Of a stretch of 64,000 bases of DNA, positions 1-64,000 are shown piece after piece; position 1 is the first letter of the stretch, and every line of letters begins with the position of its first letter. The position numbers and the translations under genes were made by a program. This DNA is from SAR116 cluster bacterium AG-447-A06 (GTDB lineage Bacteria; Pseudomonadota; Alphaproteobacteria; Puniceispirillales; Puniceispirillaceae): assembly GCA_003212345.1 (NCBI GenBank), contig QCPZ01000007.1:1-64000 (forward strand), written 5' to 3'. The notes beneath the pieces are model-generated. The model saw nothing but the letters and a program-made list of their open reading frames with translations. It was not told the DNA's origin and made no database searches.

Positions 1-655
1 AATAGGCAAAAATATCAGACACAATACGCATAGACGGACCCGGCGGATAAATATAGGTGTTCCGGACCATAAATTCTTTCAGAACGTCATTCTGGATTGT
101 TCCTGCGAGTTGATCAGGTCGAACACCCTGCTCTTCGGCCGCCACAATAAACAAAGCCAACACAGGTAACACCGCCCCGTTCATGGTCATAGAAACACTC
201 ATGCGGTCCAGTGGGATCTGGTCAAACAAAAGGGCCATATCGACAATGGAGTCAATGGCGACACCAGCTAGCCCCACATCATCTGCAACGAGAGGATTGT
301 CAGAGTCATACCCACGGTGGGTTGGCAAATCGAAAGCCACCGACAAGCCCATCTGGCCAGCCGCCAAATTTCGACGGTAAAAGCTGTTTGACTCTTTTGC
401 TGTAGAGAAGCCTGCATATTGCCGAATTGTCCAAGGACGAGTTGCATACATGCCAGGATAGGGACCGCGCATGAACGGTGCAAAACCTGGCTGATTTTCT
501 TTAGCAAAATTAATGCTTTCAGAATTTCCGGTAGCAAGCGCCGGAAGTTCTATCTGCTCGGCATTTGTAACTGGTCGCGATACGTTCCCGATGCGCGCCG
601 TCATCATGTCTGATGGAAGCAGATCAATTTTAGTAAAATCAGGAAACACTATCAC
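1..655 (-). CDS. mutB: Methylmalonyl-CoA mutase large (catalytic) subunit, partial (runs off the left edge)
   Basis: Reading the minus strand from 655 gives about 218 residues of the N-terminal TIM barrel of the B12-dependent mutase that interconverts succinyl-CoA and (R)-methylmalonyl-CoA. Diagnostic stretches are [45 protein letters not shown] and [18 protein letters not shown], all well known in this family. The rest of the barrel and the cobalamin domain lie outside the window. I place the start at a GTG at 655, whose G is the last base of the mutA stop; a GGAG sits 7 bases upstream. A second in-frame GTG is at 649. The one-base overlap implies translational coupling with mutA. Confidence 0.95.
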
Positions 656-2397
656 TACGCCTCTCCCTTCCGATATGTCTCGAGGCTAATACCCACCATA
701 TTACCCAGAATCTCAAGTGGAACTGGAGCGCCTAGGATGGCAGCAACGGTAATCACTTTACCCTCGTGATTAAGATCTCTTAACCCAACTTTGACAGAAG
801 GTGTCAAGGCCTCAAAATTATCTCCAGCAAGAATTACTAGATCCGGCTGCGCGCTCGCAACCACCTGTTCATTCATGTCATTGGGATGCATTTGCACCGG
901 CTGAATTCCACCAATCGCCAGCAAGGCTCGTAATTTTACAAGCTGCGGTGACGGCTTATTATATTGCTGCACTAGCAAAATACGCGGTGGGTTCTGTTCA
1001 GCTGAACGGCGCAAATCCTCAATGGCAGCAGCCGGACGACGCAGCATTTGCCACCGTGGCAAGCTTGAGGCGATCGGCCGTCCATTGGGCTGCAAGTTCA
1101 CCCCCAAAAGTGTCAAATCACCCGCCATAAGCCGAGAATGACGCTGGCCTGCAGACTTTTTTGCCAGCAAGTCAAAATGGCCTGACAGATGGGCCATTTT
1201 TGCCCCACCATCAGCCTCAATTTTCTGAAAATGCCGCCATGCAGCATCTGCTAGCTGATCTGAACGAGCCTCAATAAACCCGGCACCACCCGCGGCATCA
1301 AGACTACGTGCAAGGCCGCTTTCTTCTATCAGCAAATGCTGCTGCATTCGCGCGAGACGGCGACCAGCCGCACTGCTGCCCCCGAGGCAATCATGCGCAT
1401 GCGCCGATAGCTGGTCAGCACCGCCAATAGCGCCGCCCAAAAGCGCTGTTGTAGTCCGAAGCATATTTACCTCATCATCAGCCAACGAGAACATCCGAAG
1501 CGATACCGCACCTTGCAAAAATAACCGGTGCGCATCTGGGTCAAGACCAAGCGCACTAACAATACCCCCCCACCCGCGGCGCAAGGCGCGGCATTTTGCA
1601 ATTCCATCAAACAGATCAGCCGGGAGAGCCAGTGACACTGACAACCTTGATGCCAAATGGCTTAGATCAAGGCCTCTTGCCATGCCACCACGCATGATTT
1701 CAACCAGCGATGCCAACACAAAAGCAAGTTCCTGAACTGTGGTCATCCCACGATTATGCCATGCCCAGCCATTTGTCCGAAAAAGAGCAAATGGAGCATC
1801 ACCAACATTAGTTTCGGCAAGATACTCTAAACCATCATCAAGAAGTGATAGCGCTGCCTCGGGAGCAAAAGGGTCAATGTTTGCCGAAAAACGCAAATCG
1901 GACAGGGATTTATTTTGTGTTTTGGCAAAGTTAGAAAAGCCAGCGAGATGTGCCATTACGTCATTACCAGAGTCAAGATCAATGCCAACAGCCGGCAACA
2001 GTACATCCCGCATCATGATTGGTAAATTTGCAGCCAGATTTGCCGTTGGCATCTGTTCAAGCCGAATGGTGCCAACCCCATCGCTTAATTCATCTAATAT
2101 GAGCCTATTTGTCTCTTCAGCAGGTCCATCTGCGCTAATCGGTTGGCAGATATCCCAGCCATGAGCCAAATAGGCCTCTGGATCAACTGGCAGGCGCGTG
2201 ATTGCGCAGGCAGTAACCGTGTTTTCGCCAGTATCTGGAGGCTCATGCCCCCGAATCTCATAAAGAGCCTTGATTTCCAGTCCATCTTCATCTACGCGGT
2301 CAAGGCTTTTCGAGTTCTTGTTCTTCATCGTCGCAGTTACCATCGCGCGCCATTGATCGCGGTCAATTGATGGAAACTTGTTTTGGACAGATGACAT
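655..2397 (-). CDS. mutA: Methylmalonyl-CoA mutase small subunit
   Basis: This 580-residue protein is homologous to the catalytic subunit and pairs with it in heterodimeric methylmalonyl-CoA mutases. The C-terminal 110 residues or so have the fold pattern of a cobalamin-binding domain but lack the DxHxxG cobalt-ligand motif, as is normal for the non-catalytic subunit. An AAGG stands about 6 bases before the ATG at 2397. It lies directly upstream of mutB in one unit. The pathway role is the end of propionyl-CoA oxidation into the TCA cycle, which fits the acryloyl-CoA reductase at 24.5 kb. Length is slightly below the usual 610-640 residues. Subunit identity is clear; the direction of flux is inferred. 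Confidence 0.92.
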
Positions 2398-2465
2398 GAT
2401 AGACCTTTTTTCTCTATAGTCGCGGTGAAATTAGCAGCGCTGCCAACGCAAAGCAAGGAAACTGC

Positions 2466-3974
2466 ATGAAGGCCAATAACCAACCAACCAACGCAACACA
2501 GCCTTTTCCAAGTGGTGCAGATTACCTGACACTTTTGCTGATTCTGGTGGTAACCACTTTGCGTACTGCAGCTCTAGCGATTAGCCCGCTCGAGTTGGGC
2601 GTTGATGAAGCGCAATATTGGCTGTGGGGCACGACACTAGATTTGGGCTACTTTACCAAACCACCAATGATTGCATGGATCATTGGTGCATCAAATTGGT
2701 TATTTGGCCATAATGTCATAGCAGTACGCCTGCCAGCTTGCTGGCTAAATTTTGCAACCGCATTGGTCCTATGGCAAACCGCAACGTGGCTTTATGGGCC
2801 AAAGGCGGGGCGCTGGGCTTCACTGCTATGGATTAGCCTACCAGCCGTCGGACTTGGCAGCTTTTTGATATCAACCGACACACCGCTTTTATTATGCATT
2901 TCGTTGGCGTTGCTGGCAGTTGCAGGATCATCATGTAACAAAATACCACCCACCCATGCGATGGTTTACGCCGGCTTTGCACTTGGCGTTGGCATGCTTG
3001 CAAAATACGCCGCCTTATACGGGCTATTTGGATTGCTGCTTATTTGGGCGATTGGCCGCCACCATCCAGCACCGATAATTCGCGGCAAGCATCTGTTGTT
3101 AGCCCTTATTACCTTTTTAATGGCCACCAGCCCAAATCTAATTTGGAATTTCACGCACGACTTTCCTACCATGCGGCATCTTGGTGATAATGCAAATCTT
3201 GCCAAACAAACTAATAGCCTCAGCGAAAGTCTAGTCTTTCTGATCAGTCAGGCAGGTGTTGCCGGCCCATTGGTATTTGTGCTGATGTTGGGTATTTTAA
3301 AAGCAGCCAGTCATGAGCGGCATGCTGGTTGGTTGATCTGGATGGCGGTTCCAGTCCTTGTTCTGATAAGCTTACAAGCCTACTTAAGTGAAGCCAATGC
3401 GAATTGGGCTATGACCGCCTATCCGGCATTATGCGTTTGGCTTGGCGGCTGGATTGCCGGCTACACAACCAAAGATAACAATGCTGATAAAAATCCAAAT
3501 AAAGTCCGAATATGGGCTGGCTACGGAGCCTTTGGGGTGAATGCATGCATCACAATTACTCTCCTCATTATAACCATGGCAGGCAGCCTTGGACCAGCGA
3601 CACCAGAATCGGACCCCCTGCGACGCCTGCGCGGTTGGCATCAGCTTGCCAGCGATGTAGAGCGGCTTCTTGTCGCCCACAAAGCATCGCGCATAATCGC
3701 CGATCGCCGCGCCACTGCATCATTGCTTAGCTGGCATTTCCATAACAAGCAAGTGACCATTATGGTCCATGATGCTGACGGCATGCCAAGTAATCATTTC
3801 GAAGCTAATCACAGCTGGAAACGCGATGTAGGATCCCCCGTTCTGGTATTGTCAGGCTCCACTAATGCGCCGCCTATCCCGGGCATTAACTGGCAAGTCC
3901 CACCAACGCGCAGCCTCACAGCGATCAGTAATAACCAAGCGCGGGATCTTTATATCCATGTTGGAGTCGAGTAG
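2466..3974 (+). CDS. Glycosyltransferase family 39 (ArnT/PMT-like) integral membrane protein
   Basis: A 502-residue polytopic membrane protein with about ten hydrophobic segments. After the first membrane segment comes D47-E48 in DEAQYWLWG, the acidic loop motif of GT39/GT83 enzymes that use polyprenyl-phosphate sugars. It is followed by GYFTKPPMIAW, where KPP is the usual substrate-loop signature. The hydrophilic C-terminal third faces the periplasm in this family. Members transfer sugars to lipid A, proteins or other envelope acceptors; the acceptor here cannot be read from sequence. AAGGA precedes the ATG. It diverges from mutA and converges with mntR, with only 28 bases between the two stops. 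Confidence 0.82.
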   Translation: MKANNQPTNATQPFPSGADYLTLLLILVVTTLRTAALAISPLELGVDEAQYWLWGTTLDLGYFTKPPMIAWIIGASNWLFGHNVIAVRLPACWLNFATALVLWQTATWLYGPKAGRWASLLWISLPAVGLGSFLISTDTPLLLCISLALLAVAGSSCNKIPPTHAMVYAGFALGVGMLAKYAALYGLFGLLLIWAIGRHHPAPIIRGKHLLLALITFLMATSPNLIWNFTHDFPTMRHLGDNANLAKQTNSLSESLVFLISQAGVAGPLVFVLMLGILKAASHERHAGWLIWMAVPVLVLISLQAYLSEANANWAMTAYPALCVWLGGWIAGYTTKDNNADKNPNKVRIWAGYGAFGVNACITITLLIITMAGSLGPATPESDPLRRLRGWHQLASDVERLLVAHKASRIIADRRATASLLSWHFHNKQVTIMVHDADGMPSNHFEANHSWKRDVGSPVLVLSGSTNAPPIPGINWQVPPTRSLTAISNNQARDLYIHVGVE

Positions 3975-4002
3975 AGAGTTTATCCAAAAGCAAAAAAACC
4001 GA

Positions 4003-4428
4003 CTAAGACGAGACTTTATTCGTTATCTTGGCAAAAACCGCTAATGTCTCGGGACTGACATGATGTTCAATACCTTCAGCATCTTCCTCAGCAATTGTTT
4101 CTGGCACACCAATTGTCAATAGAAAATCCCGAACGATGCGATGCCGGTCGCGTGCCTTATCGGCAAGATCTTGGCCAGCCGCAGTTAAAAAAATTGACCG
4201 GTATGGACGGGTTTCCACTAAATCCTCCCGCTGAAGGCGCTGGATAATAGCATTTACCGTTGGGCTAGTCACACCAAAGCGCGCAGCAAGGTCAACGGTT
4301 CGCGCCTCGCCTGTTTCCTTAATCAGTTCTGCTATCATTTCCACATAATCTTCCGCAACTTCGGATTGATGTGCGCGTCGAATCCGATCAAATTTTGTGG
4401 CGCTATTATTGGTGGATTTGCCTGGCAT
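4003..4428 (-). CDS. mntR: Manganese-responsive DtxR-family regulator MntR
   Basis: 141 residues. An N-terminal winged helix (about 25-90) contains the recognition-helix stretch FGVTSPTVNAIIQRL. The dimerisation helices carry H96 and the E118-x-x-E121-H122 cluster, which match the metal ligands of MntR proteins. There is no SH3 domain, unlike DtxR/IdeR. In proteobacteria this protein represses or activates Mn(II) uptake and efflux genes according to Mn. No Mn transporter lies next to it, so its targets are elsewhere or its own promoter. It is divergent from the DUF1244 gene across a 253-base gap holding two small hairpins. Confidence 0.87.
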   Translation of the reverse strand: MPGKSTNNSATKFDRIRRAHQSEVAEDYVEMIAELIKETGEARTVDLAARFGVTSPTVNAIIQRLQREDLVETRPYRSIFLTAAGQDLADKARDRHRIVRDFLLTIGVPETIAEEDAEGIEHHVSPETLAVFAKITNKVSS

Positions 4429-4563
4429 TACCTAGCCTTGCTTTTCGTGACATTTATTACATTTTTTAATCAAATATTCCCTGAACAAATTTTGGTATAA
4501 AGCAATCCAAACAATTTAGCCATGCCAAAATTTTTAATATAACAACCTGTCTTTACCGTAATT

Positions 4564-4623
4564 GCCGTGGCAACGGCGGCAGAAACAACACCGCAATTAG
4601 GTTGCGCCACAGGTCGCCCGTGG
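4564..4623. other. Two GC-rich hairpins in the mntR / DUF1244 intergenic region
   Basis: The first hairpin pairs 4564-4568 with 4573-4577 around a four-base loop. The second pairs CCAC and GG (4607-4610, 4612-4613) with CC and GTGG (4617-4618, 4620-4623) around a three-base loop with one A-C mismatch. They stand out in an otherwise AT-rich spacer. Neither has a T-tract, so they are not obvious terminators. They could be part of the 5' UTR of the DUF1244-gapR unit or protein-binding sites. I do not recognise a known riboswitch. Confidence 0.3.
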
Positions 4624-4681
4624 GCTAGAGTGATCCGGATATAAATGAACTATAATTTGACAAAACCTAGGTAGAACTCTC

Positions 4682-4981
4682 ATGGATCAAGTTGCCAAGA
4701 CCGAGCTTGAAGCCGCCGCATTCCGGCGTCTTGTTGCCCATTTGCAAGAACGAACCGATGTACAAAATATTGATATGATGAATCTTGCAGGATTCTGCCG
4801 GAACTGTATGTCGCGCTGGTATCGCCAAGCGGCCAAGGCATCGGGCATTGACATGGATGAGGCCGCAGCTCGGAAAATTGTATATGGTATGGAATATGCG
4901 GACTGGAAAGCACAGCACCAAACCGAAGCCTCTCCAGAGCAAAAAGCGCTTTATGAAAAAACCCACAATCACGACAATTAG
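4682..4981 (+). CDS. DUF1244 family protein
   Basis: A 99-residue cytosolic protein matching the small, strongly conserved DUF1244 family found mainly in alpha- and gammaproteobacteria. Recognisable features are the central NLAGFCRNCMSRWYRQAA stretch with two cysteines (CRNC) and the helix-rich remainder ending in KIVYGMEYADWKAQ. The function is unknown. The CxxC could bind metal or be redox active, but nothing more is shown. It is followed nine bases later by gapR on the same strand, so the two are probably co-transcribed. The first ATG is used; no strong ribosome site is visible. Confidence 0.85.
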   Translation: MDQVAKTELEAAAFRRLVAHLQERTDVQNIDMMNLAGFCRNCMSRWYRQAAKASGIDMDEAAARKIVYGMEYADWKAQHQTEASPEQKALYEKTHNHDN

Positions 4982-4990
4982 GATTATCAC

Positions 4991-5242
4991 ATGACTGTTA
5001 TACCGGGATCTGGCGCAGGCACGGAACAGCTAAACGAATTTATTGAGCGTATTGAGCGTCTTGAAGAAGAAAAACGTGCCCTCATGGCCGATATCAAGGA
5101 TGTTTATGCCGAAGCAAAGGCAACAGGGTTTGAACCAAAAATTATGCGCCAAGTGATCCGGCTGCGTGCGATGGACCGTGATTTGCTAAGCGAGCAGGAT
5201 GCGCTTTTGGACACTTACCGGGACGCACTAGGGCTGCGCTAA
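4991..5242 (+). CDS. gapR: GapR-like nucleoid-associated protein (DUF2312)
   Basis: An 83-residue, highly charged helical protein. The N-terminal half (about 10-45) is a heptad-like coiled coil (LNEFIERIERLEEEKRALM), followed by KATGFEPKIMRQVIRLR, the hallmark of the DUF2312/UPF0335 family. In Caulobacter GapR binds AT-rich, overtwisted DNA ahead of replication and transcription forks, stimulates topoisomerases and is near-essential. Length matches the family. It follows DUF1244 with a nine-base gap and precedes pyrF by 59 bases. Identity is strong; the mechanism is carried over from Caulobacter. Confidence 0.88.
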   Translation: MTVIPGSGAGTEQLNEFIERIERLEEEKRALMADIKDVYAEAKATGFEPKIMRQVIRLRAMDRDLLSEQDALLDTYRDALGLR

Positions 5243-5301
5243 ACGCATATCACGCTCCTCATTTCGCGCCCCTAAAACGTCGTTGACCGGAGTAACACGC
5301 A

Positions 5302-6204
5302 ATGACACATTTTGGTGATCGATTGATAGAGGCTAACCGGTGCTGCAAAACTCCACTGTGCATGGGTATTGATCCGCATCCGAGCATGATACCTAAGCTA
5401 TTTGGCGAAGCATCAGCTCCTGCTGGAAGCGACGCTGCAATCCGCGCGATTGATGATTTTTCGATGGCGTGTGTCGAACAAGCGATCGGCAAAGTTGCAG
5501 CAATAAAACCACAAGCCGCCTTTTTTGAACAGCACGGCCCAGCAGGGATGCAGATATTACAAAATATAGGGAGGGCGGCGATTGATGCTGACTTGTTGGT
5601 TATCATGGATGCGAAGAGGGGTGATATTGGCAGCACCTCTCGCGCATACGCGGCAGGGTGGATTGGCCATGATGCGCCATTTCCAAGTGACGCGCTGACA
5701 ATCAACCCGTGGCTTGGCATTGATACGCTGGACCCTTTCCTACAACGCGCAGATGAAACTGACAGCGGTCTATTTATCCTAAACCGAACCAGTAATCCTG
5801 GGGCTGGCGATCTCCAAGACCAGGTTGTTGATGGCCGGCCACTTTACCAGCATCTCGCCACATTGCTAGCGCCTCTTGTTGCCAAACGCGACGGCAAACA
5901 GGGTAGCTCATCACTGGGTATTGTGGCCGGCGCCACATGGCCAGAAGAAGCACAAGCCCTGAGAACAACTCTGCCAAGCGCCCCATTTCTTATCCCCGGA
6001 TTTGGCGCCCAAGGTGCCGGGCCGGAACAGGCCACTAGCGGGCTTATTCGCGGCAAGCACGGGTGGGAAGGTGGCCTGGTCAACAGTACGCGAGGGCTGA
6101 TTTTTCCAAAAACTGCAGCTTACGCCGGCTCGTTTGCAGCGTGGCAAAGTGCCATCGTAGCCACCATCGACCAGAATAAGGCCGTTTTGAATAGCACTCT
6201 CTGA
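5302..6204 (+). CDS. pyrF: Orotidine 5'-phosphate decarboxylase, type 2
   Basis: 300 residues; performs the last step of UMP synthesis, OMP to UMP plus CO2. The active-site motif MDAKRGDIGSTSRAYA holds K105 and D108 in the D-x-K-R-x-D array. The longer length and the GSTSRAYA extension mark the type 2 (PyrF2) group rather than the roughly 230-residue E. coli type. The PGFGAQGAG stretch near residue 230 is the phosphate-binding loop. It may form a unit with DUF1244 and gapR. The ATG at 5302 has GGAG about 10 bases upstream. Confidence 0.93.
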   Translation: MTHFGDRLIEANRCCKTPLCMGIDPHPSMIPKLFGEASAPAGSDAAIRAIDDFSMACVEQAIGKVAAIKPQAAFFEQHGPAGMQILQNIGRAAIDADLLVIMDAKRGDIGSTSRAYAAGWIGHDAPFPSDALTINPWLGIDTLDPFLQRADETDSGLFILNRTSNPGAGDLQDQVVDGRPLYQHLATLLAPLVAKRDGKQGSSSLGIVAGATWPEEAQALRTTLPSAPFLIPGFGAQGAGPEQATSGLIRGKHGWEGGLVNSTRGLIFPKTAAYAGSFAAWQSAIVATIDQNKAVLNSTL

Positions 6205-6446
6205 TCATTCGCTTTGATTTTGATCCAACGGGCACTGTAGGCTGGTAATGCTCAAACATGCTCAGGCAGTGAGCTTCTAAACGATTAAGTTGAGAATATC
6301 CTTTTTCAATAGTAGAGTCTTATACAATTGGGTGGCTATATCTGATCGGGCTCTTTATGAGGTCTTATTGCTGTTGATTGATAGGCCATTGATCATGCCA
6401 AAAGCACAAAATCCAAACCTGATAATTAGTGATAGGAATGCATTCT

Positions 6447-7649
6447 ATGCCCACTACAAACGCCAAATTTCATTGGGCCATCATCATGTTATCTGCCGCC
6501 GCGCTGGTTTCGGTAACATTTGGAGTCCGGCAGGTGTTTGGCCTATTTCTTGTTCCAATCTCTATTGAAATTGGCAGTGGCCTACAACTGTTTTCGCTGG
6601 CTATCGCGGTGCAAAATCTCATCTGGGGCTTATCCTCACCCCTTTTTGGAGCAATTGCCGACAAATACGGGGCTTGGCGTGTCGCTGCATTTGGCACGCT
6701 TATTTATGCTGTTGGCCTATTATTCATGGCCTTTGTGGTCAATGAAACCGGGGTATTTGTGGGACAAATACTAATTGGAATGGGACTTGGCAGTGCTGGC
6801 ATATCAATCGCTGTCGGGGCAGTAGCAAGGGCAGCCCCCCCAGAAAAACGTTCGCTCGCCATGGGGCTTGTGACAAGTTTTGGTTCATTTGGCCAATTTG
6901 CTCTTGTGCCCGTCGCGCAGATTTTGATGACACAAAATGGCTGGCAATTTGCGCTTGTGATTCTGTCTGCCATTGTCGCATCAATGTTGGCGTTTTCCCT
7001 GGGAATGCGCGTGCCTGCCGGGGAGGAGCGCCCGCTTGAGGGGGTTGTTCAGACCACTGGAAGCGCACTTCGGGAAGCCACTAGCAGCCGGGATTACATT
7101 TTACTAACCATCGGATTTTTTGTGTGTGGTCTGCAGCTCGTATTCATTACCACACATCTCCCAACCTATCTAAGTGACTCTGGCATTAGCGGAGATACTG
7201 CCAGTTGGTCATTGGCATTGATCGGGCTATTTAACATTCTTGGCGCATTTTTGTGCGGTTGGCTTGGAGGGATTGTTTCAAAGAAGAAAATCCTTGCCAT
7301 TGTTTATTTGTTGCGCGGCTTGATTATTGTTGCCTTTATTAGCCTACCGCCAAGCCCCGGAATTGCGCTGCTATTTGGGGCGGCGATGGGGCTATTGTGG
7401 CTTGGCACCATCCCCCTAACCAGCGGTCTAATTGTTACATTCTTTGGCCCACGCCATTTAAGCATGCTTTATGGGCTGGTGTTCCTATCGCATCAGCTTG
7501 GCTCTTTTGTCGGCGCATGGCTGGGTGGAATCTGGTATGACTGGTATGGCAATTACGAGGCGATGTGGTGGCTAAATGCCGGGGCTGGTCTTTTTGCCTT
7601 TGGAATCAACTGGGCTATTCGTGAGCCACTTGCCCCAGCCCCAGCATGA
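6447..7649 (+). CDS. MFS transporter, monocarboxylate-type
   Basis: About 400 residues with twelve predicted membrane helices in two six-helix halves. The loop between helices 2 and 3 (GAIADKYGAWRV) is the MFS motif A. The N-terminal GVRQVFGLFLVPIS resembles oxalate/formate and monocarboxylate (MCT-like) carriers, a group that takes up small organic acids. Start choices are GTG 6429, ATG 6438 and ATG 6447. I choose 6447 because AGGA at 6434-6437 gives a 9-base spacer, whereas 6438 leaves none. The substrate is unknown. It converges with trxB across a short gap containing a 12-base palindrome at 7668-7679. Confidence 0.83.
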   Translation: MPTTNAKFHWAIIMLSAAALVSVTFGVRQVFGLFLVPISIEIGSGLQLFSLAIAVQNLIWGLSSPLFGAIADKYGAWRVAAFGTLIYAVGLLFMAFVVNETGVFVGQILIGMGLGSAGISIAVGAVARAAPPEKRSLAMGLVTSFGSFGQFALVPVAQILMTQNGWQFALVILSAIVASMLAFSLGMRVPAGEERPLEGVVQTTGSALREATSSRDYILLTIGFFVCGLQLVFITTHLPTYLSDSGISGDTASWSLALIGLFNILGAFLCGWLGGIVSKKKILAIVYLLRGLIIVAFISLPPSPGIALLFGAAMGLLWLGTIPLTSGLIVTFFGPRHLSMLYGLVFLSHQLGSFVGAWLGGIWYDWYGNYEAMWWLNAGAGLFAFGINWAIREPLAPAPA

Positions 7650-7667
7650 TCAAAGTCAGCCCACATC

Positions 7668-7679
7668 ATTTGGCCAAAT
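7668..7679. repeat. Perfect 12-base palindrome between convergent genes
   Basis: ATTTGGCCAAAT reads the same on both strands and lies between the MFS stop and the trxB stop. With no loop and no T-tract it is not a typical terminator. It might be a protein site or chance. Confidence 0.25.
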
Positions 7680-7712
7680 AATTTCAGCTCCGTGATTGTT
7701 CCTGAAACATGC

Positions 7713-8675
7713 CTACTCCTGTTCGCCAAGCCAACGTTCAGCATCAAGTGCTGCCATACAGCCCATTCCCGCTGCAGTAACCGCCTGCCGGTAGATTTTA
7801 TCGACACAGTCACCAGCAGCAAAAACACCGTCAACCGATGTTTGGGTGCCGCCAGCTGTGGCAAGGATATAGCCTTCCTCATCAAGCTCTACTGCACCGG
7901 CAAAGGCTGCGGTCGCCGGGTCATGGCCAATCGCAACAAACATTCCATGAACCGGAATCTCCTTATCCTCACCATCAGTGGTTGAGGCCAACTTCAATCC
8001 GGTCACCCCCGTCTCATCTCCCAAAACCTCAGCAACCGACCGGTTCCATTCAACGGTAATATTATCTTTTTTTAGCAAACGGTCTTGCATGATTTGCTCT
8101 GCCCGAAGTGAGTCACGCCGATGAACCAACGTGACAGATCGGCAGATGTTTGCAAGATACAGCGCTTCTTCAACCGCCGTATTACCACCACCAATCACCG
8201 CAACGTCACGGTCTTTATAGAAAAATCCGTCGCAGGTTGCACAGGCAGAAACACCACGACCATTGAACGTCGATTCCGACTCTAGCCCAAGCCAGCGAGC
8301 CTGTGCCCCCGTTGCCAGAATTACAACGTCGGCGCTCATACTCCTACCGGAGTCAAATGTCAGACGGAAAGGGTGGATTGAGGTATCAAGGCCGGTTACT
8401 ATGTCATAGATTACACGCGCTCCAACATTTTCTGCCTGGCCCTGCATTTCGGTCATTAACCATGGCCCCTGAATGACCTCGGCAAAGCCAGGGTAATTTT
8501 CAACATCAGTGGTAATTGTCATCTGACCGCCCGGCTGCAAACCAGCAATGATAACCGGCGATAGATTGGCCCGCGCCGTATAGATGCCCGCTGTCAATCC
8601 AGCAGCACCAGCGCCAATGATTACAACTTGTTCGTGAACGGCGTCGTTAAGGGATTCGCTTGATTTATCGGTCAT
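7713..8675 (-). CDS. trxB: Thioredoxin-disulfide reductase
   Basis: 320 residues, the usual length. An N-terminal FAD Rossmann motif GAGAAGLTAG (about 21-30) is followed by the redox pair C145-A-T-C148-D, the NADPH motif GGGNTAVEEALYLA, and the C-terminal GVFAAGDC FAD-binding stretch. It transfers electrons from NADPH through FAD to thioredoxin in the cytosol. It is a single gene with its own upstream region, divergent from the M23 peptidase gene across 120 bases. Confidence 0.95.
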   Translation of the reverse strand: MTDKSSESLNDAVHEQVVIIGAGAAGLTAGIYTARANLSPVIIAGLQPGGQMTITTDVENYPGFAEVIQGPWLMTEMQGQAENVGARVIYDIVTGLDTSIHPFRLTFDSGRSMSADVVILATGAQARWLGLESESTFNGRGVSACATCDGFFYKDRDVAVIGGGNTAVEEALYLANICRSVTLVHRRDSLRAEQIMQDRLLKKDNITVEWNRSVAEVLGDETGVTGLKLASTTDGEDKEIPVHGMFVAIGHDPATAAFAGAVELDEEGYILATAGGTQTSVDGVFAAGDCVDKIYRQAVTAAGMGCMAALDAERWLGEQE

Positions 8676-8795
8676 TGGCTTCCTACTCTTTCGTCAAAAG
8701 GCTTCTCGCTCGGTTAACCAGACCGCGCAGGGTGGTACAATCGACAGTCGGTGTTTTCAAGTGTCATTTACGCAACATCATGTTACCCTTGAGGC

Positions 8796-9665
8796 ATGAA
8801 ACTTCCTAGTCAAATAGCCCATTATTTGTATTTATTTCGAATCTGGCTTGGTGCGACCATGGGACTGTTACTTGCCGCCATTAGCCATTCATACGCAATG
8901 CAGATCGAGGGGGCTGAAATCCTGTCGGGGCAGATGATTGAGGGCGGTTTGATCATTGCTCGTACCGACCCTTCAAATCAAGTTACGCTGGGAGACAATC
9001 AGATTCGAATCGCCAAAAATGGTGTTTTTGTTATTGGCTTTCATCGAGACACAGTTGCGCCCGAAACGCTGGCTATCACCACGCCGAATGGGGCCACTAC
9101 CAAAACCACATTATCTCCCCTCAAGCGTACCTACCAGGTTCAGCGAATCGATGGTTTGAAGTCAGCGATGGTATCACCACCAGCGGCGGTTCTTGCTCGC
9201 ATCAAGGCAGATAGAGAGGCGGTGCATGCTGCCCGCAACACCGATACAGCACTTGGTGATTTTTGGCTTGGATTCGACTGGCCCGCCCATGGGCGTATTT
9301 CTGGTGTTTATGGTAGCCAGCGGATTTTGAACGGCCAACCGCGCCAGCCACATTACGGAATTGATATTGCTAGCCCGATTGGCACGCCTGTTTATGCTCC
9401 AGCAGACGGCCGCATCACGCTCGTTAAAGATCTATACTTTTCTGGGTGGACCATTGTGATGGCGCATGGATTGGGGGTGAATTCAAGCTTTCTGCACTTG
9501 AATAAAACGACGGTAAAACTAGGTGCCTTTGTGAAACGTGGTACTCTAATTGGTACTATAGGGGCCACTGGTCGAGCCACAGGCCCACATCTTGACTGGC
9601 GCATTGACTGGCAGGGGCGACGAATTGATCCCGGTCTTCTGGTTGGACCGATGCCACCAACGTGA
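8796..9665 (+). CDS. Secreted M23 (LytM-type) metallopeptidase
   Basis: 289 residues. A signal sequence (hydrophobic core about 11-30, probable cleavage after SYA-34) indicates export. A beta-rich middle precedes the M23 domain, about 155-285. Zinc and catalytic residues are H186 and D190 in PHYGIDIAS, with H224, H234 and H265 in GPHLDW. D267 stands where LytM has its third zinc-ligand His (HLH replaced by HLD), a variant I have seen in related proteins. If active it would cut peptidoglycan cross-bridges in the periplasm; it could also be a regulator of amidases. It is followed 10 bases later by the epimerase-like gene. Confidence 0.85.
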   Translation: MKLPSQIAHYLYLFRIWLGATMGLLLAAISHSYAMQIEGAEILSGQMIEGGLIIARTDPSNQVTLGDNQIRIAKNGVFVIGFHRDTVAPETLAITTPNGATTKTTLSPLKRTYQVQRIDGLKSAMVSPPAAVLARIKADREAVHAARNTDTALGDFWLGFDWPAHGRISGVYGSQRILNGQPRQPHYGIDIASPIGTPVYAPADGRITLVKDLYFSGWTIVMAHGLGVNSSFLHLNKTTVKLGAFVKRGTLIGTIGATGRATGPHLDWRIDWQGRRIDPGLLVGPMPPT

Positions 9666-9675
9666 GGGCAAGCTC

Positions 9676-10524
9676 ATGAAAACAGCATTCATTTTTGGTC
9701 TTGGATATGTCGGTTTGCGACTAGCACAAGCATTGGCAAAAAAAGGCTGGCAGATTCGCGGCACCACCCGCACCCCGTCAAAACTTAAAGGTAAAATTGG
9801 GGTTGATTGGGAAATTCTTCCCTTTGTAGCAGATAGCCCCCTCGCCAACCCTAAAAGGGTATTCGCTGATGTTGATGTGATAATAAGCACTATCAACGCA
9901 ATTGGTGGCAGCGACCTTGTGCTGGATTTGCATGGCAAGGATCTGGAAAACTTTTCCGGCTGGGCGGGTTATGTCTCGGCAACATCGGTCTATCCCGATA
10001 TGCCGGATAGCGTTTGTTATGAAGACACGCCTGTTGCGCCCGCAACCGCCCGCGGCAAGGCACGTGTTCTTGCCGAAAGCAGATGGCAAAATCAACTTGG
10101 TGCAGAAATTTTCCGTACCGCCGGCATTTATGGTCCAGGTCGCAGCCCGTTTGATGCTTTAAGAGACGGTACGGCGCGCATTATCGAACAGGAAGGCCAG
10201 ATGTTTAACCGGATTCATGTTGATGATATTTGTCGGATAATTAATGCCGCGATTGACCAGCCACGCCTTGCGCGCATCATCAATCTAGCAGACCAAAAAC
10301 CAGCCCCCCAAGGCGATGTAGTTCGTCATGCCGCAGCTCTTATTGGGGTTGCGCCACCAGTGCCACAAAACCTGGAAGATGCTAATCTATCGGCTATGGC
10401 GCAAAGCTTCTATGTCTCGCGAAGGCGCGTTGGCTCGCGCGTTATCAAGCCCGAACTAGGACTTGATCTGCTATATCCTGATTATGAAACAGGTTTGGCC
10501 TCAATTCTGGCGGCCGAGCAATAA
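9676..10524 (+). CDS. NAD(P)-binding SDR/epimerase-like protein (YeeZ type)
   Basis: About 282 residues from ATG 9676, where GAGGGC lies 6-7 bases upstream. The frame stays open to 9592, but that stretch overlaps the peptidase gene and does not look like a Rossmann N-terminus. FGLGYVGLRLAQAL at the N-terminus is the dinucleotide-binding loop. VSATSVYPD provides the conserved Ser, and EIFRTAGIYGPGR fits the extended SDR group near E. coli YeeZ and dTDP-sugar epimerase relatives. The substrate is unknown. It ends 8 bases from the convergent fba stop with no terminator visible between. Confidence 0.78.
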   Translation: MKTAFIFGLGYVGLRLAQALAKKGWQIRGTTRTPSKLKGKIGVDWEILPFVADSPLANPKRVFADVDVIISTINAIGGSDLVLDLHGKDLENFSGWAGYVSATSVYPDMPDSVCYEDTPVAPATARGKARVLAESRWQNQLGAEIFRTAGIYGPGRSPFDALRDGTARIIEQEGQMFNRIHVDDICRIINAAIDQPRLARIINLADQKPAPQGDVVRHAAALIGVAPPVPQNLEDANLSAMAQSFYVSRRRVGSRVIKPELGLDLLYPDYETGLASILAAEQ

Positions 10525-10532
10525 TACCGGAG

Positions 10533-11594
10533 CTAATTAATCGAAGGGTTAAGAGCGCCGCTTGCATAACGCGCTGCCATTGCCGATAATGAAATAGGCT
10601 TAATCCGAGATGCATTACCAGCAGTTCCAAACCGTTCAAACCGGTCCGCACATAACACTTCCATTGCCTCCATTGCTGGTTTTAGGAATTTCCGCGGATC
10701 AAATTCGCCTTTATTTTCATTGGCAATTTTACGAATGACACCAAGCATTGCTAAACGGCAATCAGTGTCAATATTGACCTTGCGCACACCATGTTTGATG
10801 CCGCGCTCAATTTCTTCTAACGGCACGCCCCATGTTTGCGGCATTTCCCCACCATGTGCATTGAAAACATCCTGCAATTCTTGTGGTACGCTTGACGATC
10901 CATGCATTACGAGATGGATATTCGGCAAGCGGCGATTAATTTCTTCTACCACGTTCATTGCCAGAATTTCGCCATCAGGCTTACGCGTGAATTTGTAAGC
11001 GCCATGGCTTGTCCCCATCGCAATGGCCAGCGCGTCAACCTTGGTATCATTAACGAAGTCAACTGCCTGATCAGGGTCGGTCAATAGCTGGTCTTCGGAG
11101 AGCTTGCCCGTGGCACCATGTCCATCTTCCTGTTCGCCCTCGCCGGTTTCAAGCGAGCCAAGAACACCAAGTTCACCCTCAACCGAAACGCCGGCGTGGT
11201 GTGCCATTTCGGTAACACGCCGGGTAATATCAAGGTTATATTCATATGATGCCGGTGTTGCAGCATCAGCTTCAAGCGAGCCGTCCATCATCACTGAGGT
11301 GAAGCCATATTGGATGGCGGTCATGCAAGTGGCTTCGTTATTCCCGTGGTCCTGATGCATGCAAACTGGAATGTGCGGATACATCTCAGCCAGCGCTTTT
11401 ACCATCGCCTGCAACATCACATCGCCAGCATAATTCCTAGCACCGCGACTTGCCTGAATGATCACCGGCGCATCAACACGGTCAGCAGCTTTTAAGATCG
11501 CCAACCCTTGTTCCATATTATTAATATTAAAGGCTGGAACGCCGTACCCATATTCAGCGGCATCATCGAGCAATTGGCGAAGTGAAATCAGCAT
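10533..11594 (-). CDS. fba: Fructose-bisphosphate aldolase class II (CbbA/Fba type)
   Basis: 353 residues. Splits fructose 1,6-bisphosphate into DHAP and glyceraldehyde 3-phosphate, and runs the reverse in gluconeogenesis. [23 protein letters not shown] is typical of the Calvin-cycle-subtype class IIA aldolases of alphaproteobacteria (only the pattern is cited; the gene need not serve a Calvin cycle). The metal site has H80-x-D82-H83 (HQDHGN) and later histidines in [11 protein letters not shown] and HLVMHGSSS. It lies 39 bases downstream of fbp on the same strand, so the two form a gluconeogenic unit. No RuBisCO is seen in the window. Confidence 0.95.
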
Positions 11595-11633
11595 CAGGCT
11601 TTCCTATTACACAAACAATTTGTTAGGCTTTAT

Positions 11634-12614
11634 TTATGGCCTATAGCGCATAAATTCGTCAACTTCATTAGAAGACCCAAAAATAAATGGCACTCGCGCA
11701 TGAAGGGTTGGCGGCAGAAGATCAAGAATAGGCCCGTTTCCATCTGTGGCCTTGCCGCCAGCTGCTTCAACTAGCAATGCAATTGGATTTGCCTCATAAA
11801 CAAGGCGCAAACGTCCAGTTTCATATCCAGAACGCGAGTCAGCGGGGTATAGGAAAATGCCGCCCCGCCGGAAAATACGCCACGCATCAGCAACAAGCGA
11901 GCCAATCCAGCGCATATTAAAACTCTGCATACGCGGTCCCTTTGCGCCGGCAAGGCAGTCCGTAATGTAGGCAGCAACATCAGAATGCCATTGCCGCATA
12001 TTCGATGCGTTAATGGCAAACTCATCCGTATCGGGTATGATTTTGACTTGCCAGTCCATATCATAAAACTCACCATCATCATCAAGCTGGAACGCCATGA
12101 CTCTCTTACCAAATGTAATCAGCAAGGTGGTTTGCGGGCCATAAACAAAAAACCCAGCGGCGATCTGATTACGGCCAGCTTGCAAGACTCCACCTGCAGC
12201 AGGCAGAATTGAAAATATTGTTCCAATCGACACATTCGTGTCAATATTCGATGATCCATCCAATGGATCACTTGCCACGATCACCGTGCCATCATCATGT
12301 ATCTGTACAGCCGCATCCTGTTCTTCGGACATATAGGATGCTACAGCTTTTACCTCACTGAGGGCGTTCTGGATCATATCATCAGCAATTATATCAAGCG
12401 CTTTTTGATCATCCCCATCAACATTAGCACTGCCGCGCACCGCGCCAAGCGCGGCATCAGCGTCCCTGAAACGGATCACTGTTGCAATATTCGCAGCTGC
12501 CATTGCAAGCGCAATCACCGCGTCTACAGCAGCCTCACATAATGGCCCCTCAGATGAAATTGATTCAAGCTTAGCTGGCAAACAGGACATCGGGCGGGAT
12601 ACAGCATTAGACAT
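11634..12614 (-). CDS. fbp: Class 1 fructose-1,6-bisphosphatase
   Basis: About 326 residues starting at ATG 12614 (MSNAVSRPMS). The open frame continues upstream to 12707 but runs through the terminator region of the next gene, so the short start is preferred. The metal/phosphate motif DPLDGSSNIDTNVSIGTIF is the class 1 signature. The C-terminal half has FLYPADSRSGYETGRLRLVYEANP, the second conserved active-site block. It hydrolyses FBP to F6P in gluconeogenesis. First gene of the fbp-fba pair. The ribosome site (GAGTGG, about 5 bases away) is modest. Confidence 0.94.
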   Translation of the reverse strand: MSNAVSRPMSCLPAKLESISSEGPLCEAAVDAVIALAMAAANIATVIRFRDADAALGAVRGSANVDGDDQKALDIIADDMIQNALSEVKAVASYMSEEQDAAVQIHDDGTVIVASDPLDGSSNIDTNVSIGTIFSILPAAGGVLQAGRNQIAAGFFVYGPQTTLLITFGKRVMAFQLDDDGEFYDMDWQVKIIPDTDEFAINASNMRQWHSDVAAYITDCLAGAKGPRMQSFNMRWIGSLVADAWRIFRRGGIFLYPADSRSGYETGRLRLVYEANPIALLVEAAGGKATDGNGPILDLLPPTLHARVPFIFGSSNEVDEFMRYRP

Positions 12615-12690
12615 AAAAACCACTCTGACGATAGTGATGCATGCGGCACAAGCGCCACTGCTATTACGATTGCTTAGAACAAACCTTAAC

Positions 12691-12731
12691 AAAAAAATAA
12701 CGCCCACACCATCACCGGTGCAGACGCTATT
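12691..12731 (-). terminator. Rho-independent terminator downstream of the BI-1 gene
   Basis: On the minus strand a 15-pair stem (12717-12731 with 12696-12710, four of the pairs G-U) closes a 6-base loop and runs straight into seven T at 12697-12691. It sits about 30 bases after the stop of the Bax-inhibitor gene and before fbp. The plus-strand side has only four T, so termination is mainly leftward. Confidence 0.8.
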
Positions 12732-12759
12732 TTAAAATAACACTTTAGCGATATGCTTC

Positions 12760-13479
12760 CTACTCGCGGTTTCCAAACAACCTCAAGATAAACAGAAACA
12801 TATTGATAAAATCAAGGTACAGAGTAAGGGCCCCAAAGATTGACTTCTTTGCAGCAACTTCGCGGCTGTCACCGACCAGATACATGGATTTGATACGCTG
12901 CGTATCCCAAGCGGTCAGACCGGCAAAAATCAATACGCCGCCAACCGAAATTACAAATTCCAATTGGGTTGATCCAAGAAATATATTCACCACCATCGCG
13001 ATGATTAGACCGAAAAGGCCAATTACCATGAACGACCCCATCGCGGATAGGCTACGCTTTGTGGTGTAACCGTAAAGGCTAAGGCCAGCAAAAGCTCCCG
13101 CAGTAATGAAAAATGCTCGCGCCACACTAGCACCAGTATAAACAAGAAGAATTGATGCTAGCGACAAGCCCATAATGGCCCCGTAAACATAAAATAAATT
13201 GCGCGCTTTGGTTGCCGACATGTGACTAATCCGCGCTGATAGCCAGAAAACCATGCCAAGCGGTGCCAGCATAATGAGCCATTTCAGAGGGGTGCCGTAC
13301 ATCAACTGACCAAGGCCGGCTACATTTAAGACAGCCCATTTCGTTGCATAGGCAAAAAAGCCTGTCAACAAAAGTGCTGTAGTCATGTGATTATACACGC
13401 CAAGCATGTAGGCCCGGAGCCCTACATCAGTGCCGACGGCGGTAGCCGCGGCTGTGTTCATAAACCGATTATCCTGCAT
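12760..13479 (-). CDS. Bax inhibitor-1 (BI-1/YccA) family membrane protein
   Basis: 239 residues with seven hydrophobic segments. The C-terminal part has ISVGGVLIFAGLTAWDTQRIKSMYL, with the D of the AxDTQ motif that lines the proposed proton/calcium path in BI-1 proteins, and ends LYLDFINMFLFILRLFGNRE, the family's typical tail. It acts in the inner membrane; bacterial members are linked to calcium leak (BsYetJ) or FtsH modulation (YccA). GGGAG lies 8 bases before the ATG. It is monocistronic: a strong terminator follows and 157 bases separate it from rlmN. Confidence 0.9.
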   Translation of the reverse strand: MQDNRFMNTAAATAVGTDVGLRAYMLGVYNHMTTALLLTGFFAYATKWAVLNVAGLGQLMYGTPLKWLIMLAPLGMVFWLSARISHMSATKARNLFYVYGAIMGLSLASILLVYTGASVARAFFITAGAFAGLSLYGYTTKRSLSAMGSFMVIGLFGLIIAMVVNIFLGSTQLEFVISVGGVLIFAGLTAWDTQRIKSMYLVGDSREVAAKKSIFGALTLYLDFINMFLFILRLFGNRE

Positions 13480-13636
13480 TTTGTAGCTCCCAAAATGACG
13501 TTACCAACAACTGTGACTGAATGTAGTTACCAAAACACAATTATTCAAGGCAAGACTGCGCTCTTCACGAATCAATTTTAACCGATGCGCCGATTCATTA
13601 TTTGCCAAAGAACCACGTAAACTGGGGACTCAGCCT

Positions 13637-14782
13637 CTAACCGGAAACTCCAGTTTTCTGCCGCCGTGCACGCTGCGATTCAGATTTTAACTGTCCACAG
13701 GCCGCAAGAATATCACGCCCACGGGGAGCGCGAACCGGTGAGGCGTAACCAGCGTTTAGAGCACGCCTGGCAAATGCGTCAATACGGTCATCCGGTGAGC
13801 AGATATAAGGGCTACCTGGCCAGGGGTTAAAAGGGATCAAATTCAACTTTGACGGGATCCCCCGGATGAGTGCCAGCAGGGCACGGCAATCATCTTCACT
13901 GTCATTAATCCCATCAAGCATTACATATTCCCAAGTAATACGCCGCGCATTTGATAATCCGGGATAATTACGGCAAGCATCAACCAATTCCGCAAGGGGA
14001 TACTTTCGATTAATAGGAACCAGCTCATTACGCAAATCGTCTCGCGTTGCATGAAGGGAGATTGCCAGATTGACGCCTAATTCTTCACCACAACGTTTGA
14101 TTTCTGGAACAACGCCTGAAGTTGAAAGAGTGATGCGTCGCTTCGATATGGCCACGCCCTCGCCACTCATTATAATCTGGACAGCCTTTGAAACATTATC
14201 ATAATTGAATAGCGGCTCGCCCATGCCCATTAGAACAATATTTGTCAGGCGGCGCTCTGGTTTGCCTGATGGCCAATCATCTAATTCATCCATCGCCAAT
14301 AAAACCTGACCGCAGATTTCAGCAACGGTTAAGTTGCGCACGAGTTTTTGTGTTCCGGTATGGCAAAAGCTGCAGGTCAATGTGCAACCAACCTGCGATG
14401 AAATACATAAGGTGCCACGTGTCTTGTCGGGGATATAGACACATTCTGCCTCATTTCCATCGGCAAAACGTATGAGCCATTTTATTGTGCCGTCAACTGA
14501 CTGCAGGCGCTGTGACACTGCTGGCCTATCAGCCGAAAACTGCAGCCCAAGCAACTCACGGACCGGTTTACCAAGGTCACTCATTTCATCAAAATTGGTT
14601 AGTCCGTGCCGCCAAATCCATCGCCAAATCTGTTTGGCTCGAAATTTTGGCAAGCCTAGCGCCACCACTTTGGCTTCAAGGTCATGGAACGATAGTCCAA
14701 CTAGGTTGGTTTTCTGCGATAATGACCCGACAACCGGCGATGAACTCCCCTTTTCCGTGACTGTGGCGAGATCATAGATCAT
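13637..14782 (-). CDS. rlmN: Dual-specificity 23S rRNA/tRNA adenine-C2 methyltransferase
   Basis: 381 residues. The radical SAM cluster is C133-x3-C137-x2-C140 ([11 protein letters not shown]). C126 in TLCISSQ and C362 in LAACGQL match the two catalytic cysteines of E. coli RlmN (C118, C355). It methylates A2503 of 23S rRNA and A37 of some tRNAs. The short stretch after LAACGQL is basic. The ATG overlaps the TGA of the IalB-like gene by four bases (14779-14782), so it is translationally coupled to an exported protein, an unusual partner. Confidence 0.95.
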
Positions 14783-15312
14783 TTGCAGGTCTTATCAATC
14801 ACTGCTTTAGTCTTTGTAAAGCCCGATAGTGAATAAGTATCAGTAGTTTTTGTGCCGCGGCTTGATACACCAACGATAGTCATGCGCGACCCCCGTTTCA
14901 TCAGCGTAATGATGCGTCTGTCATCCTCTTCACTTTCCGCATAAGCACGGTCTTCAATGGTAAACAGTTTAAAGCCCTTGCCATCAATGGTCAGCGACAC
15001 ATCAGATTGCGGCTTGTAGCGGTAGCCAGCAATTACTTGCACCACATCGCGTTCTGCCTTTCCGGGACCATGCGACACAAAAACCCTGATATCACCGCGA
15101 TTTTTCGGGTCATATTTGCCCTCGCTCTTAGTTGGGACGCTGCTAATGAAACAAATGCGACTGCCATCATTATCGTAACGGTAAGCGCCCCATTTTTTTG
15201 ACACTAGCATTTCCACCGGTTCAGCAAATGCTTTTGGCGCTACAAAACTTGTTGAGATCACAAATGTGAAAACACCGATGATCGTGCTAGCTTTCAACAT
15301 CAATTTAATCAT
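14779..15312 (-). CDS. Invasion-associated locus B (IalB)-like secreted protein
   Basis: 177 residues with a clear signal peptide (hydrophobic core about 8-24, probable cut after AFA-30). The mature part fits the small periplasmic IalB family: [20 protein letters not shown] near the N-terminus and a C-terminal KTCK. C54 and C176 could form a disulfide. The family is named for a Bartonella invasion factor but is widespread in free-living alphaproteobacteria, so no virulence role is implied. Its stop overlaps the rlmN start (ATGA). Function unknown. Confidence 0.82.
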
Positions 15313-15515
15313 CCTTCAAATCGTATCGTTAGTTTGACTGTTACAGGTAAAGCTGCAATGAGGACATTTTTATCAAGTGTTGCAGGTATAAGGCATTACT
15401 AAAAAAGATAAATCGAGACCGCACAACGCCGACAGGCCTCTTTTTATGACACCTGGCGCCTTGATGCAAAGACTTTTCAAACATGCTGCCATCAACAATC
15501 AGAGTTGTCCGCTCT

Positions 15516-16259
15516 TTATTTCACAGTTTTTAACAACAACCTCTTTACCTGCGGCAGAATTTTTGTGGCAATATGTCTAATTCCAGCCTGATTGGGATGC
15601 ATCCCATCAGCCAAATTCATCATCGGCTGCAAGGCGACCCCATCCAGAAAAAAAGGATAAAATAAAACATCATGGCGGCTAACTAATCTCGGATAAACAG
15701 CATCAAACTCATCTGCATAATCAGCCCCAAAATTTCGAGGCGCCTGCATCCCTGCGAGAAGAACAGCGATGTTGCGCGCTTTTAATCGCTTGATTATGCC
15801 GTCAAGATTTGAAAAGCTGGCGGATGGATCAAGCCCTCGCAGAAGATCGTTTCCCCCGAGGACGATAATAGCTGCATCTGGATTATCAGTAAGCGACCAA
15901 TCTAGACGCGCAAGCCCACCCGCCGTAGTGTCACCCGAAACGCCCGCGTTGATAACGCTTACATCAAAGCCATCATTTCGCAACATTTGGCCAAGAATTT
16001 CGGGAAATGCCCCTCCCTGCGGCAAGCCATGACCCGCTACGAGCGAGTCTCCCAAAACCATTAGAACCGGACGCTGGGCAGCAAATGAGCATTTTATCAT
16101 TTGCTCCGAAATTGGAGGGATAGCGGCACAGGCAAACGTAATAGTGATTAATCCAAAAACAATACGGCTGTGTCGAAACTGAGAAACAGTGAACGGCTGG
16201 CAGCAAAATTCGAAAATCATCCGTCCGATTCCCTTGACCTTGCTATCCCACTCACCCAT
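15516..16259 (-). CDS. tesA: TesA-like SGNH (GDSL) esterase/lysophospholipase
   Basis: 247 residues from the first ATG; ATG 16220 has a better spaced AAGGG and may be the true start. A hydrophobic segment in the first 50 residues is a signal or anchor. The catalytic SGNH blocks are VLGDSLVAGHGLPQ (Ser), NAGVSGDTTAGG (Gly), VLGGNDLLRG (Asn) and LADGMHPNQAGIRHIA (Asp, His). This is the TesA/arylesterase group, a periplasmic thioesterase and lysophospholipase. It diverges from the ABC exporter at 16414, the same arrangement as tesA and ybbA-ybbP in E. coli, which supports the assignment. Confidence 0.87.
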   Translation of the reverse strand: MGEWDSKVKGIGRMIFEFCCQPFTVSQFRHSRIVFGLITITFACAAIPPISEQMIKCSFAAQRPVLMVLGDSLVAGHGLPQGGAFPEILGQMLRNDGFDVSVINAGVSGDTTAGGLARLDWSLTDNPDAAIIVLGGNDLLRGLDPSASFSNLDGIIKRLKARNIAVLLAGMQAPRNFGADYADEFDAVYPRLVSRHDVLFYPFFLDGVALQPMMNLADGMHPNQAGIRHIATKILPQVKRLLLKTVK

Positions 16260-16413
16260 ATCTCAACTGCACCCTTTGTCTATTCAGCTGTTGCGTAATT
16301 AGATCCAACGTATGTAAGGCATTACAATGCGTTTTTCCAGAGCGGCATGAAGATCACTTAAAAGATAATTTATTTCAGTGGTGCAGCGTTCGAACAAACT
16401 GGATATTGCTCTC

Positions 16414-17124
16414 ATGTCTGCACCTCTATCACCGTCGGCACACGATACTACTGTCATTGACCTGAAAGCCGCACATTTGACGCTTGGGAACACAGCGGCT
16501 TCGGTGAACATTTTAAAAGGTATTGATTTGCGAATCAGCGTCGGCGAGACCGTTGGTGTTCTCGGGCCAAGCGGGGCCGGCAAAACTAGCCTGCTCATGG
16601 TAATGGCAGGCCTCGAAAACCTTACCAAAGGACAAATTTTCCTAACTGGCACTGATATTACCCAAATGGATGAAGACCCACTGGCTGCCATGCGCCGGGA
16701 TATGGTGGGAATCGTCTTTCAGGCATTTCGCCTTATCCCTTCTTTAACTGCTTTGCAGAATGTTGCAATCCCACTTGAACTTGCAGGCCACAAAGATGCG
16801 ACTGACATAGCAGCAGCAGCGCTAAAATCAGTTGGGTTGGGGTACCGATTGACGCACCTTCCCGATCAGTTGTCTGGGGGCGAACAACAACGGGTTGCAA
16901 TCGCGCGTGCCGTTGCACCCAAGCCACGCATTCTTCTTGCTGACGAGCCAACTGGAAACCTTGATAGCGCAACCGGTGAAAAGGTCATAAACATCCTACT
17001 TAAAAGTGCCCATGATGCAGGGGCAGCGCTGGTTTTGGTAACACATGACGCGGCGCTTGCAGCACGTTGCTCACGTGTTATCGAGATTGAGGATGGAATT
17101 ATCGCCCGAGATACCAAACAATGA
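16414..17124 (+). CDS. ybbA: ABC transporter ATPase, YbbA/LolD-type
   Basis: About 236 residues from ATG 16414; the frame opens at GTG 16378 and neither has a strong ribosome site. Walker A is GPSGAGKTS, the signature is LSGGEQQRVAIARA, and Walker B is ILLADEPTGNLD, with the H-loop in LVTHDAALA. The TGNLDSATG extension belongs to the MacB/LolD/FtsE group. It pairs with the permease gene 31 bases downstream. The complex would work at the inner membrane on lipids or lipoproteins; E. coli YbbAP has no settled substrate. Confidence 0.9.
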   Translation: MSAPLSPSAHDTTVIDLKAAHLTLGNTAASVNILKGIDLRISVGETVGVLGPSGAGKTSLLMVMAGLENLTKGQIFLTGTDITQMDEDPLAAMRRDMVGIVFQAFRLIPSLTALQNVAIPLELAGHKDATDIAAAALKSVGLGYRLTHLPDQLSGGEQQRVAIARAVAPKPRILLADEPTGNLDSATGEKVINILLKSAHDAGAALVLVTHDAALAARCSRVIEIEDGIIARDTKQ

Positions 17125-17155
17125 GTAACCGCCCAAGATTTAGGAAGCGAGTGGC

Positions 17156-19684
17156 ATGACCAACATTTCAGCGAGCCTTGATGGCTGGCAGTTTGCCTGG
17201 CAATTGGCACAGCGCGAGATACGCGGCAGTCTTCGAAAATTCCGAGTGTTTCTTGGGGCTTTGCTGGTTGGTGTTGCAGCAATTGGGACGGTGGGGTCTG
17301 TTGCTGAGTCTATGCGGGATGGGATCAATGACAATGCTCGGATTCTGCTTGGCGGTGACCTAGAAATCAGCAGCCTACACACTCCGCCGAATGATGAAAT
17401 CATCGACGCTGCTGCAGCTCTAGGAAAAGTGTCACAAGTTATTCAAATGCGCGCCATGCTGCAAGCAGGCGACAGTCGCAAACTAGTTGAATTGAAGGCC
17501 GTTGACGAACATTGGCCACTTATCGGCAGAGCCGAAATTGAACCTTCCATTCCGCTTGCAATCGCACTCGATGGCAACGGCATTGCAGCTGATGGGGCAT
17601 TGCTTCGCAGTCTTGGCCTCAAACCAGGTGACTCTGCCAAGCTCGGTGATATGGAAATTGAAGTACGCGCTAATTTAACCAACGAACCTGACCGATCAAT
17701 CAGCTTTGTTAGCTTTGGTCCACGCGTCCTAATATCAAAAAAAACATTGGCAGCAACAGGTTTACAGCAACCGGGTTCATTTATCACTTACCGATACCGG
17801 CTATTACTTGACAAGCCTGAAACCCGGAAAGCCGCATTAACCAATTTGCGAAGAATGACCGAACCTACCCATGCGAGAGTACGCGAAGTTGCCAATGCCG
17901 CCCCTGGTTTTGAACGATTTATCAATCAGGCTGAGATTTTTTTGGTGCTTGTCGGATTAACCGCCCTTTTAATCGGCGGGCTTGGCGTTGCTGGTGCAGT
18001 AAGGGCATGGCTTGCAAGCCGGATGCCGGTAATTGCCACCTTGAAATGCCTTGGCGCCCCCTCTCTGTTGATTTTTCGTATCTATCTTTTACAGGTCTTT
18101 GTAATTGCAGCTTGCGGCGTAATGGCTGGAGTAATTGTGGCCGCAATTGCACCCCTATTCGCCATTCACATTCTATCCAGTTATGTAACAGTACCGCTAG
18201 AGATGACCATCTACCCCGTGCCATTGACGGTTGCCGCTGGTTTTGGCATTGGTACTGCCTTTTTGTTTGCGGTTTGGCCTTTGGCGAAGGCCGAAGAAGT
18301 GCGTGCCGCCGATTTATTCCGGAGCCTAATTGACATGCCATCCGGCTTGCCTAAACAGCGCTATTTGGTAATGATGCTCTTTACCATCATTTTCCTCACT
18401 TCCCTTGCCTATTTTGCGACAAAAAATCTAACCATTACGGTTTACTTTATTTGCGGATCACTGGCATCGCTTTTGTTGTTATCCCTAATGGGCTCAGTAC
18501 TTTTGCGGGCTCTTAGATTATTGCCATTGCCACATTTTGTTCCCGCACGACTGGCCATATCGAACATCATCCGGCCCGGATCGCCGGTGCGCTCGGTCAT
18601 CATTGCCTTTGGACTGGGGCTATCTGTGCTTGTCGCCATTTCACTAAGCGAGTCAAATCTTGGCCGCCAGATTGACAACCGCGTTGCCGAAGACGCGCCA
18701 GCCTGGTTCTTTATCGATATTCAGCCAAACCAGATTGACGAGTTTGAAAGCCTCACCAGATCGATAGATGGTATTACGCGTGTTGCCAAAACGCCCATGC
18801 TTCGGGGTCGTGTTGTTAAAATAAATGGTGTGCCAGCGGCCGCTATTACCCCGCCGGAGGGGTCAGCGTGGATTTTGCGTGGTGACCGAGCATTGACATG
18901 GGCTGCCAACCCTCCAAAGGGCGGTGAAGTTGTGACCGGCACTTGGTGGCCAAGAGATTACAGCGGGCCACCACTCGTCTCGATGTCAAAAGATGCGGCT
19001 GACGATTTTGGCCTCACTATTGGTGACACGATCAGTATCAATGTTCTTGGTCGCGAGGTTACAGCACGCGTATACAATTTACGAGATGTTGATTGGCAAA
19101 GTTTCCAGATCAATTTTGTTTTCGTTCTGAATCCGGGCGTACTGGATGACGCCCCACATAGCTGGATTGCGACCACCCACACCAAAACTGATGACGCTGC
19201 CGATGAAGTCGAACGCGCTGTTACGAAACAGTTTTCCAACGTCTCGGCGGTGTCTGTTAAAGAAGCTGTCGCAACAGCACAGCGCGTAATTGGTCTACTT
19301 GGTGGGGCGGTGAAGCTTACCGCCTTTGTTACCCTAATTGCGGGCATCGCTGTGCTTGCTGGAACTGTTGCCAGCAGTGAGTCCCAACGGCTTGCCGACT
19401 CCGTTATTCTCAAAGTATTGGGAGCGACAAGGCTGACCATTTGCTTTGCATGGTTCTTCGAGTATGCGTTTTTAGGGCTGCTGACAGCTCTGGCAGCAGC
19501 AATCATTGGCAGCCTTGCAAGCTGGGCCCTTGTTGACGGGCTCTTGGGGGCGGAATTTATCCTTGATGGCGGGCTGGTCGTTGCCACCACAGTTGTTGGC
19601 GCATTTGTAACGGCCATTCTAGGGCTCGCTGGCGCGATGAAAACCCTTGGCCGGAAACCGGCTCCCTTGTTGCGAGAACTTTAG
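17156..19684 (+). CDS. ybbP: FtsX/MacB-type ABC permease, YbbP-like
   Basis: 842 residues. One membrane helix near 30-50 is followed by a periplasmic domain to about 260, four helices with an FtsX core (about 260-425), two further helices, a second large periplasmic domain (about 500-690) and a final FtsX core (about 700-840). This duplicated layout is typical of YbbP. AGGA and GGAAG precede the ATG by 8-13 bases. It forms the membrane part of the exporter with the upstream ATPase and is the last gene of that unit; 151 bases separate it from argG. Confidence 0.9.
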   Translation: MTNISASLDGWQFAWQLAQREIRGSLRKFRVFLGALLVGVAAIGTVGSVAESMRDGINDNARILLGGDLEISSLHTPPNDEIIDAAAALGKVSQVIQMRAMLQAGDSRKLVELKAVDEHWPLIGRAEIEPSIPLAIALDGNGIAADGALLRSLGLKPGDSAKLGDMEIEVRANLTNEPDRSISFVSFGPRVLISKKTLAATGLQQPGSFITYRYRLLLDKPETRKAALTNLRRMTEPTHARVREVANAAPGFERFINQAEIFLVLVGLTALLIGGLGVAGAVRAWLASRMPVIATLKCLGAPSLLIFRIYLLQVFVIAACGVMAGVIVAAIAPLFAIHILSSYVTVPLEMTIYPVPLTVAAGFGIGTAFLFAVWPLAKAEEVRAADLFRSLIDMPSGLPKQRYLVMMLFTIIFLTSLAYFATKNLTITVYFICGSLASLLLLSLMGSVLLRALRLLPLPHFVPARLAISNIIRPGSPVRSVIIAFGLGLSVLVAISLSESNLGRQIDNRVAEDAPAWFFIDIQPNQIDEFESLTRSIDGITRVAKTPMLRGRVVKINGVPAAAITPPEGSAWILRGDRALTWAANPPKGGEVVTGTWWPRDYSGPPLVSMSKDAADDFGLTIGDTISINVLGREVTARVYNLRDVDWQSFQINFVFVLNPGVLDDAPHSWIATTHTKTDDAADEVERAVTKQFSNVSAVSVKEAVATAQRVIGLLGGAVKLTAFVTLIAGIAVLAGTVASSESQRLADSVILKVLGATRLTICFAWFFEYAFLGLLTALAAAIIGSLASWALVDGLLGAEFILDGGLVVATTVVGAFVTAILGLAGAMKTLGRKPAPLLREL

Positions 19685-19806
19685 GATCTAACCTTTGACC
19701 ACCAGCCACCCTGCTTGCACATGACCAAAATCGTATTTCGAGGCGGATTAGACAAAGACCAAACTACTTAGCAAAAACAATGAGTTAGGAAAACGCCATT
19801 GCGAGG

Positions 19807-19839
19807 ATGATAATGATCGGATATAGCAATCAGACATGA
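19807..19839 (+). CDS. Candidate leader mini-ORF coupled to argG
   Basis: ATG 19813 opens a nine-codon frame (MIGYSNQT, stop TGA); an in-frame ATG also occurs at 19807. GAGG at 19803-19806 is a well-placed ribosome site, 6 bases before 19813. The TGA at 19837-19839 overlaps the argG ATG (19836-19838) as ATGA. argG itself has only a weak GGAT 12 bases upstream, so ribosomes ending on the mini-ORF may initiate argG. There are no Arg codons, so classical arginine attenuation is not indicated. Small size means chance cannot be excluded. Confidence 0.4.
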
Positions 19840-21053
19840 GCAAAAATGACATCAAAAAAGTCGTCCTCGCCTATTCAGGTGGCCTTGATACCTCCGTCAT
19901 TCTACGTTGGTTGCAAGACCATTACCGCGCCGAAGTGATTACCTTTACCGCTGATATTGGTCAGGGTGAGGATATTGAACCAGCGCGCGCCAAAGCCGAA
20001 TTGCTTGGCATTAAAAATATCTACATTGAAGATTTGCGGGAAGAATTCGTGCGCGATTACGTGTTCCCGATGCTTCGGGCAAACCCGCTTTATGAAGGCG
20101 CTTATCTTCTTGGCACATCAATTGCCCGGCCATTGATTGCCAAACGCCAGATCGAAATTGCTCGTGATGTTGGCGCCGAGGCCGTATCACATGGAGCAAC
20201 CGGCAAAGGCAATGATCAAGTAAGGTTCGAGCTGGCCTATTATGCCCAGCAGCCTGATATTCAAGTGATAGCGCCATGGCGTGAATGGGATCTCGGCAGC
20301 CGCACAAAACTGATTGCTTATGCCGAGGCTAACCAGATACCCATTCCAAAGGACAAGCGCGGCGAAGCCCCTTTCAGCGTTGATGCGAACCTGTTGCATA
20401 TATCCGCCGAAGGCAAAGTTTTGGAAGATCCATGGGTGGCGCCTGAAGAATATGTATTCTCACGCAGCGTGTCGCCTGAACAGGCGCCCGACAAGCCAAC
20501 CGAAATTGAAATCATGTTCGAATCAGGTGATCCTGTTGCTATCGATGGCAAGGCATTATCGCCTGCCAACCTGCTGACTGAATTAAATCGACTTGGCGGT
20601 CAAAACGGCATTGGCCGCCTTGATCTTGTGGAAAACCGGTTTGTTGGCATGAAGTCGCGTGGGATTTATGAAACGCCAGGCGGCACAATACTACTAACCG
20701 CACGCCGAGCAATGGAATCAATTACTCTCGACCGTGGTGCTATGCACACCAAAGACGAATTGATGCCGCGCTATGCCGAATTAGTTTATAACGGCTTCTG
20801 GTTTTCACCTGAGCGCGAAATGCTGCAAACAGCCATTGATAGCTGCCGCGATGCAGTAAATGGTGTTGTACGAGTGAAACTATATAAAGGTAATGTCACC
20901 ATAACAGGACGAAAATCACCAAATTCACTTTATAATGCTGATCTTGTAACCTTCGAAGAAGGTGCGATTGATTACGACCATAGCGATGCAAACGGATTTA
21001 TCAGATTGAATGCACTGCGGCTGAGGGTTAATAAAATGGTGCTGGATAAATAG
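19836..21053 (+). CDS. argG: Argininosuccinate synthase
   Basis: 405 residues, standard length. The N-terminal [18 protein letters not shown] carries the PP-loop (SGGLDTS) of this ATP-pyrophosphatase. [18 protein letters not shown] is the second ATP/citrulline signature and GREGEAPFS-like [15 protein letters not shown] the aspartate-side block. It joins citrulline and aspartate to argininosuccinate, the penultimate step of arginine synthesis. It stands alone and converges with sodB, separated by a terminator hairpin. A short upstream frame overlaps its start codon. Confidence 0.97.
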
Positions 21054-21098
21054 GTATAGTTAATTTTCGGACCAAGACGGTAAATTATTGCACCAATA

Positions 21099-21132
21099 AA
21101 AAAGCCGCCACCCAATCTTGGGAGACGGCTTT
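21099..21132 (-). terminator. Terminator between argG and sodB (stronger on the sodB strand)
   Basis: Arms AAAGCCG (21102-21108) and CGGCTTT (21126-21132) pair. A mismatched stretch and an inner CCAA/TTGG stem lie between them. On the minus strand the stem runs into six T (21104-21099), the pattern of an intrinsic terminator for sodB. The plus strand has only three T after the stem, so it is at best a weak terminator for argG. Confidence 0.72.
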
Positions 21133-21164
21133 AACGTCAAAGACGCGGTATTCTTATTCCTGAA

Positions 21165-21764
21165 CTATAATTGCGCTGCAACATAATCCCAATTGACAAG
21201 GTTCTCCAAGAAATTTGTCAAATAATCAGGACGTTTATTCCGAAAATCAATATAGTATGAATGTTCCCACACGTCACAACCAAGTAATGCTGTTTGACCA
21301 AAACAGAGTGGGTTTACCCCATTCTCAGTTTTGGTTACGGCGAGCCTGCCATCACTATTTTTTACCAACCAGCACCAGCCAGATCCGAACTGACCGGCAC
21401 CTGCGGCCTTGAAAGCATCCTTAAATGCATCAATTGATCCAAATGAGTCAGTCAATGCGGCTTCAAGTTCACTCGGCATGGCGCGCCCCTTTGGTCCCAT
21501 CATTTCCCAGAACTTCATGTGATTCCAATGCTGAGAGGCATTATTAAATATACCATTTTGAGCAACAGCATTTTTGTCGTAGGTCCCAGTGATGATATCC
21601 TCAAGTGCTTTTCCTTCCCATTCAGTGCCGGCAATCAGATTGTTCCCGTTCACCACATAGGCGTTGTGATGCAAATCATGATGATATTCAAGCGTTTCAG
21701 CGCTCATGCCAAGGTCTGCCAATGCATCATGCGCATAAGGTAGATCAGGTAGTTCAAATGCCAT
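21165..21764 (-). CDS. sodB: Iron superoxide dismutase
   Basis: 199 residues from ATG 21764, chosen because GGAGG lies 5 bases upstream; the frame extends four codons further. The metal ligands are H28 (EYHHDLHH), H82 (WNHMKFW), D164 and H168 (DVWEHSYYID). Q79, in NNASQHWNH, is the second-sphere glutamine position of iron SODs; manganese enzymes have Gly there. It removes superoxide in the cytosol. It is a single gene followed by an intrinsic terminator and divergent from the gamma-carbonic anhydrase gene. Confidence 0.95.
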   Translation of the reverse strand: MAFELPDLPYAHDALADLGMSAETLEYHHDLHHNAYVVNGNNLIAGTEWEGKALEDIITGTYDKNAVAQNGIFNNASQHWNHMKFWEMMGPKGRAMPSELEAALTDSFGSIDAFKDAFKAAGAGQFGSGWCWLVKNSDGRLAVTKTENGVNPLCFGQTALLGCDVWEHSYYIDFRNKRPDYLTNFLENLVNWDYVAAQL

Positions 21765-21931
21765 TTCGGCCTCCACAGTTTTGTCTTTGGTAGCTAGGTA
21801 TCTACAGAGATATAGTCATGATTCTAAAAATGCCAAATAAAATTAACTGACAAGCACTGCTAGCATGTTAATTTATCAATCACTAGCACCAATACAGTCG
21901 TCATTTTTGCTTATTGATAAAGGATAAAAGC

Positions 21932-22516
21932 ATGACCAGCCCCTCCAAACCCTTTATTGCACCTTTTCTAGAGCACTATCCAGAAATTGACGACACTGCC
22001 TACATTGCCGAAACAGTAGCAATTGTTGGAGCGGTTCGTATCGGCTCAAATAGCAGCATTTGGCATCAGGTTACGTTGCGCGGGGACAACAATTTTATCA
22101 CTATTGGTGAAGGAACAAATATTCAGGATAATAGCTGTGTGCACATCAGCAGCCGGGATTATCCAACGATCATTGGTAATCATGTAAATATTGGTCATTG
22201 TGCACTAGTACATGCCTGTCATTTGCATGATCATGCTTTTGTAGGCATGGGGTCAATTGTGATGGATGGCGCAATCATTGAAACTGACGGTATGCTTGCC
22301 GCCGGATCGTTATTGACGGCTCGCAAACATATTCCAGCCGGAGAATTATGGGCGGGACGGCCCGCCCGAAAAATGCGTGATTTAAACGCTGATGAAATTG
22401 CTGATAACCGCCATATTGCACAACATTATATAGAGGTGGGACGCGCCCACCGGTTGGGGGCTGCAGGCGGCTCTTTTGTTAATATGCACACGCACCCCCT
22501 GCCGCCGCGCGATTAA
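21932..22516 (+). CDS. Gamma-carbonic anhydrase family protein (YrdA/PaaY type)
   Basis: About 194 residues from ATG 21932, with AAGGA 7 bases upstream; the frame opens at a TTG at 21914. The middle is a left-handed beta-helix of hexapeptide repeats (IGSNSSIWHQVTLRGDNN, IGEGTNIQDNSCVHIS). Zinc histidines are in SCVHISS, NIGHCALVHACHLHDH. Such trimers bind metal and some hydrate CO2, but many lack activity, so the function is tentative. The C-terminal VNMHTHPLPPRD is a local extension. No partner genes. Confidence 0.87.
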   Translation: MTSPSKPFIAPFLEHYPEIDDTAYIAETVAIVGAVRIGSNSSIWHQVTLRGDNNFITIGEGTNIQDNSCVHISSRDYPTIIGNHVNIGHCALVHACHLHDHAFVGMGSIVMDGAIIETDGMLAAGSLLTARKHIPAGELWAGRPARKMRDLNADEIADNRHIAQHYIEVGRAHRLGAAGGSFVNMHTHPLPPRD

Positions 22517-22609
22517 TCCTACAAAATAAAATAGCTACCGATTTTGTAATTATACCAATTAATACAATTAATTAGTCTGCATAACTCGGCCGGCCCAATC
22601 CCTGCCGGT

Positions 22610-23479
22610 CTAAAAATCACGTAGCCGGCGGATCAAACTGGAAGTGTCATTACGACCGTGTCCATCAGCACTTATTTCGGCGTAATAGCTCGCAACAATT
22701 TCAGTAACTGGCAGATCAGCCCCATTGCGCTTGGCCTCTTCAAGACAAATCCTTAAGTCCTTGCGCATCCAGTCAACAGCAAAACCAAAATCAAATTCAC
22801 CTCTGACCATGGTTTCGCCGCGATTAACCATTTGCCATGATTGTGCCGCCCCGCCGGAAATCGCCGAAAGTAGCTTTTCCGTATCAAGGCCAACATTCAT
22901 CGCAAAATTCAACCCTTCTGATAAGGCTTGCACAAGGCCAGCAATACAAATTTGATTTGCCATCTTGGCCTGCTGGCCTTTACCGGCCGCACCCATGTGC
23001 ACAACCCGTGCCCCATAGCATTCCATCATCGGCAATGCCAGGGTAAAAGCAGCATCATCGCCGCCAACCATCACGGTTAATTTACCATTTTCGGCACCTG
23101 CCTGCCCACCAGAAACCGGTGCATCAAGTGTTTGAACCCCTGATGCCTTACCAGCGTCATATAGTTGACCTGCCACATCAGCCGAAACTGTACTATTGTC
23201 AATGAAGACAGCCCCACTTTTCATAGATGGAATTGCACCATCCTCGCCAAGCGCCACCGACAGTACATCCGGGTCATCACCCACACAGCAAAACACAAAA
23301 TCAGCACCATCAGCCGCGACCGCCGGCGTGGTTGCAAGTGAGCCACCATGTTGGGCTGTCCATGCCTCAGCTTTTGCTAGAGTTCGATTGAAAACAGTTA
23401 CGTCGTGACCCGCAGCGGCGATATGGCCAGCCATCGGATAGCCCATAACACCCATTCCCAAAAATGCAACTTTCGACAT
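22610..23479 (-). CDS. Beta-hydroxyacid dehydrogenase family (HIBADH/GarR-like) reductase
   Basis: 289 residues. N-terminal Rossmann motif FLGMGVMGYPMAGHIAAAG with N31 (FNRT) points to NADP preference. DAPVSGGQAGAENGKL is the substrate loop, and the catalytic Lys is in GKGQQAKMANQI. The length and the FNRT feature resemble glyoxylate/succinic-semialdehyde and tartronate-semialdehyde reductases. It is a single minus-strand gene. This is one of three members of the family in the window (others at 27.0 and 35.4 kb), with clearly different sequences. The substrate is not determined. Confidence 0.85.
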   Translation of the reverse strand: MSKVAFLGMGVMGYPMAGHIAAAGHDVTVFNRTLAKAEAWTAQHGGSLATTPAVAADGADFVFCCVGDDPDVLSVALGEDGAIPSMKSGAVFIDNSTVSADVAGQLYDAGKASGVQTLDAPVSGGQAGAENGKLTVMVGGDDAAFTLALPMMECYGARVVHMGAAGKGQQAKMANQICIAGLVQALSEGLNFAMNVGLDTEKLLSAISGGAAQSWQMVNRGETMVRGEFDFGFAVDWMRKDLRICLEEAKRNGADLPVTEIVASYYAEISADGHGRNDTSSLIRRLRDF

Positions 23480-23649
23480 AAATAATCCCTTTTCTTAATT
23501 TTAAGGACCACAACCAGGTGTCAAACGATATTTACATGGCCATTTCTGTCAGCACGATTATACTAACAACTGGTCGGCGGTGTAATACCAAGCGGCGGCC
23601 AAAATTATTACGAAATACCACTTGCTAAAGATAGGGGCAATCATACCGC

Positions 23650-24195
23650 ATGACCGTATTATCAAGCCAGCATGAAATCGACATTTTAATTACCGAAGCC
23701 GAAATCGCCGCCCGAACCAATAATCTGGCCCGTCAAATTACCGACCATTATAAAGATACTGAACAGTTGATTGTAATTGGTCTTTTACGTGGATCATTTG
23801 TGTTTATCGCAGATCTTGTGCGCCGGCTTGCGCTGCCGGTTGAAGTGGATTTCATGACTGTTTCATCCTATGGCAATAATGCTATTTCTTCACGTCAAGT
23901 TCGCATCATTCAGGATCTGGAAACCCAGATCAAAAATCGTGATGTTCTAATCGTTGAAGATATTGTAGATACCGGTCACACCTTATCACAAGTTCAAAAA
24001 ATACTGCTGACCCGTGCTCCAAAAAGTCTCTCAATATGCACCCTTTTAAATAAGCCATCACGCCGCGAGGTGGAGGTGGATGTTAATTGGGTCGGCTTTG
24101 ATATTCCCGATGCGTTCGTGATTGGTTACGGAATTGATTATGCCCAGCAAGGCCGAAATTTGCCCCATATCGGTGTCGTAAAAGGCGTGAAATAA
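23650..24195 (+). CDS. hpt: Hypoxanthine phosphoribosyltransferase
   Basis: 181 residues. VLIVEDIVDTGHTLS is the PRPP-binding motif with its paired acidic residues. LLRGSFVFIADLVRRL and DFMTVSSYGN are the other conserved blocks, and VGFDIPDAFVIGYGIDYA the purine-binding loop. It salvages hypoxanthine and guanine to IMP and GMP. It is a single gene. A small hairpin (24201-24218) lies just after the stop. Confidence 0.95.
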   Translation: MTVLSSQHEIDILITEAEIAARTNNLARQITDHYKDTEQLIVIGLLRGSFVFIADLVRRLALPVEVDFMTVSSYGNNAISSRQVRIIQDLETQIKNRDVLIVEDIVDTGHTLSQVQKILLTRAPKSLSICTLLNKPSRREVEVDVNWVGFDIPDAFVIGYGIDYAQQGRNLPHIGVVKGVK

Positions 24196-24502
24196 ACGCC
24201 AAGATAGTGCCCTATCTTCATAACAATAGCTTTATAGGAGCAGAGCACCTAATATGGTTCAGGCATACCTGATCTTTTAGCTTTAAACAGTATTGTCCAA
24301 ACACCTCACCAATAAAAGCCTTTGCGAAAAGCTTCGCGCCAACTTCAAACAATTCACACTTTGTCACAAAATGATCATAAGCAGCTTGGCCCACTAACGG
24401 TTTGGCCCATTTTTACCTTCTTGTTAACGACCAAAATTTAAAGTTAACAATTGGAAAGGCCAGCAAATTTGAGTCATTTTAAAACCCGCTGTTGATGCTT
24501 GC
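24196..24502. other. 307-base gap between convergent hpt and acuI with two inverted repeats
   Basis: I find no gene here. AAGATAG (24201-24207) pairs with CTATCTT (24212-24218) around a 4-base loop just after hpt, without a T-tract. TTGTTAAC (24421-24428) is repeated inverted as GTTAACAA (24443-24450) with a 14-base AT-rich spacer, about 50 bases past the acuI stop. Either could be a weak transcription stop or RNA-stabilising hairpin; the second could also be a GTTAAC-type protein site. The rest is AT-rich and featureless. Confidence 0.4.
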
Positions 24503-25501
24503 TTATGCATTTACATCAACAACTAGGCGGCCCTTTACCTTGCCAGCCAGAATATCAGCTCCAGCCGTTGGCACATCAGCAAGCCCTATAAGTGTCATCA
24601 CTGCTGCTAGCTGCGACTTTGGTAAATCGTTTGCCAAACGCTGCCAAGCCTGCATCCGGCGCGAATAAGGTGCCATAACCGAGTCAATGCCCAAAAGCGA
24701 AACGCCACGAAGGATGAATGGAATAACTGTTGTTGGTAGGTCAGCCCCACCAGCCAATCCCACCGTGGCCACAGCACCGCGATATTTCATTTGGGCCAAT
24801 GCGCGGGCAAGAATCACGCTGCCCACCGAATCAACACATCCTGCCCATTTTCCTGACTCTAGGGGCTTGCCAGCACCTTCAATCATGTCTGCCCGATCAA
24901 TTATATCACTCGCACCGAGGCCACGGAGATAGGATTCAGTTTCTGAGCGCCCCGTCAACGCTGTCACCGAAAATCCCCGAGCGGCTAGAAGCGCTGTTGC
25001 AATCGATCCGACACCGCCAGCCGCACCAGTCACAAGAACTGGGCCGCTCTCAGGTTTAACGCCTGCATCCTCTAGAGCTAAAACCGAAAGCATTGCAGTA
25101 AATCCAGCAGTGCCAATCGCCATCGCTTGCTGGCAGTCCAACCCACTAGCCAATGGCACCAGCCACTCAGCCTTTACCCTAGCAAATTGAGCATAACCGC
25201 CCCACCATGTCTCGCCAACACGCCACCCTGTCAAAACCACAAGATCGCCGGGCTTATAGCGCTCATCCAAACTGCTTACCACTTCACCAGCAAAATCAAT
25301 GCCCGGAACATGCGGATATTCCCGTACTAACCGACCAAGGCCCGTCAAGCACTGGCCATCCTTGTAATTAATTGTGGAATATTTCACTGCAACGAGAACA
25401 TCACCGCCCGCTGGAAGGTCATCATGCTGCATATCAGTTAATTCATGACTAATTACATTTTTATTATCACGATGCACCATGAGGGCTTTGAAACTAGACA
25501 T
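24503..25501 (-). CDS. acuI: Acryloyl-CoA reductase (AcuI/YhdH family, MDR superfamily)
   Basis: About 332 residues from ATG 25501, where GGAG sits 6 bases upstream; the frame stays open to 25603. The medium-chain reductase fold shows in YSTINYKDGQCLTGLGRLVR, VPGIDFAGEVVSS, GWRVGETWWGGYAQ, GTAGFTAMLSVLALE and VTGAAGGVGSIA (NADPH site). These match YhdH/AcuI, which reduces acryloyl-CoA to propionyl-CoA. In marine bacteria it serves DMSP and acrylate breakdown or detoxification. No DMSP lyase is in the window. Its product would feed methylmalonyl-CoA mutase at the left edge. Confidence 0.88.
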   Translation of the reverse strand: MSSFKALMVHRDNKNVISHELTDMQHDDLPAGGDVLVAVKYSTINYKDGQCLTGLGRLVREYPHVPGIDFAGEVVSSLDERYKPGDLVVLTGWRVGETWWGGYAQFARVKAEWLVPLASGLDCQQAMAIGTAGFTAMLSVLALEDAGVKPESGPVLVTGAAGGVGSIATALLAARGFSVTALTGRSETESYLRGLGASDIIDRADMIEGAGKPLESGKWAGCVDSVGSVILARALAQMKYRGAVATVGLAGGADLPTTVIPFILRGVSLLGIDSVMAPYSRRMQAWQRLANDLPKSQLAAVMTLIGLADVPTAGADILAGKVKGRLVVDVNA

Positions 25502-25771
25502 TGCAGACTCCTTCGTTTGAATTTTCATAATTTGGATAACAACTTTACCAGTCCCAGAATAGCCTAAAACCACACCAGCGATCATTCTAGTTTTGGCTAA
25601 CAACAGTTGGTTAACACTAGATAAACAATCCGCAATAATAGCATATAGTTTTTTTGTGCGGCCGTTTTCATGATAGTTAAAATGGCATACCCAAATCTAT
25701 GGCAGCGCTTGGCAATATCACATTAGCGATATAGGCTAAATGGGATATGGATAAACATTTCTAGATGGGCC

Positions 25772-26365
25772 ATGGAAAACGTAACAATACCATCACCTCA
25801 AATCTTTAGACTCTTTTGGGCCATCTTCGGGATCATTGCCGTGGCGATAACAGTACCTGTGCCAGCTTGTGCCGATCAAAATGACCCTCAGCTTGATGAA
25901 CTCTTTATTGCCCTTCAAGCCGGCCCATCAGAAACGCAAGCAGCGAATATAGAACTCCAAATTTGGACTAGATGGGGTGACCATCCGTATGACCCACTTG
26001 CAAACCGACAAATGAAAAAGGGCATAGAATTGATGAATTCTGGGCATCTTGGTGATGCGGAGGACGTCTTCAGCCGCATTATCAACAGTCATCCTGATTT
26101 TGCCGAAGCCTGGAACAAACGTGCCACGGTTCGGTTTTTTCGTGGTAATGACACTGGATCTGCGAGTGATATTCTGCAAGTGATCAAACTAGAGCCAAGG
26201 CATTTCGGGGCGCTTTCTGGACTAGGCATGATCCGGATCCGCGCTGGTGATTTGGAGGGTGCTTTAAAGGCCTACAAAGCGGCCCAGCGCATTAACCCAT
26301 ATTTGCTACAAATTAAAGCAATCATTGATCAACTAAGCAAAAAGCTTAAAGGGCGCGCCCTTTAA
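25772..26365 (+). CDS. Exported TPR-repeat protein
   Basis: 197 residues. An N-terminal hydrophobic segment (about 13-34, ending PACA) looks like a signal peptide, possibly with a cleavable or lipidated Cys. Residues about 75-185 form two to three tetratricopeptide repeats (GIELMNSGHLGDAEDVFSRI, AEAWNKRATVRFFRGN, ALSGLGMIRIRAGDLEGALK). Such proteins are scaffolds; no partner is indicated. The next gene downstream encodes a membrane zinc-ribbon protein 149 bases away on the same strand, so a link is possible but weak. Confidence 0.75.
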   Translation: MENVTIPSPQIFRLFWAIFGIIAVAITVPVPACADQNDPQLDELFIALQAGPSETQAANIELQIWTRWGDHPYDPLANRQMKKGIELMNSGHLGDAEDVFSRIINSHPDFAEAWNKRATVRFFRGNDTGSASDILQVIKLEPRHFGALSGLGMIRIRAGDLEGALKAYKAAQRINPYLLQIKAIIDQLSKKLKGRAL

Positions 26366-26514
26366 CAAGCGAGTTTAAAATAGAGTCGGTGATTCGGATG
26401 ATTTAGTCTGTTACTGTGGAGACGGTCACCCAACTGAGTAACTGCGTAATAGCCTAAAAATTATGCAGTCAATGAATTGAGTAATGGTCCTGATAAATAT
26501 TAGAGGCGGGAGAT

Positions 26515-27063
26515 ATGGAAATCGATAACAACGACATAGTAATGAGACACTGTCCACATTGCGATTGTATTTGTCTTATATCAAAAACCGATATTGACTC
26601 TGCGCGGGCAGCAAACAAATTAGTGAGCATTTCCTGCCACCAATGCCAGGAACAGTTTGCCATCGATGGCGAACAAACAAAAGATAGAAAAATAGCCCGT
26701 CCAGCCGCCTTAGAATTTGTCACCTGCCCATCCTGTAAAAAACAAGTCACCCTGCCAGACCTTCCGCCAGATCGGTCGACCGTGGATCTATTTTGCCCGT
26801 TTTGCGAGAGTAAAATTGACCATGACGGACAGAGGTCAGAAGGCGAATCATCGAATTTGGCGTCAGTAAATTCCGATCTGGAAAAAGCCGATCTCAACCC
26901 TTCGAAGGAGGCTAGCGCGAGCCCTAAATCACCAACAAATTATATGCCACTGTATGTTCTGTTCGTTCTCTGTCTTGGGGCTTACCTGTTTTGGGCTTTT
27001 GAAACTGGGCAGTTGCCAGTTGAAGCGTTGCCTCTTGATCAGTGGCTTAAGATTTTGCAATAA
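26515..27063 (+). CDS. Zinc-ribbon protein with C-terminal membrane anchor
   Basis: 182 residues of unrecognised family. Four CxxC pairs make two probable zinc ribbons: C13/C16 with C41/C44, and C71/C74 with C94/C97. An acidic, Ser-rich linker (about 105-140) leads to one hydrophobic helix at about 143-162, so the ribbons would face the cytosol or be tethered to the membrane. GGGAG precedes the ATG. The 3' end overlaps the convergent dehydrogenase gene by 17 bases. Coding status is supported by the regular cysteine spacing and the ribosome site; function unknown. Confidence 0.72.
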   Translation: MEIDNNDIVMRHCPHCDCICLISKTDIDSARAANKLVSISCHQCQEQFAIDGEQTKDRKIARPAALEFVTCPSCKKQVTLPDLPPDRSTVDLFCPFCESKIDHDGQRSEGESSNLASVNSDLEKADLNPSKEASASPKSPTNYMPLYVLFVLCLGAYLFWAFETGQLPVEALPLDQWLKILQ

Positions 27064-28018
27064 TTTCATAGCCCGGCTCTTCTGGTTCATCATCAGTCAT
27101 TTCATCTGGAAAACCTGGAGCCAGAATCTTGGTATCGCATGCCTCTTCTAACCGCTTAATAATATTTGGCGACCACTCTCGGGCGCCGAACCGAGTTTGC
27201 CCATCTTTAAAAATCTTAATTAATATTGGTGAGATTTCTAACGGCACATTATGTGCCGTAGCAATGTCTTGAAACAGCCCAATATCCTTCAATACAAGAT
27301 CCATCGTGAAATTAATATCACGGCTACCGTTTAATATCACCTGACTTTCAGTCTCATGAACAAATGAGTTTCCCGATGAAATACGAATCGCTTCATAGGT
27401 GGTGTTTAAATCCATGCCAGCCATTTTTGATGTAACAAACGCTTCGGCCAAAGTCACAAGATTTGCCGTCGCAAGATAATTTGTCACGACCTTTAACACC
27501 GATGCCGTTCCGAGTGCACCGGTGTGAAGAACTCGTCGACCGAGGATGGTGAGGGTCGGCAGCAAGCGGTCAAGCACCGGCCGATCACAACCTGCAAAAA
27601 TTGCAATGTTACCGGTAGCGGCCCGGTGGCACCCGCCAGAAACAGGACAATCGGCCGCGCTTGCACCCTTTGCTTCGACTAGGGAACCAATGCGCGTCAC
27701 CTCTGCTGCATCAGTGGTGCTCATTTCCGCCCAGATTTTGCCCTCTGTCAGGCCGGCAAGAACACCATCTTCAGCTTCCATTACTGCGGCACTTACTGCT
27801 GGCGATGGCAAACAGGTGATGATTATATCACAAGCCTGTGCCATCTCTTTCGGGCTTTCCCCCCACCTCGCACCAGCATCAAGAAAGGAAGCTGCAGCAT
27901 CACGATTGAGGTCACGTAAAACAACATCGCACCCATTGCGGATTAAACTCCCCGCGAGCTTACCGCCAACATTACCTAGCCCGATAAACCCAACCTTTTG
28001 CAATTTCACGAACTCCAT
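27047..28018 (-). CDS. NAD(P)-dependent beta-hydroxyacid dehydrogenase family protein
   Basis: About 323 residues from ATG 28018 (MEFVKLQKVGFIGLGNVGG); the frame opens earlier at 28048. The Rossmann loop is FIGLGNVGGKLAGSL, with D in RDLN after strand 2 suggesting NAD. DCPVSGGCHRAATGNIAIFAG is the substrate loop and K in VLKVVTNYL the catalytic Lys. It has an acidic C-terminal tail (TDDEPEEPG). Longer and different from the other two paralogues in the window. It overlaps the zinc-ribbon gene tail-to-tail. Substrate unknown. Confidence 0.83.
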   Translation of the reverse strand: MEFVKLQKVGFIGLGNVGGKLAGSLIRNGCDVVLRDLNRDAAASFLDAGARWGESPKEMAQACDIIITCLPSPAVSAAVMEAEDGVLAGLTEGKIWAEMSTTDAAEVTRIGSLVEAKGASAADCPVSGGCHRAATGNIAIFAGCDRPVLDRLLPTLTILGRRVLHTGALGTASVLKVVTNYLATANLVTLAEAFVTSKMAGMDLNTTYEAIRISSGNSFVHETESQVILNGSRDINFTMDLVLKDIGLFQDIATAHNVPLEISPILIKIFKDGQTRFGAREWSPNIIKRLEEACDTKILAPGFPDEMTDDEPEEPGYEIIAKS

Positions 28019-28119
28019 ATTGCTGTATCTCAACAACGCAAATATCAAGCATCAACCTTAATGTTGCGTTTTCGACACTAGCCTAGATATAGAACTTTTT
28101 GGAATGCAATAGAAATCGT

Positions 28120-29544
28120 CTAGAGCGTAACAACACGCATCGAGTTGGTGGTGCCAACAATGCCAAAAGGCATGCCCGCTACAATAACAACCTGCTGCCC
28201 AGTACCTGCCATGCCGCGTTTCCGAATTTCAAATATCGCCTCAGTAATCGCAGACTCAAAATCATCGCTATAGGCACTCGCCGCAGTATAGGTACCCCAC
28301 AGCAAACATAACTTACGCCGCACTTCTAGGTGCGGTGTCATCACCAGAAAAGGAATTGTAGGTCGCTCACGCGCAATCCGAACTGCGGTATTTCCAGAAC
28401 TGGAAAAGGCGACCATGACCTTGGCTTCAACCGTTTCGGCCAGCCCCACACTAGTGCGTGCAACCGCGTGATAGACACTTTTTTCAACTGGTAATTCACC
28501 GGGCCCTGACATCGGATCAGACCGAACATGTGCCTCAGCAGAACTCACGATACGCGCCATAAATTCAACCGACTCCACAGGGTATTGACCAGCCGCCGTT
28601 TCCGCTGACAGCATAACCGCATCTGCCCCATCAAACACTGCACCAGCAACATCAGATGCTTCGGCTCTTGTAGGGGCGGGGGCGTCAATCATTGACTCCA
28701 GCATCTGCGTAGCAACTACGACTGGTTTGCCAACCAAACGACATTTTGAAATAATGGTTTTCTGCCATCCGGGCAAGTGTTCTGGGGGCAACTCAACACC
28801 AAGATCGCCCCGTGCAACCATAATACCATCTGATGCAGCGATAATATCAGAAAGTTCATTCAACGCTGCTGGCTTTTCAATTTTTGACATCAAGAGAGCC
28901 CGCTTGCCAACAATTTTTCTGGCCGCAATAACATCACTGGCGCGTTGCACAAAAGATAAAGCCACCCAATCAACACCCTTATCCAGCGCATAATTGAGAT
29001 CGTCCAGATCTTTTGGTGTTAGCGGAGTAGTGTCAAGAGTCATATCAGGAAGGTTAACCCCTTTACGGCTTTTCAGCGGGCCACCAACTAGCACATCTGC
29101 AACAAATTTTTTTGTATCAACTGACACAACCCTGAAGACCAGCTTTCCATCATCCATCAACAAACGTGCACCCGGAAATATCGCCTTAAAAATTTCCTCA
29201 TGCGGTAAGCCAACAGTGTTGGCATTTCCCTTTTTTGTATCCAGATCAAAAGTGATGCGCTCATCAGCCTTAACGATTGTGCCTTCGGCAATTTCGCCAA
29301 CCCGAAATTTTGGACCTTGCAAATCTACCAAAATACAGGTCGGTAAGCTGGTTTTAGCCTCAAGAGCACGAATGGCATCAATGCGCAAACCTTGTTCTTC
29401 ACGAGTGCCATGCGAAAAATTTAATCGAAAAACATTAACGCCTGCAGCGGTAAGACTAGTCAACATCTCCGGGCTTGAGGAAACATTCCCCAGAGTTGCA
29501 ACAATTTTTGTAGACCGAACCCGGTCAGGGATTTCAGCATTCAT
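28120..29544 (-). CDS. pyk: Pyruvate kinase
   Basis: 474 residues. TKIVATLGNVSSS and NFSHGTREEQ are the N-terminal barrel blocks. ALLMSKIEKPAALNEL contains the catalytic Lys and Glu, and GIMVARGDLGVELPPE and VATQMLESMIDAPAPTRAE are the metal and substrate signatures. It converts PEP and ADP to pyruvate and ATP. It is a single gene with a 286-base upstream gap shared with the divergent DapA-like gene. Confidence 0.96.
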   Translation of the reverse strand: MNAEIPDRVRSTKIVATLGNVSSSPEMLTSLTAAGVNVFRLNFSHGTREEQGLRIDAIRALEAKTSLPTCILVDLQGPKFRVGEIAEGTIVKADERITFDLDTKKGNANTVGLPHEEIFKAIFPGARLLMDDGKLVFRVVSVDTKKFVADVLVGGPLKSRKGVNLPDMTLDTTPLTPKDLDDLNYALDKGVDWVALSFVQRASDVIAARKIVGKRALLMSKIEKPAALNELSDIIAASDGIMVARGDLGVELPPEHLPGWQKTIISKCRLVGKPVVVATQMLESMIDAPAPTRAEASDVAGAVFDGADAVMLSAETAAGQYPVESVEFMARIVSSAEAHVRSDPMSGPGELPVEKSVYHAVARTSVGLAETVEAKVMVAFSSSGNTAVRIARERPTIPFLVMTPHLEVRRKLCLLWGTYTAASAYSDDFESAITEAIFEIRKRGMAGTGQQVVIVAGMPFGIVGTTNSMRVVTL

Positions 29545-29673
29545 GGATATTTATTTCTTTCCCATAACTCAAAAGATGAGGCCAAAACAGACAGGGTGAA
29601 GGCCAGCGAGAGCGATTGGCGACATATTGGAGAGTTTACGGCTGATTTCGATGAAAGCAAAGCGGCATCTCCC

Positions 29674-29696
29674 AGTTTTTAAAACTTTTAAAAACT
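29674..29696. promoter_or_regulatory. 23-base perfect palindrome between pyk and the DapA-like gene
   Basis: AGTTTTTAAAA (29674-29684) and TTTTAAAAACT (29686-29696) are exact reverse complements around a single C. It lies 130 bases upstream of the pyk ATG and 135 bases upstream of the DapA-like ATG. With no loop it cannot be a good RNA hairpin; an operator for a dimeric regulator is more likely. A smaller inverted repeat, CGTCG/CGACG at 29793-29806, is nearer the DapA-like start. Confidence 0.4.
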
Positions 29697-29830
29697 ACCA
29701 AAAAAGTTTTGCGGAAGGTGACTATTATGTGACAATTTGAGAAATGCCATGTTTACAACCGATACTCTAGCATCGAAACCACTTAATTTTGACGTCGGTT
29801 ACGACGACTTTATTTACAACAGGAAATATC

Positions 29831-30733
29831 ATGATAATAAAAGGCCTCATTGCCCCCATTCTCACCCCTTTTGACGATAATCTCAATCTTGACCAATCGC
29901 TCTATAATAGCCTTGCCAAACAGCTGCTTGCATCAGGCGTTAGAGGTCTGGCTCCGTTTGGAACAACTGGCGAGGCCTTATCGATTAGTCAAAGTGAGCG
30001 CAAAGCCGCCCTTGAAGGTCTGGTGGCGGCAGGCATTGACCCAGCGGTAATGATTCCAGGTACCGGCCTTTGCAATCTTCCCGATACCATTGATCTATGC
30101 CAGCACGCGGTCGGCCTTGGCTGTGCTGGAGTGATGGTATTGCCAGCTTTCTATTTTAAGGGTATGAGCGATGGTGGATTATATGACTATTATGCGCAAT
30201 TGATTACCGGAGTGAATGATCCACGCTTGAAAATATATCTTTATCACATCCCACAGGTTGCGGGGGTTGGTCTTTCTATTGACCTTGTGCGCAAATTACA
30301 TGCCCATTTTCCAAATGTTGTTGTTGGCATCAAAGACAGTTCCGGTGATTGGGACAACACTGAAGCCCTATTGAGTATTGAAGGGTTAATTGTCTATCCG
30401 GGTTCCGAGTTACCAATTATCGAAGCAGTCCGCCGAGGGGCACCTGGATGTATCTCCGCCACCGCTAATTTGAACGGCACTGATATTGCTGAGGTTATTG
30501 ATTTATGCCTTGCTGGAAAATGGAATGAGGCCGAGGTCAAACATGAAAAAGTGCGGGCGGTGCGGCTTATGTTTCAGGATTACGCTCCAATTCCAGCGCA
30601 AAAGGCCCTTCTTGCACGGTCAACAGGCAATAGCACCTGGAGCAATCTTCGCCCGCCAATGCAACCAATGGCCAAAGACAAGCTGGATGCTCTGGCGAAT
30701 AATCTTGCCAGCCAATTTGGCATGCAATTCTAA
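29831..30733 (+). CDS. DapA/NanA-superfamily class I aldolase or dehydratase
   Basis: 300 residues from ATG 29831 (AGGA 6 bases upstream). The TIM barrel has GTTGEAL (45-50), Y138 in YLYHIP and the Schiff-base Lys K168 in VGIKDSSGDW. It resembles the dihydrodipicolinate synthase family, but these features are shared by N-acetylneuraminate lyase, KDG aldolase and hydroxyproline-pathway enzymes. With no lysine-biosynthesis gene adjacent I do not call it dapA. It is divergent from pyk. Confidence 0.82.
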   Translation: MIIKGLIAPILTPFDDNLNLDQSLYNSLAKQLLASGVRGLAPFGTTGEALSISQSERKAALEGLVAAGIDPAVMIPGTGLCNLPDTIDLCQHAVGLGCAGVMVLPAFYFKGMSDGGLYDYYAQLITGVNDPRLKIYLYHIPQVAGVGLSIDLVRKLHAHFPNVVVGIKDSSGDWDNTEALLSIEGLIVYPGSELPIIEAVRRGAPGCISATANLNGTDIAEVIDLCLAGKWNEAEVKHEKVRAVRLMFQDYAPIPAQKALLARSTGNSTWSNLRPPMQPMAKDKLDALANNLASQFGMQF

Positions 30734-30809
30734 CACGCAATATGCCGTGTGCTATGTCTCTTTGGATCACCGCTGGTCGTTTGTCTGTATTATCTAACGA
30801 GATTTGTCG

Positions 30810-31208
30810 ATGAAGCTTGCCCTCACCCTAACCAGCATTTGCCTACTGATTGCGGGCCTGTCAGGTTTGTTCTGGTTTTTCATGCCTGTTTTTAGCAACA
30901 ATTTTGACCCGCCAAAAATCATCATGGTAAAAGCTACGCTTGAAAACCGGTGTTCAGTAATTGACGAAACATTTGTTGCCGAGGCACCAGAACAAGGACG
31001 CCGGGCGCCATTTCGTGATGGAGTTGCGATAATGCGGCTTCCCGAAGGGGCAAAAATTCAACTGGCGGTCTCAAGCGCCTACCCAGCCTTCAGATATGAT
31101 GATGTGCCGCAACCAGTCGCTCCGAATGTAACGCTGATTGCCGACTGCGATGTATCACCCCGGCTGAGATCAATTTTTGGGTCGATGAAAGAAACGTTCA
31201 AACAATAA
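30810..31208 (+). CDS. Small membrane-anchored hypothetical protein
   Basis: 132 residues from ATG 30810 (the frame opens at TTG 30804). One N-terminal hydrophobic segment, about 3-27, is a signal or anchor. The remaining 100 residues are probably periplasmic and beta-rich, with two cysteines (C45-region NRCSV and IADCDV near 110) that could bridge. No known domain recognised. It follows the aldolase gene by 76 bases on the same strand and converges with the CoA-transferase gene. The ribosome site is weak. Confidence 0.6.
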   Translation: MKLALTLTSICLLIAGLSGLFWFFMPVFSNNFDPPKIIMVKATLENRCSVIDETFVAEAPEQGRRAPFRDGVAIMRLPEGAKIQLAVSSAYPAFRYDDVPQPVAPNVTLIADCDVSPRLRSIFGSMKETFKQ

Positions 31209-31242
31209 TCAACACCGTGTTTAAGGCCCAAAAAAATCTTAA

Positions 31243-32478
31243 TCAAATTACCTTGGCATTGCGCAAGGCAGAAATCTCTGCTGGCGACATATCAGCCCAT
31301 TCAGCGATGACCTGATCACTATGTTCACCGAGTCGCGGCGGCGTAATGCGGTATTGTGCCGGAGTTAGACTAAGTTTAGCGGCGAAGGCAGTGGTTGAAA
31401 TCTTACTGCCGTCTTTACGCCATTGATCAATTCTGGCACCGCGTGCCTGAACATGCCGGTCCGCAAACACCTCAGAAATATTATTAATTGGGCCACAAGA
31501 AACACCGGCGGCCTCCAATGTTTCAATAAGCTGTTGGCGATCCATCTTTAAAATAATATCAGCAAGGATTGCATCCAGTTGGTCACGGTTTTTGATACGC
31601 GTCTCATTAGTTGCAAAGTCAGCATGATCAGCCAAATCGGGAACAGCCAATGCCGCTGTCAAGCGAATAAATTGTTTGTCATTCCCGCAGGCGACAATCA
31701 CAAACCCATCACGCGCCCGATAAACGGTATAGGGAACAACACTTGGATGGCTGTTACCCATGCGGCCTGGACACACCTCTGCGTTTAACCAATTTGCGGA
31801 TTGATTCGCTAGCATTGAGATTTGACTATCGAGAAGCGCGCAATCAATATGCTGGCCCTTGCCAGTTCGAGCACGATAATGAAGCGCCGCTAGAGCGGCA
31901 TTAGCGGCGAACATGCCGGTAAACAAATCACATACAGCAACTCCAACTTTCATTGGTGCACTGCCCGGGCTGCCATCAGGCTGGCCGGTAATGCTCATCA
32001 GCCCGCCCATGCCCTGTATCAAAAAATCATATCCTGATCTGTGCGAATAGGGCCCTGTTTGACCAAAACCCGTAATTGAACAATAAATGATTCCTGGATT
32101 AATGGCGGCAATTGACCCGTAATCCAGACCATATTTCTTCAACCCGCCCGGTTTGAAATTTTCAATTACTATATCAGCCTTTTGGGCCAGCTTCCGCACG
32201 AGATCAGCGCCACCCTCGGTTGAAAAGTCAATTGTAACGGATCGTTTATTACGATTGCAGGCGGAAAAATAGGCCGCAGAATCACGACTGCCATCGGCCT
32301 TCTGGGAAAAAGGCGGGCCCCATTTACGTGTATCATCACCACCATCCGGATTTTCCACCTTCACCACATCCGCACCAAGATCCGCAAACATCTGTGCTGC
32401 ATAAGGCCCAGCCAAAATCCGACTTAGGTCCAACACTTTTAATCCAGCAAGTGCCATCGGGGTTTCGTGATCTGTCAT
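31243..32478 (-). CDS. Family III (CaiB/BaiF) CoA-transferase
   Basis: 411 residues. LAGLKVLDLSRILAGPYAA with DLGADVVKVENP is the standard N-terminus. D184 in AVCDLFTG matches the catalytic Asp that forms the aspartyl-CoA thioester intermediate. It moves CoA between carboxylic acids; the acids are unknown. It is divergent from an acyl-CoA dehydrogenase gene 170 bases away, so the two may activate and oxidise the same substrate. One of three CaiB/BaiF proteins in the window. Confidence 0.88.
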   Translation of the reverse strand: MTDHETPMALAGLKVLDLSRILAGPYAAQMFADLGADVVKVENPDGGDDTRKWGPPFSQKADGSRDSAAYFSACNRNKRSVTIDFSTEGGADLVRKLAQKADIVIENFKPGGLKKYGLDYGSIAAINPGIIYCSITGFGQTGPYSHRSGYDFLIQGMGGLMSITGQPDGSPGSAPMKVGVAVCDLFTGMFAANAALAALHYRARTGKGQHIDCALLDSQISMLANQSANWLNAEVCPGRMGNSHPSVVPYTVYRARDGFVIVACGNDKQFIRLTAALAVPDLADHADFATNETRIKNRDQLDAILADIILKMDRQQLIETLEAAGVSCGPINNISEVFADRHVQARGARIDQWRKDGSKISTTAFAAKLSLTPAQYRITPPRLGEHSDQVIAEWADMSPAEISALRNAKVI

Positions 32479-32648
32479 TATCTGTCCTGCTATAATAGTT
32501 TCGTTGCCAAAGTTAGATTGTCTGACTCGCCAAAATACGTGATTTTCAATTTACAGCCTATGGGAAAGTTGGCAGGCTTACCATTCGCAACTTTCATAGA
32601 TTTTGCAGTGCCATTCGCCCTGCTTTTACTCACTCAGATGGACAGATC

Positions 32649-33809
32649 ATGGATTTTTCACTCAGCGCTGAACAACAAATGCTTCAGGAGACGGCACGCC
32701 GCTTTGCGCAAACAGAACTGCCCGCTCATGCCACAGATATTGAAAATAACAACGCGCCGCCAAATCTGGTTCTTCGCAAACGATTCGCCGAAATGGGCTT
32801 TATGGGCATCAATTTACCATCTGCCTATGGTGGGGCTGGGCTTGGGCATTTCGAGGCTGTATTGATTTTGGAAGAGCTAGCAAAAATTTCTGTCGCGGTC
32901 GCGTTTCCTGTTTTTGAAGCCAGTTTTGGGCCGGCCCTAGCAATTGCACATTTTGCGCCAAAAGCATTACAACAGCGTATTCTTCCACAAGTCTGTTCAG
33001 GTGAAATGGTAGTTGCCATTTCAATGTCCGAACCAAATGCCGGGACGGCGTTGACCGACCTTAAAACCAGAGGCAAGCTAAATGGTGATAAGATCATACT
33101 AAATGGCAGCAAACGCTGGTGCTCCGGCGGCGGTCATGCTGATGCCTATGTTGTTTATTGCCGCCTGTCTGATGATCCGGGGGCCAAGGGTATTGGCGCA
33201 GTATTTTTAGAAAAAGGTACCCAGGGGTTTACCTTTGGAGCCCCAGAATCACATATGGGCTGGCGCGGCATTGCCAGTGCCGATATGTTTTTTGATAATG
33301 TTGAAGTGCCTGTCGAAAATATTATTGTTCCTGCGGGCGGCTTTAAAAAGCTGATGGAAGCCTTTGATCTAGAGCGCTGCGGCAACACTACGATGAGTCT
33401 TGCCTGCGGTCAGTCCGCCTTTGATTACGCGCTTGACTATGTGCAAGAGCGCGAACAATTCGGCAAACCAATAATTGAATTTCAAGCCGTACAATTGCAG
33501 ATTGCCCAGATGAAAATGAAGTTAGATGCGGCGAGGCTTCTTTTGTATCGGGCAGTCAATAATGCTGAACAGTCCCTGCCATCAATTGCAGATAGCTCAA
33601 TCGCAAAATGCTATGCCAATGAAATTGCGCGTGAGGTTGCCGGTGCTGCAGTACAATTGATGGGCGGTTATGGCTATTCAAAATCCTATCCAATGGAGCA
33701 GAAAATGCGCGATGCCTGGGGGTGGGGCATTGCTGGTGGGTCGATTGACATCCAAAAGGTAAATATTGCCGCTGCTCTTACTGGAAAAAGGTTTAACCAG
33801 AGGGGTTAG
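32649..33809 (+). CDS. Acyl-CoA dehydrogenase
   Basis: 386 residues. FAD-dependent alpha,beta-dehydrogenation of an acyl-CoA. AISMSEPNAGTALTDL and GSKRWCSGGG are the middle-domain flavin contacts, ERCGNTTMSLACGQ and QLMGGYGYSKSYPMEQKMRDA the C-terminal domain. The usual catalytic Glu of the IYEGT motif is absent (the segment reads GIAGGS). E242 in DLERC matches the alternative catalytic Glu position of isovaleryl-CoA dehydrogenase, so activity on a branched or long substrate is plausible. Divergent from a CoA-transferase gene; only three bases from the convergent dipeptidase stop. Confidence 0.9.
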   Translation: MDFSLSAEQQMLQETARRFAQTELPAHATDIENNNAPPNLVLRKRFAEMGFMGINLPSAYGGAGLGHFEAVLILEELAKISVAVAFPVFEASFGPALAIAHFAPKALQQRILPQVCSGEMVVAISMSEPNAGTALTDLKTRGKLNGDKIILNGSKRWCSGGGHADAYVVYCRLSDDPGAKGIGAVFLEKGTQGFTFGAPESHMGWRGIASADMFFDNVEVPVENIIVPAGGFKKLMEAFDLERCGNTTMSLACGQSAFDYALDYVQEREQFGKPIIEFQAVQLQIAQMKMKLDAARLLLYRAVNNAEQSLPSIADSSIAKCYANEIAREVAGAAVQLMGGYGYSKSYPMEQKMRDAWGWGIAGGSIDIQKVNIAAALTGKRFNQRG

Positions 33810-33812
33810 CCG

Positions 33813-34889
33813 TTACCCCTTCCATACTTTGCCAAGAACATTCACCCAATTTGCATGGCATAATTTAGTCATCAGCGCATTGTCATATCCATGGGCGCGC
33901 ATGGCCTCACGCAGGGCTGGCAAACCGGCGGCATTGCCAATGCCATGGGGCACTGTAGTGCCATCAAAGTCTGAACCAAGCCCAACTCTATCTTCCCCTA
34001 GATAGGCAAGCAAATGATCAAGATGGCGAAGCATGACGTCAAAACCAGTGTCAGCCTGCATGCGGCCATCTGGGCGTAAAAAGGCAACCGCAAAATTTAG
34101 CCCCACCATCCCATCACTTTCAGCAATCGCCGCAAGCTGCCGGTCCGTCAGGTTGCGTGCATGTGGGCTAATTGCGTAGGCGTTCGAGTGAGTGGCAACA
34201 AGTGGGGCGGATGATTGTTTGGCAACATCCCAAAAACCGGCTTCATTCAAATGCGATAGATCAATAAGAATGCCATTATCGTCACAATATTGGACCAGTC
34301 TTTTACCATCCTCACTAAGGCCGGGACCAATATCACCATTGCTTGGAAAGCGAAATGGCACACCATGTCCAAATCGGTTTGGCCGGCTCCATAACGGACC
34401 AATTGATCGCAAGCCAGCACGCTGGAACATATTTAGGTTGTAAAAATCACGATCAATCGGCTCAGCACCTTCAATGTGCATAATGGCCGCAATTTTGTCT
34501 TGTTTAAGACAGGATTGTAGCATCGCCGCGTTGGTGCAGATCGTCACGTAGCCAGCTTGTTCCATCCGATGCAGAATTGCCGCCTGTGCGATAGCAATCG
34601 GAAGGGCCTCATCTACAGAGATTTCCGAAGGCAAGGGTAAATCATATTTTGGCAGATTCATCTGCGAATTCTTACTATCCAGATCGATGGGCGATGGTAC
34701 CCAAATAGCAAAAAACCCACCCCCAAAACCACCTTTGCGCATCTTACCCATATCAAGATGGCCCGGCATATCACCCTCAAAAACATCAAGATTAATAGCC
34801 CCACCCGAGCACGAGCCTGATTTAAATAAAAGCGATAGAATGTCGTTATGCCCATCAAAAATAAGTGGGGTTCTTAGTACAGGCTTCAT
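33813..34889 (-). CDS. Membrane dipeptidase (M19, renal dipeptidase family)
   Basis: 358 residues. H14 and D16 in FDGHNDILSL are the first metal ligands. IMHIEGAEPID supplies the bridging Glu, and LVATHSNAYAISPHARNL and GLGSDFDGTT are the remaining metal-site blocks of this binuclear-zinc amidohydrolase. Members hydrolyse dipeptides, and some act on D-amino acid or beta-lactam-like amides. No signal peptide is evident. It is the third gene of a minus-strand run with YtoQ and a beta-hydroxyacid dehydrogenase (gaps 20 and 54 bases). Confidence 0.9.
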   Translation of the reverse strand: MKPVLRTPLIFDGHNDILSLLFKSGSCSGGAINLDVFEGDMPGHLDMGKMRKGGFGGGFFAIWVPSPIDLDSKNSQMNLPKYDLPLPSEISVDEALPIAIAQAAILHRMEQAGYVTICTNAAMLQSCLKQDKIAAIMHIEGAEPIDRDFYNLNMFQRAGLRSIGPLWSRPNRFGHGVPFRFPSNGDIGPGLSEDGKRLVQYCDDNGILIDLSHLNEAGFWDVAKQSSAPLVATHSNAYAISPHARNLTDRQLAAIAESDGMVGLNFAVAFLRPDGRMQADTGFDVMLRHLDHLLAYLGEDRVGLGSDFDGTTVPHGIGNAAGLPALREAMRAHGYDNALMTKLCHANWVNVLGKVWKG

Positions 34890-34909
34890 CCTTAAAGCTC
34901 TCTCGGTCT

Positions 34910-35359
34910 CTAGAGTTTGCCAGTAATCACATAATTTAATATTGCAGCGACCTGGTCAGCAGTCTCAACCGTCGCAAGAGCTGCGCTATCAACTTCTTTC
35001 AGGGCATGCTGATGATCGCTGCCATGCATGATTACCAATGCTTTGCCAAGGGCCGCCGCATAACCCGCATCAAAAGCAGCATTCCATTGCTTGTATTTTT
35101 CTCCAAAACGTACCACAACAACATCAGCGCGGGAGAGCGCGGTACGGGTGCGAATGGCATTAAGTTTGGCTCCTTTATGATCATGCCAGAATTTATCCGG
35201 TTCATCCCCCATGATTGCAACCCCGCAATCATCGGATGCGCCGTGGTCGGTTACCGGACCGAGAAAGGTAATATCAAGTTGCTGTTTTTTGCAAGCATCG
35301 GCCACTTCTTCTCGCCAATCTGTGTGAATTTCACCTGATAGATAGACTGTTAATTTCAT
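34910..35359 (-). CDS. ytoQ: YtoQ family protein
   Basis: 149 residues. VYLSGEIHTDWREEV at the N-terminus, FLGPVTDHGASDD, GDEPDKFWHDHKGAKLNAIR and VVVRFGEKYKQWNAAFDAG all fit the YtoQ family, which is related to nucleoside 2-deoxyribosyltransferase-like folds. Catalytic function is not established. In this window it lies between a dipeptidase and a dehydrogenase gene on one strand. Confidence 0.85.
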   Translation of the reverse strand: MKLTVYLSGEIHTDWREEVADACKKQQLDITFLGPVTDHGASDDCGVAIMGDEPDKFWHDHKGAKLNAIRTRTALSRADVVVVRFGEKYKQWNAAFDAGYAAALGKALVIMHGSDHQHALKEVDSAALATVETADQVAAILNYVITGKL

Positions 35360-35413
35360 CTCTTACCTCTTTCTTCGATTATTTTTATCGGCAACAGCGC
35401 CCCCAGCAAGCCC

Positions 35414-36352
35414 CTATTTAGGACGAATGCGCGCACCGGTTTTAGTCTCATATTCAAGAGCAACAAGGCTCATATCAGCAGTATCACCATGGGTGTGCAT
35501 AGCATCTTGAAGCTCAGCAAATGCCACCTCGCCAAGGGGCATTGGTTGGGCAAGGCCAGCCGCCATGTCAAGCGCCAATCCGGCGTCTTTTTCCATCAAT
35601 GCCATTGAAAAACCCTGATGCATTTTCCCTGATAGAATATTATCCGGTAAAGTAATCTCGGTTGCATAATTGCGGCCGGAACTTTTTTGCAAAATATCAA
35701 CAGCCCGTTCCGCATCCACACCGGCATTGATCAGCAAAGACACCACTTCGAAACTGGCCATACGACAAATAAGGTTCAGCAAATTGTTACCTGCCTTTAA
35801 CGCGTGGCCAGCGCCAACTGGTCCAGCGTGGAAGATATTGTTGCTAATAACCTTTAAAGTGGGCAGAATTTGTTGATATAGCTTATCCTCACCACCAACC
35901 ATGATGGCAATGGTTCCTTCGCGGGCACCACGCGGACCACCGCTAACCGGTGCATCAACAAATATCACACCGGCCTTGGCAAGGCGAGCGGCTTGGTCCC
36001 GGCTTATTGCCGGGTCGCCAGATGTCATATCAACAAAAATCTGTCCTGGTTTTAAATCGCGAGAAATGCCTGCGTCGCCGAAAAGCACTGTTTCCGTCAC
36101 TGCAGATGTAGGCAGACAGGCAAAAATAATGTCGCAGGATTCGCAGAGCTCTAATGCACTTTTCGCAGCAATTGCACCTCTTTCAATAAACGGGGCCAAT
36201 TTAATGCTGTCGGGATCGAAGACCATTAATGGCAGTCCGTCAATTTTTGGCTTTGTTAAGCGCATCGCAATGGCGCTACCCATGTTCCCCAGGCCAATAA
36301 AGCCAATTCTCCCCTGTCTTTCCCATATCGAGAGAGTTTTTTTGTCAATCAC
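35414..36352 (-). CDS. Beta-hydroxyacid dehydrogenase family (HIBADH-like)
   Basis: About 312 residues from a GTG at 36352, preferred because GGAG lies 9 bases upstream; the open frame begins at a TTG at 36406. The Rossmann motif IGFIGLGNMGSAIAMRL with D in FDPD suggests NAD. DAPVSGGPRGAREGTIAIM is the substrate loop, and the catalytic Lys is in AGHALKAGNNLLN. It resembles 3-hydroxyisobutyrate dehydrogenases. First gene of the run with ytoQ and the M19 dipeptidase; substrate unknown. Confidence 0.84.
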   Translation of the reverse strand: MIDKKTLSIWERQGRIGFIGLGNMGSAIAMRLTKPKIDGLPLMVFDPDSIKLAPFIERGAIAAKSALELCESCDIIFACLPTSAVTETVLFGDAGISRDLKPGQIFVDMTSGDPAISRDQAARLAKAGVIFVDAPVSGGPRGAREGTIAIMVGGEDKLYQQILPTLKVISNNIFHAGPVGAGHALKAGNNLLNLICRMASFEVVSLLINAGVDAERAVDILQKSSGRNYATEITLPDNILSGKMHQGFSMALMEKDAGLALDMAAGLAQPMPLGEVAFAELQDAMHTHGDTADMSLVALEYETKTGARIRPK

Positions 36353-36613
36353 GTCATTACGCTCCCCAAAATAAAAGATAGTCGGTCTTTTTTGCAAAAG
36401 AGACAAGATAACAAAAGAATATCCAGCATCATGCGAAGCGATTTATAGTTATTCGCTGATCCAAAACCACAAAACCGGTCGCATCTAATTTGCCAATTTT
36501 CCAAAAAAACTGGTAATTATTTGCAACTTCAAATGGTAAACCGCTACCATATTACATAACTTATATTCAGCCATTTGCTCTTAAAAATAAACATCACTGA
36601 TCGAATTTCTTAC

Positions 36614-37897
36614 ATGAAAAAAAATACGCGGCAGTCAAAATCAAAATTTTATGCCCCACTCGCTGTTCTTGTTTTTTGTCTCTCGATGATTGCTGTCAGC
36701 CGCGGCATGGGCGAAACCTATGGTGTTTTTCTCTTACCCATCAGCGAAACCTTTCAATGGAACCGAGCAAGTGTGACATCAGTATTTTCGATTTACATGG
36801 TATCATTTGGCCTTGGTTCATTCTTGTCAGGCATTGTGTTTGACCGGCTTGGCCCAAAATTCAATTACATCATTGGCCTCTTGATGCTGGCAAGTTGTTA
36901 CGGCTTTGCGGGTCGATTGGAGTCTTTGCCAGCCTTTTGCCTAGTTGTTGGGGTGTGCGGGGGCGTTGGAAGCGCATTAGTCGGCATTGTGCCAACTCAA
37001 AGCTTAATTGCGCGTTGGTTCAAGCGGCGGCGAGCAGCGGCAATGTCAATCGCTTATTCCGGGCAGGGCCTCGGTGTCATGCTTTTGGCTCCGGCCGCTC
37101 AGATAGCGATTGATGCATATGGTTGGAAGGGGGCTTACGAGCTTGCGAGCTTGGGTTTTATCGGTTGTTTTACAATAATTTTACTAATGCCGTGGCGGCG
37201 CATTGCAAACGGGGCCATCACGCCTGCCGCCAGCCCATTGGCAAAAGATCGAGCCCTAAAGGACAAGGTTTTTGATCAAAACATCAAACCGGCCATCAAA
37301 GAATTATCACTGCGTGAGGCTATAAGGCGTCCGGAATTTTGGGGATTTTTTACTATTTTTGGCGCAACTGCGATCGCAGTTTTTGGTATTTCACTTCAAA
37401 CTGTTGCATATCTTATCGATCAAGGCTTCAAGCCGGTTTTTGCGGCATTTTCATTTGGCCTGATTGGGATGCTGACTATTGCGGGCATTGCAATCACTGG
37501 CATTCTCGCAGATCGGTTTCCAAGGCATATTATTGCCACTTGCAGTTACGGCCTTACAGTGCTCGGTGTCATCGCTTTAGCTTGCTTGCAGGTCCACCAA
37601 AGCGAGATTCTTTTGGCAATTTTCATTGTTTGTTTTGGGCTTTCGGCTGGAGCTCGCGGCCCCATAATCACCACTCAAATGGCTGAGCTTTTTGCAGGAC
37701 GCGGGTTAGCCTCTATTTTTGGAGCTACTGGTGTTGGGAATGGATGCGGTGCCGCAATTGGTGCTTTTTTGGCCGGGCTTAGCTACGACATTACGGGAGG
37801 TTACTCTTTTGGGTTTTTTGTCAGCTTGATATTCCTTTGCATCGGAATGTCAATGTTTTGGGTGATTCCAGGCATCAAGAACAACAGAATTAAATAA
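36614..37897 (+). CDS. MFS transporter (oxalate/formate or MCT-like)
   Basis: About 427 residues from ATG 36614; an upstream in-frame start exists at 36575 and neither has a good ribosome site. Twelve membrane helices. RGMGETYGVFLLPISETFQWNR at the start and IVFDRLGPK between helices 2 and 3 are typical of MCT-type carriers. It heads a same-strand run with two CoA-transferases, a DsbA-like isomerase and a GST, so it probably imports the carboxylate that this unit consumes. Substrate not readable from sequence. Confidence 0.83.
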   Translation: MKKNTRQSKSKFYAPLAVLVFCLSMIAVSRGMGETYGVFLLPISETFQWNRASVTSVFSIYMVSFGLGSFLSGIVFDRLGPKFNYIIGLLMLASCYGFAGRLESLPAFCLVVGVCGGVGSALVGIVPTQSLIARWFKRRRAAAMSIAYSGQGLGVMLLAPAAQIAIDAYGWKGAYELASLGFIGCFTIILLMPWRRIANGAITPAASPLAKDRALKDKVFDQNIKPAIKELSLREAIRRPEFWGFFTIFGATAIAVFGISLQTVAYLIDQGFKPVFAAFSFGLIGMLTIAGIAITGILADRFPRHIIATCSYGLTVLGVIALACLQVHQSEILLAIFIVCFGLSAGARGPIITTQMAELFAGRGLASIFGATGVGNGCGAAIGAFLAGLSYDITGGYSFGFFVSLIFLCIGMSMFWVIPGIKNNRIK

Positions 37898-37959
37898 TTT
37901 TTGTAATTTTCATAAATATCTGATTGGGTTTTCAAAGAGACAGTAAAATAGGAAACAAA

Positions 37960-39177
37960 ATGGCTGATGACCCCAATAATGAAAAGGCACTTCACGGAAT
38001 AAAGGTGCTTGATTTAACCAGATTTCTATCAGGCCCACAAACGACCCTTTTTTTGGCTGCACTGGGTGCAGAAGTTGTTAAAATTGATGATCCCAAACTG
38101 GGTGATCCTGTCGCAAATTCACCACCATTTTTTGGCAAGAATGGTGTATCAATGTCACAAAATTCAGCGACCGACGTGGGCATCGCGTACTTAAAGCGAG
38201 CCAGATCAAAAAAATCCATTGAATTAGACCTAAAGAATGCCCAAGACCTCGATCTATTCAAAAAATTAGTCAAAAAGGCAGATATTATTGTGGAGAATTT
38301 TAGATTTGGAGTTACGCAACGGCTCGGTATTGATTACGAGCATTTGAAATCAATTAATCCAACTATAATTTATTGCTCAATCACTGGTTACGGAACTACA
38401 GGCCCCGCTGCAAACAAAAAAGCTTTTGACGCAACTGTCCAAGCAGCAGCCGGATTAATGAGCGTGACTGGCGACCCCGAGGGCCCTTCAATGAAAATTG
38501 GCTCATCAATGGGCGACACGATTGCAGGCACATTCGCTTTTTCTGCTATTTTAGCGAGTTTGCTGCGGCGCGCAAAGACTGGCGTTGGCGAATTCATAGA
38601 TGTTTCAATGACAGATTGCTTGATAGCTTTGCTTTATGATGAGCCTTGGGATTGTTATGACACATTGGGGCTAAGCAAAAGACAAGGGAATCGTATAATG
38701 CGATTTTCACCCTTCAATTGCTATCGAGCAAAGGACGGTGAGGTCGTCCTGGGTGCTGCTTCAGAAAAAGAATGGGATGATATCCTTGAAATGATTGATC
38801 AGGAGGACATCAAATATCTCAGCAAGCTCTCGAGTGTCAGCGACCGTATTCAAAACAACCAAGAAGTTGATGCTTTGATGAGTGCTTGGACATCTAAGCA
38901 TAGTGTCAGAGAAATAGTGGATTTATGTGATGCCTATGGAGTTTCGTGCAGTCCAGTTAATGACGCTTCAAAAATATTGGATTGGGAACAGGTTGTGTCA
39001 CGAAACATTCTTACTCCGGTAAAACACTCTCATTTTTCAAGCAAGAGCGGGCCGTTGGCAGCAAACTTTCCAGTCAAATTTTCAAGTTCTGACGTATCGT
39101 TAAAGAAACCAGCACCGAAGCCAAACCAACACTTTGAGGAAATTATGAAAACGTGGCTCGGTGGTGAAATCAACTAA
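37960..39177 (+). CDS. Family III (CaiB/BaiF) CoA-transferase, first of the GST operon
   Basis: 405 residues from ATG 37960 (AGGA about 6 bases upstream). IKVLDLTRFLSGPQTTLFLAALGAEVVKID is the N-terminal block and D186 in SSMGDTIAG the catalytic Asp. It has a Lys-rich composition and an AT-rich coding sequence unlike the CoA-transferase at 31.2 kb. It lies 62 bases after the MFS gene and 37 before the DsbA-like gene. It would load CoA on the imported acid or move it off an intermediate. Confidence 0.86.
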   Translation: MADDPNNEKALHGIKVLDLTRFLSGPQTTLFLAALGAEVVKIDDPKLGDPVANSPPFFGKNGVSMSQNSATDVGIAYLKRARSKKSIELDLKNAQDLDLFKKLVKKADIIVENFRFGVTQRLGIDYEHLKSINPTIIYCSITGYGTTGPAANKKAFDATVQAAAGLMSVTGDPEGPSMKIGSSMGDTIAGTFAFSAILASLLRRAKTGVGEFIDVSMTDCLIALLYDEPWDCYDTLGLSKRQGNRIMRFSPFNCYRAKDGEVVLGAASEKEWDDILEMIDQEDIKYLSKLSSVSDRIQNNQEVDALMSAWTSKHSVREIVDLCDAYGVSCSPVNDASKILDWEQVVSRNILTPVKHSHFSSKSGPLAANFPVKFSSSDVSLKKPAPKPNQHFEEIMKTWLGGEIN

Positions 39178-39214
39178 GGTTTAATTAAACTTAAAAAAAT
39201 GAAAGGGGAGCATC

Positions 39215-39826
39215 ATGACTCAAAAACCGATAGTCAAGATGTATTCAGACTTCAAGAGCCCATATGCATATATCGCTTTTAAACCTGGAATGGAACTCAC
39301 CAACAAATACAATGTTGACATTAAATGGCGACCATTTCAGTTACGCCTCAAAGGCAAAGGGCAAAGAAGCATTTATTCTGAATGGAAAGTAAAATATTCT
39401 TACATGGATGCAAGGCGTCATGCGAACCGGCTTTACGATAAACAAATGCTTAGAGGCCCGCTCAAAGTTTTTGACACCACCCCCGCTCTGATTGGGAGTC
39501 TATTTGCCGAAAAGAAGAACCTGCTGCATAGCTATTGTACGAACGTTTTCGAGTCATTTTTCAAACGTGAGTTTGCCGCGGATGACTGTAATGAGGTGGC
39601 AGAATTATTGGAGACGCTTGGTTTGTCAAAGGATGAGTATCTTGACTTTTTGTCAAACGAAGGCAAGACACTTTTTGAACGTTGTCTTGAAGAAGCATCC
39701 GAGGATCAGATTTTTGGAGTTCCGATATTTATGTTCAATGGAGAACAGTTCTGGGGAGCCGATAGGATTTGGTTGCTTGAAGAGAGATTAACTGAGGCGG
39801 GCCTTACCAAAAGTAGTGAAAAATGA
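39215..39826 (+). CDS. DsbA-family thioredoxin-fold protein, 2-hydroxychromene-2-carboxylate isomerase-like
   Basis: 203 residues with a strong ribosome site (AGGGGAG). MYSDFKSPYAYIAFKPG contains S15-P16 in place of the CxxC of true DsbA, as in HCCA isomerases and kappa-class GSTs, where the Ser activates glutathione. IFGVPIFMFNGEQFWGADRI is the conserved cis-Pro and C-terminal block. No signal peptide, so cytosolic. The stop overlaps the GST start by four bases (ATGA). Probably a glutathione-dependent isomerase; the substrate is unknown. Confidence 0.82.
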   Translation: MTQKPIVKMYSDFKSPYAYIAFKPGMELTNKYNVDIKWRPFQLRLKGKGQRSIYSEWKVKYSYMDARRHANRLYDKQMLRGPLKVFDTTPALIGSLFAEKKNLLHSYCTNVFESFFKREFAADDCNEVAELLETLGLSKDEYLDFLSNEGKTLFERCLEEASEDQIFGVPIFMFNGEQFWGADRIWLLEERLTEAGLTKSSEK

Positions 39827-40524
39827 GTCGTACTAAAACAACTCTGTTTTTTTGGCCAACGCCAAACTGTTACAAAGTCAGCATCCTATTAGAAGAACTC
39901 GAGCTGGAGTATGAAGTCCACCCTATTCACATCGGAAAAGGTGAACAGTTTGATCATGAGTTCCTAGAAATTAGTCCACACGGCAAAGTTCCTGCTCTTA
40001 AGGAAGATACTGCTAATGGGAAAACACAAACAATATTCGAGTCTGGAGCTATTATGCTGTATTTAGCAGAAAAACATAACCAGTTACTTGGTGGCAAAAA
40101 AACAAACAAGCTGTCAGTAATTCAATGGCTAATGTTTCAGATGGCGAATATTGGCCCTATGCTTGGTCAGGCACATCATTTTAGGCATTATGCTAATGAG
40201 AATATTCAGTATGCAATCAATCGATATACGAATGAAGCTTCAAAAATATACGCTGTGCTCGATGCGCAGCTTGGAAAATCACAGTATATTGCGGGGGAGG
40301 ATTACAGTATCGCTGATATTGCAATTTACCCTTGGTTAAGACCACAAAAAATGCAAGGTCAAAACATATCCCATCACCCCAATATTCAGCGATGGTATAA
40401 TACAATGCGGGCACGACCCGCAATAAAGCGCGGACTTTTGGTGATGCATGACAAAGTTAGCAACATTAGAAAGAAACCAGTCGGTGATGCATGGAAAACT
40501 TTATTTGACCGTCAGTCAAACTAA
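39823..40524 (+). CDS. Glutathione S-transferase (YfcG/Ure2-like)
   Basis: 233 residues. The N-terminal thioredoxin domain has FFWPTPNCYKVSILLEEL (N15, C16 at the catalytic loop), SPHGKVPAL (cis-Pro) and ESGAIMLYLAEK (GSH gamma-Glu site). A helical C-terminal domain includes YSIADIAIYPWL, the conserved capping motif. The layout resembles nu-class GSTs such as YfcG, which act as GSH-disulfide oxidoreductases or GSH-adduct enzymes. Translationally coupled to the DsbA-like isomerase upstream. Confidence 0.87.
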   Translation: MSRTKTTLFFWPTPNCYKVSILLEELELEYEVHPIHIGKGEQFDHEFLEISPHGKVPALKEDTANGKTQTIFESGAIMLYLAEKHNQLLGGKKTNKLSVIQWLMFQMANIGPMLGQAHHFRHYANENIQYAINRYTNEASKIYAVLDAQLGKSQYIAGEDYSIADIAIYPWLRPQKMQGQNISHHPNIQRWYNTMRARPAIKRGLLVMHDKVSNIRKKPVGDAWKTLFDRQSN

Positions 40525-40552
40525 CCAACCCTAAAAAAGAAATGACCATGTC

Positions 40553-41806
40553 ATGACAAAAATGCTTTCCAAATACCGTGTACTCGATATCACTCAGTTT
40601 GTTGCTGGGCCAACGTCATCCCGAATAATGGCTGAGCTCGGCGCTGATGTAATCAAGGTTGAACTGTTTCCGACTGGTGATCATGCGCGACGATCCGGCC
40701 TTCAAGCCAAGAACAACAACCTTAAACAATGCACTCAAAGCACTTATTTTGCACAGCACAATCACTCAAAGCGTAGCATTGCATTAAACTTAAAATCAGA
40801 AAAAGGGCAATCAATTATAAAACAACTAGTAGAGCAATCCGATGTGTTAATCGAAAATTTTGCACCAGGCGTTATTGGCCGCATGGGTCTGTCATATGAC
40901 AAGGTAAAAGCAGTAAATCCAGAAATAATCATGTGTTCAATCTCTTTTGCTGGCCAACGGGGACCACTCTCAAAGGAGCCTGGATTCGATTACATGGCTG
41001 CCGCTTACGCCGGTATTACTGAGATGGTTGGGGAGAGTGATCGCCCTCCAAGCCAAGTGAGCATGGCAGTTGGAGACAGTGCCACTGGAATATCCGCCGC
41101 AATGGCTGTAATGGCCGCCTTGTTACACCGTGAACATACAGGCAAAGGTCAATACATAGACTGCTCACTCTTAGATACTTACCTTCAGATGCATGAGGAT
41201 TATATTCCGCGAGTTGGCATCCGAGGTGAAGCCGCTTTGCCAAAGCGCTCGGGCTCGCAACATCCTAATGGCGGCCCAACAGGCATTTTTGACTGTGGCG
41301 ACGGCACTTTCATACAAATGATGGTAATGCCATACCAATGGCCTAGACTTACAGAAGCAATTCAAATGCCCGAATTAATGAATGACCCAAGATTTGACTC
41401 GCCACGGCAACGCCGAGAAAACAAGTTTGATTTGCAAAACATAATTGAAAAGTGGATGAAAAGCATTGGTTGCCGTGACAAGATTCTTGAAATCCTGAGG
41501 AAGACACGGGTGCCAGTTGCACCAGTATTGACGTTACAAGAGGCAATTTCACATCCCCACGCGACTAAGCGAGGAGCAATACGTCATCTAGATGACCCAT
41601 TTATTGGTATATTTCCAATACCGGGCCAGCCACCTCTTTTTTCCGATTGGTCCTACAACAAGAGACTCAAGGCACCCCTATTGGGTGAGCATAATGAAGA
41701 GGTGCTCACAACTATTTGCGGAATGGAAAAAGAAGAAATATCAGAACTTATCAAGGATGGTGTAATCGTCTCAGACCCAACACTCCGTAACTCTTCGCAT
41801 GAATAA
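40553..41806 (+). CDS. Family III (CaiB/BaiF) CoA-transferase, second of the GST operon
   Basis: 417 residues. YRVLDITQFVAGPTSSRIMAELGADVIKVE is the N-terminal block and D175 in AVGDSATG the catalytic Asp. It lies 28 bases after the GST gene and closes the run. It differs from the first CoA-transferase of the unit, so the two probably handle different acids or form a heteromer. The coding DNA is AT-rich. It converges with the ThDP enzyme gene across 27 bases. Confidence 0.87.
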   Translation: MTKMLSKYRVLDITQFVAGPTSSRIMAELGADVIKVELFPTGDHARRSGLQAKNNNLKQCTQSTYFAQHNHSKRSIALNLKSEKGQSIIKQLVEQSDVLIENFAPGVIGRMGLSYDKVKAVNPEIIMCSISFAGQRGPLSKEPGFDYMAAAYAGITEMVGESDRPPSQVSMAVGDSATGISAAMAVMAALLHREHTGKGQYIDCSLLDTYLQMHEDYIPRVGIRGEAALPKRSGSQHPNGGPTGIFDCGDGTFIQMMVMPYQWPRLTEAIQMPELMNDPRFDSPRQRRENKFDLQNIIEKWMKSIGCRDKILEILRKTRVPVAPVLTLQEAISHPHATKRGAIRHLDDPFIGIFPIPGQPPLFSDWSYNKRLKAPLLGEHNEEVLTTICGMEKEEISELIKDGVIVSDPTLRNSSHE

Positions 41807-41833
41807 ATTTTGCCTATTATAGTACAAAAATAG

Positions 41834-43498
41834 TTATTTTTTTGCTTCTGTCAGACGACGCATTACTGGCGAAGCAATTTGATCGGAGATATGGAAATCC
41901 CACAATGCCGCTTTTTCACCAGAGACAAAGTCCTCAAAGGCTGCATCTAACTCTTCAAGATTGGTAAAGCTAACGCCGTCAAGACCAAAGCCGCGTGCCA
42001 CACTGGCGAGATCAGTTTGGCCAAAAGCCGCACCGGTTTCATCATGCCCATCAACGCGTAGTTTATGAATTTCTGATCCATAGGCTGCGTCATTCATCAC
42101 GATCATCAACAATTTGATTCCATGCCGTTTTATAGTTTCAAGCTCTTGTGCATGCATCAAAAAACCACCATCACCATCAATCAATACAACCTGTGTTTCA
42201 GGGCGGGCAGCTGCAACACCAATGGCATAGGATAACCCGTTTCCAATTGCGCCAAATTCTCGAATGGTCAAAAACGCATCAGCCGAACGGCCAGTCATAT
42301 GAGCCGAGTAATAAGAACAATGACCAGAAGAATTCACCATAAACCAGTCTTTGGGCAATTTTTGATCCAGCGCCTTGATCATCTGGCGCGGGTCAATCAC
42401 ATCAGGCGCTACCTGAAATGGCAGTGCATCCGGATATTCGGCAGCTTGCTGCTGTGCTGCCAATTCATCGCGCCATTCATGGCTACCTGAAGAGCAGCCC
42501 TTGATATCACCAAGAGCGTTCAAAATTGCATCAACACCAATTTTGGCATCCGCGCAAAGATGATGATGTGCTGCCACACGGCCTTGCTGATAAATGATAG
42601 GGTGCGTGTCAATATGCAGAATCTTAGCATTAGGATATAACCGGCCCGCGTCGGCAGAATGTGATGCGAGGCTCGTGCCGACAGCAATCACCAGGTCAGA
42701 CTCCAGGCAAGCCTCGCGCGCCGTATCAGAGGCAAAACCACCAACTACATTCAAGGAATGGATTGAGCGATGAAAAAGACCACGGGCTGGTAAACTCGTT
42801 AAAAGCACCGCGCCAATTTTATCGGCAAGGCGTATACAGGACGGGCCCGCATCGGCCAGCACGGCGCCTCGCCCTCCAATCAACACTGGCCTTTTTGCCT
42901 GCGCTACCACCGCCGTTACAGTATCCACAACTCCCGGATCAGGAAATACCTTGCCGACAGATGGAACGAAATCAGACGCCGCTTCAATGGTAAAGTTAAG
43001 ATTACCCCAATCACTTTCCTGTAGATCAAAAGGCATCCCAATCACAACTGGAGTCCCACTCATTTGGGTGCGGGAAAACGCATCCTGAATCTGACGGGTG
43101 ACCCGAGGCTTATGTAAAATCCTTACGTACTCGGCGCCACAAGCCGTTACAAACGGTGCTTGGTCAATTTCTTGATTATACCATGAAGCCCGCAATGGTG
43201 ATTCCCCGACAAATAGCACGAGCGGGATCCGTGCTCGTACGGCTGCGGAAAGGCCCGTCATTACTTGTGTTAGCCCAGGCCCGCATGTGACCGTGGCGAG
43301 GCCGGGCTGGCCTGTTACCCGTGCATAGGCCATAGCCATCGAGACGGCACAATGCTCATGCCGCGCATAGGTAAAAGACACGCCAAGATGGGCAAGCGCG
43401 CCAGCAAAGTGCATATTGCCATCGCCAAGCAGAGCAAAACAATGACCAACTCCCTGCGCCTTAATGGCTTTTGCCACAACATCATATGTTTTCATCAT
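41834..43498 (-). CDS. Thiamine-diphosphate-dependent enzyme, acetolactate synthase-like
   Basis: 554 residues with the three-domain ThDP decarboxylase fold. E48 in YARHEHCAVSMA is the cofactor-activating Glu. A central domain runs about 190-330, and the ThDP/Mg motif VVLIDGDGGFLMHAQELETI to VMND lies near 430-460. The sequence is not a close match to IlvB, oxalyl-CoA decarboxylase or sulfoacetaldehyde acetyltransferase as I know them. Likely a 2-oxoacid lyase or ligase of unknown substrate. A class III aminotransferase gene is divergent 242 bases away and may supply a 2-oxoacid. Confidence 0.82.
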   Translation of the reverse strand: MMKTYDVVAKAIKAQGVGHCFALLGDGNMHFAGALAHLGVSFTYARHEHCAVSMAMAYARVTGQPGLATVTCGPGLTQVMTGLSAAVRARIPLVLFVGESPLRASWYNQEIDQAPFVTACGAEYVRILHKPRVTRQIQDAFSRTQMSGTPVVIGMPFDLQESDWGNLNFTIEAASDFVPSVGKVFPDPGVVDTVTAVVAQAKRPVLIGGRGAVLADAGPSCIRLADKIGAVLLTSLPARGLFHRSIHSLNVVGGFASDTAREACLESDLVIAVGTSLASHSADAGRLYPNAKILHIDTHPIIYQQGRVAAHHHLCADAKIGVDAILNALGDIKGCSSGSHEWRDELAAQQQAAEYPDALPFQVAPDVIDPRQMIKALDQKLPKDWFMVNSSGHCSYYSAHMTGRSADAFLTIREFGAIGNGLSYAIGVAAARPETQVVLIDGDGGFLMHAQELETIKRHGIKLLMIVMNDAAYGSEIHKLRVDGHDETGAAFGQTDLASVARGFGLDGVSFTNLEELDAAFEDFVSGEKAALWDFHISDQIASPVMRRLTEAKK

Positions 43499-43740
43499 CT
43501 ATCACCACAAGAATTCAAAGACAATTTCCCAACGCCTGCTGCCTCCAAAAAGATGGGTTATTTTAAGTATTTCAATCCACTAGATAAGAATGCGGAGAAG
43601 ACAACTTGTCAAATCAAAATCAATCACTCAAATATAGTCTCTAAGCATCAGGTTTTCTAATCAATAGATTTCTTATTGATCTCTGACAATCTGCAGTTCA
43701 CGATTGTCTTTAACTTGCTTTTTACCAATCAGTTGCTCTG

Positions 43741-45135
43741 ATGGGCACCAGAACCATGACAGATAAAGTAATAAAACTTGATAAGAAGACATCCAAGCTA
43801 GAGAGCCATTGTTTCCCCCGTCACACCAAGGTAGTTCCGCCAGTGGCTGTCGAAGGCAGTGGTTGTTATCTGATAGATGCTGACGGTAAACAATATTTTG
43901 ACGGATCAAGTGGGGCTGCCGTATCTTGCCTTGGTCATGGAGATGCCGATGTCGCGGCGGCTATGAAAGAGCAGATTGACAAGCTGTCATTCGCTCATAC
44001 GGGCTTTTTCACATCAGAACCTGCCGAAGCTTTGGCCGACCTTCTAATTGCCAATGCACCGTTGGGCATTGATCGAGTTTATTTTGTATCAGGCGGGTCG
44101 GAGGCAGTTGAGGCAGCATTAAAGCTGGCGCGGCAATATTTTGTTGAAATTGGCGAGAGTAAAAGAACCCACATTATTGGCCGCAAACAAAGCTATCATG
44201 GCAATACCCTTGGGGCGCTGGCCGCTGGCGGCAATGCATGGCGACGCGAACAATTCGCCCCTTTGCTGTTTAGTGCCAGCCATATTGACACTTGTTATGC
44301 CTATCGCGGCAAGGCTGATAATGAGAGCTATTTCGACTATGGCCAGCGCATGGCCAATGAATTGGAGGGAGAAGTTCTACGGCTAGGGCCAGACAAAGTT
44401 ATGGCCTTTCTGGCAGAACCAGTAATAGGGGCAACGCTTGGTGCGGTCGCTGCCGAAGATGGCTACTTCACTCGCATCCGTGAAATCTGTGATCAGTATG
44501 GTGTGCTTTTAATACTAGATGAGGTGATGTGCGGCATGGGTCGAACTGGGTCTTTGTTTGCTTGTAATCACGATCCAGTACGACCCGATATTATTACTAT
44601 TGCCAAGGGGCTAGGCGCCGGTTATCAACCGATTGGGGCGACGCTCTGTAGCAAAAATATTTTTGATGCTATCGAAGCGGGGAGCGGCTTTTTTCAGCAT
44701 GGCCACACCTATCTTGCACATCCTGTTGCCTGCGCAGCATCGTTTGCGGTGCTGACCAAAATCATTAACCAGAATTTGCCTGCCCGTTCCAGAAAAATGG
44801 GCGATATGCTAAAAGATGCTTTGCGGCAAAAATTTGGCCAACACCCATTTATTGGTGACATCCGAGGTCGCGGTCTTTTCATCGGCATCGAATTTGTGGC
44901 GGACCGCGAGCAGAAAACGCCATTCGATCCCTCCAATGGAATTAATCGCAGGGTCAAGGCAGCCACTTTTGATGCTGGTTTGTTGTGCTACCCAATGGGC
45001 GGGACAATCGATGGCAAGAAAGGTGATCATCTATTGCTAGCACCGCCATTGATCATGGAAGCTGGGCATATCGAGGAAATCACCAATAAGCTGGAAATTG
45101 GTTTCCAAAAAGTGTTCGACTCTACAGAGCCCTAA
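43741..45135 (+). CDS. Class III (omega/diamine type) PLP aminotransferase
   Basis: 464 residues (ATG 43756 is an alternative start). FVSGGSEAVEAALKLARQYF and GRKQSYHGNTLGALAAGG bind PLP phosphate. LLILDEVMCGMGRTG carries the ring-nitrogen Asp and ITIAKGLGAGYQPIGA the Schiff-base Lys K289. It transfers amino groups between an amine or omega-amino acid and a 2-oxoacid; the partner is unknown. It overlaps the convergent hydrolase gene by 14 bases and is divergent from the ThDP enzyme. Confidence 0.88.
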   Translation: MGTRTMTDKVIKLDKKTSKLESHCFPRHTKVVPPVAVEGSGCYLIDADGKQYFDGSSGAAVSCLGHGDADVAAAMKEQIDKLSFAHTGFFTSEPAEALADLLIANAPLGIDRVYFVSGGSEAVEAALKLARQYFVEIGESKRTHIIGRKQSYHGNTLGALAAGGNAWRREQFAPLLFSASHIDTCYAYRGKADNESYFDYGQRMANELEGEVLRLGPDKVMAFLAEPVIGATLGAVAAEDGYFTRIREICDQYGVLLILDEVMCGMGRTGSLFACNHDPVRPDIITIAKGLGAGYQPIGATLCSKNIFDAIEAGSGFFQHGHTYLAHPVACAASFAVLTKIINQNLPARSRKMGDMLKDALRQKFGQHPFIGDIRGRGLFIGIEFVADREQKTPFDPSNGINRRVKAATFDAGLLCYPMGGTIDGKKGDHLLLAPPLIMEAGHIEEITNKLEIGFQKVFDSTEP

Positions 45136-46081
45136 TCCAAGCCAGCATCTCGTCAACGGCAATTTGGGTTTGAGCGGGTGAGACGATATCACCAGCGATT
45201 ATATGCGCATAAATATCGTCCGATGCCTGCAAATCCACCATTACGGTCTTATTCGGTCCGCCCCATTTTTTGGCAAATTCCGCAATTTTTTCAGCCACCA
45301 CCACTTGATCTTTTGGGCTGTAGTAAAATAGAGCTGGCACATCCACCTCAGCAAAATCCAAATCATCAACAGCTTTTACTAGCGCTGCCATTGGCATTAG
45401 TGCAATCGTTGGATAATCAGTTGTCCAATAGCGGGCGTGAAGATCGTTCCGTGGAACGGTTTGCTGCCAGTCACCAATTACAAGCGGCACCCAATGTCGC
45501 GCAAATGGCCATGTCAAAAGCGTTGCTGCCCTGTTGTTAATAGCGAAATTTGGTGAAATGAAAATAAACCCAGCAATATTTTTTATCGCGGCTTTGTCTT
45601 TCGCTAACGCTGCCGTCAATGTGCCACCAGTAGACGTTCCCATAACAATCAGTCTCTGGCCGATTGCAGTTCCAACTTTCATTGCTTCACTAACATCACG
45701 CATCCAGTGATCTATGCTGGCCTCAGCCAACGCATCTGCACTGCGGCCATGGCCGGTTAACCGCGCCAGATATAAATTAGCCCCAAGAGCTTTTGCCACC
45801 CTATCAGGAACCGGGCGAATTTCTTGAGATGTTGCCGTGAATCCATGAAGATAGACAATCGACAATGGTGTTCTAATGCCTGGCTCTTTTGCCCAAATAA
45901 CCTGTTTCTGAACACCCACAACGACGTCATCAAACTGCTGTTCCCGTGTAGCAAGGTAGGCATCAACATCACTACCAACTCGAATCTGGTCAGGGTCAAT
46001 AGTAAGATCAACGGGCTCACGCGGCGCAAATAACCACACCAACGCCAACAGCCCAACAAAGCCCAGCAGATAAAATCTCAC
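45122..46081 (-). CDS. Membrane-anchored alpha/beta hydrolase (lysophospholipase-like)
   Basis: 319 residues. One N-terminal membrane helix (about 3-20) anchors it. The hydrolase fold has VYLHGFTATSQE (oxyanion strand), LTGHGRSADAL and the nucleophile elbow GTSTGG with S150. Acid and His are likely in the VPALFYYSPKDQVV and ASDDIYAHII segments. Probably an esterase facing the periplasm; substrate unknown. The end overlaps the aminotransferase gene tail-to-tail. Confidence 0.82.
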   Translation of the reverse strand: MRFYLLGFVGLLALVWLFAPREPVDLTIDPDQIRVGSDVDAYLATREQQFDDVVVGVQKQVIWAKEPGIRTPLSIVYLHGFTATSQEIRPVPDRVAKALGANLYLARLTGHGRSADALAEASIDHWMRDVSEAMKVGTAIGQRLIVMGTSTGGTLTAALAKDKAAIKNIAGFIFISPNFAINNRAATLLTWPFARHWVPLVIGDWQQTVPRNDLHARYWTTDYPTIALMPMAALVKAVDDLDFAEVDVPALFYYSPKDQVVVAEKIAEFAKKWGGPNKTVMVDLQASDDIYAHIIAGDIVSPAQTQIAVDEMLAWIRAL

Positions 46082-46235
46082 GCTTTTGAATTTTACAAAA
46101 ATAGTTCGGCCCCACTTCTTATAGATCTGTCAATTATTGAATCAAACCAACGTTCCAAAATGTTAGCTAATTTTCCACACAGATCAAATTACTTCGGCCT
46201 TTGCCGATAACACCAAGCAGTGCTAGGGTTGAATC

Positions 46236-46442
46236 ATGGAAGATAGAGTTATCAAGCTTGAAGAAAAAATGGCCATTTTACAGGATGAGTTGTCGCAAAT
46301 GGGTCATGAGGTTTATGCGCAACAAAAAGAAATGGCGCGGCTCATGATAGAAATAGAAAAATTGAAATCTCGCCTTGAGCATGTCAAGTCCGATAGTGGT
46401 ATTTTAAACCCCAGTGAGGAGTCACCGCCGCCCCATTATTGA
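46236..46442 (+). CDS. slyX: SlyX family protein
   Basis: 68 residues. Most of it is one coiled coil (VIKLEEKMAILQDELSQMG onward to about residue 50). It ends ESPPPHY, the Pro-Pro-His-Tyr tail typical of SlyX. The biochemical role is unsettled. It is a single short gene between the hydrolase and pgi. Confidence 0.9.
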   Translation: MEDRVIKLEEKMAILQDELSQMGHEVYAQQKEMARLMIEIEKLKSRLEHVKSDSGILNPSEESPPPHY

Positions 46443-46472
46443 GGCTGTTCGCATTGATATAAATGAATTGTC

Positions 46473-46565
46473 ATGGGTTCATATAACAGCCCAGATGGTG
46501 CGTTTGTCGAGCTTGACCACGTCATTTGTTCCGAAGACATACGCGATGAGGAAGTGACAAAGTAA
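46473..46565 (+). CDS. Possible 30-residue mini-ORF after slyX (doubtful)
   Basis: ATG 46473 to TAA 46565 encodes an acidic 30-residue peptide ending DIRDEEVTK in the 137-base slyX-pgi gap. There is no ribosome site and no known family. Listed only as an unexplained open frame. Confidence 0.15.
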   Translation: MGSYNSPDGAFVELDHVICSEDIRDEEVTK

Positions 46566-46579
46566 CCCTGGATTTCAAC

Positions 46580-48094
46580 CTATTCATCCAGTTTTTTCAG
46601 AAACGCTATTCCAGCTGGACTAAGCCCTGATAAGTCTTTGCCGTTTGCAATATCAGAGGCAATTGATTTCCCAATTTCAACTCCCCATTGATCAAAGCTG
46701 TTCACGCCCCAAATAAAACCAGACACAATAGTGATATGCTCATATAAAGCCAGTAACCTACCAAGCGCATAAGGAGTTGTCATTTCCCAGCTTATAAGCA
46801 CAGATGGACGGTTTCCAGGAAAATGACGATGCGGCTCTTCTGTATTCGAAGCACCAATAGCCAGTGCCTCGGCTTGAGAAATGGCATTAATTAAAAGCGT
46901 TTTATGACTAGCCTGCCAAGCCGGATCATCTGGTCTGATCGCCGATTTACGCGCCACCAATATATCAATCGGAACAATATCTCGTCCCTGGTGAAGCCAT
47001 TGGAAAAAACTGTGCTGACTGTTAGTCCCAACACCTCCCCAGATCAGCGGGCCGGCAGCTGCAGACAATGCATTACCAAACCGGTCGACACTTTTTCCGT
47101 TACTTTCCATTTCAAGCTGCTGGGCCCATCCAGGAAAGCCCAATAATCGCTGATCGTAAGGCATTAGTCCATAAGCCATATTCCCAAGAAATGTCCTCTG
47201 CCAGATCCGCAAAAGACCCATGATTACAGGCAGGTTACTCCCAAGGGGAGCGGTCTTAAAATGCGTGTCCATGGCATGTGCGCCGGAAAGTAGCGCAGCA
47301 AAATTCTTGCTGCCAATCGCAATCATGACGGGCAGGCCAACGGCAGACCATAACGAATAACGCCCACCTACACCATCGTCAAAGGCAAAGATATGGTCTG
47401 TTGCAATACCCCAATTTTTGGCTCGTTCAGTATTCGCCGTTACTGCCACAATGGCTCGATCGGCAGCAACTCCATTTTTTTCCAACCAATCTTTTGCCAA
47501 ACTTGCATTGGCCAGGGTCTCAGCTGTCGTAAATGACTTTGATGTCACAATAAAAAGTGTTTTATACGGATCGCATTGGGCCAACGCGTCATAAAGCGCC
47601 GCAGGATCAACATTTCCAACAAAATGTAAAGCCGGCCCATCATGAAAGCCGGCAAGGCCCTGTGTAACCATTGCCGGACCAAGATCAGACCCGCCAATAC
47701 CAAGATTAACAACGGTTGTTATTGATTCATTTGCACGCAAACTATCTACAAAACTGGAACGTTTTTTATAATCTTCACCGCTCTGATATTCGGGTGAACG
47801 TAAAGCGCAATGAGTAACAGGCTTACCTTCAGATAGATTGATTGCTTTGCCAGCAAATAGATCATCCATTAAAGCTGGCAGTGATTTTGCCTGGGCCAGC
47901 ATCACAAGTTTTTTAAGAATTTTAAGCGTTATTGGCTGGCGGGTGCAATCAACTGTTAAATCTTCAAACTGTAAGCATAATGCGGCACGGTCAGGTGTGT
48001 GAACAAGATCACGTAGATGCTGTTTTCTGATGTATTGTGCTGCCTGCTGCAACTCGCCTTCAATTGCGTTATTTAAATTGTGCAGATCTTCCAT
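46580..48094 (-). CDS. pgi: Glucose-6-phosphate isomerase
   Basis: 504 residues. VVNLGIGGSDLGPAMV and TSKSFTTAETLANA bind the sugar phosphate. GGRYSLWSAVGLP and MESNGKSVDRFG are the two family signatures with active-site Arg and Lys, and QWGVEIGKSIA is the C-terminal signature. It interconverts glucose 6-phosphate and fructose 6-phosphate. Somewhat shorter than E. coli Pgi (549) but normal for alphaproteobacteria. Single gene; with fbp, fba and pyk it covers part of central sugar metabolism in this window. Confidence 0.96.
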   Translation of the reverse strand: MEDLHNLNNAIEGELQQAAQYIRKQHLRDLVHTPDRAALCLQFEDLTVDCTRQPITLKILKKLVMLAQAKSLPALMDDLFAGKAINLSEGKPVTHCALRSPEYQSGEDYKKRSSFVDSLRANESITTVVNLGIGGSDLGPAMVTQGLAGFHDGPALHFVGNVDPAALYDALAQCDPYKTLFIVTSKSFTTAETLANASLAKDWLEKNGVAADRAIVAVTANTERAKNWGIATDHIFAFDDGVGGRYSLWSAVGLPVMIAIGSKNFAALLSGAHAMDTHFKTAPLGSNLPVIMGLLRIWQRTFLGNMAYGLMPYDQRLLGFPGWAQQLEMESNGKSVDRFGNALSAAAGPLIWGGVGTNSQHSFFQWLHQGRDIVPIDILVARKSAIRPDDPAWQASHKTLLINAISQAEALAIGASNTEEPHRHFPGNRPSVLISWEMTTPYALGRLLALYEHITIVSGFIWGVNSFDQWGVEIGKSIASDIANGKDLSGLSPAGIAFLKKLDE

Positions 48095-48238
48095 TTATAT
48101 ATTCTGTGTTCCTCTTAACGCGACTTGTATTGATCTCATTAGCGGTGATGGTCGCAGACTTGCCTTCCAGTATCAATCGCGATGATTGCAAGAAATGTAA
48201 TACAAAATACTGGCAACTAAAACTAAATCATACGGCTA

Positions 48239-48469
48239 TTACGGTTTGGTAATTTTTGCAACAAACCGCCGAGTTAAAGGTGCGAGGATCGAAATCGCAG
48301 GAAAGGCCACAATCCAGCTTTTGAACCAAGCTGTCATCCATAAATTAGAAAATCCATCGCCAAGACCAGCCGTATTCAAAACCGCAACACCGGACACAAG
48401 ACACGACATAAGAATGGACAGCAGAAAACTGAAGACCAGTGGTGCAAAACGGGCAGATATCATAAGCAT
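48239..48469 (-). CDS. Small DUF2798-like membrane protein
   Basis: 76 residues with two membrane helices (about 8-30 and 44-66). FVFSFLLSILMS-like segments, then WMTAWFKSWIVAFPAISILAPLTRRFV, fit the DUF2798 pattern (W..W..SW.VAFP....P..R). ATG 48463 is an alternative start. Function unknown. A lone gene between pgi and the BKACE gene. Confidence 0.68.
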   Translation of the reverse strand: MLMISARFAPLVFSFLLSILMSCLVSGVAVLNTAGLGDGFSNLWMTAWFKSWIVAFPAISILAPLTRRFVAKITKP

Positions 48470-48647
48470 TTCCTGTTTGTTTGAATTCCATAAGTTGATT
48501 TACCTGTTGTTATAAAGCTCTACCTTCAGTTTACTAACAAAAATCTGAACCACTATGAGATTATAAAATGTCGCGTCCAAAGAAAATTGGCATTCTAGGC
48601 CATGATCGTTATCTTCAAACTCCTAACTAAGAATCTAATAAGGGAAA

Positions 48648-49481
48648 ATGATGACAGTTCCATGTATTGTAACCTGTGCTATTACTGGCTCGGTACCGAC
48701 CAAACAGGACAATCCAGCAGTGCCAGTGACACCTTCTGAGCAAATCGAGTCTACCCATGCAGCTTTTGAGGCAGGGTCATCACTGGTTCATATTCACGTT
48801 CGTAATGACGACCAGACGCCAAGTTCTGATCCGGATAGATTTGCTGCCATCCAGAGTGGTGTAAAGACGCATTGCCCAGGCATGATCATACAGTTTTCCA
48901 CTGGTGGGCGCGGCCGAGATCAGGCGCAAAGAGGGTCCATGCTGTATCTAAAACCCGACATGGCATCACTAGCCACTGGGTCAGTCAACTTTCCCACAAA
49001 CATTTATGAAAATCCTCCCGAGTTTGTCGATGGATTAGCAAACAGTATGCTCACCTATAACATAAAACCAGAGATTGAAGTGTTTGATGTGGCGATGTTA
49101 TATAATGCCATCAATTTAATAAAACGTGATCTGTTAATGACACCGCCTCATGTCCAGTTTGTTATGGGCATACCCAATGCGTTGCCAGCACGAAGACAAG
49201 TGCTGGAATTTCTTATAAGTGAGTATACGGAGCTTGTACCAAATGGCACATGGACTGCAGCCGGCATCGGCCGTCACCAATTTGAAGTTGCCCAATGGTG
49301 CCTTGAGCTTGGTGGCCATTGCCGCACTGGGTTAGAAGATAATATCAAATTTGACCGCAGTCGTCTCGCAAACAGCAACGCCGAACTCGTGACTAAACTT
49401 ACCGATATCATGGCAGGCCACAACCGGCACCCCGCCTCACCCGAAGAAGCAAGAACGATCCTTAATCTACAGGGTAATTAA
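48648..49481 (+). CDS. Beta-keto acid cleavage enzyme (BKACE, DUF849)
   Basis: 277 residues (tandem ATGs at 48648 and 48651 after an AAGGGA). The TIM barrel has ITGSVPTKQDNPAVPVTP, the zinc pair H48-x-H50 in LVHIHVRND, FSTGGRGRD and TGLEDNIKFD with the conserved Glu. BKACEs condense a beta-keto acid with acetyl-CoA to release acetoacetyl-CoA and a new CoA ester or amine product. Known substrates include 3-keto-5-aminohexanoate and dehydrocarnitine. The substrate here is unknown. It converges with the TRAP permease with a 15-base overlap. Confidence 0.88.
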   Translation: MMTVPCIVTCAITGSVPTKQDNPAVPVTPSEQIESTHAAFEAGSSLVHIHVRNDDQTPSSDPDRFAAIQSGVKTHCPGMIIQFSTGGRGRDQAQRGSMLYLKPDMASLATGSVNFPTNIYENPPEFVDGLANSMLTYNIKPEIEVFDVAMLYNAINLIKRDLLMTPPHVQFVMGIPNALPARRQVLEFLISEYTELVPNGTWTAAGIGRHQFEVAQWCLELGGHCRTGLEDNIKFDRSRLANSNAELVTKLTDIMAGHNRHPASPEEARTILNLQGN

Positions 49482-51236
49482 TAACAGAGCCAGACCAAAC
49501 ATAAAAGAAGCAAGGCGAAGGATAGGCAGACCTTTGCTGATCACCGCATAAGAAATAAGGCTAAGTGATATAGCAATTTTGGCAAAGGCGATAAGCGAAG
49601 TAAGCGGCGTGTGGGTAACGGTCAGTAATTCCGGGTGAACAACCATACCAAGCGGGATTAGGTAAAGCCCAATGCCAAGCGACATGGCCGTTATCGCCAC
49701 CCGCAACCAGTTTTCCCCAACCATGCCAGCAGCAATGAAAACACCTCCACATACCGGTGGAGTAATGGTTGATAAAAGCGCATACCAAAATACAAATAAA
49801 TGTACAGTGAGAGGTGCCATGCCCAAATCAATCAATGCTGGCCCAGCAACCGATACACAAATAACGTAAGCTGCCGTTGTTGGTACCTCCATCCCCAAAA
49901 AAAGGCAGGCAAGTGCTGTTAAAAGCAGAGCAGGCCAGATCAAACCACCAGAAAATGACAAAATCAGCGAGGTAACCTTGATCCCAAGTCCGGTAATGCC
50001 GAGAACACCAACAATAATTGAGGCACACAGAATAATCGAGGCGATCATCGCAATCTGGTTGCCAGCTGTTATGACCGCATTACAAAGACGCGTGAGCCCA
50101 ACCCAGAATTGCAGCGCTAGTTTACCATTGAGAAACAAAAGAGCTGTTGCTGCCATTATTGCTACGGCCGCCGCATATTGTGGTGTATAGCCAATATACA
50201 TCACGGTCAGCAGGGTAGTAAAAGGCACCAAAAAAAAACTAGCCGTTATGAAAACCGTTGTTAATGGTGGCCGGGCGTCACGATCAAGTGGCTGCAGTTT
50301 GTGCTGAATGGCAAATATGTCAACACCAATCCAGACAGCAAAAAAATACAGAAGTGCTGGCAGGCTTGCAGCGATGATTATATCCGAATAGGGAATGCCA
50401 GTCAGTTCTACCATAACAAACGCACCTGCACCCATCAGAGGTGGCATAATTTGTCCACCAGATGATGCCACTGCTTCAACAGCTGCCGCGATCCGTTTAG
50501 GGTAGCCAAGCTTCATCATTGACGGCAGTGTCACGATGCCTGTCGATGCAACATTGGCTGATGCCGAGCCTGATATGGAACCAAATAATGCCGATGATAG
50601 GACCGAAACTTTGGCAGCCCCACCCCGAAGCCGCCCAGCAGCAGCGGCAGCAACATTCATGAATCCAGCCCCAGCTTCACCCGCGTTCAGAACTGCACCA
50701 AAAATGACAAAGATAGCAACAATCGAAACAGACACACCTGTCAATGTGCCCCAAATACCGCCTTCAGCAATCGTCATAGTTCCCAAAAAACTGGCTAACG
50801 GCGTGCCGGGGTGGCCAAACTCCCCTGGAACATGCTGGCCTAAAAGGCCATAAAGAAGCGCCATAACAGCAAGGACCGGCAATGGCCAGCCAATTGAACG
50901 ACGGGCCATTTCGAGAACGATTAGTAGTAGTGTAGTCGCGATGACTGTCTGAAAAGAGGTTGCCAAAAATCCATATTGATCGAGTAATTGTTGATGATTT
51001 ATTGCAAGCCACAAACAGGCAGACACACCAATAATGACAATACCCCAATCGCAAAGCCTCTGGATGCCAGATGATACCTTATATAAAAAAATCCACGGAA
51101 TCACCAAGGCCATATGCAATGGGCGCGAAACAAGATTAGGAACAAGGCCAGAAAATATAAGCCATAGATGAAACACAACTGACAGCGCTCCAAACCCAAC
51201 CCATACGGCTCGTCTGAAATGTTTGATAGGCATCAT
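49467..51236 (-). CDS. TRAP transporter permease, fused 4TM/12TM (TAXI-associated)
   Basis: About 589 residues from ATG 51236. The frame opens at a TTG at 51284, but that codon lies inside a terminator-like hairpin. About sixteen to eighteen membrane helices. The DctM-like half contains FGSISGSASANVASTGIVTLPSM and GGQIMPPLMGAGAFVM, the signatures of fused TRAP permeases. It works with the TAXI binding protein encoded upstream to import an organic acid with sodium. The last bases overlap the BKACE gene. Confidence 0.9.
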   Translation of the reverse strand: MMPIKHFRRAVWVGFGALSVVFHLWLIFSGLVPNLVSRPLHMALVIPWIFLYKVSSGIQRLCDWGIVIIGVSACLWLAINHQQLLDQYGFLATSFQTVIATTLLLIVLEMARRSIGWPLPVLAVMALLYGLLGQHVPGEFGHPGTPLASFLGTMTIAEGGIWGTLTGVSVSIVAIFVIFGAVLNAGEAGAGFMNVAAAAAGRLRGGAAKVSVLSSALFGSISGSASANVASTGIVTLPSMMKLGYPKRIAAAVEAVASSGGQIMPPLMGAGAFVMVELTGIPYSDIIIAASLPALLYFFAVWIGVDIFAIQHKLQPLDRDARPPLTTVFITASFFLVPFTTLLTVMYIGYTPQYAAAVAIMAATALLFLNGKLALQFWVGLTRLCNAVITAGNQIAMIASIILCASIIVGVLGITGLGIKVTSLILSFSGGLIWPALLLTALACLFLGMEVPTTAAYVICVSVAGPALIDLGMAPLTVHLFVFWYALLSTITPPVCGGVFIAAGMVGENWLRVAITAMSLGIGLYLIPLGMVVHPELLTVTHTPLTSLIAFAKIAISLSLISYAVISKGLPILRLASFMFGLALLLITL

Positions 51237-51275
51237 AAGGCCCGACTCGTCACTTAATAAATCCAAAAACCTAAA

Positions 51276-51309
51276 AAAGGGCAACCGTCATTAACAACGC
51301 TTGCCCTTT
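51276..51309 (-). terminator. Intercistronic terminator/attenuator between TAXI receptor and TRAP permease
   Basis: On the minus strand TTGCCCTTT's partner arms at 51309-51301 and 51284-51276 form a 9-pair stem. An inner CGT/ACG adds three more pairs, and the stem ends in six T. It lies 31 bases after the TAXI stop and before the permease start. Partial termination here would give more binding protein than permease, a common arrangement in transporter operons. Confidence 0.7.
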
Positions 51310-51339
51310 AGTCGTCTATCGCAAAGTTACAGCAATCGA

Positions 51340-52296
51340 TCAGTGATGCGCCGCCAGTTTTGCCCCAACTTCTTTATAATATTTTACCGCACCTGGATGA
51401 ATCTCAGTTGAAATATTTTCCAACATGTCCAATGAAACACCGGCCCACCATTTTGCGCCAGCACTCATTGATACCTTACTTTCCCAATAGGTCTTGGTCA
51501 TGGCATAAGCGGTGGCGTTATCCATATCAGTTGTTGTAAAGGCAACCACTGGAAGCGATGTTGTAGTGATTGCTGATGACTGACCAGCATAGGTGCCGGC
51601 AGGAATTTCGAGACGTGTTCGCTTTGATTTTTTGACCTGCTCATCAGACAACGACAGAACAGTAGCACCAGCCGATGCCGCAGCCTCGATAACATTTGGG
51701 GCAGGATAAGATCCGGCCGTTACAAACCCATCAATCTGTCCATTTTTAAGCGCTGGTACAGCATTGGACAACTCTACTTCAGCCAATTTCACCTTACCTT
51801 CGAGGCCAAACATCTTGAGATACTTTGCACCCTCTTTTGCACCAAACGACCCTTTGCCAAGAAGAATTGTTTTACCTTCCATGCCAGCAAAATCTGTCAC
51901 TCCTGACCCCTTTGACATGACAAAATGCATGGTTAAAGACGGAATGGGGAATAGTGCCCGAATGTCACCAAAGCGCGGATTTTCTTTACCCTTAAACATA
52001 GCCTTCCCACCCCGCGCAAGCTTGACCAGAACAGGCGGCGTGGTGAACACATAATTACCCTTGCGACCCATAACCTCCATAACGTTCTGAACTGAACCTT
52101 GGCTTTCCTCAACAGTAACAGTGATGTCACCATTAGACCCAACCTTCATACCTTCAGCAATTTGCACCGCCATTTGGTAATAGGATGACGTTGATTTCGC
52201 CGACTTATAGGTGATACGGGTTTCCGCCAAAGCCTGTGTCGCTGGCAAAAGCGCCATCGTGGCAACTGCAAGCTTCGCAATAAATTTAAATTTCAT
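51340..52296 (-). CDS. TAXI family TRAP transporter solute-binding protein
   Basis: 318 residues with a signal peptide (cut near ALA-24). ITYKSAKSTSSYYQMAVQIAEGM, NYVFTTPPVLVKLARGG, LLGKGSFGAKEGAKYL and NGQIDGFVTAGSYPAP fit the TAXI receptor fold. AGGAG lies 7 bases before the ATG. It is a periplasmic receptor delivering substrate to the permease encoded next. Known TAXI ligands are small dicarboxylates and amino acids, so the ligand here is open. Confidence 0.92.
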   Translation of the reverse strand: MKFKFIAKLAVATMALLPATQALAETRITYKSAKSTSSYYQMAVQIAEGMKVGSNGDITVTVEESQGSVQNVMEVMGRKGNYVFTTPPVLVKLARGGKAMFKGKENPRFGDIRALFPIPSLTMHFVMSKGSGVTDFAGMEGKTILLGKGSFGAKEGAKYLKMFGLEGKVKLAEVELSNAVPALKNGQIDGFVTAGSYPAPNVIEAAASAGATVLSLSDEQVKKSKRTRLEIPAGTYAGQSSAITTTSLPVVAFTTTDMDNATAYAMTKTYWESKVSMSAGAKWWAGVSLDMLENISTEIHPGAVKYYKEVGAKLAAHH

Positions 52297-52412
52297 TTTT
52301 TTCTCCTATTCAAAAAAGAAACCGTAACACATGCTGCGAGCCTATCAATCTAATAATGAATCTTTGTTACAAGGGCGTTCGGTTGGAAACCCATCTAGCT
52401 AGTAAGCCATAT

Positions 52413-52610
52413 TTACCGTCTAAAAATCAGCAAGCGTAAAAGCCGCCAGACACCCCTTAAAAGCAATGCTCGTACAATTGGGTTGCGCGATAATGAACTG
52501 AGATAACCCCGCCACTTGGGCAAAAAGCGAATGAGAAACATGACAAGAGCAATGGCGAATATCGATATTATAACCAGCTTTAGCATACTATAATTTCCAA
52601 CTTTGGTCAT
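52413..52610 (-). CDS. Small single-helix basic membrane protein
   Basis: 65 residues, or 57 from ATG 52586. One hydrophobic helix (LKLVIISIFAIALVMFLI) is followed by a strongly basic, Arg/Leu-rich tail (RNPIVRALLLRGVWRLLRL). No known family. No strong ribosome site. The membrane-plus-basic-tail design supports a real small protein, but chance remains possible. Confidence 0.42.
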   Translation of the reverse strand: MTKVGNYSMLKLVIISIFAIALVMFLIRFLPKWRGYLSSLSRNPIVRALLLRGVWRLLRLLIFRR

Positions 52611-52707
52611 ACTTAGTAAGAAAGAGTTGAAAGGTCACGTTATGAGATCAGATCTTTCATCTTTATAATCACCGGATACCTATGAAGGGTTATCACTTAC
52701 CCCAAGT

Positions 52708-53238
52708 TTATTTGCCAAGCAGTTTTTGCCTCAAACCCGGACGCGATGTGTTTTTTCCAAGCCAAATTGATGAAAAGCTCTTGGCAAATTTTGGCGCTTT
52801 AAATGATACTGGTGGGCGGTCATCTAAATAGAATGTAACCATGCCTTCGTTCGTAAAACTCACCGAGGCAACCTCACCTGCATTCATGTCAACGATGCCC
52901 TTATTTAAAATCCTTTTCCAGAACTTTATCTCAGTTGATGTGACATCATCTGGTTTGGTTAATTCATTAATCGAGGCATCAATAATCGTACTTTTTGATA
53001 CTGGCTTTAAGTATTCAAACTCGAGAACAAAGTCATTACGCCCAGAATAATAACCCTCATTGGCATAAAGATTTAACTTATAGATATCCATAAATAACAT
53101 TGTCAGAATGCCACCCCCGACAAACTTCATATCAGGGAATTTAGATCGCCAATTATCTGCGCCATTTAACGCATATGACGGGCGTGCGGCGATCAACAAA
53201 ACTACTAGAAAAAGAAATTTCAACCCAGAGAATGTCAA
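52708..53238 (-). CDS. Exported chalcone isomerase-like protein
   Basis: 176 residues with a signal peptide (cut near SYA-23). The mature part matches the bacterial chalcone-isomerase-like family: FVGGGILTMLFMDIYKLNLYA near the N-terminus, LEFEYLKPVSKSTIIDASI, and the terminal FAKSFSSIWLGKNTSRPGLRQKLLG. These proteins share the flavonoid-isomerase fold but are not flavonoid enzymes; some are lipid or small-ligand binders. Single gene. Confidence 0.8.
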   Translation of the reverse strand: MTFSGLKFLFLVVLLIAARPSYALNGADNWRSKFPDMKFVGGGILTMLFMDIYKLNLYANEGYYSGRNDFVLEFEYLKPVSKSTIIDASINELTKPDDVTSTEIKFWKRILNKGIVDMNAGEVASVSFTNEGMVTFYLDDRPPVSFKAPKFAKSFSSIWLGKNTSRPGLRQKLLGK

Positions 53239-53348
53239 AGCATAAACACCATTAAATAACTACAGCAAATATAATTTAGTGAGCCATTATTTAATCAAAG
53301 ATCATTTGGGGCAATATCAAAATGGAGGTGCGGTACTCTTGAATCATT

Positions 53349-55793
53349 CTAATTTGATTTTTGCGGCAATGAGAACGGCTTCAAGCAAAGTTTGGCAGGA
53401 ACGACTTGCCCTTCAACAACAACCGTATGACTACCGCTTTCAATTAGAGTCCTATCATCTACATTGATAAAACAAATCCCGACCGCCGCATCTTGAGCAT
53501 AGGCAAATGCTCCACTTGACACATAACCGACAATTTTCTCATCAATTAGAACCGGTTCATTATGGTGCAAAAGCGGCTTTGGGGATTTAAGTTTCACAAA
53601 GCACAGGAAAGGACCTTTACCTTTTGCTGTTCGTTCTAAATAAGCATCACGTCCAATGAATGGCAACGGCTTATGAGGTCTGCAGATAGAGCTGAGACCA
53701 ACCTGATGCGGAGCCTCAGTGTAAGACATGTCATGCCCCCAATGAAGAAATCCTTTTTCAATCCGAAGCGCATTCAAGGCCTCAGCCCCAACCAATCGCA
53801 AGCCAAATGGCTCACCTGCTTCCAGCAATTTCTCAAATACATACTCGGCAAAATCAGGGGTGATAAAAATTTCCCACCCTAGCTCACCGGTATAGGATAA
53901 ACGCTGGGCAAAGACCGGCGCATGGCCAATGTAGAATTTTTGCAAACTGTTGAAACGAAAAGCCGAATCAGACAAATTTACATCACTTACCAATGACAGA
54001 ACCTCACGGGCCTTTGGCCCCGCAAGAGATAACACAGCATAAGCCGTGGTAGTATCGCGCAGGCGGACGTCCTCGCCATCTAAAATATGTTTTTGCAAAT
54101 GAAACCGATCCCGGCGGGTACGCGAAATTGACGACATAACCATAAAGCTGGTTACCCCATGACGGGCCACGGTCACATCGCTCTCAATACCACCGCGATC
54201 ATTTAACATCAGAGTATAGGCAATGCGACCCGTATCAAGAGCCATGTCATTCGTGCATACCCGTTGCAAAAAGGCTTCTGAATCCATCCCTTCAACCATC
54301 AGTTTGCCCAGCATTGAGTAATCAATGATTGCGACATTTTCACGTGCCGCCTTTTGTTCATTCATGTTGTGCGAAAACCAACTGGGACGATGAAAAGAAT
54401 AATCATAGACTGGAGACACGCCGATTGGGGCAAACCAGCCGGGCCTTTCCCAACCTTGCACCTCGGCATAAACAGCGCCTCTGGCTTTCATCGGATGATA
54501 GAACGGTGTCCGGCGTAGATCACGGGCAGCTTCGCGTTGGCGGCCCGGCCAATGCATCGCATAGGTCAGCACCAGCGTCTCAGCGCAGCGCTCACGCAAA
54601 TACGGATTTTGTGCCTGCCAGTCTTCCATGCGCGCCGGATCCATCTCAGCGAGATCCATTGGTGGATGACCAGTCATGATCCAATCAGCCAATGCCTTGC
54701 CCGCGCCGGGACCAGACTGAATGCCAGTTGAATTCACCCCAGCGAGCACAAAATAACCTTTTAGATTAGGCGCTTCACCTAATGTAAACCGGCCATCGTA
54801 GGAATAGCTTTCTGGTCCATTAAAGAATGTCCTGATGCCTACCTCTTTCAGAACAGGCACCCGATTCATAGCCATTTCCAGCACTTCCATCACGTCTTCT
54901 TCAACAAAAGGTAAGCTATCAAATTCAAAATCTTTTGGAATGCCATCTGGTGCCCACGGCTTAGGGTGCAGATGGGCAAATCCAAACAAAAGCTTGCCAG
55001 CATCTTCCTTCCAGTAAGTGCCATCGCAATAAGAACGCAGCACGGGCAAATCACCGGGCAGATCATTGATCGGTTCGGTAACGAGATAATAATGTTCACA
55101 CGCATGAAGCGGCACGCCAACACCATTTTTTTTGCCCAGCTCGCGCGCCCACATGCCACTGCAATTAACCACATATTCTGAGGCAATTGTGCCTTCGCTA
55201 GTCCGAACACCGGTTAGTTTTTCACCATTGGTCAGAATTTCTATAACCTCAATCTGTTCTCGTAGCATCGCCCCATAGAAGCGCGCCCCTTTGGCAAGCG
55301 CTTGGGTTAAATCAATCGGGTTTATCGACCCATCAGAGGGCATGTGGATTCCACCAAGCACACCTTTCGCATTTAGCAGGGGCCAGCGTTCAGCAATTTC
55401 GTCAGTTTCAATATAAAAAGCATCAATTCCAAATAGCGAGGCAAAATCAGCCTTGCGTTTCAGTTCAGCAAGCCGCTCTTCGTTTGTTGCAATCGAGATA
55501 GAACCGGGTTGACGAAAGCCAGGATTCTGTCCAGTCTCAGTCTCAATTGTTTTAAATAATTCAATACCGTAGCTTGCAAAAGCAGTGGTGCTATGGCTGC
55601 CCTGCAATTGGCCCACAAGTCCAGCAGCGTGCCATGTCGTACCGCTCGTCAATGCTTTTCGTTCAAGCAGAACCACATCTGTCCAACCGCCCTTGGCGAG
55701 GTGATAGGCCACCGAACACCCATGAATACCGCCGCCAATAATAATAATTTGTGCGTGCGATGGTAACTTGTTTGGCGGCAATGGGCTTGACAT
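53349..55793 (-). CDS. Dimethylglycine/sarcosine dehydrogenase-like FAD-GcvT fusion protein
   Basis: 814 residues. An N-terminal FAD oxidase domain (about 15-380) begins IIIIGGGIHGCSVAYHLA. H55 in GTTWHAAG is the covalent-FAD histidine of DMGDH and sarcosine dehydrogenase. A linker domain (about 385-440) joins it to a C-terminal folate-binding GcvT domain (about 440-810). Such enzymes oxidatively demethylate an N-methyl amine and pass the one-carbon unit to tetrahydrofolate. The methylated substrate is not shown. It is last in a unit with the PhyH and racemase-like genes (gaps 31 and 13). Confidence 0.9.
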   Translation of the reverse strand: MSSPLPPNKLPSHAQIIIIGGGIHGCSVAYHLAKGGWTDVVLLERKALTSGTTWHAAGLVGQLQGSHSTTAFASYGIELFKTIETETGQNPGFRQPGSISIATNEERLAELKRKADFASLFGIDAFYIETDEIAERWPLLNAKGVLGGIHMPSDGSINPIDLTQALAKGARFYGAMLREQIEVIEILTNGEKLTGVRTSEGTIASEYVVNCSGMWARELGKKNGVGVPLHACEHYYLVTEPINDLPGDLPVLRSYCDGTYWKEDAGKLLFGFAHLHPKPWAPDGIPKDFEFDSLPFVEEDVMEVLEMAMNRVPVLKEVGIRTFFNGPESYSYDGRFTLGEAPNLKGYFVLAGVNSTGIQSGPGAGKALADWIMTGHPPMDLAEMDPARMEDWQAQNPYLRERCAETLVLTYAMHWPGRQREAARDLRRTPFYHPMKARGAVYAEVQGWERPGWFAPIGVSPVYDYSFHRPSWFSHNMNEQKAARENVAIIDYSMLGKLMVEGMDSEAFLQRVCTNDMALDTGRIAYTLMLNDRGGIESDVTVARHGVTSFMVMSSISRTRRDRFHLQKHILDGEDVRLRDTTTAYAVLSLAGPKAREVLSLVSDVNLSDSAFRFNSLQKFYIGHAPVFAQRLSYTGELGWEIFITPDFAEYVFEKLLEAGEPFGLRLVGAEALNALRIEKGFLHWGHDMSYTEAPHQVGLSSICRPHKPLPFIGRDAYLERTAKGKGPFLCFVKLKSPKPLLHHNEPVLIDEKIVGYVSSGAFAYAQDAAVGICFINVDDRTLIESGSHTVVVEGQVVPAKLCLKPFSLPQKSN

Positions 55794-55806
55794 GAAAAGT
55801 CCTACT

Positions 55807-56583
55807 TCATGAAAAATCGGCTGTGAAAAGACAACCAGCGTTCAAGGGGCTATCCGATATGCAGGCAAGGCGCATCATATGCCAGGCCAATGCCTGATTG
55901 CTGGAAATTACGGGCTTACCAAGCCTTGATTCAGCATCACCAATAATCTTCATTGTTCGCAAGCTAGTACAGGATACAAAAACACCATCGCAATCATCCC
56001 GCTTCCCAATTTCTAGTACGGCATTTAGAATGCTGTTAGCACTAATTCGGGCCACAGTGAAATCATCCACCTGGTCAAAAGTCGCAACAGCGTTGATTTC
56101 AAATCCAGCGTCGGATAAGTTTCCTTGCAATTGCACTGTTACATCAATGGCATAGGGTGTTACCAGTGCAATCCGTCGTACGCCCAATGCCGCCAATGCG
56201 GCCTTAGATGCAGATAACGGGTTGGTTGTTTTCGCCGCGGGATGCGAATCTCTGATCAATTCTTCCACACGTGCTTCACCAATCATCACAGCTCCCGAAG
56301 TGCAAGCATAAGCTATTACGTCAAACTCGAGTTGTGGTGCCAGAAGTCTTGCCGTATGGGGTAAATTAACCGACATCTGGCGCAGCGTTTCTGGCGTAAC
56401 TTCTATATCGTTTGGGATGCGGGCTGCATATAACGCCACACCATCTTGTTTCACAAATAAGTTTGCAAATTCATGCTCAATCGTTTGATCAGTCTGCAAA
56501 ACAATCAGCCCCAACCTTGCTTTTGTGCCAAGCCCGCCATCAGTTACAAATTTCATTGTTGCAACAGAGCTTTTCGGGTTCAT
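55807..56583 (-). CDS. Asp/Glu racemase superfamily protein (maleate isomerase/arylmalonate decarboxylase-like)
   Basis: 258 residues from ATG 56583 (GGAG 9 bases upstream; GTG 56586 also possible). The two pseudo-symmetric halves each hold a catalytic-position Cys: C in IAYACTSGAVM near residue 95 and C in GVFVSCTSLRT near 205. This pattern fits maleate cis-trans isomerase, AMDase and EutA-type proteins rather than amino-acid racemases proper. Substrate unknown. It lies between the PhyH and flavoprotein genes in one transcription unit. Confidence 0.82.
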   Translation of the reverse strand: MNPKSSVATMKFVTDGGLGTKARLGLIVLQTDQTIEHEFANLFVKQDGVALYAARIPNDIEVTPETLRQMSVNLPHTARLLAPQLEFDVIAYACTSGAVMIGEARVEELIRDSHPAAKTTNPLSASKAALAALGVRRIALVTPYAIDVTVQLQGNLSDAGFEINAVATFDQVDDFTVARISANSILNAVLEIGKRDDCDGVFVSCTSLRTMKIIGDAESRLGKPVISSNQALAWHMMRLACISDSPLNAGCLFTADFS

Positions 56584-56614
56584 CACTTCAGGCTCCTTCG
56601 CTAAAGAACGGATG

Positions 56615-57484
56615 TCAGCTTACGTCCGCTCCTTCTTGTTGCGCAAAGAAAGATGTCGCCTTTGGCACCGCTGGCAGTTTCATGTCGTAAGACGTACAGC
56701 GAACACGTCCACTTGCCTTGCCACGCACCAACTCATGGGTCAACGTGCTCGGCAAATGATTCTGGCTTAACTCAATAGCATCCTCTGAGTAATAGGTGGT
56801 GATATAGAGCGTGCGCGGCTGGTCCGATAAATTTGGCGCGGAACCATGCAGCAGATTAACATGCATCAGGCACACCGAACCTGCCTTGCCAGTGCATTTC
56901 TTAATCTCGTGCATTTTCGGCTCAATTACATCGTTACTCACTGCGCCGGTGAAAACACCATCATGCCAATGTGAATGAATAGGACCCTTATGCGTGCCGG
57001 GCAGAACCTCTAGCGGGCCGTTATCCAGCGTAACATCATCAATGAATAATAAGCACGTAACCATATCATTATTGGTCATTGGCTGAAAAGGAAAGTCCTG
57101 ATGCCATTTAACCTGTGTTGCGGTGCCGGGTAGCTTGGAGTTTACCTTGCCATGATGGAATCTGATATCCGGGCCAATAAGGTCTGCGCAAAAATCAACA
57201 CTTTTGGCGGTGCGCATTATTCTTGCAAATACATCTGATACTTCCTCTGGAGACTGCACTCGGCGGAGTCCTGGTTTGTGGGCGCTGTGCCCGGGTTGTA
57301 AATCAAATCGCGGGCGGCCATCCAGAGTTCGACCATAATCGCTTTCATGCGTCCGGCTCTCCTCAACCCAGCTCGCAAACACCCCACGAAGATCTGCAAG
57401 ATCCTCATCGCTTACCGCATCTTCTACAACTAGCACACCATCACGCCAGAAAACGTCTTTCTGATCTTGTGTCAAAGATCCCAT
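56615..57484 (-). CDS. Phytanoyl-CoA dioxygenase (PhyH) family oxygenase
   Basis: 289 residues; GGGAG lies 5 bases before the ATG. The double-stranded beta-helix has the iron triad H128-x-D130 (VKWHQDFPF) and H213 (LLHGSAPN), with R224 at the 2-oxoglutarate site. It hydroxylates an unactivated carbon using O2 and 2-oxoglutarate. Despite the name, many bacterial PhyH proteins act on amino acids, ectoine, phosphonates or methylated amines. It heads the unit with the racemase-like and DMGDH-like genes, so its substrate is probably upstream in that pathway. Confidence 0.88.
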   Translation of the reverse strand: MGSLTQDQKDVFWRDGVLVVEDAVSDEDLADLRGVFASWVEESRTHESDYGRTLDGRPRFDLQPGHSAHKPGLRRVQSPEEVSDVFARIMRTAKSVDFCADLIGPDIRFHHGKVNSKLPGTATQVKWHQDFPFQPMTNNDMVTCLLFIDDVTLDNGPLEVLPGTHKGPIHSHWHDGVFTGAVSNDVIEPKMHEIKKCTGKAGSVCLMHVNLLHGSAPNLSDQPRTLYITTYYSEDAIELSQNHLPSTLTHELVRGKASGRVRCTSYDMKLPAVPKATSFFAQQEGADVS

Positions 57485-57705
57485 ATCATCTCCCTTTTTT
57501 ATACTCAGCTAATAGTAGATTGAGCATTGCTAGTTCAATAAACGCGTATGCTTTTCCTTCCAAATCTTCTATATGCCCAGCATAAAAATTCAAGAGGTTT
57601 TGCGCATTACCTTATACGTCATTCAAAACCAAGCCATGCCCCGTTCAAAAATCTATAAATGCTATGAATATTAAAAAGGACAATTTTTAGAGATATAAAA
57701 AAGAA

Positions 57706-58377
57706 TCATTTTTCAACTTGCTGAACGGATCCGTAGCAGGAAAAAAAATACATAGTCATCGAAACAGAAGGGCCAACTCCAAACGCAAAAAGGAGTGTGC
57801 CAATCCCAGCAACACCCCCCAAAAACCAGCCCAGAGTCACTGCAGAAACTTCTATAGCAGTTCGCACGACAGCTATCGGTAAACTGGAGCAACGCTGTAG
57901 ACCCGTCATCAACCCATCTCTTGGCCCAGGGCCTAGGTTTGCTATCAAATAAATACCACCACCAATTCCAGTTATCATTACACCAACAAACGCTTCAAAT
58001 ATTTGTAATACTTCATTTTCAAACTGCGGAAGTTTTGGATGAGATATTTCAATCACAAACGCAATGATTAAGATATTCAGAATTGTGCCAATTCCTGGAA
58101 CCTGGCGAAGTGGATACCATAACAACAAGACAAACGAACTAATTACAAAAGTCGCGAAGCCAATACCCCAACCCATCAATTTTGCAACGCCATCTGCTAA
58201 CACTGTCCATGGACTCGAACCAACACCTGAGGCAACCAGACAGGCCTCACCTAGACCGAACAAGATAAGCCCCAGCATTAACATCACCACGCATATAGAT
58301 TTTGGCCTTAATGTGAATACTTCTTCAGAGCTCCAAAATAATTTAGGAACTTTTTTTATCTTGAAAACTTCCAGCAT
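57706..58377 (-). CDS. YczE/YitT-type integral membrane protein
   Basis: 223 residues with about five membrane helices. LGLILFGLGEACLVASGVGSSPWTVLADGVA, GIGGGIYLIANLGPGPRDGLMTGLQ and VRTAIEVSAVTLGWFLGG are conserved blocks of the YczE/YyaS/YitT family. The function is unknown and no partner is evident. Its 5' neighbour is hemY. It has no good ribosome site at the first ATG. Confidence 0.82.
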   Translation of the reverse strand: MLEVFKIKKVPKLFWSSEEVFTLRPKSICVVMLMLGLILFGLGEACLVASGVGSSPWTVLADGVAKLMGWGIGFATFVISSFVLLLWYPLRQVPGIGTILNILIIAFVIEISHPKLPQFENEVLQIFEAFVGVMITGIGGGIYLIANLGPGPRDGLMTGLQRCSSLPIAVVRTAIEVSAVTLGWFLGGVAGIGTLLFAFGVGPSVSMTMYFFSCYGSVQQVEK

Positions 58378-58463
58378 TTTACGACCCTATCTGAGCCCAA
58401 AATGATGAGCTTCAAAAATTCCAAATTTTGTCCAACATTGATTGCCTCTCCTAAACCAGCAAC

Positions 58464-59759
58464 CTATTTGGTGCCTAGCAGGAATGGAGTTGCTCCTTTT
58501 GGACGCCGCCAGATCAAAGTGGCAAATTCATCGCAAGCGGGGCAGAATGGTTGCCAATCCCCATTCAGGCTACGACAGCTACCGCATTGCCATGAGGGCC
58601 AAGCATCATCATTTAGATCACTCTCGTCAAAATTTGCGCCAACTTTTCCCGAAAGCTCTCTCGCCTCACACAACAAGCGTTCAGCCTCACCATCCATGCC
58701 CACTGCCCTCGCCTGTTCGGCAACCACGTTATAAGCCAGTCGCCGCTGCCCTATATCAACCTTTTCCAACTGCTTGATCAAACGTGCAATAAATTGGCCA
58801 TCATTACTTTTCCATGCTAGCTTTAGCCTGTCGGAAAGGGATCGGTGTGGTGCCCGGCTAAAGCCTGTTTCCAAAATCTTTGCGGCCTTGGCATGCGCCT
58901 TATCCTCCAAGTATAGATCTGCCAGCATGATTAGTGCAGGTAGAAAACTCGGGTCATTTTTTAATGATGCGACCAACGCCTTTAACGCAGTTGAGCGGTC
59001 TTTAATCAGTAAATCATTGGCTTTAAGAAACTCCAAAGCACAGCGCTGGCGCGTAAGTGCGGCCCTTTGCACTGCTTTAACAGACTTAACTTTGGGTTTG
59101 GTTTTTTTTTGGCCCTTGCTAACCACATCGAGGGCCGGTAACGCTGCTTGCCAGTCAGCACGCCGCACCTCCAGACGCAACAGGTGGCTTGCGGCTAGCA
59201 CTGAGTCTGGTTTAATTGCCAATGCCGCGCGTGCTGCATCTCGTGCCTTGACAGAATCCTGGTCATCAATCGCCAGTCGCATCAATCCGATTTGGCCTAA
59301 AAATGCCGTTTCTCCATCATCCAGCAATGATGCGAAATAACGCCGAGCAGCTTGATGATCACCAGCCAAATGTGCGGCTTGAGCAGCCAAAAGACCCGTT
59401 AATTTTGGCGCCTTCAACAACCGGTCTGCTCGGCTGGCATATTTGCGTGCTTCAGCTGGTTCGCCTGCGGAAACAGCCATAAGACCCAACGTTAGCGCAC
59501 GGTGGCCAGCATCATCACGGCGCTGGCGTAATCGTCCCCCAAGCCAATGCGGCATCCCCCGAATGGCCCGCATCATTCGGTCAAAAAACACAAGCAATAA
59601 AGCAAAACCAACAACAAAAGCCACCGCTAGACTTGTTGGCAGTTCCATCCGCCAGCCAAGCCATTCAACTTGTACCGCTCCAGGCTGCGCAGAAAGCCAG
59701 CTTGCAGCGGCGGCGGCAACGCCAAGAGCTATAAAAAGAGTTAGTAGCTTTATGAACAT
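58464..59759 (-). CDS. hemY: HemY-type membrane TPR protein (heme cluster)
   Basis: 431 residues. Two N-terminal membrane helices (about 3-20 and 42-60) with VQVEWLGWRMELPTS match the HemY_N domain. A large cytosolic TPR region follows (about 85-375). The C-terminus has C392-x2-C395 and C406-x2-C409, a zinc ribbon. Alphaproteobacterial HemY is not the protoporphyrinogen oxidase of the same name; it is thought to scaffold heme biosynthesis. Fourth gene of the hemC-hemD-mitofilin-hemY run, 27 bases after the mitofilin gene. Confidence 0.88.
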   Translation of the reverse strand: MFIKLLTLFIALGVAAAAASWLSAQPGAVQVEWLGWRMELPTSLAVAFVVGFALLLVFFDRMMRAIRGMPHWLGGRLRQRRDDAGHRALTLGLMAVSAGEPAEARKYASRADRLLKAPKLTGLLAAQAAHLAGDHQAARRYFASLLDDGETAFLGQIGLMRLAIDDQDSVKARDAARAALAIKPDSVLAASHLLRLEVRRADWQAALPALDVVSKGQKKTKPKVKSVKAVQRAALTRQRCALEFLKANDLLIKDRSTALKALVASLKNDPSFLPALIMLADLYLEDKAHAKAAKILETGFSRAPHRSLSDRLKLAWKSNDGQFIARLIKQLEKVDIGQRRLAYNVVAEQARAVGMDGEAERLLCEARELSGKVGANFDESDLNDDAWPSWQCGSCRSLNGDWQPFCPACDEFATLIWRRPKGATPFLLGTK

Positions 59760-59786
59760 TATCTAAACTTAACCCAACCCCTGCTA

Positions 59787-60902
59787 TCATTGCACCGAGA
59801 GGGCGCCAGCAAGCCTGTCTTCTACCAACGCACTTACCACCCGATCAAGGTATTGCCGACTTTTGGCTAATCCTATCCAGTTTTTAAGTGACGGTAAATC
59901 CGGACCCGCCCACTGACCAGCGGCACGAACCGCGCCATCCAAATCCTGAATCGCCAGAGCGCTCTCAAAAGCGCGCAATGCCAATTCATTCCCGTCAGCC
60001 CCACTGCCAATTTCACGTAGCCTAATAAGTTGGCCGAGCTTAGCGCCAGTTTTTTCTAATAATCCTGAGTTATTATCTGCCTGATTTAATGCTTTGGTCA
60101 TTTGTGGCACCAATTCATGGGCAGCCTGGATTAAGCTAAGTGAGCGTTCAGGCGTTGGAGTTGCTGCGATTCGCAACTGGTCAAGGTCAGGGATAGTTGC
60201 GCCTTGATCGGCCAATACTTGCAGTAGATTAATCCAGCGATTAAGCGGCGCCCCCATCATGTTATCAGCCAAAAGGCCACTAATGATTAGAAGGCTAGCC
60301 TGACTGGGCGTGATGCTGAAATCAGAACTGGTTTTCTCATTTGCATCAACCCCGGCCACATTGCTGACGGTCGTATCTGCCCGTTTTATTGTCATTACAT
60401 CGGCCAAGTCTTTTACCGCCATCTCAAGCGCAACAAATCGCTGATCAATCCTAGCGGCCATACGTTTTGTATCGTTTTTATTTAGAACATCATTATTACT
60501 AGTTTTATCGGTATCGACTAAGTTATTTGAGATTGCAGCGTTGGGGAGCTGATCAACGCGCTCGCTGAGGGCGACAATGGCTTTTTGCTGACTAATTTCG
60601 TTTGCGGCAATCGTGGCCTCCGATGCAGCAAGTCGTTTTTCAACCGCTTCTGATTTAGACTCGCCAACTGCAGCAGTCTGGTCATTTTGCCAAACAGCAA
60701 AGCCAGCAAACCCAAGGGCGATAACGGATAAAACAAGTGAAGCCAGCGCGACCAATAGGACAGGCCCAGGTGCCTGGACCGGTCCAGTTTCTGTGGCTGA
60801 GGCACCAGATGGGCATGACTCTTTGGCCTGCTCTAGCTTTTTGAGCACATCACCTTCAATGATTTCATCTGTCTTTGCGGACGGTTGTTTCGCTTTTGCC
60901 AT
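59787..60902 (-). CDS. Alphaproteobacterial mitofilin (Mic60) homologue
   Basis: 371 residues. An Ala/Pro-rich cytosolic N-terminus leads to a single membrane helix (about 47-72), a coiled-coil region (about 85-175) and a helical C-terminal mitofilin domain (about 200-370). This is the layout of the alphaproteobacterial ancestor of mitochondrial Mic60, which bends membrane at crista junctions and at bacterial intracytoplasmic membranes. The position between hemD and hemY is the conserved location in alphaproteobacteria and supports the call more than sequence alone. Confidence 0.83.
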   Translation of the reverse strand: MAKAKQPSAKTDEIIEGDVLKKLEQAKESCPSGASATETGPVQAPGPVLLVALASLVLSVIALGFAGFAVWQNDQTAAVGESKSEAVEKRLAASEATIAANEISQQKAIVALSERVDQLPNAAISNNLVDTDKTSNNDVLNKNDTKRMAARIDQRFVALEMAVKDLADVMTIKRADTTVSNVAGVDANEKTSSDFSITPSQASLLIISGLLADNMMGAPLNRWINLLQVLADQGATIPDLDQLRIAATPTPERSLSLIQAAHELVPQMTKALNQADNNSGLLEKTGAKLGQLIRLREIGSGADGNELALRAFESALAIQDLDGAVRAAGQWAGPDLPSLKNWIGLAKSRQYLDRVVSALVEDRLAGALSVQ

Positions 60903-61018
60903 ATTGTTTTCTATTTACCCTATTCGTTTAGATCAACAATTTCTGAGTTGATACAACGTTACTCTAAAGCCACCCAAAGGTTATTCAGAAAATACCATAG
61001 CAGCTAGACATGATCACC

Positions 61019-61816
61019 CTATGACATAATCAAATTGTTGCGCTGGTGCGATAAAACAGCAATTGCTAAAAGCCGACTCCGGCGCGGCTGCCGCGCGGTA
61101 TATACGACCTGCCAACCACCGCCAGCTGCTGCCGCAATAGCAGAACTTCCAGCAATTAACACCATCCCTGCAAGGCTGGAGGCTTTGCCGGCAGCACAAA
61201 GGTTTCTCCTAAAAATCTGGACTGAACGCGGCGACATCGCAACCACGGCCGCTATTGCGCCTTCGGTGATTTTATCGATTATTGTTGAATCCAGCCCATC
61301 ATTGGCAATCATCTGATAGACCGGCAAGCGTTGAACCGCAACGCCATGTGTGGCCAAGGCCGCAACCATATCAAAACTTATTTCAACCGAGCTTGGCCAG
61401 AACAAGGGCAAATTCTTACTAGAAGATTTACCACGGTCCTGCTTTCCTATTTTTTTACTAAAATAACTGCTGATTGGTGCCAGCAAGCCAGCTCCACCGC
61501 CGGCACCTCTGATAACATTAGAGAACCCCGCATCACGGGCGGCAGCGGCAGTTGCTGATCCAACAACAAAGACTGGTAATTTTGCCCACCTACTTGTGTC
61601 TGTATTGAATTTGTCCAGTTTCGTGAGCGCTTCAACTGCATTTCGGCTCGTCAAAATAATACCAGAAAAATTAACTGGTTCAGGCAGTTCATGCATTTTA
61701 TGTGTTCTCTTCATTGACGGGATGGCAAGTGCCGGAACACCGTATCTCATTAAAAGGGCGACATCACGATCAGCATCGGGTTGAGGCCGGATGATCAGGG
61801 TCATTTTCGCCATCAT
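61019..61816 (-). CDS. hemD: Uroporphyrinogen-III synthase
   Basis: 265 residues. The sequence is poorly conserved, as usual for HemD. Features seen are the N-terminal TLIIRPQPDADRDVALL, FSGIILTSRNAVEAL (the 'TS.NAV' block), FVVGSATAAAARDAGF and AVVAMSPRSVQIF with VLIAGSSAIAAAA. It closes and inverts ring D of hydroxymethylbilane. The position right after hemC on the same strand confirms it. Start uncertain among M1, M2 and M5, all close to AAGGGAAG. Confidence 0.88.
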   Translation of the reverse strand: MMAKMTLIIRPQPDADRDVALLMRYGVPALAIPSMKRTHKMHELPEPVNFSGIILTSRNAVEALTKLDKFNTDTSRWAKLPVFVVGSATAAAARDAGFSNVIRGAGGGAGLLAPISSYFSKKIGKQDRGKSSSKNLPLFWPSSVEISFDMVAALATHGVAVQRLPVYQMIANDGLDSTIIDKITEGAIAAVVAMSPRSVQIFRRNLCAAGKASSLAGMVLIAGSSAIAAAAGGGWQVVYTARQPRRSRLLAIAVLSHQRNNLIMS

Positions 61817-61948
61817 CTTCCCTTTCAGCCATTATGCCAAATTGTCTATTGTAACGGCGCTATTCTTCTTACTAAGCTAATGTTTGGTTGCCACGATAAG
61901 TAGCAGCATAACATCATCAATGCCACAACAACACTCGCATATTCGCAA

Positions 61949-62887
61949 TCATCGAAACAGAAAGTCCCTGCCACCGGCAAGACCGAGTAACTCAGCACCT
62001 ACAGCAGATCCCAAGGTCGATGCTTGATCTGATGGAGCGCGCATTTGGTGGCGATATGACTCGCTGCCATCAGGGCGCAAGATCATTCCATCAAGGGTTA
62101 AATACCCATTCTCATCGAGGGTCGCACTCGCCGAAATAGGTGTTTGGCATGACCCATCAAGAAAGTCCAAAAGAGCGCGTTCCGCCGTGACCTCGGCTAA
62201 TGCTTTTGGACAGGTTAGGCCACCAACAAGCCTTTTGACTACGCTGGCCCGCTTTGTTTCAGGCACCGCAATTTGTACTGCCAGCGCACCTTGTCCCACA
62301 GCAGATGGCATAAGCTCGCCCTCAATTGGTGTGAAATCGACATCCACCCCGAGGCGTTTAATCCCAGCAACTGCTAAAATGATTGCATCATAATTACCAG
62401 CCGCTAGTAGATCTAGCCGACGGTTCAAATTACCACGAATGAGATTGATCTTAAGGTCTGGTCGGTAATTTAATAAAATTGCTGAACGCCGGACAGATGC
62501 TGTGCCAATCCGCGCCCCTTTTGGCAACTCATCAAGGCTGCTATATGGCCCAACAAGCGCGTCCCTGCGGTCCTCACGAACCAGCACGGCCCCAATTTCG
62601 GTATTTGGCGCAAAATGTGTTTCCATATCCTTCATAGAATGAACAGCTGCATCAGACTCACCAGAAAGAATAGACCGCTCAAGCTCTTTAATGAACAAGC
62701 CCTTACCACCCGCCTCAATCAGCGGGCGATCCAAAATCCTGTCACCTTGCGTTGTTACCGGCCGTACCTCGACCGCGACTGGCTGGAGCGCGGAACAAAC
62801 CATTTGCGCCTGCACCATCGCGAGCTGCGATGCACGGCTAGCTAACTTCATGGGGTCACTATCAAAAAAAGAAATGTCATGTTCCAT
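61949..62887 (-). CDS. hemC: Porphobilinogen deaminase (hydroxymethylbilane synthase)
   Basis: 312 residues. LASRASQLAMVQAQMV, KGLFIKELERSIL, AVHSMKDMET, RIGTASVRRSAIL and DGSCQTPISASA with C247, the dipyrromethane attachment residue, are all standard. It condenses four porphobilinogens. ATG 62887 has no clear ribosome site; M13 (62851) is another candidate. First gene of the heme run; divergent from tsaD, a widely conserved arrangement in alphaproteobacteria. Confidence 0.95.
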   Translation of the reverse strand: MEHDISFFDSDPMKLASRASQLAMVQAQMVCSALQPVAVEVRPVTTQGDRILDRPLIEAGGKGLFIKELERSILSGESDAAVHSMKDMETHFAPNTEIGAVLVREDRRDALVGPYSSLDELPKGARIGTASVRRSAILLNYRPDLKINLIRGNLNRRLDLLAAGNYDAIILAVAGIKRLGVDVDFTPIEGELMPSAVGQGALAVQIAVPETKRASVVKRLVGGLTCPKALAEVTAERALLDFLDGSCQTPISASATLDENGYLTLDGMILRPDGSESYRHQMRAPSDQASTLGSAVGAELLGLAGGRDFLFR

Positions 62888-63041
62888 AGAAGGCCATGTC
62901 TAAAGGCCTAACCCACAAATGCAAAGCCAAAAAACTAACTTTTGCTAAAAATGGGCATTCTTAACAGTTTGGCCAACAATACTGGCATCTCTATCCAGCT
63001 TCAGATATTGTGATTCTGTCTTTTCTACAGGAGCTAAGCCC

Positions 63042-64000
63042 ATGAAGCATCGCCCCTTTATAATGCTTGGTATAGAGAGTAGCTGTGACGAAACAGCGGC
63101 GGCGATCGTTGTTGATGACAAAACGATACTTGCCAACGAAATCGCCTCACAGATACAAACTCATGCCAAACATGGTGGCGTTGTCCCGGAAGTGGCAGCG
63201 CGTGCACACTTGGAAGTTATCGATCAGGTAATTGGTGATGCGTTGGCCAAAGCCAAACTTACAATAGGAGACATTGACGGCGTAGCAGCAACTGCCGGGC
63301 CCGGACTGATTGGTGGCGTTGCCGTTGGCACCATTACCGCAAAGGCCATTGCAGCAGCTCGGCAGATCCCGTATTACGCCGTCAATCATCTGGAAGGCCA
63401 TGCCCTTAGTCCTCGCCTTGCAGAAAACATAACATTTCCATACTTGTTGCTACTAGTATCGGGTGGGCATACGCAATTACTGGCAGTAAAAGGTCCTGGA
63501 CGCTATCAACGTTATGGCACAACTATGGATGATGCTGCGGGTGAAGCTTTTGACAAGTGTGCCAAAGCAATGGGGCTAGGCTTTCCGGGAGGCCCCGCTA
63601 TCGAAGCTGCAGCGAAAATAGGTAATAGAAAAGCGATTGACCTTCCACGCCCTTTAAATGGCACACCTGGGTGCCATTTCTCTTTTTCCGGTCTGAAAAC
63701 CGCGCTGGCTAACAAACTCCAAAAGCTTGGCGGACCAAATACCGCCCCCGTGGCTGATCTAGCGGCGAGCCTGCAAGCCGCAATTTCCGATTGTCTTGCC
63801 GACCGAACCAAACAAGCGATGACAAGGTTTCGTGATGAATTTCCACCCTCCAATGGACAGCAACCTCTCCTTGTGATTGCTGGTGGTGTTGCCGCTAACC
63901 ACTATATTTTCGGTCAACTGCAAGATAATGCCGATGCCGCTGGTTTTCAGCTATCGGTTCCACCGGCCATACTATGTACCGACAATGCTGCAATGATCGC
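63042..64000 (+). CDS. tsaD: tRNA N6-threonylcarbamoyladenosine transferase TsaD, partial (runs off the right edge)
   Basis: The frame from ATG 63042 (AGGAG 8 bases upstream) stays open to the window end, about 319 residues of a usual 345-360. LGIESSCDETAAAIV is the N-terminal ASKHA block and H116-L-E-G-H120 the metal-binding motif. LLLVSGGHTQLL, DAAGEAFDKCAKAMGLGFPGG and VIAGGVAANHYI are further family signatures. With TsaB, TsaC and TsaE it makes the t6A37 modification of ANN-decoding tRNAs. Only the last 30 residues or so are missing. Confidence 0.95.
   Translation, partial: MKHRPFIMLGIESSCDETAAAIVVDDKTILANEIASQIQTHAKHGGVVPEVAARAHLEVIDQVIGDALAKAKLTIGDIDGVAATAGPGLIGGVAVGTITAKAIAAARQIPYYAVNHLEGHALSPRLAENITFPYLLLLVSGGHTQLLAVKGPGRYQRYGTTMDDAAGEAFDKCAKAMGLGFPGGPAIEAAAKIGNRKAIDLPRPLNGTPGCHFSFSGLKTALANKLQKLGGPNTAPVADLAASLQAAISDCLADRTKQAMTRFRDEFPPSNGQQPLLVIAGGVAANHYIFGQLQDNADAAGFQLSVPPAILCTDNAAMI

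Follow-up and report, generated by a model that had tools for sequence, protein, structure and literature searches.

A conserved CoA-transferase and glutathione-protein cassette in SAR116 bacteria with a possible role in organic acid catabolism

The window analyzed here, a 64,000-nucleotide stretch of contig QCPZ01000007.1 from the SAR116 cluster bacterium AG-447-A06, carries five consecutive open reading frames on the plus strand, encoding an MFS carrier, two family III (CaiB-type) CoA-transferases, a DsbA-fold protein and a glutathione S-transferase (GST). The first-pass annotation correctly described these five same-strand genes, their motifs and their spacing (62, 37, −4 and 28 bases, in gene order), and it treated them as a single operon of unassigned function. 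Our analysis reduces the unit to four genes, hereafter the cassette. The features of the locus are as follows:

35414..36406, minus strand: hydroxyisobutyrate-dehydrogenase-like gene; backbone, left flank
36614..37897, plus strand: MFS carrier, monocarboxylate-type; cassette neighbor but not a member, present without the cassette in L144, L145 and L146
37898..37959, plus strand: apparent deletion scar, MFS stop codon joined to the CaiB1-side half of the putative ancestral LysR-CaiB1 divergent promoter
37960..39177, plus strand: CaiB1, family III CoA-transferase, catalytic Asp186; possible alternative start TTG at 37924
39215..39826, plus strand: DsbA-fold, HCCA-isomerase/kappa-GST-like protein; Ser15 replaces the first Cys
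39823..40524, plus strand: YfcG-type (nu) GST, Thr13-Pro14-Asn15-Cys16
40553..41806, plus strand: CaiB2, family III CoA-transferase, catalytic Asp175
41834..43498, minus strand: ThDP-dependent, acetolactate-synthase-like enzyme (TPP gene); backbone, right edge of the cassette

A Pfam scan of 13 window proteins, these five and eight neighbors, matched the carrier to MFS_1 (3.6e-45), CaiB1 and CaiB2 to CoA_transf_3 (6.8e-103 and 4.2e-106), the DsbA-fold protein to DSBA (6.5e-24) and the GST to GST_N/GST_C. Many of the genomes compared are incomplete (the window genome is 80% complete), and absences are therefore given little weight throughout.

The order CaiB1-DsbA-GST-CaiB2 is conserved in all nine SAR116-family genomes found to hold the DsbA gene, one copy being broken, and the four genes thus constitute a genuine conserved unit. 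The cassette occupies three sites (the genus-g1 site, L037 and L105) in the same order in three genera, and within the window's genus its presence is patchy (7 of 16 genomes). A smaller core, DsbA-CaiB2, stands alone in two distant alphaproteobacterial MAGs, at L038, where it is accompanied by a divergent LysR gene, and at L039; counting these, CaiB2 and DsbA are linked at 11 of 11 loci, with CaiB2 truncated in L033 and cut by a contig end in L039. Loci were located through exact peptide patterns, which miss diverged copies, and the class and phylum genome samples contain few members of this DsbA family. In the core-only genomes there is no clear CaiB1 counterpart (best scores 269.8 and 248.3 bits) and the GSTs that were read all carry a TPNG motif, suggesting that CaiB1 and the cassette GST are dispensable for the core. 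The broken copy, L033, bears a title (AG-325-I21) that we take to be a single-cell type of genome name, and assembly errors may account for part of its breaks. Core-only loci that lack CaiB1 and GST are what would be expected if a mobile block merely happened to carry four genes with no shared pathway, a reading we regard as very improbable given that the same order recurs at three sites in three genera, that the genes overlap or nearly touch and that all four are under purifying selection.

That selection is evident from comparison of the window with L032, where dN/dS is 0.13–0.20 for the five genes and 0.18 and 0.30 for two backbone genes. GC content of the cassette is 0.417–0.43 vs. 0.45–0.52 for its flanks at 7 of 7 loci of the window's genus; at L105 and L038 the contrast between cassette and flanks is not clear. 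The cassette was most likely acquired horizontally and is probably mobile.

The MFS gene does not belong to this unit. In three cassette-free relatives of the same genus (L144, L145 and L146) it lies at the same place, directly facing the TPP gene, which identifies it as chromosomal backbone; it is also present without the cassette in L147, and this retention at the empty site rules it out as a cassette gene. The TPP gene and the hydroxyisobutyrate-dehydrogenase-like gene were considered as cassette partners and rejected on the same grounds, both being backbone genes present without the cassette. The designation of the carrier as an organic-acid type holds, in that its nearest kin are lactate/monocarboxylate carriers (PDB matches to MCT2 and an L-lactate transporter), its NCBIfam SfMCT score of 125.6 bits being below the cut-off of 320. 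The first-pass annotation further proposed that this carrier imports the substrate of a five-gene operon running from import to catabolism. The gene does directly precede CaiB1 on the same strand in the window, 62 bases away, and in L032 and L033, and read-through from MFS into CaiB1 in the window is likely following loss of an intervening regulator, as described below. Against this, an opposite-strand LysR gene separates MFS from CaiB1 in L034, L035, L036 and L106, and an MFS match was sought and not found at the cassette loci L037, L105, L038 and L039. A dedicated importer is thus unsupported, both by the backbone position of the gene and by the missing MFS match at L037, L105 and L038, and we consider the five-gene reading improbable and largely refuted: CaiB1-DsbA-GST-CaiB2 are kept together as proposed, but the carrier is not part of the set.

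What the first-pass annotation overlooked is a regulator. A divergent LysR gene with a common operator-like motif is found at 6 of the 11 loci, the expectation for the motif being a base-composition estimate and the motif having been both derived and counted in one set of loci. Positions 37898..37959 of the window hold neither a LysR match nor the operator-like motif, and the scar was read from an intergenic alignment of the window with L032, L033, L034, L035, L036, L106 and L037. Judging from this alignment, the LysR gene is an ancestral member of the cassette that was deleted in the window lineage. With its regulator apparently gone here and the L033 copy broken, the cassette may be on its way out of this lineage.

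Both CaiB proteins are members of the family III superfamily typified by E. coli Frc, with PF02515 matches and with Asp186 of CaiB1 and Asp175 of CaiB2, the catalytic residues named earlier, aligned on the Asp169 column of Frc and retained in 5 of 5 CaiB1 rows and 6 of 6 CaiB2 rows. Neither reaches a curated functional family, in agreement with the view that the function of this operon is unassigned, and NCBIfam scores fall far under the cut-offs: CaiB2 scores 269.7 (cut-off 442) and 262.9 (cut-off 504.2) bits against Frc proper, and CaiB1 and CaiB2 score 255.5 and 232.5 bits against succinyl-CoA:mesaconate CoA-transferase (NF041294, cut-off 700). The nearest named kin of CaiB1 are dicarboxylate CoA-transferases, with weak scores. 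The E. coli frc-oxc-yfdV-yfdE locus resembles the window in that genes for a carrier and a pair of family III CoA-transferases are neighbors, but identity to Frc is only 28% (CaiB1) and 31% (CaiB2) and the cassette has no oxalyl-CoA decarboxylase. The glutamine of Frc, for which a role has been described (PMC10057887), is replaced at the Gln17 column by Leu in CaiB1 and Val in CaiB2; with this replacement and the scores under cut-off, an oxalate/formate route like that of E. coli was rejected. Rather than falling into clades of fixed, unrelated function, a possibility raised in the first-pass annotation, each CaiB forms its own clade (100/99) in a small tree of hand-picked sequences that includes six long rows.

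The row nearest to CaiB1 in this small tree (99/97; 36% identity) is the first CaiB of a Burkholderia pseudomultivorans plasmid cluster comprising LysR, CoA ester lyase, MaoC, acyl-CoA dehydrogenase, two CaiB genes and MFS. That cluster likewise pairs two CaiB genes with LysR, but glutathione proteins are not annotated in the stretch shown, and its later-step enzymes have no counterpart in the cassette. All 35 plasmid records matching CaiB2 are below 60% identity (33.5–36.1% among the 30 matches listed), and no HCCA-like gene is annotated in four regions around CaiB2-like plasmid genes; one CaiB1-matching region is unannotated.

In the DsbA-fold protein, the CxxC position reads Ser15-Pro16-Tyr17-Ala18, bearing out the earlier description of a DsbA-fold protein with Ser-Pro in place of CxxC. 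Only two PDB sequences match at E ≤ 0.001, one of an HCCA isomerase and the other labeled a "possible" HCCA isomerase, and fold comparison of the predicted model ranks HCCA isomerases as the best solved folds (20–26% identity over the fold alignment, 26% for 2imd), followed by kappa GST (16–19%). The model has the DsbA-like fold with an active-site Ser for Cys that is expected of HCCA isomerases (2imd, 3fz5) and kappa GSTs (3rpp, 1r4w), and Ser15 aligns with Ser11 of 2imd. The cassette protein differs from both in a loop of its own, residues 36–65, of which 29 of 30 positions are invariant across eight rows. Residues 44, 46 and 48 are Arg, Lys and Lys in 7 of 7 cassette rows; among 20 distant relatives, residue 44 is Asp or Glu in 15, Gly occupies position 46 in 19 with Asp in the other, and residue 48 is never Lys. 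Net charge over residues 35–75 is +7 to +9 in the cassette vs. 0 to +5 in the distant relatives, but the wider family is basic here too (7–11 Lys/Arg residues in the loop region vs. 11 in the cassette), so the argument for a distinctive loop hangs on the three positions and the net charge, in a segment that is poorly modeled (pLDDT under 50). By sequence and predicted fold, the protein represents a subfamily that resembles HCCA isomerases and kappa GSTs and has a distinct loop. A plasmid search returned 98 records, all below 60% identity (25.6–31.6% among the 30 matches listed), two of the matching regions being unannotated. In the wider DsbA family (31 other genomes of the class matched), no neighbor family was common to more than 5 of 20 loci, with neighboring open reading frames called by length alone, which performs poorly in GC-rich DNA.

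The GST is nearest to YfcG-type enzymes (best PDB match 4l8e, with the YfcG structures 3gx0 and 5hfk within the first nine), which we take to be nu class, and it carries Thr13-Pro14-Asn15, presumably the active-site motif of nu-class (YfcG/YghU type) GSTs. The nu-like label stands; the score against the YfcG equivalog PRK13972 (195.2 bits) is below the cut-off of 332. The motif extends to TPNC in 7 of 7 cassette rows and to TPNG in 11 of 11 other rows, one (L142) of four other-genome GST loci having given no row. Of 16 genomes of the genus, 15 (among them the window's own) have a gene for glutathione synthetase, in line with the glutathione use proposed earlier.

Full-length GSTs 44–47% identical to that of the cassette, together with CoA activation, occur in plasmid clusters of Sphingopyxis macrogoltabida EY-1, Xanthobacter dioxanivorans YN2, Ancylobacter, Aminobacter and Pseudorhizobium that we take to be of the PEG/ether type. 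These five relatives lie beside FAD oxidoreductase, GMC oxidoreductase, aldehyde dehydrogenase and adenylate-forming enzyme genes, with glutathione reductase at four of the five loci, and one could imagine the cassette as a similar branch, its GST acting on the CoA ester of an ether (or thioether) carboxylate. We give this little credence: identity reaches only 44–47%, the tree fork joining the GSTs is weakly supported (83/79, in a small, hand-picked set), a GST from another setting scores equally (H64, 212 bits), and the remaining genes of those clusters are missing from the cassette. There, moreover, it is the adenylate-forming enzyme and not CaiB that lies near the GST (the Xanthobacter and Ancylobacter records have a CaiB gene about 12–14 kb away), an HCCA-like gene is not annotated in the stretches shown, and four of the five GSTs read have Gly at the position of cassette Cys16.

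Published pathways offer precedents. In isoprene degradation, IsoG is predicted to convert a glutathione adduct to its CoA ester, after which IsoJ is expected to take off the glutathione (PMC10057887), and the isoG/isoI/isoJ genes of Rhodococcus AD45 and Variovorax WS11 resemble the cassette in placing a family III CoA-transferase and GSTs in one operon (PMC10057887, PMC4676930). The CaiB-GST pairing has its analogue in the isoprene pathway, a precedent for this mix of families. The likeness is one of description: the cassette has an additional CaiB and an HCCA-isomerase-like protein and lacks an IsoH-like dehydrogenase, AldH and monooxygenase. No isoprene monooxygenase or IsoH dehydrogenase was found among the 13 window proteins scanned by Pfam, so the scanned region does not qualify as an isoprene-type cluster.

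In an aromatic cluster of Sagittula sp. MA-2, a single run of locus tags is reported to include the HCCA isomerase NahD along with a GST, a TRAP transporter and an acyl-CoA transferase (PMC11705938); compared by description, this cluster likewise joins the HCCA-isomerase family, GST and CoA-transferase in a marine bacterium. The assertion that no pathway combines these activities was accordingly too strong in light of the isoprene and MA-2 systems (PMC10057887, PMC11705938); literature searches on several combinations of the cassette families found no matching papers. The MA-2 cluster, in which NagL is also present, and the match of the DsbA model to HCCA isomerase would suit a naphthalene-type side branch, with the DsbA-fold protein a true HCCA isomerase and the GST and CoA-transferase acting further down. 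We think this most unlikely: identity to 2imd is 26%, vs. 41.7% reported for MA-2 NahD and the P. putida enzyme; the 20 distant relatives compared all lack the cassette loop; and neither a ring dioxygenase nor a NahE-like aldolase is among the 13 window proteins scanned. The cassette also lacks the dioxygenase, NahE, NahF and maleylpyruvate/fumarylpyruvate genes reported for the MA-2 cluster (PMC11705938). A naphthalene review names a two-subunit beta-ketoadipate CoA-transferase (PMC8006333).

Taken with slightly better than even confidence, our best explanation is that these genes form a four-gene catabolic cassette, acquired or lost by SAR116 bacteria in one piece and with a LysR divergent promoter in its ancestral form, that activates an organic acid with CoA and processes it with glutathione. 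The comparisons establish the gene content and order, the boundaries, the selection, the folds of the families and the conserved catalytic residues; the reaction steps, their order and the CoA donor we infer as follows. CaiB2, the core CoA-transferase, would transfer CoA from a donor such as succinyl-CoA to the organic acid; the DsbA-fold protein would then work on the acyl-CoA or the acid with glutathione, most likely through a reversible thiol addition that could serve double-bond isomerization or the carrying of a glutathione adduct; the GST would strip or exchange glutathione on the adduct; CaiB1 might hand CoA to or from a second acid; and the product would feed general beta-oxidation. 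Genes that would serve later steps, such as those for a hydratase, dehydrogenase, ligase or thiolase, are absent from the cassette, and it therefore cannot be tied to any one route.

That gap, alongside two glutathione-type proteins and a patchy presence in 7 of 16 genomes of the genus, would also fit a cassette that clears electrophilic acyl-CoAs or unsaturated acids (acrylate- or methacrylate-like), exchanging CoA with toxic acids while the glutathione proteins trap or release them. LysR control is compatible with clearance and catabolism alike, but a detoxifier would hardly need two CoA-transferases and the core pair occurs without the GST, and we judge clearance unlikely. Within the preferred, catabolic reading, a bolder and doubtful proposal is that the DsbA loop binds the CoA thioester and that glutathione is used to isomerize or de-adduct the acyl-CoA supplied by CaiB2, with LysR-DsbA-CaiB2 as the smallest version of a hitherto undescribed catabolic module, enlarged in SAR116 bacteria by another CoA-transferase and the Cys16 GST.

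SAR116 bacteria are a common component of the surface ocean, and many of the substrates they use have yet to be identified. The cassette offers a bounded, testable module, four genes plus a LysR sensor with an operator-like site in relatives, present or absent among close kin, and the inducer of the LysR protein would indicate the cassette substrate directly. The physiological substrate of the kappa GST fold is still debated; if the DsbA-fold protein does act on CoA esters, this would provide a natural role for that fold.

ORF calling recovered the five genes that the first-pass annotation had proposed as one operon, at the same positions and with the same gaps (62, 37, -4 and 28 bases):

36614-37897, plus strand, MFS carrier
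37960-39177, plus strand, CoA-transferase CaiB1
39215-39826, plus strand, DsbA-fold protein
39823-40524, plus strand, GST
40553-41806, plus strand, CoA-transferase CaiB2

Pfam matches were to MFS_1, CoA_transf_3 (both CaiB proteins), DSBA and GST domains. None of the five proteins exceeded an NCBIfam curated cut-off: the best matches were a lactate carrier for the MFS protein (125.6 bits vs cut-off 320), succinyl-CoA:mesaconate CoA-transferase for CaiB1 (255.5 vs 700), formyl-CoA transferase for CaiB2 (269.7 vs 442) and a disulfide-bond oxidoreductase of YfcG type for the GST (195.2 vs 332), with no NCBIfam match for the DsbA protein. PDB sequence matches were consistent with these assignments. 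The source organism is an uncultured SAR116 bacterium, and the titles of close loci are SAR116 or Candidatus Puniceispirillum.

We compared eleven distinct loci: the window, L032-L036 and L106 from one genus, L037 and L105 from two other genera of the family, and L038 (a Magnetovibrio MAG) and L039 (a Hyphomicrobiaceae MAG). Gene content and order are conserved for four of the five annotated genes, CaiB1-DsbA-GST-CaiB2 occurring together and in that order in all nine SAR116-family loci. L033 (genome AG-325-I21, 8763-11212) carries a broken cassette, with CaiB1 split across two frames and a truncated GST running into a truncated CaiB2 (the GST match ends at residue 127 and the CaiB2 match begins at residue 339), unlike other SAR116 loci, where intact copies are present. 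In L038 and L039, CaiB2 lies directly 3' of DsbA (the L039 contig ends inside CaiB2), and neither a CaiB1 nor a GST match adjoins this pair; the best CaiB1-like genes genome-wide score 269.8 and 248.3 bits, respectively, and the best GSTs, with 44% identity to the window GST and the motif TPNG, 283.9 and 275.5 bits. Phage-type genes (tail collar domain, PBECR1 nuclease) lie about 7-10 kb upstream on the contig of the L039 pair (145-2726).

Close matches to the DsbA gene (at least 69% identity) occur in 8 of 61 relatives, and 19 others have weak matches alone; at E <= 1e-55 the gene is found in 9 of 61 family genomes and in the same 9 among 136 order genomes. In class and phylum samples containing few members of the SAR116 family, the window's gene was the only one at E <= 1e-55 among 385 class genomes (31 others hold a more distant relative, E <= 1e-30) and the only close match among 398 phylum genomes, and CaiB2 at E <= 1e-130 was likewise confined to the window's own genome (1 of 385 class genomes). 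A peptide-pattern scan of 84,980 species genomes returned eight loci, six of them SAR116-family genomes already found, as judged by contig and position; the two outside the family were L038 and L039.

Linkage of the MFS gene to the cassette, the remaining part of the proposed five-gene unit, did not hold. Among the four of nine cassette-free genomes of the genus that we examined, three (L144, which comes from a one-contig genome, L145 and L146) have the MFS gene and the TPP gene that flanks the cassette in the window facing each other, 12 to 41 bases apart, with the cassette absent. The fourth, L147, retains the block of MFS, hydroxyisobutyrate-dehydrogenase-like, YtoQ, M19, acyl-CoA dehydrogenase and CaiB3 genes without the cassette or the TPP gene. 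No MFS match was found near the cassette at its other sites (L037, L105, L038), and we reject the carrier as a cassette gene. The backbone block (31243-36406; CaiB3, acyl-CoA dehydrogenase, M19 dipeptidase, YtoQ, hydroxyisobutyrate-dehydrogenase-like) is retained with or without the cassette where examined, and begins with

31243-32478, minus strand, CaiB3, a further CaiB gene
32649-33809, plus strand, acyl-CoA dehydrogenase (Pfam)

CaiB3 shares 49% identity with CaiB proteins encoded on a Xanthobacter and a Halomonas plasmid. In relatives (L035, 14345-19663), CoxG, amidohydrolase and three-subunit molybdenum hydroxylase genes lie downstream of the TPP gene; the window has an aminotransferase (43741-45135) in their place.

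The five-gene proposal also lacked a member, a LysR gene that belongs to the unit at six loci and is deleted in the window. All six LysR genes encode PF00126 and PF03466 domains. In L034, L035, L036 and L106 it occupies the space between MFS and CaiB1 and is divergent from CaiB1; in L037 it is likewise divergent from CaiB1, and in L038 from DsbA (48% and 45% identity to the L035 LysR, respectively). The window, L032, L033, L105 and L039 gave no LysR match next to the cassette. Intergenic alignment shows that, of the promoter region, the window retains the half next to CaiB1; the LysR-side half was lost along with the LysR gene, which leaves the MFS stop directly against the promoter remnant. 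The unit is smaller than first proposed on one side (without MFS) and larger on the other (with LysR). Each of the six LysR-bearing loci has a single copy of the motif TTATYAATAA followed by TTG, located in the divergent region, and none of the eight other sequences tested has one; this count describes rather than tests, since the motif was derived from these same loci. The short TTATYAATAA alone is also present at one place elsewhere in the window and at two in L105. The strongest point in favor of this predicted operator-like motif is its occurrence in the distant L038, where it forms a palindrome, GTTATTAATAAC.

In the seven loci of the genus the cassette has a G+C of 0.417-0.43 and its flanks 0.45-0.52; in L037 the cassette value is 0.445, between flanks of 0.513 and 0.469. 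L105 (0.416 vs 0.394 and 0.469) and L038 (0.656 vs 0.661 for the locus) showed no clear contrast. The low G+C, the three sites in three genera and the presence of the cassette in 7 of the 16 genus genomes suggest that it moved as a block, though repeated loss could account for part of the pattern. Pairwise dN/dS (window vs L032) is 0.143 for CaiB1, 0.190 for DsbA, 0.204 for GST and 0.133 for CaiB2, while the MFS gene gives 0.197 and two backbone genes 0.301 and 0.184; the cassette genes are therefore under continued constraint, similar to that on neighboring genes.

The proposed catalytic residues, Asp186 of CaiB1 and Asp175 of CaiB2, both align with Asp169 of E. coli formyl-CoA transferase (Frc), the importance of which is noted in a passage of PMC10057887. 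CaiB1 and CaiB2 (26% identical in the window) form one clade each (support 100/99), and in a small tree CaiB1 adjoins a CaiB protein (99/97; 36% identity) from a Burkholderia plasmid cluster that also holds LysR, CoA ester lyase, MaoC, acyl-CoA dehydrogenase, second CaiB and MFS genes. Given this kinship and the NCBIfam ranking, dicarboxylate chemistry is the leading candidate for testing, and no more than that.

The AlphaFold model of the DsbA protein (mean pLDDT 80.7; below 50 at residues 46-49 and 51-59) matches HCCA isomerases (3fz5, 2imd) best, followed by kappa GST and FrnE. Ser15, which occupies the alignment column of Ser11 in 2imd, is conserved in 20 of 20 distant class relatives (33-39% identity) and is therefore a mark of the wider family rather than of the cassette. 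Comparing these relatives with seven cassette proteins, we found 34 positions common to both groups and 35 that are invariant in the cassette and rare in the relatives, 14 of them within residues 36-57. Position 44 is Arg in all seven cassette proteins and Asp or Glu in 15 of 20 relatives; positions 46 and 48 are Lys in the cassette, and in relatives Gly (19) or Asp (1) and Val, Ala, Pro or Ile, respectively. The net charge of residues 35-75 is +7 to +9 in the cassette vs 0 to +5 in the relatives (also Arg-rich there). These features would fit a negatively charged ligand, for instance a CoA ester or polycarboxylate. The wider DsbA/HCCA-like family (31 of 384 other class genomes, E <= 1e-30) had no steady gene neighbor across the class loci examined; at three (L076, L078, L083), the overlapping or next ORF is of one shared family, perhaps fumarylacetoacetate-hydrolase-like as judged by eye.

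The window GST clusters with other cassette GSTs, which carry T-P-N-C in 7 of 7 rows, vs T-P-N-G in 11 of 11 other rows; if the protein is read as glutaredoxin-like, Cys16 would presumably stand at the second Cys of CxxC. Full-length plasmid GSTs from clusters we label PEG/ether-like were only tentatively placed next to the cassette GSTs (fork support 83/79), with a GST from another setting scoring equally well. Conjugative plasmids of Ancylobacter (L158, 2326-20788) and Xanthobacter dioxanivorans (L101, L151) share one cluster of GMC and aldehyde dehydrogenases, glutathione reductase, an adenylate-forming enzyme, GST and glycolate oxidase subunits, and in both a CaiB gene lies some 12-14 kb away from the GST. 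Glutathione is available in the host genus: glutathione synthetase exceeded its cut-off in 15 of 16 genomes, including the window's own (among 14 control genomes, 8 matched, 3 of those above cut-off).

Our literature search found no published description of the CaiB1-DsbA-GST-CaiB2 unit. Its pairing of CoA and glutathione logic has precedent in isoprene degradation, where, according to PMC10057887, IsoG is predicted to convert a glutathione adduct into its CoA ester and glutathione removal is ascribed to IsoJ (isoG operon structure is treated in PMC4676930). Precedent for the family mix is found in marine Sagittula sp. MA-2: in a cluster table of PMC11705938, a stretch of 15 locus tags among genes for aromatic degradation includes NahD, GST, a 408-residue acyl-CoA transferase, NagL and a TRAP transporter. 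For PEG, a passage of PMC6987047, with reference to Somyoonsap 2008, states that PEG-carboxylate is turned into glutathione conjugates by acyl-CoA synthetase and GST, and an excerpt of PMC12696187 lists GST among PEG enzymes. The cassette's mix of enzyme families is uncommon but not unheard of, and the cassette is a real, conserved module built from known enzyme families.
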